A stretch of DNA of 64,000 bases from Asterias amurensis (Eukaryota > Echinodermata > Asteroidea > Forcipulatida > Asteriidae). The notes under the pieces are model-generated. The model was not told the DNA's origin, ran no database searches, and saw only the letters and a list, made by a program, of their open reading frames with translations. Location of the stretch: the NCBI RefSeq assembly GCF_032118995.1, contig NC_092648.1, forward strand, positions 3,487,001-3,551,000, in the 5' to 3' direction. Shown piece by piece: positions 1-64,000 of this stretch (positions within the stretch are counted from its first letter, which is position 1; every line of letters begins with the position of its first letter). A program made the translations under genes and the position numbers.

Positions 1-44
1 ATTAAAATATTTTTTACTGTGGTACTTTCCTTTGTTAGTGGAAG

Positions 45-450
45 TGTCGTGGCCGGGCGGTTAAGAGCTACGAATTCAAACTCTGGTGTTTCTGATCAGC
101 AGAGTGTGGGTTCGAATCCCCAGCTGTGACACTTGTGTCCTTAAGCAAGACACTTAACCATTGCTTCGTCCTTCGGATGGGACGTAAAGCCGTTGGTCCC
201 ATGTGTTGTGTAGAGCATGTAAAAGAACCCAGTGCACTCGAAAAGAGAAGGGGTTCGCCCCGGTGTTCCTGGCTCTGGCTGCTGTTTGCGCTGTAGCACC
301 TTGTAAACCCTTATAAGGTGCTAAATAATTGGGTCTCAGAATTCATCACTGCATTAACCCATCGTTCTGAAAGTTTGTATACTCAGCGCCTTGAGTACCT
401 TGTTTGGTAGATACTTGCGCTATATAAGACTTCAATATTATTATTGTACT
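45..450 (+). repeat. tRNA-derived SINE, near full length
   Basis: The head has a pol III A box (TGGCCGGGCGGTTAAG, about 51-66) and a B box (GGGTTCGAATCCC, about 110-122). A ~300 bp body follows, ending in a TATATAAGACTTCAATATT-like tail with ATT repeats near 440. Related pieces lie near 10.6, 32.7, 50.1-50.8 and 60.4-60.65 kb. Internal pol III promoter plus a simple-repeat tail is the standard layout of a tRNA-derived SINE; it is not an intact tRNA gene because no acceptor stem closes around the head. Confidence 0.75.
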
Positions 451-604
451 AGTTAGAGAGCTATATAAACACCTTGTATTCTTTTTGTTATTATTTAATC
501 ATATTGTAGTCTAGTATCGATTCCTGTAGGACTGATAACTCAAAAGGACAACATGCCTTGGTGCTCTTTCAAAGTGTCCAATGAAAGTTTAAAATTGTCC
601 CGGG

Positions 605-752
605 CGCGATTTCACAAAGCACTACTTAAGATTCATCTTTTGAAAGATGAGTTGTCAGTATTAATAGTGGTTTGTATTGGGACATTACACTTTGCTTAGC
701 CAATAGGATTGATAAACAGTTAAGATTGATCTTAGCTTTTTCCATGTTGTGG
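605..752. mobile_element. MITE, GATTTCACAAAGC family, partial
   Basis: The left end GATTTCACAAAGCACTA and the internal palindrome around AAGATTCATCTTTTGAAAGATGAG match the copy at 3188-3536. The right end, with TTAAGATTGATCTTAGCT, is degraded. No coding capacity is seen. Confidence 0.5.
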
Positions 753-1329
753 TACCAATGTTGCAAACAACATAAGGTATATCAAGTTTCAGAACCGCAA
801 TGCGTTATGGCTAGGCAGATGGGGTAGATTTACTACCGCAGTATATGTTGTCATGCATGACTCGTGCACGCATCGCCTATACTTTGTGTGGGTTCAACAG
901 CGCCCCCTCTCTTGATATTTAGCTATTCGCGATAATGGATAGGCTTTCACCATTATTCACCATTATCCAAGCATTCCGAGATAATAGACTACCGATAATT
1001 TGACATGAACTGGTTCTAGTACTTCTGCTAAGCAAAAATGTGCAGCCATTAATGTTGTGGGGAAAAGTGTCATTATTGCTGGTAATCTTAATCTAATAAG
1101 CAAAACCATTTGATGCTTAGCTACTTTGTGTGCTTAAGCAGTCCTATGACATTGGGCCCAGAAATAAAACACAGTGGCATGGCCTCTGTTTTTCTGGTCT
1201 TGGCATTGGTGTCCAGTGAAAAGTTTTCCAGTGAACAAGATAAAACAAAAATGAAACAACAATGGCCTGGCCCTCTCAAAGCTTAAATTGCATGCCTGTA
1301 ATAAATTACTTTTGATTTGTTTTACACAG

Positions 1330-1524
1330 TTAGTGAAGCTTGTGAAGGTTCATTGATCAACAAAGTGGAAGTATGTGCCCTTTAGACGCTGATGCTGGAC
1401 AGGAATGCGTGGAAGAAAACCATCAGAGTTTCCCGAGAAGGCGACAGCTGAAGACATCCTCTCGCTCAACTGACAGTGCCCTGGACATCAGTATGACATG
1501 TTAGACACCTCTTGAAATATGAAG
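1330..1524 (+). other. Exon-like unit 1, no open frame
   Basis: It is preceded by a good acceptor (TTTGTTTTACACAG ending at 1329) and followed by a donor (GAAG then GTAAAT at 1525). All three plus frames contain stops, so it cannot be an internal coding exon. It may be an untranslated or lncRNA exon, or a decayed one. Three related units with similar borders follow at 1928, 3006 and 4895. Confidence 0.4.
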
Positions 1525-1927
1525 GTAAATTATATTATTGTATTTCTTAAGACAAGCAGCAAGTAAAAATATTTTAACGTGGGAGGCTACGGACAATTTG
1601 AAATGAACTGGTTCTTATACTTCTGCTAAGCAAAAATGTGCAGCCATTAATGGTTTGATGAAAGATGTCATTATTGCTGGTAATCTCATTCCAGTAAGCA
1701 AAACCATTTGGTACTTTGCTACTTTGTGTTCTTAAACAGTTCTATGACATTCGTCCCATAAATAAAACACAGTGTCATGTCCTCTGTTTTTCTGATCGTG
1801 GCATTGGTGTCCAGTGAAAAGTTTTCCAATGTACCAGATATAAAGAAAATAGACAAAAAATGGTTGTTCCCTCTTAAAGCTGAAGTTGCGTATCTGTAAT
1901 AAAGTACTTTTGATTTGTTTTACACAG

Positions 1928-2121
1928 TTAGTGAAGCTTGTGAAGGTTCATTAATCAACAAAGTGGATGTATATGCCCTTAGGACGCTCATGTGGGACTG
2001 GGATGCGTGGATGGCGACCATCAGAGTTTCCTGAAAAGACGTCGGCTGAAGACATCCTCTCGCTCAACTGACCAGCCCTGAACATCAGTATGACATGTTA
2101 GACACCTCTTGAAATATGAAG
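1928..2121 (+). other. Exon-like unit 2, no open frame
   Basis: Close copy of unit 1 with the same acceptor (TTTTACACAG) and the same donor (GAAG then GTAAAT). Both splice signals are unchanged between the copies while the interior has accumulated substitutions and small indels. No frame is open throughout. Confidence 0.4.
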
Positions 2122-2209
2122 GTAAATTCTATCATTGTATTTCTTATGACAACCAACAAGTCTGGCGGTCTTCTTTTTTTAATTGAATACAAATAATAAT
2201 GAACAAAAA

Positions 2210-2425
2210 CTTCTAAGTATTGTTTGAAGCTTTGCATGGTGTGGAGAAAGAGGAAGAAACTATAAATAAATAGTAAACTTGCGGGTGCGGCCATGTGTAA
2301 ATCTCTTATGAGTGAGTGTTGGCTCTGAAAAGAGCCGGTTTGGACTCGACGTTTCGAACAGTATACTCTGCTCGTCTTCAGGAAGACAACTTCAGTTCAA
2401 GTGTTTAATGTGTCTGACACTTTTG
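2210..2425 (-). repeat. Hairpin repeat with hammerhead-like core (Penelope-like candidate), old fragment
   Basis: On the minus strand it reads CTGAAGA, a 7 bp stem closed by a short loop, then GAAACGTC, and next a second hairpin of the GGCTCTTTTCAGAGCC type. Related copies lie near 49.7 and 63.2 kb. CUGANGA-stem-GAAA is the conserved core order of a hammerhead ribozyme, and such ribozymes are known in the terminal repeats of Penelope-like retroelements. The family assignment is inference. It looks like an old, broken fragment with no coding part. Confidence 0.45.
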
Positions 2426-3005
2426 AATTCTACTGACTTTGTAATAAAGTATACTTGCAGGACCTGATTGGTTGCTTAGGGGACACTAGTTGCCATCTTC
2501 TGTAAATAAGGCCACTTCAGTCACCTTTAACTGTTGAGGGAATTTTGAGGGCACAAGCAAAACTGAGAGATACAACTAGTTATTGATAAAAATAGTCCTT
2601 GTCCTGACTTTGGGTGAAGCAACCCAGGCGTCAACATTTGCACATGCTGTGAACCCTGCTGGTGATAGTTGACCTGGGGCTGAGTAAAAACCTAGCGTTC
2701 TGAAGTATATTATTGACCTAAAAGTTTAATCCTTTATGTGAACAAAATAGTCAGAACCAGACAAAAAAAAGTACATCAAACTCTAAAAGTTCCTCACACA
2801 AGGCATATAAACTTGTTTTTTAAATGACCAATATTTTCACACATACTGTTCACTTGTTAAAGTGAACAATGTACATGTATGGTTAGGAAGTGTGATCTCA
2901 TAAAGGGAGAATAAATATTTCAAAATTGGCTAAGCATTTTCATGATGGGTTATTGTTATTCTGAGAAACAAACTCTCATTTTCTATTTTGTTTTGGTTTA
3001 CACAG

Positions 3006-3122
3006 TGAGGGTTGCCATCTCCAAAGGGATCCACTCATCAGCAACTAGATGTATGACTGTCAGAGCTTGCCTGAAAACACATTGAGTCTGGTATCTGCAA
3101 GAACTCATCTCTCCATTAAAAG
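3006..3122 (+). other. Exon-like unit 3, divergent
   Basis: The acceptor is TTTTGGTTTACACAG ending at 3005; the donor is AAAAG then GTAATT at 3123. Its interior (CAGAGCTTGCCTGAAAA, AACTCATCTCTC) is recognisably related to units 1 and 2. Stops occur in all plus frames. Confidence 0.35.
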
Positions 3123-3187
3123 GTAATTCAAACTAGTTTATGGTAAAAACTATTCATAATACTTTCAGTCTATTGATTATCTTCAAT

Positions 3188-3536
3188 GGCTGGTTTCACA
3201 AAGCGCTAAGACTCATCTTAAGATGAGTTGTCAAATTAGGGAGTTTTCGTTTTGGAAGATGGATGGTTCTGCGACGGTGAAAATGAAATATCGAGTTATC
3301 TGCACATGCGTCGCTTCGAGGACAGTTGTTTCTCAATTTCTACAACAATACTTGGGATGAATCTGCATTTTGCTGAAAACGACAACATTTGGCTGAAAAC
3401 TACATACCCTCGCAGAACCACCAGTCGTCAAAAACGAAAACTCCCTACTGACTTGTAGTGTGACATCAAACTTTGCAAGGCATTTAAGATTGATTTGTTG
3501 TTTGGATCAGTCTTAGCTCTTTGTGAAATCAAGCCC
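3188..3536. mobile_element. MITE with a second MITE nested inside
   Basis: The outer ends are inverted: GGTTTCACAAAGCGCTAAGA at the left and the reverse complement of GATTTCACAAAGAGCTAAGA at the right. The interior (3238-3446) has its own inverted ends, AGGGAGTTTTCGTTTT and AAAACGAAAACTCCCT. This is most simply one element inserted into another. Open frames here are short and look accidental. Confidence 0.65.
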
Positions 3537-4304
3537 AGGACTGATACATCACAGGGGCAACAAAGGGAGTTAACTTCATTCCCCTGGCCTAGTGCCTTTA
3601 AAAACGCCTGTGGAAATTTACATTTCCAGGCATGTGAAACTTCTGTGTGTTCATTTTACCTTTCCAAGTTTTTCTTTTGGGACCCACTTTTCGTCAGCCT
3701 TGCGATGAATACTAGCCTTGATTTTTTTATTTCCAAACAGTACACATTTCATTTAGAAAGAGAACAGCTTTCAGATGATACCAAATTTATAATAGGGGTT
3801 CCAAATAATGTCCTGCCAGACCTGTCAAATTAAGCAACTTTCCAGTTAATCCACAGACACCGATTTTACAAACCAAGGCCTGGAGTTACAAAACAAGTTT
3901 TGGGGCAAGGCCAACATGCACTAGGCCAGTATATAGGGCACCGAGGCCAACAACTTTGAAATAGACATGGAACAAGTCAATAGCCTAGAAAAACAAGTTA
4001 ATTCAAAATTGAAAAATTTGTCAGAGGTTCCCCTATGGGTGGTTAACCCGATGTAACATTTTTGATAAATAAGGTATTGAAAAATCATGTTTTTCATGAA
4101 CAAACCGTAAACAATTTGTCAATTGTGCTCACCCCCCTCCTAACAAAGACAAAGAATGTTTTTTAAACTACATATTATCATAGCGAGGGATAAAACAAAC
4201 TTGTTGCAAGGAATCTCTGTTGCGATATCTAAATTTTTAAACCATTCAATATTGGGCGTCTTTTGGCATGTTTTTGCAGAGTGGGTGACATATTACGACT
4301 GCTA

Positions 4305-4690
4305 TTAAAGGCAGTGCACACTATTGGTAATTTCAAAGACTAGCCTTCACAGTTGGTGTATCTCAACATAAGCATAAAATAACAAACCTGTGAAAATTTT
4401 AGCTCAATCGGTCATCGAACTTGCGAGCTAATAATGAAAGAAAAAAACACCCTTGTCACAAGAAGTTGTGTGCGTTTAGATGGTTGATTTCGAGACCTCA
4501 AGTTCTAAATCTGAGGTCTCGAAATCAAATTCATGGAAATTTATGTCTTTCTCTAAAACAATGGCACTTTAGAGGGAGCCGTTTCTCACAATGTTTTATA
4601 CCATCATCCTCTCCCTATTACTCGTTACCAAGTAAGATTTTATGCCAATAATTAATTTGAGTAATTACCAATAGTGTCCACTGCCTTTAA
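4305..4690. mobile_element. MITE family A (TTAA-flanked), copy 1
   Basis: It is bounded by TTAA, with ends AGGCAGTGCACACTATTGG and CCAATAGTGTCCACTGCCT. Near the centre a hairpin carries the arms GATTTCGAGACCTCA and TGAGGTCTCGAAATC. Eleven copies are visible in this window. There is no coding capacity. The TTAA borders would suit a piggyBac-type mobiliser, but a TA target cannot be excluded. Confidence 0.8.
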
Positions 4691-4894
4691 AAACATAAAA
4701 AAAAGTCACAGTGTCTTACTGGCCTTTAACAACAATGAAACATTGATGCCGTTGTCTCTGTTGCCCAGATTTTGGCCGTGGTGACTTAGACTTAGTTTTC
4801 CATTGGAGGTGCCCTTTGCGTAATGAATATGGCCTTGCCCTCGCATACAAAACTCTATGTGTGCAATAAAGTATTTTTGTTTTGTTCAGCACAG

Positions 4895-4987
4895 ATAGAA
4901 AGCTTATCAATGAGATTCATCACAACCAAGTGGATGTCTGTCGCTGGATGTCAACCTAGCATTATGAGATGGCTCTTCACATAGAAG
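4895..4987 (+). other. Exon-like unit 4
   Basis: The acceptor is TTTTGTTCAGCACAG ending at 4894; the donor is GAAG then GTAAATTC at 4988. Similarity to units 1 and 2 also covers the upstream flank (CAATAAAGTATTTTTGTTTTG compared with AATAAAGTACTTTTGATTTG). This shows that a larger genomic block was duplicated. Confidence 0.35.
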
Positions 4988-4989
4988 GT

Positions 4990-6480
4990 AAATTCAATAG
5001 AACCATTCAAGTATTAGTGCGTTTATGTAGACAATTAACTCATACGCCATAATATGCTATTTTGAGGCATACACACGTAGATCTGTAGAGAAAAGCCATT
5101 GCCAAGGTGCAGTACCTTAACTACAGTAATATTTTAGGGGGTACAAGGGGTGCAACTTTTTTTTTGGGGGGGGGGGGAGGGCACTTCTGGTAAAGTTTCT
5201 GCTGTCTCCCCCCCCCCCCAGAAAACAAAAAAAAACAAAACAAAAACACAAAAAAAAAACATATTTTTTTAACACTTTGTTATTCAAAGGAATACACATT
5301 TTAAAGCAAAACAAAACATCAATATTTGCTTCACAATCAAAGGGAGATCCCTTTTTTTAATCTCTTTTTTTCTACATGTGGTTTGAAAGATAAATTTAAT
5401 GCACTGAAGTTTTGCATATCAGATGTTTCCACTTGATTTTGAAAGACTATTGAGAGCATCTCGTATTATGTTACCAACTTTAAAGAGATACATTTTCCTT
5501 GGTGTGTAGGATTCACCAAACTAAAGCTTTAAATAAAAATGTTCATCTTTTGTGATTGTTTTTGGTGCGTTTTTGTTTGAAATCTTGGTAGACTAGGAGG
5601 TTGACTAAAGTTGTCTAAACCACTTTGTCTGTTTTTATTTCGAAGGTTTCCCACTTCAAGATGAAATCCACCACGAAAAAGATTGATTTTGGGATCTTTC
5701 ACCAATTTAGATTTGTACAGGGTTACAACCGAGGTATGTGGTTTTTCTACTAACATAAAAAAAGTGGGCTGTGTTTGCAGCACTTATACAATCTGCAACC
5801 CGACGCCACATGCCACAACATTTTGGGGACTTCATGCTGGCATCAGCCTAACCCAAATGAATGGTTTTCCCTACAGATTGATTACACTCTAGAAAAATCT
5901 AAAAACATGTTTTATTAACGTTTACCTCTAACGGTTATAATTCTAACACAACCTTAGGTGTTTTTTCCAGAGAGTGTACTGATTACTCAAAGATTAGTTG
6001 TATGTGCAGTAGAACATAATTGAATGCATAATAATACATCTCTCAAAAACCAGTGAATAGTGTAGATTTTTTTATAATTTCCTAATGCCTTTTCTTAAAA
6101 AGTATGTTAATATGTTATTATCTTATAATTTGAAATAGTTGCTTTAACTTTCTTAAAAAGTTAGTCCTGTGAATAATTGGATAATTTTCAATTTGTCAAG
6201 TCTTTCCATCACCCAAATCAGTTTGGATAACTCACATTCCTAGGCAAAATGTCCTTGTCAAATTTGAAATGATTTAATGTTACAAAGCCAGTTAGCATTG
6301 CAAGTTTATAAATTTGGCAAAAAAAAAAGAACAATTGTGGTAGCCTTATTGTAGTTTCAATTTTATCAGGAAAGTTGATATCTTAATGGTGTGATGTATT
6401 TAGTCACCTCCTGCCTTAGCTGGTATGGGGTTACGTAACGGAGTTGCAATGATTTTGTAAAAAGTAAGTGCACCAATAGA
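4990..6480. other. Gene-free interval
   Basis: I see no gene here. There are long homopolymer runs at about 5158-5260 (T, G, C and A tracts) and otherwise AT-rich sequence. The short open frames on both strands overlap each other and show no recognisable motif. Confidence 0.5.
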
Positions 6481-6681
6481 CCGATCCATTAAGCTCCGCC
6501 CCATTGCTTATTGACCAATCACAACCCATTGCACAACCAAAAGTCTGACACTATAAAGTCTGACATGCGTGAATACATGCTTGGTGTGCGCAGCAGAGTT
6601 GTGCTTCTGCGCAGAATGGCATTGGAGAGGCGCATGTGTTCTTGCTCACATGTGAGTCCTTGGCGGAGCCTACTGGATCGG
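6481..6681. mobile_element. MITE with CCGATCCATTAAGCTCCGCC ends
   Basis: The left end is CCGATCCATTAAGCTCCGCC. The right end is its inverted near-match, GGCGGAGCCTACTGGATCGG. About 200 bp, GC-richer than its flanks, noncoding. Confidence 0.6.
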
Positions 6682-7124
6682 TGAACTGCAAGCAAGTCAC
6701 AATATGTCTATTTTGGGAAATTATTGGCCCTCGCTTGGACAAACCTTGCCAGGATATTGCTTGAAAGGTGCACTTATTTTATCCCACAAAAAGGAGTATT
6801 AATAGTTAACTTTTTGAGGAAAAAAAAATGTTTGTCAAAGATTAGATCTTCTTTTTGATAGCCTTTTTAGAAGCTTTGACTGGGTTAAACAAAAAGTGGT
6901 TGTGAACTTTAACCTTCAACTGAACATTGTTGCAAAGGGGAGTGAACAGGAATGTTCGAGACGGTGACACAAAAGTCTCAAAGTAGCTCCTTGGGTAAAT
7001 ATTTTACCTTTTTCATAGTTTTGGATGCCAGGAAATCCGATAAGGTTTGCAGTATTACCCTGAACATGAAATCTGAGCTTTGGTGGTGCAAAATAGATGC
7101 CTGTTTCATTTTAATGCATTTATA

Positions 7125-7742
7125 TTAAAGGCACTGGACACTATTGGTAATTACTAAAAAGAATTATTTGCATAAAACCCTAGTTGGTAACGAGTAATGA
7201 GGAGCTGTTGATAGTATAAAACATGGTGAGAAACAGCTCCCTCTGAAGTAACAAAGTTTTTGAGAAAGAAGTAATTTTCCAAGAATTTGATTTCGAGACC
7301 TCAGAATTAGAACTTAAGGTCTAGTAATTAAGCATCTGAAAGGACACAACTTTGTGTGACAAGGGTGTTTTTTTTTCTTCATTATGGACCCATTCCATGA
7401 AATATGCTAATCACATTCACGCATGTGTACAGACCCATGTGGTTGGCAAATGCCATAGAATTGTGCACTAAGCAGACGCGCAATTGCATCTGCGTCACGC
7501 TCCCATAAGCCGTGTACAAAACAGCGTGACGTTCCCTCATTTTGCCAACCAAAACGTTAGTGCGCACGCACTATGTGCAATTTACATATTTCATGGGAAG
7601 GGTTTATTATCTCGCAACTTCGACGACCAATTGAGCTCAAATTTTCATAGGTTTGTTATTTGTTATTTTGTGCATATGTTGGGATACACCAAGTGAGAAG
7701 ACTGGTCTTTGACAATTACAAAAGGTGTCCAGTGTCTTTAAA
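7125..7742. mobile_element. MITE family A, copy 2, carrying an insertion
   Basis: The two halves (7125-7385 and 7606-7742) join into a normal-length family A element. Between them lies an unrelated ~220 bp insert, listed separately. Confidence 0.8.
7386..7605. mobile_element. Second MITE nested in family A copy
   Basis: Its ends are inverted (GACCCATTCCATGAAATATG and CATATTTCATGGGAAGGGTT) and it is flanked by ATTAT on both sides. It interrupts family A copy 2, so it is the younger insertion. Confidence 0.7.
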
Positions 7743-8785
7743 GCAAGTATTTTTGCCTCTAGTTAAAACCGTTATTAAATTTCACTTTGAGGTATGTGAG
7801 TATTCAATTGAACTTACCAATGCCAAATTGGCATCCAATTTAGTGGAGTAGGCACAATTGCAGATTTCAAAAAAAGTTGCTGCAAATTTGACACCTGATG
7901 CAAAAAAACACAATTGCTCACACATGAAGGTGAAATTAAATGACTGTTAACTCTTTCAGTGACAATAAAGTACCACATTTGTATGTATTCTGAAAGTGCC
8001 ATTAGGGTACATGTAATATTGTTTTTATGTTATCACAAGAGGGCAGTATCCTCCAAGAAATAGTATTAACTTTGGGAGGTTCCAAGGCAACGCAAAACAG
8101 CAAGATACATTGTGTGTGGTGAACAAGAAATTTTTATTAATACAGAGTTTTGAAAAACCTAAAAAGACTGGGCATTCAAAACAAAACTGGCACTAAAAGA
8201 GTGATTTGGGGTCAAATTTAACATGCCACCAAGTTATAATTTGTTTAATTATTGATAAATAGTTGATAAAGAAATTAACTTTCCGAAAACTTTGATTGTT
8301 AAAAAGGGCAAAGATTTTGTCCAGTTTAATATTGATTACTTGATAATTGTACTCACCAAAAGCTTTGTTCGTAAAAGAGGGCAGATAATTTTCTTCACAG
8401 CGTTATTTTGTTTGAGTTACTTCTATACCATTGTTTTCAAACTGATAATGTATTTTGTATTTAAAAAATTGTATTGTTTTTAACTGTTGAGAGTTTGAAA
8501 TAAAATTATTCTATAAATGAAGAAAGAAATATATTTTTCATTCCCTTATTCTGTAATGGTCTACCATATTAGGCAAAACTGAGAGCATTAAAAGACTTTT
8601 AATAATAACAAAGATGTCTGCAGCAAGTTAGAAAGTGCAGCAAATAAGATCTTCTTACTTCAGCAGAAAAGAGTATTGTGGGCTAAAAGTTCTGCCTCAT
8701 TAAATACTTTAAAAACAAACGTACTGTACCACAACTTAACTACAAAAACCCTTTAATTTGATCATTTTCACCCCAATAAATACTT
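7743..8785. other. Gene-free interval
   Basis: AT-rich and without recognisable genes or repeats. Open frames of about 60 codons (for example 8292-8483, plus) are low-complexity and lysine/phenylalanine-rich, as expected by chance in this composition. Confidence 0.5.
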
Positions 8786-8789
8786 TGAC

Positions 8790-9612
8790 TAAAAGTACTT
8801 TACCACACCTTTAATATGGAAAACCCCTATCGTTAAATTGCATCTAAGAATAACCACTTTAATAGAAAAAGTTCCACCCAATTAAATACTTTGAATAAAA
8901 AGTACCATACCACACCTTTAATACGGAAAACCCCTACCGTTAAATTGCATCTAAGAATAACCACTTTAATAGAAAAAGTTCCACCCCATTAAATACTTTA
9001 AATAAAATATACCATGCCACACCTTTAATACGAAAAACCTCTACCGATAAATATACATCTAAGAATAACCACTTCAATAGAAAACGTTCCACCCCAATAA
9101 ATACTTTGAGTAAAAGGTACCATACCCCACCTTTAATACGAAATTCCGTACCGTTAAATTACATCTAAGAATAACCACTTTAATAGAAAAGTTCCACCCC
9201 AATAAATACTTTGAGTAAAAGGTACCATACCACACCTTTAATACGAAATTCCGTACCGTTAAATTACATCTAAGAATAACCACTTTAATAACAAAAGTGT
9301 CACCCCATTATAAATAAAATATACCATACCACACCTTTAACACGAAAAACCTCTACCGATAAATATACATCTAAGAATAACCACTTTAATAGAAAAGTTC
9401 CACCCCAATAAATACTTTGAGTAAAAGGTACCATACCACACCTTTAATACGAAAAACCCCTACCGTAATATTACGTCTAAGAATAACCACTTTAATTTAA
9501 AAAGTTTCACCGCATTACATACTTTAAATAAAAAGTATTATACCACACCTTTAATACGAAAACCCCCTATCCTTTAATTACATCTAAGAATAACCACTTT
9601 AATTTAAAACAA
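8790..9612. repeat. ~105 bp tandem repeat, about 8 copies
   Basis: The unit contains ACCACACCTTTAATACG, a GAAAAACCCCTACCGTTAAA-like stretch, ATCTAAGAATAACCACTTTA and CCACCCCAATAAATACTTT. Copies start at roughly 105-110 bp intervals and differ by small substitutions and short indels. The minus-strand open frame it creates is a by-product. Confidence 0.85.
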
Positions 9613-10350
9613 ACCATCTCATCCCAACGCACCCCTAGTCCTCCCAAGCTTCATCATGCCCGTCTCAGCCCAACACTCCTATCCTTAACCCAAGCCCCCA
9701 TCCCAAACCAGCCCATCCCATTACTCCAACCATCACCCAAGTCCTCATCCCAAACAGTATAGCCCAAATACTCCTACCATCACTCAAGCCCTCATCCCAA
9801 ATAGTCCATCCCATTATCCCACGATCACCCAAGTCCTCATCCCAAACCAAACAGTTCAACCAATTACTCCTACACCATCACCCAAGTCCTCATCCCACAG
9901 AGTCCAGCCCATCATCACTCCTACCATTACCCTAAGCCCTTATCCCAACCAGCCCATCCCACTCTCCTACCATTACCCTAAGCCCTCATCCCAAACAGTC
10001 CACCCCACTCTCCTACCATCACCCCAAGTCCTCATCCCAAACAGTCCAGCCAATTACTCCTACACCATCACCCAAGTCCTCATCCCAAACAGTCCAGCCA
10101 ATTACTCCTACGCCATCACCCAAGTCCTCATCCCAAAGGTTCCAGCTCATCATCACTCCTACCATTACCCTAAGCCCTCATCCCAAACAGTCCACCCCAC
10201 TCTCCTACCATCACCCCAAGCCCTCATCCCAAACAGTCCAGCCAAATACTCCTACCATCACCCCAAGCCCTCATCCCAAAGAGTCAAGCCCATCATCACT
10301 CCTACTATCGCCCAAGCCCTCATCCCAACCAACCGAGCCCACTGGCTGCA
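9612..10350. repeat. Cytosine-rich minisatellite
   Basis: Degenerate repeats of about 45-60 bp combine CAAGTCCTCATCCC, AAACAGTCCAGCC and ACTCCTACCATCACC. The plus strand is very poor in G, giving strong strand asymmetry. It abuts the 105 bp repeat with no unique spacer. Confidence 0.8.
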
Positions 10351-10574
10351 GCAACCTCCCAGACCCTTACCCTAGCCCACTCAGCAACCTCCTTGGCCCC
10401 TCAGCACTTAAAAATTTTACTCCTCCAGCCAAGCTCTAAGGCCCTTGGTAGGCCCTTGTAGGCCCTTGGTCAGCTCTCAGATCAGCTAGAAATCCAAGGG
10501 TTGAGCCAGGGAAAATAAATTTTGAAATATTTTCTAAGTCAGCCATTTTTAACTTCATCACTCCAAAAACCGTT

Positions 10575-10660
10575 AGATTTTTATAACAGCTCAGTAGCAC
10601 AGCAGTGAGAGAGAGTGCTTACAGAGTGGAAGGTCCCCGGTTCAAGCCCTGCACATTTTT
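10575..10660 (+). repeat. tRNA-like SINE head
   Basis: An A-box-like AGCTCAGTAGCACAGCAG is followed by the B box GGTTCAAGCCC and a T-rich stretch. It cannot fold into a full cloverleaf with a paired acceptor stem, so a SINE fragment or tRNA pseudogene is more likely than a tRNA gene. Confidence 0.45.
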
Positions 10661-10689
10661 ACAAGATTTGTAAAAAAATTCTTTTTAAC

Positions 10690-10795
10690 TGTTAAAAAAG
10701 GGTCCCCAAAGGGATTTGAACCCACCCTGCTCACAGCTCCAGGATTCCCGGGGCTGTGAGCTAGCCCGCTGCGCCACGGCGGCTCTTGAAAAAAT
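10690..10795 (-). repeat. tRNA-like SINE head, opposite strand
   Basis: On the minus strand it reads GCCGCCGTGGCGCAGCGG (A box) then GGGTTCAAATCCC (B box), followed by a run of T. The 5' and 3' ends do not pair as an acceptor stem. It lies tail to tail with the head at 10575. Confidence 0.5.
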
Positions 10796-10799
10796 TTGC

Positions 10800-13700
10800 T
10801 CGGAACTAATATTTAAACCTTAGAATGGAAAGGTCGAATAAAAAAATAAATGAGATGAACCCTATGACCTTTGACCTTAGCAAGAGTTGCAAGAAGAAAA
10901 ATAGAATAAAGACATGTCAGTTGGTGTATGTTAAATAAAGGTTTATTTGTAGAACAAAAATAAACGATACAAATAAAGACCATTAAGAATACATTACATA
11001 TTAAGTAGTTTAACATTTAAAAATATACAAAAATTACTAAGAATTACAGCAATTTTGTTTCTCAAGTAAACGCAAAGTCTAAAAACCTTAACAAGTAGTT
11101 TTACAACTTAAACTAACAAATAAATACTACAAAATACTTAACAGAGTAACGGACCTCATGCACCTGACTTCATTTGCGTAAAGCGCAATCAACTACAGGT
11201 CAAAGAAGGTTGCGCATTGGCCCAACCACTACACAGTGCGTATTGCAACCATTTTACTTCTAAAGTTTATCAGTGCATTATGTGAAGTACAAACTAAATT
11301 AGCATAATACAAATTACTTGTCTTCCTTAAAAATCTAAGAGTAAAATTTAATTTCTCCTATTGACAGTTCAAAAACTGTGTTCTCTTATCAAGTTGCCCC
11401 CCCCCCCCTCAATTTACTCCATCAGAGTTAAAAATAATACTAGTTAACTTAATTCATAATAAACTACACAGAGCTTGCACTGCAAGCGTTTTATACATAC
11501 TTCAAAAGTTCATGGCATAGCCTTCCTTAATAATTTTAAAGCAAAATTAGTTTCCCCTAATAACAATTAAAACTGCATTCTCTTATCAAGTTGCCGCCCC
11601 CCACCCCTCAATTTACTCCATCAGATTTAAAAAATCTACTAGTTAATTAAATTTATAATAAGAACTACACAGAGCTCGCAATGCAAGCATTTTATACATA
11701 CTTCAATATGGTATAGTTTTAGATTTAAATTGGTTACTGCATAGAGGGTGCTCCGCTATCTTGCTGCCATTTTATTCGTTCTTACTAACAGCACCCTCCT
11801 ACACATGCCTCATTAACAAAACATTTCTTAAAAGTGGTTTTATAAAAGGGAAGCTTACTTAAACTTAATAAACACATCAATTTAATGTTTATAGCATTTA
11901 ATTACAACATTTCTTCTTTTCCTTATTACAGTTTATGTTTTACATGATACCCTTACAGAAAGAGAGGTTGCTTTGTTTTGCCCGGGTTAATAGATGCACC
12001 GTCTGCGTTTAAAATGCACATTAATGTCCGATGTCCGCTATCCGCAGCGCACGTTCACAAAAAACACACCAATATTTTTTTTACCGACGCGACACAAGAT
12101 TTTATGAGCTCCTCAAAGCCTATCTTACACTAAGGTGTAACTCTATCAGTTTCACTTTCTATTTAGTAAAGTAAATTAGCTCTTCTTAAGTATTTCATAT
12201 AATTATAGAATTAATTTTCAAATATGATTACATGTGGTGCATAAATTGAAAACCATAATATACCTAGACAGCTCGGTTAGATTGTTTTTAGTAACGAGAT
12301 ATACATGCATTTTTCTGTTTGTGATGCTCAAAATTGATGCAGATAATTTTACATATACTTAATTTTCAAATTAAACCATTTCATAAAAACTAAACATAAT
12401 ATTAATATACATATGTAGGCCTAGCATCCCCCACTGATTATATTTAAAGTTCACACCTGTAATAACTTTAATTAACCTGTATTTATTGTTTTAATGTTAG
12501 TAAAATAATTTTGTCCTTCCCCATTTTGTGAATGTAATTTTTAAGTTGTCATGAAATTGTTATCATAGGATACATTTATATTTATTTTATTCAAATGACA
12601 TTGATAATTTTTAGTTCCAACTAAGTTGTCGAAAGTTAGTAAAAGAAACTACCCTTATTACACATTGTTATAGTAGTTATTATTAAACTATAAAAGATAT
12701 TTATTTTTAATATTTAATTAGATAATTTTATATATTTTGTTTCCAAATAAAACTGTTTCATTACAACTGTATCATAATATTAATTTACATGTAGGCCTGG
12801 CATCCCCCACTGACTAAATATAAAGTTCATCTTATTAATATTTAATGTTTAGATAAATGACATTGATAAATGTTGGTTCTACTTTAGTTGTGGAATGTTA
12901 GTAGAAGAAACTAGCCTTTATTACATATTGTTAAAGTAATTATAATTACACACTATTTAATTTATTTTCAGGTGTTAAAGGCAAGATCTAATTAAAAAAA
13001 CAATAACACATTCCAGTGCATTAAAGTCATTTATAAAAACAAGACCTACGACGAAACAAATACGATATTTTCGCAATATTCAACGCGCGACAACGTAATC
13101 CGCACGACTCACGCTCAAACCTATCAGCAGCAACCTCTTTCTTATACCAACAAATTTAACCCGTAAACACTTATTTGCTAACAGCACCCTCTTACACATT
13201 CCTCATTAATAGAACATTTCTTAAAGGTAATATTTCATGTAGCCTAGTCATACAAAATAAAAGTGGTTTTACATTTATGAAGCTTACTCTAACTTTATAA
13301 ACACACTGATTTAATATTCAAGCATTTAATTAAATAATTGATTGCTTTTCCTTACCACATGTATTACATGATTTACATGATACCCTTATTACATGATACC
13401 CTTACAGAAGCGAGGCTGCTTTTTTTTGCCCAACATAATAAATGCACCGACTGCGTATAAAATGCACATTAACGTCCGATATCAGAGCGCGCTCATAAAA
13501 AGCAAACGTTATAAACTTGTCAAAGCCAACCTTACACTTTAGTGTAACTCATTCAGTGTCCGTTTATATTTATTGAAATTAATAAGTTCTTAATAATGAT
13601 TTCACATGTAGGCCCGGCATCCCCCACTGATTATATATAAAGTTCATACCTTATCATTATAATTTAATGTTATTTTGGTTAATGTAATTTTTAAATTCAA

Positions 13701-14860
13701 ATGACATTGATAAAGGTTAGTTCTAATTTAGTTGTGGAATGTTAGTATAAGACAACTAGCCTTCATAACATATTGTTGTTGTAATGACATACATGTATAT
13801 TCCTATTTGTGATGCTAAAAGTTAACGCAGATAATTTTATATATTCAATTTCCAAATTAAACAGTTTCATTTAAACTAAACCATAAAACTAATTCACATG
13901 TAGGCCCGGCATCCCCCACTGATTATATATAAAGTTCATACCTGTTAAAATGTAATGTTATTTTGGTTAATGCAATTTTTAAATTCAAATGACATTGATA
14001 AAGGTTAGTTCTAATTTAGTTGTGGAATGTTAGTATAAGACAACTAGCCTTCATAACATATTGATATAGTAATGACATGCATGAATATTCCTATTTGTGA
14101 TGCTAAAAGTTAACGCAGATAATTTTATATATTCAATTTCCAAATTAAACAGTTTCATTTAAACTAAACCATAAAACTAATTCACATGTAGGCCTGGCAT
14201 CCCCCACTGATTATATATAAAGTTCATACCTGTTAAAATGTAATGTTATTTTGGTTAATGCAATTTTTAAATTCAAATGACATTGATAAAGGTTAGTTCT
14301 TATTTAGTTGTGGAATGTTAGTATACGAAAACTAGCCTTCATTACATATTAGGTATTATAATTAAACTATAAAAACCATTTAATTTATTATGAGATGTTA
14401 GTGGTATCAAGATCTAATTCAGTGTTTAAAAAAAAACCAATCAAAGTAAGTTGTTCTAATTAAACAGACTTTGTTATTTACGAAGCCCAAACCATTAGTA
14501 GTTAGTTTCATGATTTATATTTTTATTTGTTAAATTTTGTATTATAATTTGTCTGTGAATTATGAAGAATATACGCGAGCAGTGTAAGTCATTTATACAA
14601 ACAAGACCTATATGACGAAACCTATCCGATATTTCAGCAATATTTTCAACGCCGACGTTATGTCCGCACGACTCGCGCTCAAACCTTTCAGCAGCAACCT
14701 CGTTTCTATACAAACAAATGTAACCAGTGAATACTTATTTGGGGTCTAAAAACAACCAGCCAAAGGTACTGTAAACACCCATTGTAAAGTTTAACATCAC
14801 AAATAAAGAACTAGTACTGGTAATGCATAGTTACATAAAGTACACCACAACAAGCATTTT
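10800..14860. repeat. AT-rich block of stacked duplications
   Basis: No gene is seen. Segments recur at several scales. About 11330-11500 resembles 11520-11700. About 11760-12170 resembles 13140-13560 (CTAACAGCACCCTC, then the GATACCCTTACAGAA region). About 13000-13150 resembles 14580-14740 (ACAAGACCTA through CAGCAGCAACCTC). A unit holding GGCATCCCCCACTGATTATA occurs at about 12425, 12795, 13615, 13905 and 14195. The last three are a ~290 bp tandem array. Confidence 0.7.
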
Positions 14861-14869
14861 GTTTCAGTT

Positions 14870-15890
14870 TGGCCTTACTTTTTTTTTTTTTGGGGGGGGG
14901 TCTTCAACATAGTAAATTCATGGGTTATTTTTACCTGAGCCTAAGGGAGTTTGACCATGAAGAAGCAGCACGCACCTCCGCACAAGGCAGAAGTGGCACA
15001 CACCTCCGCATCAAATGCAGAAGTGGCACGTACCTTCGCATGATAAGTGCAATCTCACAATGTCACCATTATAGGAGCTGATACTCCCATGATAAGAGAC
15101 AGACTATAATGGGATACACTGCAAGACATCATACTTAGGTGACACGCCTTCAACACGATGGATTCTCCCTTAGTTGCTGTGTTTTTTGTTGCTAAGACTA
15201 GGGTAAGGGCTATTCTATTCCAAGTTTAACATTTTTTTTTTTGTGGGGGGGGGGATCAATTCATAATAGTAAATATTGATAGGTTATCTTTGCCTGAGCC
15301 TAAGGGAGTTTGACCATGAAGAAGCAGCACACACCTCCGCACAAGGCAGAAGTGGCACACACCTCCGCATCAAATGCAGAAGTGGCACGCACCTTTGCAT
15401 GATAAGTGCAATCTCACAATGTCACCATTATAGGAGCTGATACTCCCATGATAAGAGACAGACTATAATGGGATACACTGCAAGACATCATACTTGGGTG
15501 ACACGCCTTCAACACAATGGATTCTCCCTTAGTTGCTGTATTTTTTGTTGCTAAGACTAGGGTAAGGGTTGTTCTATTCCAAGTTTAACATTTTTTTTTT
15601 TTTTTTTTTTTTGGGGGGGGGGTTAATTCATAATAGTAAATATTGATGGGTTATCTTTGCCTGAGCCTAAGGGAGTTTGACTGTTAAGAAGCAGCACGCA
15701 CCTCCGCACAAGGCAGAAGTGGCACACACCTCCGCATCAATGCAGAAGTGGCACGCACCTTCGCATGATAAGTGCAATCTCACAATGTCACCATTATAGG
15801 AGCTGACACTCCCATGATAAGAGACAGACTATAATGGGATACACTGCAAGACATCATACTTGGGTGACATGCCTTCAAAACGCTGTATGT
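14870..15890. repeat. ~360 bp tandem repeat, nearly 3 copies
   Basis: Units start at about 14878, 15230 and 15590. Each opens with a poly-T run then a poly-G run, continues with CCTGAGCCTAAGGGAGTTTGA, and has three short sub-repeats around GCAGAAGTGGCACACACCTC. The copies are very similar, so the array is young. The homopolymer openings vary in length. Confidence 0.85.
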
Positions 15891-16565
15891 CTCCCACATT
15901 TTTTGTTTCAAATCCTTGTTTGTGATGCACAACATATAATGCAGATATATTCAAGAACTAAACTTCTTTCACATAAAAGCTTATAATTATAAAACTTTTT
16001 AAGTACAACATTATACATAAGTACACCATAGCAAGTATTTTTTGTCATCAGATTTTGCTGATTGTCATCCGGGTAAGCTTAGTTCAATTAGCAGGGCTAC
16101 CAACGTGCAGGTTCCAGGATACCAGCCCCACACGCTTTCTGAGATCGTAAGAGCCAATTGCACCGCCCCTTAAGGGGACGGGTCCGGTCCACTGTCCCAA
16201 CTTCGGCGCCAGGACAGCCTCCCTACTCTTACTAACGCGGTCCCTAGTTGAAAGGACTAGGGACTACTTCCGTTGGTCAACCATTTGTGATAACACCGGC
16301 ACCATCCTGACAGATGAGGAGCCCAAATGCACCTTTAAGATCAACCACCCAGTGGCCCGAGCCGGAAGTAGGACCCCACATGCCACGTGCAAGTGTCCAG
16401 GTCCCTTTAATCTAACTGACGCACCACAAAGATCGCTAAATTTGCTTACAAGCGCATTATGCAATTTCACAATTTATCGCAATTTCAAAGCGCATTTGTG
16501 CTTGCTTGCAATGGTGTACTCATTTACAAGATGTCAATTTAAATGATAACACATGAAGATACTTC
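15890..16565. other. No assigned gene; GC-richer block 16070-16450
   Basis: From about 16070 to 16450 the sequence is clearly richer in G+C than its surroundings. One plus-strand frame is open from about 16270 to 16450 and includes several cysteines. I do not recognise the product and see no convincing splice pair. It may be a decayed exon or part of an unlabelled repeat. Confidence 0.3.
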
Positions 16566-16566
16566 T

Positions 16567-16927
16567 TAATGGCACTGGATACCTTTGGTAATTGTCAAAG
16601 ACCAATATTCTCACTTGGTGTATCCCAACATATGCATAAAATAACAAATTTTGGCACAATTGGTCATTGAATTTGCAAGAGCATAATAAAAGAAAAAACA
16701 CCCTTGTTACATTACTTTGTGTGCTTTCAGATGCATAATAAAAGGCTTCAGCTGAAGCGTTTTATTATCTGGCAGAGAATTTACTTCATTCACAAAAATT
16801 ACATTACGTGAGTAGGAGCCGTTTCTCACATTGTTTTATACTATCAATAGCTCTCCATTGCAAGTTAACAAGTAAACTTTTATACTAAAAAGTATTTTGA
16901 GTAATTACCAATAGTGTCCAGTGCCTT
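16567..16927. mobile_element. MITE family A, copy 3
   Basis: Ends GGCACTGGATACCTTTGG and CCAATAGTGTCCAGTGCC, with the usual interior (CTCACTTGGTGTATCCCAACAT). It is more divergent than the copies near 54-59 kb. Confidence 0.7.
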
Positions 16928-17042
16928 CACACCTCTACACAAAAGTAAGAATACCATTACAAGAAAATAAATTTAAAAGGGGAGAGGTTACCAGCACTTA
17001 CACCCTTAGCCAAGATCCTCAGCATCTGGCCATAATTACAAC

Positions 17043-17560
17043 GAAAAATTGATCAGCTTAAAACGAGAATTAAAAGCACAAAAAGTGCATAATTAAACGA
17101 ATACAGATGAGTTTTCAGGCGACTCTTGAAGGAAGTGACCGAAGTAGCTTGGCAAACAATAAGAGGAAGACTGTTCCTTAAGATGGGAGCAGCATTGGCT
17201 CCCATTATGCGAAGTAGAGACTCTGTGGGGAGCTTGCAGTAGACACTGTGACGATGAGCGAAGACAACGAGGAGGTGTATACGAGGTTTAAAGTTCAGAG
17301 ACTCTGTGGGGAGCTTGCAGCAGACACTGTGACGATGAGCGAAGACGAGGGGGTTTATACGAGTTTTTAAGTTCGGTGATACATGCAGGAGCGAGATCAT
17401 GTTGAGACTTGTAAGTGAGCTTGAACACAAGTGTCCATGATTGGGAGCCAGTAGACGGAGACAACGAAGAATAGGGATATCTCGGAGACTGTACCAAAAG
17501 CGGGCGGCATTGTTCCGAATACATTGCAACTTATTCAGTTGATAAAAACACATTTATAAT
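17043..17560 (-). mobile_element. LINE 3' fragment (CR1/L2-like reverse transcriptase C-terminus)
   Basis: Minus-strand frames read like the tail of a non-LTR reverse transcriptase: LQCIRNNAARFWYSLRDIPI, then YKSQHDLAPACITEL, then RNSLPLIVCQATSV and SFKSRLKTHLYSF. These match the usual order in CR1/L2-type ORF2 (LQ..QN.AAR, L..L..L.P.Y...L, R.WN.LP..V..A.S...FK..LK..LF). The frame changes inside the fragment, and an ~80 bp stretch (GAGACTCTGTGGGGAGCTTG onward) is repeated in tandem at 17217-17365. It is a dead 5'-truncated copy. Confidence 0.75.
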
Positions 17561-17750
17561 ACCTTACTGTTGAAGACAACAAACTGATTGTTACATCCAT
17601 AATTGCTTCCAGCTATAAAAGATGTCTTGACGATCGCGATGTTTTAATATGCGTGGCTCTATACCCAGTATCCTTGATGACATCAGTCGTGGTGATTCCA
17701 TTCTGAAAATCTTTTGAAGAAACTATTCCCTTTATCTCCGTCTCTGAAAG
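17555..17750. repeat. Left flank of the 60 bp array, similar to 24060-24260
   Basis: It matches the right flank of the array in the same orientation: AACAAACTG near both starts, then CGATG(T)(A/T)TT, then GTGGTGATTCCAT. On the minus strand both flanks read an acceptor-like ...TTTCAG or ...ATTTCAG, then about 44 bases, then GGAATCACCAC. In that frame each gives Gly-Ile-Thr-Thr-Thr-Asp followed by a stop within about 30 codons. Confidence 0.5.
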
Positions 17751-17929
17751 GTCAAGTTTGAAGACCAGAAATTAAAATCTGCCAACAAATTTAAATGCAC
17801 ACTTTAAAACTACATGTACCAAAAGCGACATATTTGTCTTGACATTAAGGTTTAAAATCTAGCTTGCCTCTGTACTTTCCAAAATGTAGAGGGTAGTGGG
17901 ACGAAGGATATCTCACTATCACCTGTGCC

Positions 17930-20900
17930 GGATTGGTCCAACCAAAGGTTTAACGCTCAAAAACAACATCGTCAACAAGTGACATACCAGCACAAGCAAG
18001 AAGCAACAGTGAACCAACTTCAGCAACAAGTGACAAAGCTGCTGACGCTCAAGAAAGTAAAATTAAGCAACATTGGCAACCAGTGGCATTTAACCAAAGG
18101 TCTGTCACTCAAGACAGTAAAGTAAAGCAACATTGGCAACCAGTGGCATTTAACCAAAGGTCTGTCACTCAAGACAGTAAAGTAAAGCAACATTGGCAAC
18201 CAGTGGCATACAACCAAAAGTCTGTCGCTCAAGAAAGTAAAGTTAAGCAACATTGGCAACCAGTGGCATACCACCAAAGGTCTGTCACTCAAGACAGTAA
18301 AGTAAAGCAACATTGGCAACCAGTGGCATTTAACCAAAGGTCTGTTGCTCAAGTAAGGAAAGTAAAGCAAAGCAACATTGGCAACCAGTGGCGTTTAACC
18401 AAAGGTATGTTGCTCAAGTAAGGAAAGTAAAGCAACATTGGCAACCAGTGGCGTTTAACCAAAGGTCTGTTGCTCAAGTAAGGAAAGTAAAGCAAAGCAA
18501 CATTGGCAACCAGTGGCATACAACCAAAGGTCTGTTGCTCAAGTAAGTAAAGTAAAGCAACATTGGCAACCAATGGCATACAACCAAAGGTCTGTTGCTC
18601 AAGAAAGTAAAGTAAAGCAACATTGGCAACCAGTGGCATTTAACCAAAGGTCTGTTGCTCAAGAAAGGAAAGTAAAGCAAAGCAACATTGACAACCAGTG
18701 GCATACAACCAAAGGTCTGTTGCTCAAGTAAGGAAAGTAAAGCAACATTGGCAACCAGTGGCATACAACCAAAGGTCTGTCGCTCAAGTAAGGAAAGTAA
18801 AGCAAAGCAACATTGGCAACCAGTGGCATACAACCAAAGGTCTGTTGCTCAAGTAAGTAAAGTAAAGCAACATTGGCAACCAATGGCATACAACCAAAGG
18901 TCTGTCGCTCAAGAAAGTAAAGTTAAGCAACATTGGCAACCAGTGGCGTTCAACCAAAGGTCTGTCGCTCAAGAAAGTAAAGTTAAGCAACATTGGCAAC
19001 CAGTGGCATACAACCAAAGGTCTGTCGCTCAAGTAAGGAAAGTAAAGCAAAGCAACATTGGCAACCAGTGGCATACAACCAAAGGTCTGTTGCTCAAGTA
19101 AGTAAAGTAAAGCAACACTGGCAACCAATGGCATACAACCAAAGGTCTGTCGCTCAAGAAAGTAAAGTAAAGCAACATTGGCAACCAGTGCCATACAACC
19201 AAAGGTCTGTCGCTCAAGAAAGTAAAGTTAAGCAACATTGGCAACCAGTGGCGTTTAACCAAAGGTCTGTTGCTCAAGAAAGTAAAGTTAAGCAACATTG
19301 GCAACCAGTGGCGTTTAACCAAAGGTCTGTTGCTCAAGAAAGTAAAGTTAAGCAACATTGGCAACCAGTGGCGTTTAACCAAAGGTCTGTTGCTCAAGTA
19401 AGTAAAGCAAAGCAAAGTAACAATGGCAACCAGTGGCATACAACCAAAGGTCTGTCGCTCAAGAAAGTAAAGTAAAGCAACATTGGCAACCAGTGGCATA
19501 CAACCAAAGGTCTGTCGCTCAAGAAAGTAAAGTAAAGCAACACTGGCAACCAGTGGTATACAACCAAAGGTCTGTTGCTCAAGAAAGTAAAGTAAAGCAA
19601 CATTGGCAACCAGTGGCATTTAACCAAAGGTCTGTTGCTCAAGTAAGGAAAGTAAAGCAAAGCAACGCAACATTGGCAACCAGTGGCGTTTAACCAAAGG
19701 TCTGTTGCTCAAGAAAGTAAAGCAAAGCAACATTGGCAACCAGTGGCATACAACCAAAGGTCTGTTGCTCAACTAAGTAAAGTTAAGCAACATTGGCAAC
19801 CAGTGACATTTAACAACAGGTCTGTTGCTCAAGAAATTAAAGTAAAGCAACCAGTAGCATACAACCAAAGGTCTGTTGCTCAAGTAAGTAAAGTTAAGCA
19901 ACATTGGCAACCAATGGCATACAACCAAAGGTCTGCTGCTCATGAAAGTAGAGTAAAGCAACATTGGCAACCAGTGGCGTTCAACCAAAGGTCTGTTGCT
20001 CAAGAAATTAAGTTAAAGCAACGGTGGCAACCAGTGGCATTTAACCAAAGGTCTGTTGCACATGAAAGTAAATTAAAGCAACATTGGCAACCAGTGGCGT
20101 TCAACCAAAGGTCTGTTGCTCAAGAAAGTAAAGTAAAGCAACATTGGCAACCAGTGGCATTTAACCAAAGGTCTGTTGCACATGAAAGTAAATTAAAGCA
20201 ACATTGGCAACCAGTGGCGTTCAACCAAAGGTCTGTTGCTCAAGAAAGTAAAGTAAAGCAACATTGGCAACCAGTGGCATTTAACCAAAGGTCTGTTGCA
20301 CATGAAAGTAAATTAAAGCAACATTGGCAACCAGTGGCGTTCAACCAAAGGTCTGTTGCTCAAGAAAGTAAAGTAAAGCAACATTGGCAACCAGTGGCAT
20401 TTAACCAAAGGTCTGTTGCTCAAGAAAGTAAAGCAAAGCAACATTGGCAACCAGTGGCATACAACCAAAGGTCTGTTGCTCAAGTAAGGAAAGTAAAGCA
20501 AAGCTACATTGGCAACCAGTGGCATTTAACCAAAGGTCTGCTGCTCAAGAAAGCAACATTGGCAACCAGTGGCATTTAACCAAAGGTCTGTTGCTCATGA
20601 AAGTAAAGTAAAGCAACATTGGCAACCAGTGGCATTTAACCAAAGGTCTGTTGCTCATGAAAGTAGAGTAAAGCAACATTTGCAACCAGTGGCATTTAAC
20701 CAAAGGTCTGTTGCTCAAGAAATTAAGTTAAAGCAACATTGGCAACCAGTGGCATTTAACCAAAGGTCTGTTGCTCAAGAAATTAAAGTAAAGCAACATT
20801 GGCAACCAGCAGCAAACAACCAAGGGTCTGTCGCTCAAGAAAGTAAAGTAAAGCAACATTGGCAACCAGTGGCATTTAACCAAAGGTCTGTTGCACATGA

Positions 20901-23900
20901 AAGTAGAGTAAAGCAACATTTGCAACCAGTGGCATTTAACCAAAGGTCTGTTGCTCAAGAAATTAAAGTAAAGCAACATTGGCAACCAGCAGCAAACAAC
21001 CAAGGGTCTGTCGCTCAAGAAAGTAAAGTAAAGCAACATTGGCAACCAGTGGCATTTAAACAAAGGTCTGTTGCACATGAAAGTAAATTAAAGCAACATT
21101 GGCAACCAGTGGCGTTCAACCAAAGGTCTGTTGCTCAAGAAAGTAAAGTAAAGCAACATTGGCAACCAGTGGCATTTAACCAAAGGTCTGTTGCACATGA
21201 AAGTAAATTAAAGCAACATTGGCAACCAGTGGCGTTCAACCAAAGGTATGTTGCTAAAAAAAAGTAAATTAAAGCAACATTGGCAACCAGTGGCGTTCAA
21301 CCAAAGGTCTGTTGCTCAAGAAAGTAAAGCAAAGCAACATTGGCAACCAGTGGCATACAACCAAAGGTCTGTTGCTCAAGTAAGGAAAGTAAAGCAAAGC
21401 TACATTGGCAACCAGTGGCATTTAACCAAAGGTCTGCTGCTCAAGAAAGCAACATTGGCAACCAGTGGCATTTAACCAAAGGTCTGTTGCTCATGAAAGT
21501 AAAGTAAAGCAACATTGGCAACCAGTGGCATTTAACCAAAGGTCTGTTGCTCATGAAAGTAGAGTAAAGCAACATTTGCAACCAGTGGCATTTAACCAAA
21601 GGTCTGTTGCTCAAGAAATTAAGTTAAAGCAACATTGGCAACCAGTGGCATTTAACCAAAGGTCTGTTGCTCAAGAAATTAAAGTAAAGCAACATTGGCA
21701 ACCAGCAGCAAACAACCAAGGGTCTGTCGCTCAAGAAAGTAAAGTAAAGCAACATTGGCAACCAGTGGCATTTAACCAAAGGTCTGTTGCACATGAAAGT
21801 AAATTAAAGCAACATTGGCAACCAGTGGCGTTCAACCAAAGGTATGTTGCTAAAAAAAAGTAAAGTAAAGCAACATTGGCAACCAGTGGCATACAACCAA
21901 AGGTCTGTTGCTTGTGAAAGTAAAGTAAAGCAACATTGGCAACCAGTGGCATTTAACCAAAGGTCTGTCGCTCAAGATAGTAAAGGAAAGCAACATTGGC
22001 AACCAGTGGCATTTAACCTAAGGTCTGCAGCTCGAGAAAGTAAAGTAAAGCAACATTGGCAACCAGTGGCATACAACCAAAGGTCTGTTGCTTGTGAAAG
22101 TAAAGTAAAGCAACATTGGCAACCAGTGGCATTTAACCAAAGGTCTGTCGCTCAAGATAGTAAAGGAAAGCAACATTGGCAACCAGTGGCATTTAACCTA
22201 AGGTCTGCTGCTCGAGAAAGTAAAGTTAAGCAACATTGGCAACCAGTGGCATACAACCAAAGGTCTGTCACTCAAGACAGTAAAGTAAAGCAACATTGGC
22301 AACCAGCGGCATACAACCAAAGGTCTGTTGCTCAAGAAAGTAAAGTAAAGCAACATTGGCAACCAGTGGCATTTAACCAAAGGTCTGTCGCTCAAGACAG
22401 TAAAGTAAAGCAACATTGGCAACCAGCGGCATACAACCAAAGGTCCGTCGCTCAAGAAAGTAAAGTTAAGCAACATTGGCAACCAGTGGCATACAACCAA
22501 AGGTCTGTTGCTCAAGAAAGTAAAGTATAGCAACATTGGCAACCAGTGGCATTTAACCAAAAGGTCTGTCGCTCAAGACAGTAAAGTAAAGCAACATTGG
22601 CAACCAGTGGCATTTAACCAAAGGTCTGTCGCTCAAAAAAACAAGTTCAGCAACATTGGCAACCCGTGACATTTAACCAAAGGTCTGTCGCTCAAGAAAG
22701 TAAACCAAATCAACATTTGCAACCAGTGGCTTTACCACCAAAGGTCTGTCGCTCAAGAAAGTAAAGTAAAGCAACATTGGCAACCAGTGGCTTTACCACC
22801 AAAGGTCTGTCGCTCAAGAAAGTAAACCAAATCAACATTTGCAACCAGTGGCATACTACCAGAGGCCTGCTGCTCAAGAAAGTAAAGTAAAGCAACATTG
22901 GCAACCAGCAGCATTAACCAAAGGTCTGCTGCTCAAGAAAGTAAAGTAAAGCAACATTAACAACCAGTGGCATACCACCAAAGGTCTGTCGCTCAAGAAA
23001 GTAAAGTTAAGCAACACTGGTAACCAGTGGCATACCACCAAAGGTTTGTCGCTCAAGAAAGTAAAGTTCAGCAACATTGGCAACCAGTGGCTTACCACCA
23101 AAGGTCTGTTGCTCAAAAAAGTAAAGTAAAGCAACATTGGCAACCAAAAGGCATACCACCAAAGGTTTGTCGCTCAAGAAAGTAAAGTTAAGCAACATTG
23201 GCAACCAGTGACATTTAACCAAAGGTCTGTTGCTCAAGAAAGGAAAGTAAAGCAAAGCAACATTGACAGTAAACCCGGCCAGCAACCAGTGGCATAGCAC
23301 CACAGGCACCTCGCTCAAGAAAAGAAAGTGAACTGACATCAGCAACCAGTAGCTTACCACCAATGGTCTATTGCTAAAGAACCAACAGTGAACCGACGTC
23401 AGCAACCAGTGGCATACCACAACAGGCCTGCTGCTCAAGAAAGTAAAGTTAAGCAACATTGGCAACCAGTGACATACCACTAAAAGCCTGTCGCTGATGA
23501 AATGAGAATGAACAGACATCAGCAATCAGTGGCATACCACCAAAGGTCTATCGCTCAAGAAACGACAGTAAACTGTCATCAGCAACCAGTGGCATACAAC
23601 CACAGGTCTGTCGCTCAAGAAAGAAAAGTAAAGCATCATTGGAAACCAGCAGTGGCATACCACTAAAAGCCGGTCACTGATGAAACGACAATGAACCGAG
23701 ATCAGCAACCAGTGGCATACCACCACAGGCCAGTCGCTCAAGAAATGACAGTGAACCGACATCAGCAAACCAGTGGCATACCACCACAGGCCGGCGCTCA
23801 AGAAATGACAGTGCATTTACATCAGCAAACCAGTGGCATACCACCACAGGCCGGCGCTCAAGAAATGACAGTGCATTAACATCAGCAAACCAGTGGCATA

Positions 23901-24005
23901 CCACCACAGGCCGGCGCTCAAGAAATGACAGTGCACCAACATCAGCAAACCAGTGGCATACCACCACAGGCCGGCGCTCATCAAACAACAGTGGAACGGC
24001 ACTGG
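17930..24005. repeat. 60 bp minisatellite, about 100 units
   Basis: The unit contains AAGCAACATTGGCAACCAGT, GGCATTTAACCAAAGGTCTG and TTGCTCAAGAAAGTAAAGT. Because 60 is a multiple of three and the unit has no stop in several frames, long open frames arise on both strands (up to 298 codons plus, 196 minus). The plus reading gives HWQPVAFNQRSVAQES-type repeats. Units at both edges (before 18050 and after 23260) are divergent, while the middle is homogenised, as unequal exchange produces. Units with an extra AAGCA motif shift the frame often, so one continuous protein is not supported. Confidence 0.9.
20040..22400. repeat. Higher-order repeats inside the 60 bp array
   Basis: A 120 bp dimer (a GCACATGAAAGTAAATTAAA unit alternating with a GCTCAAGAAAGTAAAGTAAA unit) repeats between 20040 and 20400. 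A block starting near 20465 (AAAGCTACATTGGCAACC, CTGCTGCTCAAGAAAGCAAC) recurs near 21361, about 896 bp later. A 180 bp trimer with CTTGTGAAAG recurs at 21910 and 22090. These show recent amplification at several unit sizes. Confidence 0.8.
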
Positions 24006-24059
24006 TGTACTTATTTCCAACTGTATAAAAAATATAACAACGTTAAACCAAAAACTCTA

Positions 24060-24260
24060 CAATATCTTACTTTTGAAGGCAACAAACTGCTTGGTTGTTC
24101 AGTCATGATTTCTTTATGAACAGCTAAGATGCCTCAAGTACAACGATGTATTCATATACGTTGCTCTCTTTTTCCTGTAGCCTTTAAGTTGTCAGTAGTG
24201 GTGATTCCATCTGCACTTAATTCCAGGGAACCACTAGCTAAACCTCTGGCTCTGAAATAT
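24060..24260. repeat. Right flank of the 60 bp array; exon-like on minus strand
   Basis: Related to 17555-17750 in the same orientation. On the minus strand an acceptor (TTTATATTTCAG) at 24259 is followed by an open stretch reading GITTTDNLKATGKREQRI and then a stop. The left flank reads GITTTDVIKDTGYR at the equivalent place. It could be a duplicated terminal exon of the minus-strand gene upstream, or part of an unrecognised repeat. Confidence 0.4.
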
Positions 24261-24497
24261 AAAGTTAACGGATGAGAACAAATTATGAAAGCCATAATTC
24301 TTTTGTGCAAAAAGTGCAGGATGACATTGTTTAATGTACACAAGGCATGAAGAAAACCAACAAAAATGCCAGCCATTCAAAACTAAAATGAAAACCAAAC
24401 AAACCTTTTTATAAATGAACTGTAATGTACATGTAACACATATTAATTTATGTTTTGGAAAAAAATAACCTTATACTGGAAAGTGGTAAAAATTACC

Positions 24498-34255
<9,758 letters not shown>

Positions 34256-34260
<5 letters not shown>

Positions 34261-34330
34261 GCTGCCGGAGAGATCGCGGGGCCGGCACGAGACACTGAGG
34301 GCGCTGTTCGCTGCTAGGGCATTTAAATTA
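34256..34330 (-). promoter_or_regulatory. GC-rich start region of the unidentified gene
   Basis: A short GC-rich island (GAGATCGCGGGGCCGGC, GCGCTGTTCGCTGC) immediately upstream of the exon A ATG, in otherwise AT-rich DNA, as expected for a TATA-less start region. No specific factor site is claimed. Confidence 0.35.
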
Positions 34331-34539
34331 CAAAATATTTCAGCATGGGAGATGTGGCTTCGGTAATATTTCCCCCGAAGTTATGGTGAAAAAGTATTGA
34401 TTTGACGTTAATTTGATTGCCAAACACTATCCACTGTCTCGATCAGTCCTTCCTAAAAGTAAAATCTAATGACTTATTTTTTTCTTTCTTTCTAATAAGT
34501 TGCAATGGGCAAGTAAAAAACTTCTGGCAAACTAATCAA

Positions 34540-35345
34540 GTGGATTGAGGGAGGCGGGCGGGGCGGGGGGAGGACGGGGGGGGGGGGAGGTACTTAGGGT
34601 ATAGCGGTTATGTAAATGGCATAACTAGGGGGAATGTGATGTATCCCCCCCCCCCCCTCAGAAGCCGTTTCCACCTCTCTATGCCCCCCCCCCCCATCCC
34701 TCAGGCAAAGTAAAATACAAAAACAAATGAATGTTTTTATTAGATTGAGCCCCCCCCCCCCTCCCTGCAGGTAGAGGGGTAAAGGGTTCTGAGCTTGGGG
34801 GGGGGGGGGGCTTCAGGCTTATATATAGCCTTATTTCATAATTTTCTGTCATTTGGGGTGGGCAAGGGGGGGGGGGTAAAAAAAACTTGCTGAAAACTTA
34901 TTTATTTTACTCAACATACACTTAGATTATTTATTAGACTTGGATTATTCATTGTATAAATTTTCATTGTTTCTGTAATTGTTTCTCCTTTGTTGCTAAT
35001 GTTGTTGTTTTCTTTGTTGTGCGCCTCAGAATAGGGTCTGGTACACTAGATAGATAAAATAAATGCATTAGTATTAGTAGTATTAGGCAAGGGGTGGGTG
35101 GGGGTGCAAAAGTTCTTAGTGGCTTCAACCCCTCACCCCCTCCAGACCAAAACATTCATCAGTGAGTAATACTTGAAGGGCATGAACATCAGCTCTCATG
35201 GTACACTTCCCTCTGCATAGGGCATACAGTATCTTGTGGTGTGGCCCCTTTAATCCTCTAATCATTCAGGGGTGGGGGTTGGTTGGCAAGGGAAAGGTTT
35301 TGCATGGCTTATAGCGTCAACCCCTGACCCCCCCCCCCCCTCAGA
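34540..35345. repeat. Cluster of long G and C runs
   Basis: At least eight runs of nine or more G or C occur here (near 34575, 34645, 34687, 34750, 34798, 34870, 35330). They are separated by related text such as CCTCAGACCAAAACATTAATCAGTGAGTAA-type segments near 35140 and 35345. No gene is seen. Run lengths are error-prone in any assembly. Confidence 0.7.
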
Positions 35346-35737
35346 CCAAAACATTAATCAGTGAGTAACACTTGATCGGCATAAACGTGTGGTGGTGTGA
35401 CCCTTTAACTCTCTAACCATCACTTAACAAGAGTGTCTTCCAAACTGCAAATAACTCAATTGGCTTTCAAAGTGGATAATTTCACAGAGAATTATTTATT
35501 CAACTGAAATTCCTTCCTTTATAAATCAATGTAACAAAATATTACTTCAGAAATATTTCAATTTACTCTGTTATTTTTTTCTGTACATCATTAATTCATT
35601 TGATTTTTATATATTCTTTCCTTAACTACAAAAAATAGTTTTCAAATGGCTGACTATTTCAACCCTAGCAGAGTCTTTCTCAAAGGCTAAAAAGTAAGAG
35701 AAAGACTCTTCTTGGATCGAGAAACGTGTTCCTTTAA

Positions 35738-35896
35738 TATTTGAGTGAGAAATATCCTCTTTCTCATAAACTACCTTACTTCTGAGGGAGCCGTTTCTCA
35801 CAATGTTTTATACTGTCAACAGCTCTCCATTGCTCGTTAAAGTTTTTTGCTAACAATTATTTTATAATAATTACCAATAATGTGCAATGCCTGTAA
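35738..35896. mobile_element. MITE family A, partial copy 6
   Basis: Only the half with GAGGGAGCCGTTTCTCACAA, CTCTCCATTGCTCGTTA and the end CCAATAATGTGCAATGCC is present. Confidence 0.6.
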
Positions 35897-36418
35897 AGTT
35901 TTTTTAATGATTTTAAACCTTTTATGGTGTAAATTTTACAACAAATTCTATCAGACAAATCAAAACTGTAGTCTCTATATTCTTTCTCTCTTGGAAATAC
36001 AAATTGAAAATTATTATGAATTCTTGAAAGCAATCTTATCTTTTCATCTCAATCTTATTCTTAAATAAAGTTTATAAATTTCTCTTCATAACCTTTTAAC
36101 TGTACATAAATAAATAAATTTATAATTTATTGCATTGTAGAAAGGAAAATAAACAAAACACTTTGGTAGCAGAGTTTGTCTCACTTCGAAATGGATCATT
36201 GATATGGCGGTCAACGACGCGTATTGCAACCCATCTATTAAACATTCTGCCAGATAGAAATGAGCCTGCATTATATTGGGTGACTTTCGGGATGCTTGGT
36301 GGGTGGAAGCAGATGTACAAGGTTAAATCCATTTTTATCTGTAATGTGCTCATGCTCAGAACTATATAAACAAAAGACCTTATTGCAAATACTCGATACG
36401 CGCACATTAGGTGTGGAA

Positions 36419-36458
36419 TGAGGTGCATGCTGGTGTAGCTAGACCAGCATGCACCTCA
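36419..36458. repeat. Perfect 16 bp hairpin
   Basis: TGAGGTGCATGCTGGT (36419-36434) and its exact reverse complement (36443-36458) are separated by 8 bases. It lies downstream of the multi-CUB gene. No T run follows on either strand, so it is not a terminator of a known type. It may be the end of a foldback element. Confidence 0.7.
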
Positions 36459-36537
36459 TACAATAAGTTAGTGCTTGCGCAATGGCCATTTGCGAAAAAG
36501 GTCTATGGAAATTAACCTGGCAAGTATGCTGCCACCT

Positions 36538-36767
36538 GGGCCCAATGGCTCTGCTTTTACCGTAAGCACAGAATCGGCGCTTATGGAAGCAGGGAATTCT
36601 GTGCTTACGGCAAGCGTATTTCATGGGTTAGCGGCGTATTTTGGCTTCTGCACGTGCACACTCCACCTTACTAGGCGTTCTACAGTTACAAGGCTAGCGC
36701 AGAGATTCGGCGCTTGCATGTAAGCAGGGAATCGTGATCGTAAGCGCAGAGAGATGAAATTGGGCCC
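36538..36767. mobile_element. MITE family C (GGGCCCAAT ends), copy 1
   Basis: It begins GGGCCCAATGGCTCTGC and ends GATGAAATTGGGCCC. The interior has many GTAAGC/GCTTAC inverted pieces. A second copy is at 37511-37740, and related ends are seen near 1150 and 59810. Confidence 0.65.
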
Positions 36768-36953
36768 TGGTGTTCAAAAGTCTCCCATTGTTATTATTTT
36801 TGCCAGAGTAATTTTAGACCATCAAAAGAAAATATTGTTTTCCCGACCCTTTACAGCACATTTAGTTTCTTATCTTGTGCTTTTAAATTCAAAACTCACC
36901 TATCACTACTAAAAGCATAATTCATTACCTTAATCCTAACCCTCCTGAATCCT

Positions 36954-37100
36954 TCTGTTTTCACTTTGCTGTAACGAAGGATTCAGAAGGACTGAGGGTT
37001 GTAGACCCAAATGACAATTGCTTATCAGCTGTTTTCACTTTGCTGTAACGAAGGATTCAGAAGGACTGAGGGTTGTAGACCCAAATGACAATTGCTTATC
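36954..37100. repeat. Two-copy 74 bp tandem duplication
   Basis: The stretch from CTGTTTTCACTTTGCTGTAA to GACAATTGCTTATC is repeated almost exactly, with the second copy starting about 74 bp after the first. It is very recent or mechanically slipped. Confidence 0.85.
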
Positions 37101-37510
37101 ACTGGGTCAGGCATTTCAATCTTAAAGAAGGCTCCAATGTCAAATTAAGCTTTGTGGCGCACTCACTTTTCCAATTGGTAGAGTTTATACACAGAGATTG
37201 AATTTGACCTTTTGACAGAGTGCAAACATTTTCCTCTTTGGAATAACAGACCGATTTCTTTGTGAAATCTGATGACATCATGATAAGAGTATCAAATGAA
37301 ATGAGATTTTTACACAACTACATGAGGTAAAGGTGCTTGCAACTTTTTCCATCTTTTGGGAAACGAGTGCATCAACAAACTGAACATGACCTTGGAGCAA
37401 AAATTGGTGTGAACTGACGTAGGAGAAGAGAAAATCATAGGATTGAGGTCACTGACAGGCAAGTGGGCCTAATGAAAGTCACCACCCTGAACAGAGGATT
37501 GAGGTCACCT

Positions 37511-37740
37511 GAGCCCAATATCATGGCTTTGCTTACCGTAAGCAAAGCATCAACACTTACAATAGCAGGGAATTCCGCACTAACATCAAGCAAATTTCAT
37601 GGGTAAGCAGGAAATTGTTGCTTGTGCGTGTGCATTCTTCCCTTACACAGCTAGCACATAAATTTGGCGCTTGCACAGTAAGCGGAGAATGGTGATCATA
37701 AGTGCATAATTCGGTGCTAAGCAGAGCCATGAAATTAGGC
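37511..37740. mobile_element. MITE family C, copy 2
   Basis: It starts GAGCCCAATATCATGGC and ends GCAGAGCCATGAAATTAGGC. It ends about 30 bases below the stop codon of the multi-CUB gene, so it probably lies inside that gene's 3' untranslated region. Confidence 0.65.
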
Positions 37741-37773
37741 ATTGCAGGCGAGAGTGCCTGAGAACAGTCACCA

Positions 37774-40700
37774 TCAAACCAACCTCTCCTGTTCTGGAAT
37801 CGGTACGGCCTCTACCCCCTCCTCATCAGCCACCTCTGGCTTGTTCGGACCGCCGGAGTACTCCTGGGCCCAGGACTTGTAGTTCTGCCAGTAGTTCTTC
37901 TCTGATTGTCCCATGTTGACGGTTTTGGTGGAGTGACGCCTACGTCTCTTGTAGATGCAGATGGTTGTGAGGAGGATGAGTAGAAAGAAGAGGATGAAGG
38001 ACACACTGCCACAGACAATCGCTGTGACGCGCAGCTGGTGGCTGGTCAGTACATCTGAGTGGGCAAAACACACACACAACGAGCTTAAAATCATTTATGC
38101 ACTAAATAGAGCTGCTTAAGGATAAAGACTAGCTCAACACAACTACGCTTACCAGAAAGTGGTTACCAGCTAAAATACCAGTACGAGTAGTTTTACGAGT
38201 AGCATATGTGACTGGTATCCTGCCTATTATTGCTTATACCCCCATCACACTGAACTCATTTTGAAAAATGTAGTCTCGGTGCACTTTCACTCAACTATCG
38301 CAATCCCCTGATTGACCCCTACTCGCCGTGCACATTACTATCGTCTTGCAACAAGAAATCTTTCAGAACATAGTGAGAACAAGTAGATTTGAATCGTGTC
38401 TGGCAAATTATCTGCCAAGTCACAATTCACGACTTAAGTTTGAATTCATCAGACAAGGCAGAGGCGGTTGCCATGTCAGATGATTCGGGCAAGCTTTTAC
38501 TTGAGACTGGAAACTTGTAAAACACATGTGTATGGCACAATGGTACCAGGCTTCGCCCATCTGGATTTCGCTATACAAAAGCTTCCCTCATACCAATTCA
38601 CATAGAAACCGTCTCTTTAGTCTGAGGAATTCAAATTCAAACGGGAACTTGTGAGTAAGCAAATCATTGTCTCAGACATTATCCAAATCTAACTTATTGC
38701 ATGAATGTTTGATTCAATGCTACCTTACAAGAGAAACTATAGGACCTCTAATATTATTCTTATAATGAACACATATTGCAGCCTATTCAATTAGAGTTAT
38801 TGCATCACCAACATTTGTAATTCCTGCACCTTGCAAGTTTTCCCACTCTCAGCTCCAAAGCTGACATTTGCTTGTGTTTCATCATTCAAATACATCTTTT
38901 AAGACAGAAACTTTGGAAAATATGGTGTAGGTTTCAATGAACTTTTCGTTCTATTCAACCACAAATTTGTTTGTGTTTTTTCCCATGGGCAAACAAATCT
39001 GATATCAGACTAGAGTGGGAAGAATATCACGTTTGGCTTTTTGGGGGTAAATAGCGCCTTTTAGAGTGAGACTGATAGTCCTATTATGCAGAGGATTTAA
39101 AGAGGCACTCTGGCAATAACCAGGCCCTCTCTGAAGTATGACGCTAGTTAAGCCAGGTTCATACTTTCTGCGAATGCAAATGCCATACGAACTTTGACAT
39201 CACAAATTTGCAACAAATTATTCGCATCGGTGAAAATGTGCTCAACTCCTGCAAAACATTCACAGCAAAAACAGGGCTGTGGCGTCAAAATTTGTTTTGC
39301 TGTAACATTCGCAGAAAGTATAAACTACAAATAAATGAGAGATGAAAATTTACCTCCTGCATCAGCTGTGCTTGCAGTGCCAGTTGTCTTAGCTACTGAG
39401 GTATACCCTGACAAGGTTTCCATGTTGTCCTTGTTGACGGTCGTCTTCGTGTTGACAGTACCCGTCATCCCCACCTCATCTTCCACACCCGACACCGGAG
39501 TTGAAGCAGTTATGGCTGAAGGGTCATCTGACTGCGGAACTGGCACGTTGACACGCTCCCTATCAGGTCGCGTAAAATCCCTCTTGTCACCATTGGGCGG
39601 GACAGTCATGCCATCCTCTCCAAGAAATCGGAAGTCTACTCCTGAAGTACCTGATTCCGTGATGTCTCCAGTGTTATGGGATGTTACTGAGTCGGCAGAC
39701 ACTAGGCTGGCATCAATGAAGTGCATCCTGAAGCCTGGACCATTTCCTGACATTGTTTTAAGCTCGATGATGACAGAGTTCCCTGTTGAGATGAGAGGAG
39801 ACGGTGGGACGTTCCCGCAAAACTCATAGAGACTGCCATCCATTAAAACACGAACCGAGGCGGAATCTTCAGAACAAGTGGATGTGTCAACCTCGTAGTC
39901 ATCCAGGTCAAAGTCCAGGAAAGACAGATGAATTCCTTGCTCTCCTGGTACAGTGATGGTCCAGGTACATTCTTCTCCTTGAGGCATACCCTGAGGGAAG
40001 TACGGCGAGCGGATCACTCCTTCAGGGTTACTGAAAACTCGTTCACAAGGAGTATCACCGATAAGACTGCCTTCAGTAACCCGAGCAGCACTGTCCTCTT
40101 CCTGAGAGCTCATGGGTGATGTTGTTTTCCCAGCATCTGTCCCATGACCTGTATTTCCGTCTCTGTCAATGAAAACTGGGCCGAAAGATCCTTGATATGT
40201 CTCCGCACTGATGAATTGATAGGCCGCAACAAATCCAAAGTCGATACCAAACATGCTTCTGAAAGTCACAACCAACCTGTTAGTTGGAGAGATGATTCTG
40301 GGCGGTAGCTGTTGACCACAGTAAGTGTAGTCTCTCCCACCGTAGGCGTCAGAAGTGGTGATGACAAGGTGGGAGTATTTATTATCGCAAGGAGGAGAGT
40401 CGTCAGAGTCCAGTAGGAATTGGGAGAAGTCCAGACGTACAAGCCAACCACTAGGAGCAAGCATAATCCACTGACACACTACCTCCTGTGGATACATACT
40501 GGGGTAGTCTGGCGACGAAAAGTGACCTCTGCTTTTTGTCAGGGTATACAGGCACCCATCTGTGATCTCCACTATGGGATTCCGGGTATTCATGACATAT
40601 TCCTTATAGGTAGATTGGCTTTGTATAGGTGTTGGTGTATCTGGTTCTTCGGTGACAAACCCAAAATCTCCAAAACGAATGTCAGACGAGTATGTTGCTC

Positions 40701-43700
40701 TAAATCCACGACCAATGCCATAGGTGCTATGGAACGCCAGTTTAAGCTCACCGTACGAATACACAGTGGTCGTCATTTGATTTGAGCAGATGAGAAATTC
40801 TGAGTTTCCTCTGTCGATGGTGTAGGTAGTGAGGGCCACATTGGTGTACAATGTATTGCATTGTCCGCTCTCACCAGTTATTGCATCAAAGTCGATATCT
40901 TCAAAGATGAGAGTGATGAATGTCTGACGAGCTGGTCTAATAATCCATAGTTTGTCCACATTGTGCGGGAACTGCACTGGGTAGTTTGGTGAGAGAATCT
41001 GTCCAGATTGTGCAGTTAAGACCAAGGGGGATATAACACTTACAGTAGCAGCTGGTATTGCGGTTGTCCAAACATCACTGCTGGATTGACTGTATGCTTG
41101 ATATGAAGCTTTAAAACCTTGTCCCATACCAAGGTTACTTTCAAAATACACCACCGCCGAATGCGTTCTCATTTTCAATATTTCAGGCAGTTCACTTCCA
41201 CACAGGAGATGGGCTTCCTGGATGCCGCTTTCTCCTTGGTAGCTCACTCTGACGTATGAGTAGTGAATAGAGCAATCCGGTTGCACCATGGGATTGTCAA
41301 TATCAAAGTCTAGAAACTTGAGGGCGATGAAGTGCGTGCTATCGACAAAGATATGCCTATGAGCAAATGGTATCGAGAGGGTACAAGTTAGGATAGCCTG
41401 GGGTTGAAAATTCAGCATAGTCTTCTCTTAGCATACTGCCGCAGGATGGAAGCTGACTTCCTACTGCTGAACCAGATGTTGGTAAAACAGCAACAGTTGT
41501 TAGGCCACCACTCGAAGGGGTTGAGTAGAGTGATACTCTGCACGGAAGCCTCGACTAAACCCATACAATCCACTGAAGACGATCAACAGTTCATTAGTTG
41601 ATGCTACAAAGCTTGGGGGTACTTCCTGACCACAGTATACTTGAGACGCACCGGTTCTTGTGTCGATGATCTTTAAGTTGGCATACATCTCCTCACATCC
41701 GTTCTCAAATAAAACAGAATCCAAGTCAAAGTATTCAAAGACAACGGTGATGGTGCCAGCCTCCTGCAGCTCTATGTACCATTGGCAGTTTATGCTTTGG
41801 GTCCTTTCCATTGTGGATAAATCTGGAGATTGTATTACACCATCAGGAGAGTCCAGAATACCACCACAGCCGAGAATGGATGGAATTGAAGTCGATGGAA
41901 GGAGTATGAGGTAGTCGTCTTCCAAGTCGAGTGGAGAGTAACCTGCTTCGAATCTTCCCCCGTAGCCATATTGACTGATGAAAGTGATGATTAATGAATT
42001 ACTGGTTGACACAAAGTCCTCTGGAAGATCATGACCACAGTAGACATGTTTTGGACTTGTCTCTTCACTGCTGCCATCAACTACAAGTACATGAGCGTAT
42101 CTTGTGTCACATTCATTACCAACAGGCATAGAATCTACATTGAAAACCGTGAACCTCAGTACAACCTTTGAGCTAGCATCCAAAGTGATTTTCCATACGC
42201 AGTTGACACCAGTGGTGTAATCGCCGGGGAAGTTTGGAGATTTTATTTCCCCGGTAGGTGTTGAGAAATCTCCACCACACTCATGAGGTTGAACAGCCAT
42301 TGGCAACTTGGATGTGGAAGGTGATAAGGTATTGGTTAATATGTCTGGCTCCATGACTTTGTATTCGGCAGTGAAACCACCACTGTATCCATAACTGGTG
42401 TAGAATATTACAATCAGATAATTGGATGACGACACGTAAATGTTTGGGATATCCTGACCACAATAAACAAACTCAGACCTGCCAACTTGTGTCTCGCCGT
42501 CTACTATCTTGAGATAGTCATATCGTTGGTCACATTCGCCATTAACAGCCATTGAATCTAGATTAAAGTCTGTGAAGGCAAGCTGAATCAGTAAGTTGTC
42601 TCCCACTGTGATGGTCCATCTGCAAGTTCTGCCACCAGTGGCTTGGTCACCCAAGTAAGAAGGAGATTGAATTGTCCCATATGGTAGGTTGAGGTTTCCT
42701 CCACACTGATATGAAGACTCATCAGTTAGATGTGCCTGTGTTGACTTGGATGTGGAAGGTGATAACGTATTAGGTAGGATCTTGTCTGGCTCAACGACTT
42801 TGTATTCGGCAGTGAAACCACCACTGTATCCATAACTGGTGTAGAAAATTACAATCAGATCGTTGGATGACGACACGTAAATGTTTGGGATATCCTGACC
42901 ACAATAAACAAACTCAGACCTGCCAACTTGTGTCTCGCCGTCTACTATTTTGAGATAGTCATATCGTTGGTCACATTCGCCATTAACAGCCATTGAATCT
43001 AGATTAAAGTCTGTGAAGGCAAGCTGAATCAGTAAGTTGTCTCCCACTGTGATGGTCCATCTGCAAGTTCTGCCACCAGTGGCTTGGTCACCCAAGTAAG
43101 GAGATTGAATTGTCCCATATGGTAGGTTGAGGTTTCCTCCACACTGATATGAAGACTCATCAGTTAGATGTGCCTGTGTTGACTTGGATGTGGAAGGTGA
43201 TAACGTATTAGGTAGGATCTTGTCTGGCTCAACGACTTTGTATTCGGCAGTGAAACCACCACTGTATCCATAACTGGTGTAGAAAATTACAATCAGATCG
43301 TTGGATGACGACACGTAAATGTTTGGGATATCCTGACCACAATAAACAAACTCAGACCTGCCAACTTGTGTCTCGCCGTCTACTATTTTGAGATAGTCAT
43401 ATCGTTGGTCACATTCGCCATTAACAGCCATTGAATCTAGATTAAAGTCTGTGAAGGCAAGCTGAATCAGTAAGTTGTCTCCCACTGTGATGGTCCATCT
43501 GCAAGTTCTGCCACCAGTGGCTTGGTCACCCAAGTAAGGAGATTGAATTGTCCCATATGGTAGGTTGAGGTTTCCTCCACACTGATATGAAGACTCATCA
43601 GTTAGATGTGCCTGTGTTGACTTGGATGTGGAAGGTGATAACGTATTAGGTAGGATCTTGTCTGGCTCAACGACTTTGTATTCGGCAGTGAAACCACCAC

Positions 43701-46700
43701 TGTATCCATAACTGGTGTAGAAAATTACAATCAGATCGTTGGATGACGACACGTAAATGTTTGGGATATCCTGACCACAATAAACAAACTCAGAACTGCC
43801 AACTTGTGTCTTGCCGTCTACTATCTTGAGATAGTCATATCGTTGGTCACACTCGCCATTAATAGCCATTGAATCTAGATTAAAGTCTGTGAAGGCAAGC
43901 TGAATCAGTAAGTTGTCTCCCACTGTGATGGTCCATCTGCAAGTTCTGCCACCAGTGGCTTGGTCACCCAAATAGGAAGGAGATTGAATTGTCCCATATG
44001 GTAGATTGAGGTCTTCACCACACTGGTACAAAGTCTCATCAGTTAGTATTTGTGCCTGGGTCGATGCGGATGGGGAAGAAATAGCATCTGTAACTTGGCT
44101 GGCATCAAGCGTTGCGAAATCAGCATCTCGTATGACGTAAGATGCCTCAAAACCTTCCCCATAACCATACACCCCAACATAGTCCACAATCAGTGTTCTC
44201 GATCTGGAAGTGACTTTAGGCGGGACATTTTGGCCACAGAAAATGTTTGACGACTGCTGATCCGTCACTTTGACATGAGCGTAGTTCTCGTCACACTGTC
44301 CGTCCACCGTGTAGGAATCAATATCGAACGCTGTGAATGTTAGGAGAATAATCCATCCAGATTCAACCGTTATGTTCCACCTGCAGTTATCGCTGGTCTG
44401 CTTTGGTAGCTGAATGCTACCACTTGGCTGGTTGAACGATCCCCCGCACAGAGGTTCTGTTACTGACATAGAGGAAGGCTCAATACCCAGCTTAGGGTCT
44501 CCTGAGCCACTATCATACACTTGGTAAGCACGATAAACTGCTCGAAAGCGATCGCTGTATCCATATGAACTATCAAAAACAACAAGAAGCGTATTTGTGG
44601 TGGTGATGAATGACAGAGGTATCTCTTGTCCACAGTAGATGTTGCTCTTTCCTGAGCCTTCCACTACCTTAACATGGGCATAACCCTCGTTACATTTGCT
44701 GTCAATGGGGAGAGAATCTAAGTTGAACTCGGTGAAAATAAAGGAGATGACCTCAGTGATATCCACTGTAATGTTCCACTGGCAGTGCAAACCCATTTCA
44801 AACTCTCCTTCCAAGTGGTCTGGCAACTGAATGACACCTCTTGTCTTGTTGAAATTCCCTCCGCACACTGATTCCGTTGGTTTGATTCGATCTTCCCGAA
44901 GAGCTGTGTAAACTGCATGGAACCTTCCGCCGTATCCGTACAAACTAACAAAAGTTACTGTTAGTGTGTTGGTTGATGAGATGAAGAGTGCCGGGACTTC
45001 TTGCCCACAGAACACATGACTACTCCCATGAAAACCATCTATAACTTTTACGTGAGCGTAGCTTTCACTGCACCAGTTGTCGACTGGAAAAGAGTCCAAG
45101 TTGAAATCAGTGAAATTGAGGGAGATGGTTAGTCCAGCTTCTACTGTTACAATCCATTGGCAATCAACACTGGTTTCAAAATCTCCAGGGTAGTTTGGTG
45201 ACTGAATGACGCCTGTTGAGTCCTCCTGGTTTCCTCCACAGGAGTGCTGTGGTTCTGTTATTGCTGTTACTAGGGGCTTTGAATCTTGCTTGATAGCTTT
45301 GTAGAATGCGTGGAACCTTCCACCGTAACCATACATACTAACAAAGGAGATGCTTATTGTATTTGTTGTCGAGATGAAATATGGTGGAACCTCTTGCCCG
45401 CAGAACACATGACTACTCCCATGGCTTCCATCAATTACTTTCACATGAGCGTAGCTCTCACTGCACCCGTTGTCGACTGGAAAAGAATCCAAGATGAAAT
45501 CAGTGAAATTGAGGGAGATGATTAGTCCAGAGTCTACTGTTACAATCCACTGGCAATCAACACTGGTTTCAAAATCTCCGGGGTAGTTTGGTGACTGGAT
45601 GAAGCCTGTTGAGTTCTCCAGGTTTCCTCCACAGGGGTGCACTGGTTCTGTTGATGGAACATCTGGACTTGATGTTAAGAGGGGCTTTGAATCTTGCTTG
45701 ATAGCTTCGTAGAACGCGAAGAACTTTCCACCAGAACCATACATACCAACAAAGGAGATGGTTATAGAATTTGTCGATGATATGAAAAGTGGTGGAACCT
45801 CTTGCCCACAGTACACACGACTACTCCCATGGCTTCCGTCATCTACTTTCACATGAGCGTAGCTTTCACTGCACCAATTGTCGACTGGAAACGAGTCCAA
45901 GTTGAAATCGGTAAAACTGAGGGAGATGGTTAGTCCAGATTCTACTGTTACAATCCACAGGCAATCAACACTGGTTTCAAAATCGCCAGGGTAGTTTGGC
46001 GACTTTATACTACCTCTCCGTTGAGTCAAAACACCTCCACACACACGATCAGGCACCACTGTTGTTGAATACTGGTTACCCATAAAATCGCCCAGTTTAT
46101 GCATAGCAAAGTCAGCATGGAACCCTGTACCATATCCATAACTACTTATAAACGTCACAATAAGCATGTTTGATGATGATACTATTCGTTCAGGTACTTC
46201 TTGACCGCAATACACATGTTTCCTATCAGTTTCTAGACCAGATCCATCAACAACTGTAATATGTGCATATCGGCTGTCACATTGATTATCTATCAGTGCC
46301 GAATCCAGATCAAAATGGGTGAAATTGAGAGAGATTAATCTGTGTGGTCTAGTTGTGATGTTCCAACGATAGCGAACACCCATGGGGTATGCATCGGGAT
46401 AGTTTGGGGATTGAAGCTCACCCGAGGGGTTGTTGATCACCTGATTAAAGTCCCAGGGCTCTCCGTCCAGAGCTAAGTCAGGTTGGTAATCATCAACTCT
46501 AGGCGGAAGTTTTTGATCAACTCTAGGCGGAAGTTTTTGAGTGACATTAACTCCGAACAGGTCATTAAACACCTCCCCAACTAAGGCAAGGCTACCATTG
46601 ATACTTGTGTCTCTTTGTAGAGCATTCAGAAGCTGCTGGGAGTAACCTTGAATGCATGATGCTTCAGGTATATCTGACTGGATGCGGGAAGCATTCTGAA

Positions 46701-49700
46701 TGGTGTAATTCAAGAACTGACTGGCCTGTGATATAATTTCTGAAACGCCGTCTTCCAAACTCTCTATGAGCAGAAATTGGATCAACTGCGGATTATCAAG
46801 AGCTGCATCCCCTGAGAAGTTGAAACTGAGCATCTCAACTGGAAGGCTTGCTGTGAGTAATGATTTAGTGTATTCTAAACCCTGTACCAGCCGTGATAGA
46901 GACTTGAAGGATTCCAGCGTTTCATTCATTGTCTCGCTCAGATTCTGGCAGGCCTGTATTATGCTCTCTCTGTCATGTAAGTTCACATTGACCAAAGTGT
47001 TAAATACTTGGGACAGAGACTGAGTGAGAGGGTGGTCAAATTCCTCTGAGGGGAAACCCGGTTCCAGGGTAATATCTGGGAAGGAGAAGGAAGGTGGTGG
47101 CGATGGAAGCAGTGGTGTTAGACTTGGAAGCAGCGGTAGTAGAGTTGGAAGCAGTGGTGGTAGAGTTGGAGGAGGCGGTGGTAGAGTTGGAGGACTTGAT
47201 GGAGGAACAGTGAACTGTCTTTCAGCTTCTGGATCTGTTATAGGCCTGCGCTGTTCTGTGGTGAGGGCTTGCCATTGTGTTTTAACATCAAGGTGCTGTT
47301 CAGTAGTGGATGCTGACTTGGCTGAAGAGGGGAGATGCTGCTGGGAGATTGTTTCTTTCGGCTCATTGGAAACTATGACTTCTGTTGTGCTTATGGGTTG
47401 GTATCCTGCAGTAGAACCTCGCTCTTGATAAGTGAACATTTGAGTGAGCTGTTGAGTTCCAATTTCGCCAGCATGAGTCTGAGTAGCGATGTCTTGTTCA
47501 GTTCTGATCCAACTTTCATCCGGTTCGGTTAAATACTGAGGTTTGTCTGTTAGAGGATCAACTGGTCCAGTCAGCGAATCAGATTGCTGCCTTCTCGTGG
47601 TTACAGGTTGTAGTTCATAGATCTCAGTCAGAAGTTGTTCAGCTTGAGTAACAGGCTGCTGAACATCTGTTTTGGCCATAGTTAAAGTTTGAGTTTTGTA
47701 GGACTCAGTTCCAACTTGTTTTCCAGTTTGAATTCCAGGTTCTTGATTATCTATTTCACTCACTGATGGTTGTATAGTTGGAACAGTTATCTCTTTCAAA
47801 ATCGTTGTTATGAGCTGGTGTCCGTTTAATTTAGTAACTGGTTGCTGTTTGGCATCAGTTTGCAGCTTTACTGTTTGACTTAAAATTTGTTGCCAAGAGC
47901 TTGTTAGTTCCTGTAAACCATTCAGATTGGTTAGTTCTTCGGTTTGAGTCACAATTTGTGTACCAGGCTTTGTTGTTGGTATCAGATTGGAGGTAGAGAG
48001 TTGTTGTTTCGTTTGAGTTATAGTTTCTTGTTCCGTAGGTAGTGATCTTGTTGAAGGTTGTAGCTCATCAGGTTTAGTTAAAGGTTCCTGTTTAACTTCA
48101 GTGACTGGAAGCTCTTCGATTTGAGTCACAAACTGTTGCCAAGACTTAGTTACTGAATCTGTATTAGAGACGGACGGCTGTTTAGCATCAGAAACGTCTC
48201 TAACTTGAGTCACAGTGTATTGTTCAGGCTCAGTAACAGGTAGCAGCGTAACTCCAGTTGTTTGTTGCCAGTCAGGCGGACTTACAGATTCTTGATCAGA
48301 TTGAAGTAGATATATCTGCTCAGTTCGAGTAAGAAACTTTAGTTCGGTTTGGGTGACGGGTAGCTGTTCAGTTTTAGTAGCCTCTTGCTGTTTATTATTG
48401 CTGGTTAATACTGTAGAATGCTCTTTTGATTGCGTTAGAGGCTGCCCAGTTTGAAGTTCATGATGTGAAGTTACCCCATCAGTTGATGATATTGTTTGTA
48501 ACTGAGATGTTCTTTGTGGTTGACTTCTGCTATCAGTTGCGTCTTTAGGGAGGGTCTGTGTTAAATCAGGTTGCGTGCTGAGGTCAGTCACAGTCGAAGG
48601 CGTATCTGATGGAGGTGGATTTGTGTAGCCTACAAACAAGCCCATGCTATTTCCGAAAAAAGAAGTGCCCAATTGGGGATTACCAATTGCAACTGATTCA
48701 AAAGAAAATTTGTCTCCTGGTGCGATTGTTAGTTGATCACTCTCTTGAGTAAAAGGAGAGGTGGTTGCTGGATTAACAGATGATCGATGCAGCAATGTTG
48801 TAGGTGCTTCAGTGGTCTCAATGACTTCCATTGAGGGTCTGCCTGCCGAGGATGACTCAGCCTCTGTACTTGGTTCAAAGGTTATCTGATCGGCAATGTA
48901 ATCCGAGAATTTCACCGAGGTCACAGCCTGGATGCTGAGTAGGAAACCTTTCCCCTCGTCTCTGCGGTTTGTGTGGAAGATGATCCAAACTTCATTGGTG
49001 ACGGAAAGAATAGCTGACGGTAAGGGCGATTCGGACATTAAAGCATTGCAGAATATCCCAAGGTTCTTTCCCGTTCTTGAGCCGTCTCGCATCATGACGT
49101 AATCCTCTCCCGGGTTGCAGACACCTCTAGAGCCCCCTTTGACATCGAACGACATGAAGCGGAGCAGCACCTGTGATGGGAAGAAAGAAGAACAAATGTT
49201 ACACAGATAGATGTTAAATAAGCATGGGGCATAAAGAATATTATTTGGTTTTATGCAAATGTGTGTATAAAGCACTGAATATTCAGCACTTTCCCCAAGT
49301 CTTATGAATATTATGCCTGTAGTTATTTTTAACAGAACTCAAACCAACTTGCTCGTCAATATCCTTGCGGATATCTGTTTTGTCAACACCAAAAGTCTAA
49401 TTCCCCTAACGGTGGTCCTCTGGCTGTTGCATACTATAAAAAGGGTTGTATTGTAAATTTGGGTGTGAATCCTGGCAACAGGACAGCTAACAGTTGCATG
49501 GTTCAACAACTGGCAACCCCGAACAAGTTGACATAATAGGGAGACCGACAATAGGGCTAGATAGCTCAGTTGGTAAAGTGCCGGCATGTTAAACCATCCG
49601 TTTAGAGTCCTGACCTAGTAAAGTTGTCTTTGTTGAACCCCAAAATATGAAAAATAAAAATCCTGGTCAGTTTCCTAAGAGAGGTTTGCGGTAACACCAT

Positions 49701-52700
49701 GTGAATACCTAATTGCGTTCTCCTGAAGACGTTCTTCAGCATACTGATCGAAACGTGGAGTCTTTAACCACTGGTTCGTTTCAGAGCCAACACTACTCAA
49801 TTTTCACATGGTGTTACCGGAAAACCTCTCTTATTTAAACTTCCACCTTGCAAAGTTTCAAATCCTATAGTCAGTTTCCCCTTGTGGTATATTAATTGAT
49901 ATTTGAAATAAATTTGATGAGTGGTTCCTTGTGGCATACCTGTTTTGAAGCTGGAGCTTGTATTGTCCATACACAGAGGAGGTCTTGTGCATATCCCCTT
50001 GGGAAGCCAGGAGACTGTAAAGATCCCACGCCAACTTGGACTGCTCCACCACATTCTGAGAACCAAACAATGTGATAATAGTAATAATAATTATAACAAT
50101 AACAATAATAATACTAGGTTTTTATATAGTGCTTTATCACATCCCTAGGGGCGTATCAAAGCACTCAGTGTTTTGAGCTGCAAGGCATGTAGAGCTATGT
50201 TTTGAAGTATGAGACCTATTTCTTTAGAGTAATGGTTTACAAGGTGCTGTGGCACAATATGCTGTCAATCAAACAAGGAACACTAGGACGAACCCCTTCT
50301 CTTTTAGTGTATGGTTTATTGTATGTGTTTTACACAACACGGGAGACCATCGGCTTTACATCCCATCCAAAGATGAAGCAATGGTTAAGTGTCTTGCTTA
50401 AAGGCAGTGGACACTATTGGTAATCACTCAAAATAGTTATCAGCATAAGACCTTACTTGGTAGTGACCATTGGAGAGCTGTTGATAGTATAAAACACTGT
50501 GAGAAACAGCTCCCTCTGAAGTAACGTAGTTTTTGAGAAAGAAGTAATTTTCCACCAATTTGATTTCGAGACCTCAGATTTAGCATCTGAAAACACACAA
50601 TTTCGTGTGACAAGAATGTTTTTTTCTTTCATTATTATCTTGCAACTTCATCGACCGATTGAGCTCAAATTTTCACAGGTTTGTTATTTTATGTATATTT
50701 TGAGATACACGAAGACTAGTCTTTGACAATTACCAGGAGTGTCCAGTGTCTTTATGGACATAGGTGCCACGACTGGGACTCGAACCCACACTTTCAAACG
50801 GTTTCAAACGCTTTTCAAAGACCAACTCGACAGATCCAAGGCAAAATTTTCCTTTCAGGACTGAGAATATTTATATTTCCCTGGGACAGGAAACCAGTTC
50901 ATCGCATGTTACTCCTCTGGTCTCGCAAATACTCATTTGTACTTCTGGGTGGAGAAAAGCAATTATGATAACATCCTTGTTCAAAGACACAAGTGTCGTG
51001 GCAGATGAGGCAAGGATCGAAACTCACATTCTTTAAACATACAGAACTTAAGTCTATCGCCCTAGCATGCCCCCGGCCACCACACCCCACTTTATAGAAA
51101 GTATGTTACAAACATTGAGGGAGGGGTGAGTCTAAAACAAAACCTTTTAAAAAGTCTTAGATTTGTCATTCCTCTAAACTTTGCAGTACTTTATAACTTC
51201 ATACATTTATCTTCTTCTTACCTTTTTCTGCATCTCTGCGGGACCGACCGAGGGCAAGTTTCTTGAAGATTTGTGACTGCTGGGAGTCCTGGAAAAGAGA
51301 AAAGATATCAAAAAAAGAAGAATTATAGACGAGCACACAGAAAACACAAAAAAGATACCCACATTTGCAAAAACTAATGCAGTCTAAAGATGTAAATTAC
51401 CAAAAGTATACCCTACCTTTTTAAGGCAATTAAAGGGAAATGTTGTTGGATCAGTGGAGTTGGTCGTTGAAATGCATATGGTTAGATAGATAATTTAAAA
51501 GCAGAATATAATGATCTACACAAACATGCCTCGAAAATGCACAGTTTTTCTTTTATGTTCGAACAAACACGGTCGGCCATTTCGTGGAGTCAAAATTTTG
51601 ACTCAATACAATGGCCGACTGTGTTAGTTCGCGACCTATAAAGAAAACCGTGCAATTTTGAGGCATGTTTTTGTGGATCATTATATTCTGCTTTTAAATT
51701 ATCTATCTAACCATATGCATTTAATAACGGTTTCAAACACTTTTAAAAGACCAACTCGCCTGATCCAAGGCAATGTGTACGAGGGCCAAAAAGGAAATTA
51801 AGAGTCAATATGACATTATAAATTACCATTTCCTAAAGTAAGCTCCCGATGAAATGCTCCAATAAATAAAGTCATACCTTAGATTATAGAAGTCTTATTT
51901 AAGCAATTTCATTTACAAGTGTTTTTCATTTTAAAAATGAACCTGTCATAATTAAGACTTGTACTGAGGCATTATTGTGATATAAGTCACTGTTTCCCCC
52001 TCTCTCAGTGGCCCTTCAATGGTTAATTAAAAACAATTTTTTTTTGACCCACTCAGGCCATAATATTTCGATTTTTAAATATCTAATGGCTTCAAATAAA
52101 TCTATATTTTGAAGAACAAAGTAATGCCTCAAACGGAACAGATATTTTAGATCAAATGTCTCTAATCAGTGTTATCAATATAACAAATGTTGGCTTAAAC
52201 AAACAACTTTTATGTGTACATTAATCAGAAATGAATATTTTGTCTTCCGTTTTTTTTTTTTTAAATGAATTTCGATTTTCAGGTTTTTCTTTTGGCCCAC
52301 CTCCCATCGTTTCAAGAAAGAAACAAATCTAATTTATTAATTATTAGCAATGTTCTGGATGGCCCCTAAATTTTTAAATTAAAGTATAAGACAATTCTCC
52401 GTCTCATTCTCTGTCATTTGAGAAAGGAAGGCTGGTTCTCCAAGATAAGGATGGAGAAACGAGAAAGAACAAAAGGTGGCAAAAGATGAGGCTGACGGGC
52501 TTATTTTATGGCCGTATCTTTAAAATTTCAAGACGTACGAAGTCGTCTTATTCGCGTACGAACTTAAAAAAAATCAATTTATAACGATCCCACCGTTTGA
52601 ACAAATTATTAAAGTTAAAGTATAGACTTCTCAAACCATTATAACGGCGTGGCTCACTAAACCATTTCTCATTTAAAAAGAGAACGCTTTCATTCCAACA

Positions 52701-52984
52701 AATGGTGTTGGACTTGAAGCCAAGAAGTGGCTGAATAAAAAACACTACGGCAATAATAATAATTCTAAAATTCAACACCGATGTTCTTAAGTTACACCGG
52801 CGTCCATTTTAGGCTGCGAGAATGTCTTCCGCCGTAGACCATTTCTTAAACTCACCTTCGACAGAACGTTTCGGAGAAACTGAAGGACCCTTGCATGGTC
52901 TCTTGGTGTGCCGTCTTGACTGCCACGAACACGGCCTCCATACAGCAATAAAACCACGCAGAAAGTCAAGATTTTAGTCCACAT
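37774..52984 (-). CDS. Giant multi-CUB type I transmembrane protein, ~3,470 aa
   Basis: Five coding exons agree in phase: 52856-52984, 51222-51288, 49940-50055, 39354-49170 and 37774-38054. The start MWTKILTFCVVLLLYGG is a signal peptide. A basic site RSRR follows in exon 2. CUB 1 is split across exons 3 and 4. Next come a Thr/Gln/Ser-rich stalk of about 600 residues, a Pro-rich stretch, an unassigned helical, glycosylated region of ~190 residues, and CUB 2-17. The last exon holds the membrane helix (VTAIVCGSVSFILFFLLILL) and a tail starting KRRRR. CUB modules are extracellular beta-sandwich domains for protein or carbohydrate binding. With no catalytic domain, a receptor, adhesion or uptake role is inferred. 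Two offsetting frame shifts lie in CUB 14. The nearest known type is cubilin-like, but EGF repeats are absent and a membrane anchor is present. Confidence 0.88.
39155..39328. mobile_element. MITE in last intron of the multi-CUB gene
   Basis: Inverted ends GTTCATACTTTCTGCGAATG and CATTCGCAGAAAGTATAAAC, about 174 bp. It sits only ~25 bp from the donor of the 9.8 kb exon. Confidence 0.7.
41358..41523 (-). other. Segment in shifted frame within CUB 14
   Basis: Upstream the frame reads FRAEYHSTQP and reaches a stop at 41500-41502. The CUB-like reading (SCGSMLREDYAEFSTPGYPN) is in another frame until about 41358, where an apparent extra base lies in TGCTCATAGGCAT (minus strand). The original frame then resumes with HIFVDSTHFIALKF. 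One base seems to be missing near 41517-41523, next to a GGGGTT run. Assembly error, a broken allele or recoding are all possible. Confidence 0.75.
42290..44030 (-). repeat. Four tandem near-identical CUB units (CUB 8-11)
   Basis: The period is 438 bp, or 441 bp where a Ser codon is kept (QSPSYLGD compared with QSPYLGD). Each unit includes the domain and a linker with LSPSTSKSTQAHLTDES. The nucleotide sequence is almost unchanged between units, including silent sites, so the duplications are recent or gene conversion is active. Confidence 0.9.
44880..46050 (-). repeat. Older CUB duplication set (CUB 3-5)
   Basis: Three successive domains share QSPNYPGDFETSVDC, FPVDN and the linker IKQDSKPL. 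They differ at many more positions than CUB 8-11, so they record an earlier round of the same expansion. All keep the four cysteines typical of CUB domains. Confidence 0.8.
46470..47060 (-). other. Unassigned region between stalk and CUB 2
   Basis: About 190 residues, predicted helical by eye (SLSQVFNTLVNVNLHD, ETLESFKSLSRLVQGLEYT, LIQFLLIESLEDGVSEII). It has several N-glycosylation sequons (NLS, NET, NFS, NYT, NAS, NGS, NVT) and only two cysteines. It resembles no extracellular module I can name. A short microduplication (KLPPRVDQKLPPRVD) closes it. It could form a stalk coil or a dimer contact. Confidence 0.6.
47060..48900 (-). other. Thr/Gln/Ser-rich stalk with degenerate repeats and Pro-rich end
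   Basis: Degenerate ~20-residue repeats follow the pattern TQTEQLPVT, SEIDNQEPGIQTGKQ, VTQAEQLLTEIYELQPVT. Their richness in Thr, Ser and Gln suits O-glycosylation. The end is a run of Pro/Leu with SPPTLPPPPPTLPPLLPTLL. It probably forms an extended spacer between CUB 1 and the rest. Confidence 0.75.
49557..49870 (+). repeat. tRNA-like head plus hairpin repeat with hammerhead-like core (Penelope-like candidate)
   Basis: TAGATAGCTCAGTTGGTAAA looks like a pol III A box. Further on, GAGAGGTTTGCGGTAACACC (from about 49680) and its inverted near-match GGTGTTACCGGAAAACCTCT (about 49809) surround the CTGAAGA...GATCGAAACGT core. Related to the copies near 2.3 and 63.2 kb. Old, broken, noncoding; it lies in intron 3 of the multi-CUB gene. 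Confidence 0.45.
50075..50800 (-). repeat. SINE interrupted by a MITE
   Basis: This antisense copy of the SINE seen at 45-450 has its ATT tail at 50075-50112 and its body to 50397. The head resumes at 50756 with the antisense B box GGGACTCGAACCCACA. Between the halves lies family A copy 7. It is in intron 2 of the multi-CUB gene. Confidence 0.7.
50398..50755. mobile_element. MITE family A, copy 7, nested in SINE
   Basis: The uninterrupted SINE reads CTTGCTTAAGGACA here. The insertion leaves TTAA at the left and TTAT at the right, which supports a TTAA (or TA) target. It is younger than the SINE. Confidence 0.8.
50796..50850. mobile_element. Terminal fragment of the foldback element family
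   Basis: AACGGTTTCAAACGCTTTTC followed by AAAGACCAACTCG and GATCCAAGGCAA matches the outer end of the element at 51430-51775. Confidence 0.6.
51430..51775. mobile_element. Long foldback element in intron 1 of the multi-CUB gene
   Basis: The arms at 51470-51516 and 51676-51722 are a perfect 47 bp inverted repeat (AAATGCATATGGTTAGATAG...). The palindrome continues inward through CACGGTCGGCCATT and TGGCCGACTGTG to a central GAGTCAAAATTTTGACTC. Weaker matching extends outward (TTGGATCAG(T)GGAGTTGGTC). It is noncoding; the transcript would form a long hairpin. Confidence 0.85.
51780..52855. other. Rest of intron 1 of the multi-CUB gene
   Basis: AT-rich, without a second gene. A 76-codon minus frame (52548-52778) begins with a signal-like MLNFRIIIIAVVFFIQ but is low-complexity and unsupported. 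Confidence 0.5.
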
Positions 52985-53960
52985 TATTCCCCCAGATTGT
53001 CAAAAAATCCTGCAGGTTACAGAAGGAAAACGGGGGAAAAATCGAGTCACAATGGTAATTCTGCGAGTCTAAGATGCGAAGTTGTGCCCGAGTAGACTTC
53101 CAACATCGGTCTAATGGGCGTACAAAAGGCCGTGTAGCGACCACCACAGGCATGCGCGAATTCCGCAATTTGAAAGAAACTTACGCGAATTTGCATAACC
53201 GTTTCTCTTGTATGTAGTTGTATTATTGGTAGTGATGCAACACGGCCTAAATTAAGAAAAGGTTTCCAGAAAGGGTTTTCCCAACAACCTGCAACAACCA
53301 AATTTTATTCGATCAAAATTACGAAGGCCCTCCCAGCAGTTTTTGATTAACGCCTGTAAATTCAAGACCACCCCATGGTATTTAAAAGTTTCTCACTTTT
53401 AATCCTTCGAAAAAGCGGAACAGACTTAAGCCATATAAAGGGTTTCAGTTCAAAATAAAAGAAACGCGATCCGAACTCTATTAAATTAGTTTCTTTTTCT
53501 TTCCTTGAGCGAGGAAATTTGTTTTGTCTTTCCAAAATTGACATTTGTTTCCAGTAACAATATTACTTGTTTTACCAGGACAAGATAAAAAAAACACCCC
53601 AAAACGGTCACCCTTCCAAAAATTCTAACCCAACCCTATCAAAACTCGGACCCCCCCTCCTCCCAATAAAAAACTTAAGGGTTTTAAAAGAAAGAAAAAA
53701 ACAAAAGAAAATAATAATAAAGTTGAACATCTATCCTCCCTATGTCAGTTAACTTTTGAGGGTAAATGGACTTCAAAAAGGAATGCTCTATAATATAAAG
53801 TGTCAACGCATGAATTTGCATGTTTTTCAAAAGAAAACCACATTTCAACCAGAAAATGTTGGTTTAAATTTTGCAGTTGCAGTTTAAACTCGGCTCAACA
53901 TCGTACTAAGCGGTGACATATACTTTACATACTATGGATAAAGGACCAGTGCTTTTTCTT
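52985..53960. other. 5' flank of the multi-CUB gene
   Basis: This holds its presumed promoter and 5' untranslated region. I see no clear TATA, CCAAT or GC box. Several chance frames occur on the minus strand. Nothing else is recognised. Confidence 0.4.
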
Positions 53961-53961
53961 T

Positions 53962-54121
53962 TTAAAGGCAGTGGACACTCGAAATCAAACATCTAAACGC
54001 ACACAACTTCGTGTGACAAGGGTTTTTTTCTTTCATTTTTATCTCGCAAGTTCGATGACTGATTGAGCTCAAATTTTCACAGGCTTGTTATTTTATGCTT
54101 ATGTTGAGATACACCAACTTC
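53962..54121. mobile_element. MITE family A, internally deleted copy 8
   Basis: It begins TTAAAGGCAGTGGACACT, jumps directly to the interior (CGAAATCAAACATCTAAACG) and stops at GTTGAGATACACCAACTT. The other terminus is missing. Confidence 0.7.
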
Positions 54122-54498
54122 TTATTTAGTTAAGGTTTACCTTCTTAGAAAATGGGAAAAAAATGAGAGGCCATGAAGTGGACCCACAAGATTGGGTGGG
54201 GTAATCCCTTTTAAAGACAGTAAAAAAACACCTCAGTAACAAACTAGGTACGAGGTGGGGGCACATACCCCCACTCCCAAATAACATGCCGAGTGCTCCA
54301 TGAAAAAACATAAGTACGCCTTTCAAAAGGATATATGATAAACAAATACTGTTTTAAAAAAAGAAAAACATAGTTTATACTCTTTATAGTTTATAAATCT
54401 GTAAGCTGATTGCCTTCTTAAAAAAAAAAGAAAAAAAAAATTTGCAATAGTAGTAAAGACAGCACGACAGCCCCCCCCCCCCCTCCACAATTTTTTTT

Positions 54499-54897
54499 TT
54501 AAAGGCAGTGGACACTATTGCTTATTACTAAAAATAATTATCAGCATAAAACCTCGCTTGGTAACGAGTAATGGGGAGAGGTTGATGGTATAAAACATTG
54601 TGAGAAACGGCTCCTTTTGAAGTAACGTAGTTTTTGAGAAAGAAGTAATTTTCCACGAGTTTGATTTCGAGACCTCAAGTTTAGAATTTGAGGTCTCGAA
54701 ATCAAGCATCTGAAAGCACACAACCTAAAAAGGGTAAGCACCCAAAAAGGGTAATTTTTTCTTTCATTACTATCTTGCAACTCCGACGACCAATCGAGCT
54801 CAAATTTTCACAGGTTTGTTATTTTATGCATATGTTGAGATACACCGAGTGGGAAGACTGGTCTTTGACAATCACCAATAGTGTCCATTGTCTTTAA
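54499..54897. mobile_element. MITE family A, copy 9
   Basis: A full-length copy from TTAAAGGCAGTGGACACTAT to AGTGTCCATTGTCTTTAA, with the central hairpin GATTTCGAGACCTCA / TGAGGTCTCGAAATC intact. Confidence 0.8.
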
Positions 54898-54904
54898 CCC
54901 TTAC

Positions 54905-56140
54905 ACTTTCAAGAATACTATTTGGGTGTGATTTGAACCCAAGATTCCTCCATCCCGTCTTTCAAGGAACTATAAGTACCTATATGTTATGTTGTTGCTC
55001 CGTGATGCCTTGAGCGTCTTGTCATGCCCAGGGTAAGTCCTCACAATTCCACTCCATCTTCCTCAAATTGATAATTTTTATAAAATTACCACACAATTTT
55101 CAGTTCTTCTTTCCTGCATTCACTCCAAGCCATGACAATCAAAGTCCATGTTTTGTTTGGTTCTGGATTGAGAACTCTACCAGTAAGTTATCATGCTTTT
55201 TTAACCATTCATAAGTAACAGAATTTGATAAGGTTTGGCTATTGATTAAAAATGGATGATGACAAACTTGTTTGTAACTCCTAATTATGTAAAGAAAACG
55301 AAATCTTCAAGATAGTTGAGTAGTTTGCTTTTGAAATTTGATGAAAAGTTTTCCTATCAAAATATTGCTGAGTAAATGAGATTTTTATTCCCTTCAAACA
55401 GCTGTTATATCATGAGTCCTGTGTGCTGTGTGCTAGACCACTCAGCCATAACACAGCAGGTGATGCTGTTCATGTTACCTTCACGAACAATGTTGAACGA
55501 AATGTTGCCTTGACGAACAATGCAAATACTTATTGCAGAACTTTGCAGACGCACATGTTATCATCGAGTTCCCCTTGCTGACATTTTGTTTCATTTGCGA
55601 TGTGGGCTTCTTGAGTTCTAAAACACCCCCTCTGACGCTAAGGATGCATGATCTCTCAAGGGCACTCGTTGTTGTGAACTTGACGCTGTTTCCATACAGG
55701 GTAATCAGGGAGAAAGTTCATGTGGACTTGTGTCATGGTGACTGCGGTTTTCGTACACATAATGGTGTTAGCTTGATAAGTTTTGGGGGTACTCTTACTG
55801 GCACTGCATAAAAATAAATTCTTTCAGCAGAGGTGTTCACTCTGACAAGATCTGGTTGGTTTATTCTCAGTTAGCCTGACGCCACACTTTGAGGCTTGTG
55901 AATTCTGCTGTTGAGCCCACATACATAATCGCCTTTGACCTTGCATCATTTCACATTGCCTTCATGAGATTTGCAGTTAAATCCGATGTACATGTGTATA
56001 CATTAGCCAATACCTGTCCTCATCCTTGCGGGTAAGGACGAGGGGCCAGTCTAATTCTCTATGTGCCCCAGGTAGTGTGGCCAGGTTAAGTTTGGTCACT
56101 AGAAGGCTCGGTCTAGGACGTAGAATCGACGGAGGGCCTG
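54905..56140. other. Mostly gene-free; possible SINE fragment at its start
   Basis: GTGATTTGAACCCAAGATTCC (54929-54949) is an antisense B-box-like motif. The rest, including a 92-codon plus frame at 55533-55811, shows no recognisable product. The right part likely includes the 3' untranslated region of the neighbouring minus-strand TEDC1. Confidence 0.4.
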
Positions 56141-56145
56141 TCATG

Positions 56146-59100
56146 TCATCTTGATGACCCCATGGGAGGAATACACACAGCGTCAGGGAGCACAGAGGTC
56201 AAGTCCTCAATCCGACACCGATGGCCTTCCCTCAGATCCTCCAACTCCACTTTCAATTGCTCGACGACCGCCGAGAGTCTCGTGATCTCGTCCTGGATGT
56301 GGATTCTATTGACTGGTTCATTCTGAGCTGCAGAGGGCGCTTTAGATTGTTTGCTTGTGAGATGGAACCTGGTAGTCTGATGAGAGTGTCGTCTTGTTGA
56401 AGTTGCTGTGGGAGGTGGAGCGAGTCTGGACCTGACGTCTTCTGCAATCAAAGACAGCTTAGAGGTGTATCTAGCCTGTTTGTAAAAAACACAATGGCAC
56501 ATTCATATAAAAAAATTCCCTTAAAGTGTCTCTAGCCTGTTTGAAAAAACATATTGGCACATTTATCACAAAATTTTCCCTTTAAGTGTCTGTATTCGTA
56601 TGGTAATTACTCTGAAGAATGAATGGCAATAAAAAACAAACGAGGTAAGAAGTACAGAAGATAGTATAATGCATTTTGAGTAACATTTCACCTCAAAGTC
56701 CTAGGGTTATAGAAAAAGATATCACCTTTTTTGCCCCCCAAAAATTCAATAAATATTGGTATTTGGAACCATTTGGTTGGTTTAATCCGATAAAAATGTA
56801 GATGTACATATATACATCTGGTCCTCCAAAAACTAACATGTTAAAGACAGTGGACACTATTGGTAAAAAATATTACTCAAAATAATTATTGGCATAAAAC
56901 CTTTCTTGCTGACGAGTAATGGGGAGAGGTTGATGGTATAAAACATTGTGAGAAACGGCTCCCTCTGAAGTGCCATTGTTTTCAAGAAAGAAGTAATTTT
57001 CCACGAATTTGAATTCGAGACCTCAGGTTTAGAACTTGAGGTCTCGAAATCAACCATCTAAATGCACACAACTTCGTGTGACAAGGGTTATTTTTCTTTC
57101 ATTATTATCTCGCTAGTTCGATGACCGATTGAGCTCAAATTTTCACAGGTTTGTTATTTTATGCATATGTTGAGATACACCAACTGTGAATGCTAGTCTT
57201 TGACAATTACCAATAGTGTCCACTGTCTTTAAACAAATTATTTCAAAAGGTGCCATTTTTTAAATATCACAAAAAATTTATGTACAAATAGGAAGAATAA
57301 CCACTAAATACACAATCTGAAGCGCAAAAAAAAACCACCAGGTACTGAAATAGTTCATATAAAAATTTTTAAAACCTGATAATCTTACATCTTCAGAAGA
57401 GCCATCATCGTCAACGAGGCGTTCAAGTTGCTGAGTGCATCCTTCCAAATCGATAAGCATCTCCATGAGGTCACCTGACCTCGGTGAGGAATTAGGTTTG
57501 GTGGAGTCATCGGCTTCTTCTTCCTCTAGATCAACTTGAGAGTCTTGAAGCTTTGCGTCCAGCACACTCTCCTGCAAGATTAAAAGCAAAGTATACCATT
57601 GGTTTTTTGGCACTGTTTGAATGTTTCAATCCTATGATGCAATAAAACTTACCCATGAAATTTAATTTCAAAAAGTGGTTGTTGAGATATCGCCAAAATG
57701 CAGAGGGAATAAAGCACACTTTATACTTCCTGATTGCGCTTAAAGGATTTTGAAGTCACAGCCCTGTATTTGCTGCAAATGTTTGAAGAAGTACTCAAAA
57801 ATACCTCAGACAGTTTCGCTATTCCTTTTGGTGGAGAGCGCGTCACGTGGGTGTGTATAAACCTTTGTTTATGACCGGTAAAAAGTGTTAATTCATTGGC
57901 GTGACACGCGACCTTGCACTTGTTCTTTTAAGACAGTTTCTTCACGCGATACGCGCACAGCAGTCCCTTATAAGGAGTTGCTTACCCCAGGGCGGTGGAG
58001 GGCCTTACCATTTCATAGCTGGAGGGGTGTTGTGTTGAAAGAAATCATTCAACAATTATAATTTTTGCATTTATTTTTGCTTTTTGACCAAAAGTGATGA
58101 TGTTTTTGACCGAAAAGGTATTTATGAATGGGAATCAAAGTATGTTGAATCGGTTTTCAACTAGTGGTTTAAACCCGCCAAGGCCTGGTTCTTTATAATT
58201 TACCACGACTTCGTCTCGGTAAAATTATCAAGAACCAGGCCTCGTTGGGATTAAACCACTAGTTGAAAACCTCTTCACCACACATTGATTCCCTTATTTA
58301 GCACAGCTCAATCTTCTGAATTATTTGTTGCCAAAAAGGTGCGTTGCATATAAATTATTAGTATGACAGATCCAACCTACCATCCATTGCCAGAAGGTTT
58401 GTTGCTGCTCCTGCCATCGGATGCAGATGTGAAGTCTGGATTGCTCTGCCTCTAAGAAGTCATGATGCTACAAGAAAATCACGCAATGAAAATTATTATT
58501 ATTTTCACTCTTGTGATGAAATAGACTTGTGGACAAGTCGTTAATGGTCCCACGTAGTGAGATGGTCGAGTTGCAGCGGTGCTCTCGCCAGGTCACTGCA
58601 CTCGTGCGAACTGCTTCGGACTGCTTCGGCAACCAGCAGTTCGCACGAGAGCAGTGAAGCATCGCCACAACTTGACTATCTCACCCTGTGGGACCATTAA
58701 AGACTTGTCCACAAGTCAAGTGATGAAACAAAACAAAGACGAAGGCTCTTGGCAAAAATAGTAGTCTTAATGGGGGGGGGGGGTCATATTTATTTCAGTA
58801 GATTGAAGTGATAATTAGGAATCAAAGGACCCCACTGAAACATCTGACTACCCATTCATTATCAATGTGGTTTTGAACATAGTTGAAGGGGTTCAAAGGG
58901 TGAGTTATGTCGTGTATTTCTGCGGCAACCGTATTCATTATGTGAACGGCAAATACAAATGTTTTATCAATCGCTTACCGTCTTGAGTTGGTCTGAATGC
59001 CTGGTGATGAAGGTTTCAAACGGTGACAGATGCGAGGTATCCATGGAAACACTTAATCCTTGGGTTGCTACGTGAATCTGATAAACGAAAGGAATTACAG

Positions 59101-60890
59101 TAATAATTAAAAGATTTAGGGGCGCATATTTTGACAATCATACTTTAGAAGGCAGATGCTGAAAATGATAAAAGAATTTTATTCTTTAAATAACCAGCTT
59201 TAACAGCAAATTTATGCTTACTAACAGAGTTTCCAGTTTATAGCACTGCTTACCGTCAGCACATGAAAAGGCATGGTGCTAAATGTATACAAATTAATGA
59301 CATAAAAATGCAAATCCATGGTAAGCGCGCAAACTGGTCACTAAATTTTCTTGCTAACCTGTGAAAGGCCTACAGGGTTATTATATTATGGTTAGCCCAA
59401 AATTTGCTTACGATTAAAGGCAGTGGACACTATTGGTAATTGGGAAGACTAGCCTTCACAGTTGGTGTATCTCAACATATGCATAAAATAATTAACCTGT
59501 GCAAATTTGAGCTCAATCGGTCATCAAAGTTGCGAGATAATAATGAAAGAAAAACAACCCTTGTCACACGAAGTTGTGTGCATTTAGATGGTTGATTTTG
59601 AGACCTCAAGTTCTAAACCTGAGGTCTCAAAACCAAATTCGTGGAAAAATACTTCTTTCTCGAAAACTATGGCATTTCATAGGGAGCCGTTTCTCACAAT
59701 GTTTTATACCACCAACCTCTCCCCATTACTCGTAATCAAGTAAGATTTTATGCTAATAATTATTTTGAGTAAATACCAATAGTGTCCACTGCCTTTAAGC
59801 AGCGCTATGAAATTGATCCCCGGGTCCACAGATGTGAAAGGCAGTGAAGAAATCCCACAGTCAACCCGAATGTATCAAAAACTTACAAGAGACTACGTTT
59901 TACCTGGTGAGTGAGGCTACAAAATTCCTGTTGTTGGACGTACAAGCGCCTCATTGCCATTCTACATCGTCCGACCATCCACCCCAGCCTCTTAGCACAG
60001 TCACTCGGCAGCAAGTCACCGGAGATGGAGTTACTAGCTCCTTTCATCCTCGTCATGGCCTTTACGACCTCCTCAAGGTGTAAGTGCGCCGTGTCGGCTA
60101 CCGCCATCGCCCTGTCATCAAGAATGATATCAGCTAGGATATCCGTCTTGGCCAAGAGCCAGGCGCATGCAAGAAGCACCTCACGACTTCCCCCACTCAT
60201 GTCATCTGGAAGGCGATATAGCTTGTTACACCGATAACCCTCTGCCCACATAGCATGCTTTGTTGAGGAGATGCGGTGAGTTGGTCTTGTGTGGCGTGCT
60301 GCGTCTGTCTTAGATGGGATGCACTTGTGGGTGTTATAGTGGGCGAGGGAGTAAAGGAGTGACCATAACGGAGCAACCTAAAAATAAAAATAAAATAAAT
60401 AAATCAGTTATTGTGGTGTCCTTGCCAAGAGGTCTAGCTCATCGGACTCTAGCCCTGCCGGCTTTTACTTTTGTTTTATACTACAGTACAGAGAAAGAGT
60501 CCTAATGGACCCCTGCTCTGGTGTCGTCAGCAGCAGAGTGTTCGTTTGAATCCCGGTCATGAAACTTGTACCCTTGAGCAAGGCTACTATCCATAACTGC
60601 TTGAAAAAGATGGGATGGTAATGCACTAACAGTCAGGCTTCAAGTGGATGATGGTAGAGGGGTTACCCTGTTTCAGCCCCAGGAGTAGAAGGCAGCGTGC
60701 CCCTGTTGACAGTTGACAAATATATTGAACTATGAACCATGAATATACTTACAGCTTCTGGTTTGTTGAACTTGGCCTGCCTGAAGATCTCTGGGGTGAG
60801 TCCGGTAATTCCTTTAAGATTCAGGAGTTGACATAGAGACCCGATGGCGTCCCTCGGCCGTCCGGCTGATGACCTTGAGGATGCCATCAT
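56146..60890 (-). CDS. TEDC1: Tubulin epsilon and delta complex protein 1
   Basis: Six coding exons, all in phase 0: 60753-60890, 59904-60377, 58979-59077, 58381-58467, 57389-57571 and 56146-56475, giving 436 residues (human TEDC1 is about 426). The order of conserved pieces fits the family: LTPEIFRQAKFNKPEA near the start, VAPLWSLLYSLAHYN, then RLPDDMSGGSREVLLACAWL, VQQQEFCSLTHQ, QQQTFWQWM, an acidic linker, and a C-terminal coiled coil (ITRLSAVVEQLKVELEDL). The family partners TEDC2 with delta- and epsilon-tubulin to stabilise triplet microtubules of centrioles; this follows from the family, not the sequence alone. MITEs occupy three introns. Identification is by remembered similarity. Confidence 0.88.
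56460..56590. repeat. ~60 bp duplication of the exon 6 acceptor of TEDC1
   Basis: CTAGCCTGTTTGTAAAAAAC...CCCTTAAAGTGTC at the intron/exon edge is copied directly upstream as CTAGCCTGTTTGAAAAAAC...CCCTTTAAGTGTC. The upstream copy carries a second CAGGCTAG acceptor that would give a different frame downstream. Confidence 0.75.
56841..57232. mobile_element. MITE family A, copy 10, TEDC1 intron
   Basis: A full-length copy bounded by TTAA, with the central palindrome (TCGAGACCTCAGGTT, AACTTGAGGTCTCGA). It lies between coding exons 5 and 6. Confidence 0.85.
58150..58272. mobile_element. Foldback element, TEDC1 intron
   Basis: GGTTTTCAACTAGTGGTTTA and its inverted match TAAACCACTAGTTGAAAACC enclose GCCTGGTTCTTTATAATTTA and its partner. 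Almost the whole ~120 bp is one hairpin. Confidence 0.8.
58510..58725. mobile_element. Second foldback element, TEDC1 intron
   Basis: GACTTGTGGACAAGTC...AATGGTCCCAC is mirrored by GTGGGACCATT...GACTTGTCCACAAGTC. The inner arms include GTTCGCACGAGAGCAGTG and its partner. It is between coding exons 3 and 4. Confidence 0.8.
59414..59798. mobile_element. MITE family A, copy 11, TEDC1 intron
   Basis: Bounded by TTAA (ATTAAAGGCAGTGGACACT at the left, AGTGTCCACTGCCTTTAA at the right). Ends and interior are close to the commonest form, so it is one of the youngest copies. Confidence 0.85.
60404..60650 (+). repeat. SINE copy in TEDC1 intron
   Basis: Shares CTCTGGTGTCGTCAGCAGCAGAGTG and the B box GTTTGAATCCC with the SINE at 45-450, followed by CTTGAGCAAGGCTACTATCC. 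It lies between coding exons 1 and 2. Confidence 0.6.
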
Positions 60891-60905
60891 CTAATAGACT
60901 GCCCT

Positions 60906-61893
60906 CTAGTGACGAACAAAAATAAAACAAGAAATTGTATTTATTGTGCATTTTTCAAGCCCAGTACGCCCATCAATACTGCCTTAAAAATCCACCTTGC
61001 ATCAGCCCCTAAATACATCTGATATGATGAAATTGCATTTGGGATAAAGAATTGCATATGCCTAGGTGATTTTTTTTCACAGAACGCAGGAAATAATGAG
61101 TTTAAATAGCCCACACATATTAATATGGGTAAAACCAAACTTCTGATTGATATTGTTTGCAAAAGCTGCTAAAAAACTTGCATCAAGCAGAAAGAAGAGC
61201 TCAACCCACAGGACAAAGTTAAACCTTGAAAACAATAGAAGTTAATACAGAGAGGTGCGTGACAGATCAAGCGATCTGTAATCTTATTATCAAAAAATGT
61301 TGATATCTGCGATTATCAGACATAAAACCTCAAAACCCTGATTTTTCCTTTGACTGACTGATTGGAATGTTGCACAACTTACACTCGCACACACATACAG
61401 CATAAATATGGCGGAGTTCCATGTCACTGCGAGTCAAAAGCGGCCCAATTTTGACCATTGTTTACAAACTGTGATGTTATTTTTCTCTCTTTTTTTTCTG
61501 GATGGTAGGCCTATAGTATACAAAAAAGCTATGCGGTAACCCTTCTTCTCAGGTAAGGAAAAAATTCAGTGGTTTTGGAGTTAATTAAGGGCCGATAAAT
61601 TGGTGGCGACGTACGGAAAATTATCCCCGCCCCCATCCGTAGACCCTGGTGGTGCCAACACACTGATACGCCACACTGTCACCACACTGTATCTGTCACC
61701 GACTGTCTGTGCACAAACACCCAGCGTGCCCAAGATTCAGAACTTAAACTACAAAATGAATGAACCTAAGCTTGGTGGGGACACACAACCGCACAGTACA
61801 CGTTCATTGAAGATTTTGTTCCCAGCACAATGTTATATTTAATACTTAAGTCACACCTTACAAGAAATTCACAAATCGAAAACTAATACTTAC
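60906..61893 (-). other. TEDC1 5' intron, inferred
   Basis: A donor (GTAAGTATTAG on the minus strand, 61893 downward) and an acceptor (GTCACTAG at 60906-60913) bracket this stretch, leaving 15 untranslated bases before the ATG. I see no other gene in it. Confidence 0.5.
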
Positions 61894-62040
61894 GAACTTA
61901 TCTGAAGTTTGCAGTCACTGTTTTAAAATCGTCGCCTAAATTTGTCGAAATCCATGTGTATTGAAGAGCGCCCTCCATTGGCAGAGTTATTTAAGGCTCT
62001 GGCTGTCAAAAGGGGGCGGGGCGTGGGTGCGGGCGGGGCC
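61894..62040 (-). promoter_or_regulatory. TEDC1 noncoding first exon and promoter
   Basis: Above the donor at 61893 the minus strand carries CCAATGG (61975-61981) and two GC boxes (GGGGGCGGGGCGTGGG on the plus strand, about 62012-62027, and CGGGCGGGGC after it). No TATA box is evident. The layout fits a housekeeping-type promoter with transcription starting roughly at 61900-61960. Confidence 0.5.
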
Positions 62041-63185
62041 CTCTCCAAGTATAACAATAAGCGCTCTGTTGAAAACAAAAATTCATACTATTTTGAGGTC
62101 CAAAGTTAATATTGTTTGGATCAAATGATTGTGCTCGAAGTGCTGTGCACTTGTATAATTAATGCCATTGTTTGGAATTTCATTTGGACGGACAAACAAG
62201 ATGGAACCCACCCCCCCCCCCCTCACAAAAACATACAAACTAGCCTACTGTGACTCTGGAGTTTAGGGATTTCATCCTCCATGGGCAGGTGTATAGGCCT
62301 ATATTGAACAATAAAACTGGGTATTTTTTTATACTAGGAACTCTTGAACAATATTAATGGTAAATGGAGTATTTGCTTTCACTTGTGGCTCAAGTCAGGC
62401 GACGAGTTACCATCAGTCTATTATAACCACCACAATTGTCGCACTCATTGCAGAATGTGAAAATAATGTCTCAATTATGTTTCTACGAAGCCCAAACGTG
62501 ATTATTTTATAGAGGAATTGTAGACCATTCATTAATGACGATCTGAAAGCACTAAGACTTATTATAAAAAATAACATGTTATGGTACAGTTGGCAGTGAG
62601 ACTGAGACACATAAGAGGTGACAGGAAAACTCAGATAATGTGGGGGGGGGGCGTGCCCTCGTTCCGGCTGTGCGACCAACCATCAGAAGTATTCTGCTAC
62701 ATCATTATCATAATAATCCTCAAATCATCTACAGCCGTATTATAGTTTGGTACCATCTGTTTGCCATTGGTAAAGATTTAGGCCTACACACACTGGAATA
62801 ATAAACCAGCATCTATGTGTCCGACCTGTGTGCACATCCCTCAACCAAGGCTGTGCTCAGTCAGTGTGAGACCAGCCTTTATTGCATACAAAACTGAAGG
62901 TTTATTAGGTTTTTGTTCACCAGCCCATACACACACTATACGGGTCGGCTAGCTGTGTCCACATGAACTTTGTGAATGCCAAAACGTATTCTTGTTATTC
63001 CTCCATGGTCTACACCTTTAGGCAATTTTTTCTATTTGAAGAAAAGTCTGATTTAGGAGCTGCTGATAATCTCTAATGTGATGCTACTAAGTTCGGTGGG
63101 TCAGAGTTAGCATGATGTGGAAGCGGTTGGAGAACTCGAATTCAACGGGAGTGAGGTCGCGGTGGTAATTGCTATCAACTTTACA
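62041..63185. other. Intergenic space between divergent genes
   Basis: It contains C/G runs near 62210 and 62642 and AT-rich text. No gene is recognised. Confidence 0.5.
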
Positions 63186-63189
63186 ACGT

Positions 63190-63365
63190 GAAATCAGCTT
63201 TCTCATGAAGACGATCAGAGCATACTGATCGAAACGTCAAGTTGAAACCAACGGTTCTTTTTATAGAACCATCCAACTCATTTTAGAGATCGTCATCACA
63301 TAGTGTTACCGCAAGCCTTCACTATTATCGGTTTTCCACTATGCAAAGTTTCAAATCCTACTTAA
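63190..63365 (+). repeat. Hairpin repeat with hammerhead-like core (Penelope-like candidate), old fragment
   Basis: The clearest copy of the three: a CTGAAGA-related CATGAAGA, then CGATCAG, a 6-base loop, CTGATCG and AAACGTC, followed by AACGGTTCTTTTTATAGAACC. It lies just upstream of the potassium channel start codon, probably in its 5' region. Noncoding remnant. Confidence 0.45.
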
Positions 63366-63432
63366 CGTGAAACTAATTATTTGAAGCTTTTTTAAGTTCA
63401 TGCTGGATTTATAAATAACTGAGGAGAAAACG

Positions 63433-63754
63433 ATGTCTGCGCTTACGGAAAACAGTTACTTCCGATTTATGGTGCTGACTTTAGGCTATGTTGCCTACCT
63501 GTGTGTCGGTGCCGGAGTTTTTGTCGCCTTCGAACAGCCAGTGGAGAGCGAATACAAACGAAAGCTACAGGATGCTACGGGAACATTCCTTCACGAGAAC
63601 CCTTGCGTGGACCCGGTGAAACTTCAGGGGTTCGTGGAGGAGGTTATGACGGCGGGGAGTAAAGGGATCAAGCTGGAACCTGATGGCTCGTCCTTTACGG
63701 TCTGGAACTTTGCCTCGGCTGTCTTCTACAGTGTCACGCTTGTTACAACCATCG
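63433..63754 (+). CDS. Two-pore-domain potassium channel, first coding exon (TWIK-like), partial
   Basis: A 107-codon exon opens with ATG after AGGAGAAAACG and ends at a GTTAGT donor after the first pore motif. Residues 11-33 form membrane helix M1 (FRFMVLTLGYVAYLCVGAG). The extracellular cap follows, with Cys58 (HENPCV) at the place of the cap cysteine that links subunits in many family members. Then comes pore helix 1 (WNFASAVFYSVTLVTTIG), which would continue as TTIGYG, the K+ filter. Such channels pass background K+ current and set resting potential at the plasma membrane. The similarity in M1 and pore is greatest to the KCNK1/KCNK6 group, a tentative subfamily call. Later exons lie beyond the window. 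Confidence 0.88.
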
Positions 63755-64000
63755 GTTAGTTTTTGGTTTGCCAAATAGTTATTTAGATAGTCAAGAATAT
63801 TTTGAATAAATTATAAAGGGAAACACCTTTTTAGGTTGCAAGCACTGTGTTGCAAAAAGGCACGAAACATGGGATGCGTCCAAATTGTTTTTAGTGAACA
63901 CAATTACAAGGTATGATTGTTAGTATCATGCTGTGACAACCGTCGGTTAGTTTTTGGTTTGACAAATAATTATTTAGATTGTCAAGAATACTATTTTATA
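63745..64000 (+). repeat. Duplication of the channel exon's 3' edge
   Basis: ACAACCATCGGTTAGTTTTT...ATTTAGATAGTCAAGAATA at 63744-63800 recurs at 63938-63996 with a few changes (ACAACCGTCGGTTAGTTTTT). Only the last ~10 coding bases and the intron start are copied, giving a decoy donor about 194 bp downstream. Confidence 0.85.

Follow-up and report, generated by a model that had tools for sequence, protein, structure and literature searches.

SOL-1 of C. elegans and dSol-1 of Drosophila are type I membrane proteins; each carries four CUB domains, and the available text of the source names no other extracellular domain (PMC9083331). CDCP1 (CD318) combines three CUBs with a membrane helix and a cytoplasmic region, along with a Src-association motif at Tyr734 and two palmitoylated cysteines (PMC7893822). 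Cubilin is a protein of eight EGF repeats and 27 CUBs, anchored by amnionless, with calcium sites in 13 of the 27 CUBs and with calcium used for ligand binding and release (PMC6283879). The sea urchin egg bindin receptor EBR1 also carries CUB repeats; in the passages available these are contiguous with TSP, HYR repeats are present, the protein is placed in the ADAMTS family, and a membrane helix is not predicted (PMC8403831, PMC9265791).

We examined a locus of the starfish Asterias amurensis against this background, within a window of 64,000 nucleotides. The mitochondrial contig (16,427 nt) has AAA as Asn at four conserved COX1 Asn sites, as in genetic code table 9, the echinoderm and flatworm code, and places ND1 and ND2 on the strand opposite to COX1, the starfish-type inversion; these features support an echinoderm origin of the DNA. 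The locus contains a five-exon gene on the minus strand, running from an ATG at 52984 to a TGA at 37774, and each of the four introns placed has a GT donor and an AG acceptor. The encoded order is signal peptide, propeptide with RSRR, CUB1, Thr/Gln/Pro-rich stalk, unassigned region, CUB2 to CUB17, Ser/Thr-rich stem, membrane helix, and short basic tail. Exon 1 (52856..52984, minus strand, as are all features below) holds the ATG, the signal peptide (MWTKILTFCVVLLLYGG...), and the start of the propeptide, as judged from the translation, the GT donor, and the hydrophobic start. Exon 2 (51222..51288) continues the propeptide up to RSRR, a putative furin-like site directly before CUB1, and exon 3 (49940..50055) encodes the first part of CUB1, as read from the translation and the 72.3-bit CUB1 score. 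Exon 4 (39354..49170; 9,817 nt) supplies the remainder of CUB1, the stalk, the helical region, all of CUB2 to CUB17, and most of the stem; other CUB matches in the same genome (n = 138) lie in open frames no longer than 281 aa. The longest stop-free run of this exon is 2,556 codons, versus at most 217 in 200 mononucleotide shuffles, and chance is therefore excluded for this reading. Exon 5 (37774..38054) encodes the membrane helix, a KRRRR stop-transfer sequence, and a Tyr/Trp-rich and then acidic tail of about 58 aa, ending in the TGA.

The domain content agreed closely with the original prediction of a 17-CUB membrane protein at 37774..52984, the coordinates of which were exact. Pfam PF00431 marked 17 stretches, 13 in open reading frame P0001 and 4 in P0002, and every one belonged to the CUB family when scanned singly against the 21.4-bit cut-off, with CUB1 joined over its intron and CUB14 over its break: CUB1, 2, 6, 7, and 14 to 17 (8/8) scored 30.3 to 72.3 bits, and CUB3 to 5 and CUB8 to 13 (9/9) scored 47.8 to 78.7 bits. 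Four cysteines are present in 15 of the 17, the first pair missing in CUB2 and CUB15. The prediction of almost no other modules also held, as the Pfam scan of P0001 and P0002 gave no model above cut-off outside the CUB type besides DUF3558, and no family was matched in the first 66 aa. DUF3558 passed for P0001 as a whole (36.9 versus 34.1 bits) with no stretch passing alone; because single CUBs gave at most 14.5 bits, we treated this match as a spurious sum over similar repeats. Linkers after CUB3 to CUB12 (10 of the 16 gaps, those measured) span 14 to 38 aa and are mostly Ser/Thr/Pro-rich. An AlphaFold2 model of CUB4-5 from an 11-row alignment (mean pLDDT 78.4, pTM 0.49) folds both units as beta domains, with linker residues 118-131 below 50. 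Neighboring CUBs are predicted by this model to be separate beta domains joined by a floppy linker, as beads on a string.

CUB2 to CUB13 (41515..46446) are followed by a zone between two frame breaks (41360..41515), and the remainder of CUB14 then leads into CUB15, CUB16, and CUB17 (39712..41361). Within about 41,515-41,360 the frame shifts and returns; the main frame has three stops between the breaks, and CUB14 begins in another frame, at about 41443. Read as both pieces with X at the break, CUB14 scores 45.7 bits. The original prediction of an open protein was right that the reading is real and overlooked these two breaks. If real, the breaks would end the product before the membrane helix. 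It is improbable, in our judgment, that the assembly copy is that of a pseudogene or that its product is a shorter, secreted protein of 13 CUBs that ends at the first stop without the helix: two breaks with three stops between them are what such a copy would present, but no further interruption affects the remainder of the 9.8-kb exon, the splice sites, or the exon for the membrane helix, the frame is restored within about 150 nt with the CUB14 start intact in the other frame, and a sequencing or assembly error is a simpler cause.

Outside the CUBs, the stalk (47080..48927) comprises 616 aa with 16% T, 12% Q, 10% S, and 10% P, and contains neither cysteine nor an N-glycosylation sequon; its description as mucin-like was fair, although it is also Gln-rich. 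The unassigned region (46459..47079) comprises 207 aa with 7 N-glycosylation sequons and four long predicted helices, and is predicted to form a helical bundle. The Ser/Thr-rich stem (38041..39711) is interrupted by the last intron (39353-38055). A single membrane helix was found, the strongest hydrophobic stretch (residues 3386-3404; mean Kyte-Doolittle 2.7), and the translated tail beyond it contains Tyr residues and a single Cys close to the inner border of the membrane.

Our leading interpretation, which we hold tentatively, is that the gene encodes a single-pass type I cell-surface glycoprotein whose long, flexible string of CUBs would be held far from the membrane for multivalent binding, either in adhesion or in the capture of ligands or particles. 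The propeptide would be cleaved at RSRR, and each CUB may bind weakly and without calcium, with repetition giving avidity. The stalk and linkers could act as O-glycosylated spacers and the helical bundle as a spacer or self-association module, while the short tail would have only a minor signaling or anchoring part. Unequal exchange between near-identical 438-nt units could alter the length of the array and so tune avidity.

All 17 CUBs appear, from their residues, to have lost the usual calcium-binding site. The Glu/Asp/Asp calcium triad is complete in 0/17: the Glu position holds Asp in 16 and Lys in 1, and the last Asp is absent throughout. The triad was present in 4/4 reference CUBs. A further 40 CUBs from this genome, taken as the near-complete single-exon matches with the best scores rather than as a random sample, served as controls: 33 have the triad, 7 lack it, and 35 have the last Asp. 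Fisher values for the array against these genome controls were 2e-9 (triad) and 2e-10 (last Asp), both of which are underestimates, since the 17 repeats cannot count as independent observations. The cbCUB class, defined by a conserved Tyr-Glu-Asp-Asp motif (PMC10850435), does not include the array CUBs when scored on Glu, Asp, and Asp, with Tyr left out. The first Asp remains in CUB1 and CUB8-11, with CUB17 alignment-dependent; in CUB1 and CUB14 the last position is occupied by Asn. Asp in place of Glu is a conservative exchange. Given this conservative Asp, the surviving first Asp, and the final Asn, the array CUBs may still bind some metal. If the layout is conserved, every CUB would lie outside the calcium-dependent mode that 33 of the 40 other genome CUBs appear to keep, making the array a clean test case for the role of CUBs without calcium.

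These residues bear on whether the protein could be a cubilin-like endocytic receptor, its CUB string capturing nutrients or proteins and then being internalized. Many CUBs in one protein recall cubilin, and among solved structures the array matches cubilin 3kq4_B best (5.8e-35; 1.6e-31 in a second search). We nonetheless consider this reading unlikely: the triad is found in 0/17 CUBs versus consensus sites in 13 of 27 in cubilin (PMC6283879), no EGF domain was found in P0001, P0002, the first 66 aa, or eight Cys-rich frames from the introns and 3′ flank, the protein has its own helix in place of amnionless, and no clear internalization motif was seen by eye in the tail.

The repeats differ in age. 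CUB3-5 (44866..46041) represent an older internal duplication with 74-81% protein identity, and CUB8-11 (42280..44022) are recent 438-nt tandem units, of which those of CUB9 and CUB10 are identical, matching exactly over 697 nt. Because of this identity the exact copy number is uncertain, and the figure of 17 captures either a single state of an array that is unstable or a count produced by the assembly. The 438-nt units give a direct handle on the growth of CUB arrays, and PCR or long reads can establish how many are present. In each of the 8 differing repeat pairs with a finite dS, dN was lower than dS (e.g., 0.046/0.129 and 0.123/0.509), 3 further pairs being identical or saturated and the pairs overlapping; repeat-pair dN/dS also reflects gene conversion. 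These ratios suggest selection acting on the protein. Near-identical, recently changed tandem units would also suit a protein for gamete or self/non-self recognition, with an array that varies in length and sequence among individuals or species. Positive selection and concerted evolution are reported to have shaped the egg bindin receptor and VERL (PMC9275260), and CUB repeats are also found in EBR1 (PMC8403831, PMC9265791). This role seems doubtful, however, as dN below dS gives no sign of positive selection between repeats, and the CUB/TSP alternation, HYR repeats, and missing helix described for EBR1 do not fit here (PMC8403831). Rather more speculative, and slightly less probable still, is a length-variable surface receptor in which CUB units without calcium sites are gained and lost through unequal exchange inside one giant exon; individuals or species would then differ in the number of near-identical binding units, and this variation would determine how specific or how avid gamete, allo-, or microbe recognition is.

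The multivalent surface glycoprotein that we favor can be placed among the known systems as follows. It shares with SOL-1 and dSol-1 a CUB-only ectodomain and one membrane helix and differs in having 17 CUBs rather than four and a long stalk and helical region, which are not among the features described for them in the source text available (PMC9083331). The layout class would allow a neurotransmitter-receptor auxiliary subunit or clustering scaffold like SOL-1, LEV-10, or NETO, which are CUB-only or CUB-dominated type I membrane proteins (PMC9083331), but 17 CUBs versus two to five, the long stalk and helical region, and the absence of an LDLa domain make this very improbable. With CDCP1 it has in common a CUB ectodomain, a membrane helix, a cytoplasmic region, and a weak cross-match to CDCP1 CUB models, and it differs in CUB number (17 versus three). 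CDCP1_CUB_6 passed when summed over whole ORFs (61.3 and 38.3 bits; cut-off 27), CUB_CDCP1_2 passed in one of the two ORFs (41.9; 16.3), and 0/17 single CUBs passed, the best reaching 25.4 bits to CDCP1_CUB_6. EBR1 is likewise a large echinoderm protein with repeated CUBs, whereas TSP and HYR were not found in P0001 or P0002 and a membrane helix is present here. The original prediction correctly set the CUB-only design apart from cubilin, which resembles it in its very many CUBs and its best structural match yet has EGF repeats and no helix of its own, and from CSMD proteins. The latter have many CUBs and a membrane helix, but their CUBs alternate with sushi/CCP domains, none of which was found in the Pfam scan of P0001 and P0002. 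If its layout is conserved, this would be the largest CUB-only membrane protein known to us. The further claim of an unprecedented layout is not supported as worded, as SOL-1 and dSol-1 (PMC9083331) and CDCP1 (PMC7893822) are already CUB-only membrane proteins. Collectively, these comparisons place the array protein, in our reading, within the known single-pass CUB-only membrane design, as an oversized and unusual variant of it and not as a novel type of molecule.

The positions 52984 and 37774 of the original prediction proved to be the start and stop codon of a single minus-strand gene. Exons 1 (52984-52856), 2 (51288-51222), 3 (50055-49940) and 5 (the tail exon, 38054-37774) were placed by splice consensus and domain continuity, and exon 4 (49170-39354) is a coding exon of 9,817 nt; all are on the minus strand. 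Splice-site placement on the sequence gave every intron a GT donor, an AG acceptor and compatible phases, and the spliced gene is 10,410 nt, divisible by three. The encoded protein opens with a signal peptide and a propeptide with RSRR (residues 1-65), followed by CUB1, a stalk (186-801), an unassigned region (802-1008), CUB2-13, CUB14-17, a Ser/Thr-rich stem (3258-3381), a membrane helix (3386-3404) and a tail that has KRRRR and a Tyr/Trp-rich stretch before its acidic end. The model thus recovers the predicted layout of CUBs, stalk, unassigned region, membrane helix and short tail. The predicted 17 CUBs were also borne out: Pfam found 13 CUB stretches in P0001 and four in P0002, the open frames of exon 4 before and after frame breaks in CUB14, and 17/17 exceeded the cut-off when scanned singly (weakest, CUB15, at 30.3 bits). 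Four Cys are present in 15/17, with CUB2 and CUB15 lacking the first Cys pair.

Three main-frame stops fall within about 41,515-41,360, past which the same frame is open again, and inside this interval another frame encodes both the linker and the beginning of CUB14. As the main frame is interrupted and then restored, the deposited gene carries two mutually cancelling frame breaks, which the original prediction does not mention. These most likely stem from sequencing or assembly error, because the exon is otherwise open over 9.6 kb, the splice sites are intact and the repeats have dN < dS. A damaged allele is a less probable, still conceivable source, and a pseudogene is an alternative reading of the gene.

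We then searched the genome for CUBs (491.5 Mb, 23 contigs), scoring 150 of 442 candidates. The gene accounted for 12 of the 150 rows, in open frames of 2,612 or 700 aa; the remaining 138 had open frames of ≤281 aa, and many spanned just half the domain, as would be expected of CUBs split by introns. Judged from these 150 of 442, a second long-exon CUB gene is unlikely. CUB1 is interrupted by an intron, whereas CUB2-17 all lie within exon 4, which suggests that the array expanded from an intron-free unit. CUB8-11 form 438-nt units, of which 9 and 10 are identical at 438/438 positions, the exact match at offset 438 extending for 697 nt; identity is 96.4% between units 8 and 9 and 91.6% between 10 and 11. 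CUB3-5 form an older set (74-81% protein identity), and a tree of the CUBs supported these two groups and no others. The array has changed very recently, or else the assembly miscounted a repeat; both make the number 17 soft.

To examine the Glu/Asp/Asp calcium ligands, we placed the 17 CUBs in one alignment beside four reference CUBs, two from cubilin and two from neuropilin-1. The Glu position holds Asp in 16/17 and Lys in CUB1. The first Asp, misplaced in both cubilin rows of this alignment, is retained in 5/17 (CUB1 and CUB8-11), and the last in 0/17, being replaced by Ser, Met, Leu, Asn, Gln, Thr or Val, with a YG turn following in most CUBs. A second alignment added 40 other CUBs from the same genome as controls (the top-scoring rows of the genome search with a near-whole model in one exon, 0 with a stop). 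All three ligands were present in 4/4 reference CUBs; the controls had the triad in 33/40, the first Asp in 40/40 and the last in 35/40. The gene had the triad in 0/17 and the last Asp in 0/17; CUB17 shifts in this alignment, by which the first Asp would be kept in 6/17. Since most controls keep the triad, loss of the calcium ligands, as read from sequence, characterizes this gene rather than the species. Tyr-Glu-Asp-Asp is described as the conserved calcium motif of CUBs (PMC10850435), and 13/27 cubilin CUBs are described as having consensus calcium sites, linked to ligand binding (PMC6283879). We predict that this array would bind ligand without calcium.

The unassigned region matched no Pfam family above cut-off and had no sequence relative in the PDB. 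Its helical moment exceeded all 500 shuffles (z 4.1); its strand moment, reached by 52/500, was unexceptional. A single-sequence AlphaFold2 model of 189 residues (mean pLDDT 62.9) placed long helices at 17-31, 37-78, 97-133 and 140-156, and fold comparison returned generic helical bundles alone. The region has seven N-glycosylation sequons and, counted by eye, two Cys. A CUB4-5 model, built from an alignment of 11 CUB pairs all from the gene, gave two beta domains and a low-confidence linker (residues 118-131 below 50; mean pLDDT 78.4, pTM 0.49).

Elsewhere in the window, a 60-nt tandem repeat of about 86 copies (18047-23255, plus strand) reads, in one frame that frame breaks interrupt, as many repeats of the 20-aa unit AQESKVKQHWQPVAFNQRSV; the opposite strand is also open in stretches, and a 204-aa piece had no Pfam match above cut-off. 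This array is either a minisatellite or a repeat protein. Other repeats are a pure TAA run (25901-26109, about 70 copies, 100% match) and long-unit arrays at 13601-14350 (288 nt, 96%) and 14879-15878 (359 nt, 93%). An exon at 59883-60377 (minus strand) gives a 66.2-bit match to TEDC1, tubulin epsilon and delta complex protein 1, and a potassium-channel-exon-like frame at 63415-63759 (plus strand), presumably of the two-pore type, scores 17.7 bits for Ion_trans_2, below the 22.5 cut-off.

Within the assembly, C23 is the mitochondrial contig (16,427 nt; COX1 at 454.9 bits). COX1 has AAA, Lys under table 5, at four conserved Asn sites (STNHKDIG, FGNWLIP, DRNVNTTFF, SINFI), and ND1 and ND2, named by eye, lie on the opposite strand, an order of the starfish type. 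Because of AAA at these Asn sites, the mitochondrial code supports an echinoderm, and the gene order a starfish. Nuclear contig C5 holds further full-length COX1 copies at 658874-660214 and 675294-676634 (both minus strand). Their spacing of 16,420 nt is close to the mitochondrial genome length, so they represent either a recent tandem mitochondrial insertion or an assembly error.

Judging from its anatomy, our leading but tentative reading is that the protein may be a multivalent, calcium-independent string of CUBs serving adhesion or capture; endocytic, recognition and synaptic roles are alternative readings. EBR1 identity was rejected on the features tested, and these features upheld the proposed distinction from cubilin and CSMD. 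The layout is not without precedent, because SOL-1 and dSol-1, described with four CUBs (PMC9083331), and CDCP1, described with three (PMC7893822), are already CUB-only membrane proteins. The gene shares this arrangement with each of them but has 17 CUBs, and its layout is an enlarged version of a known CUB-only membrane design.
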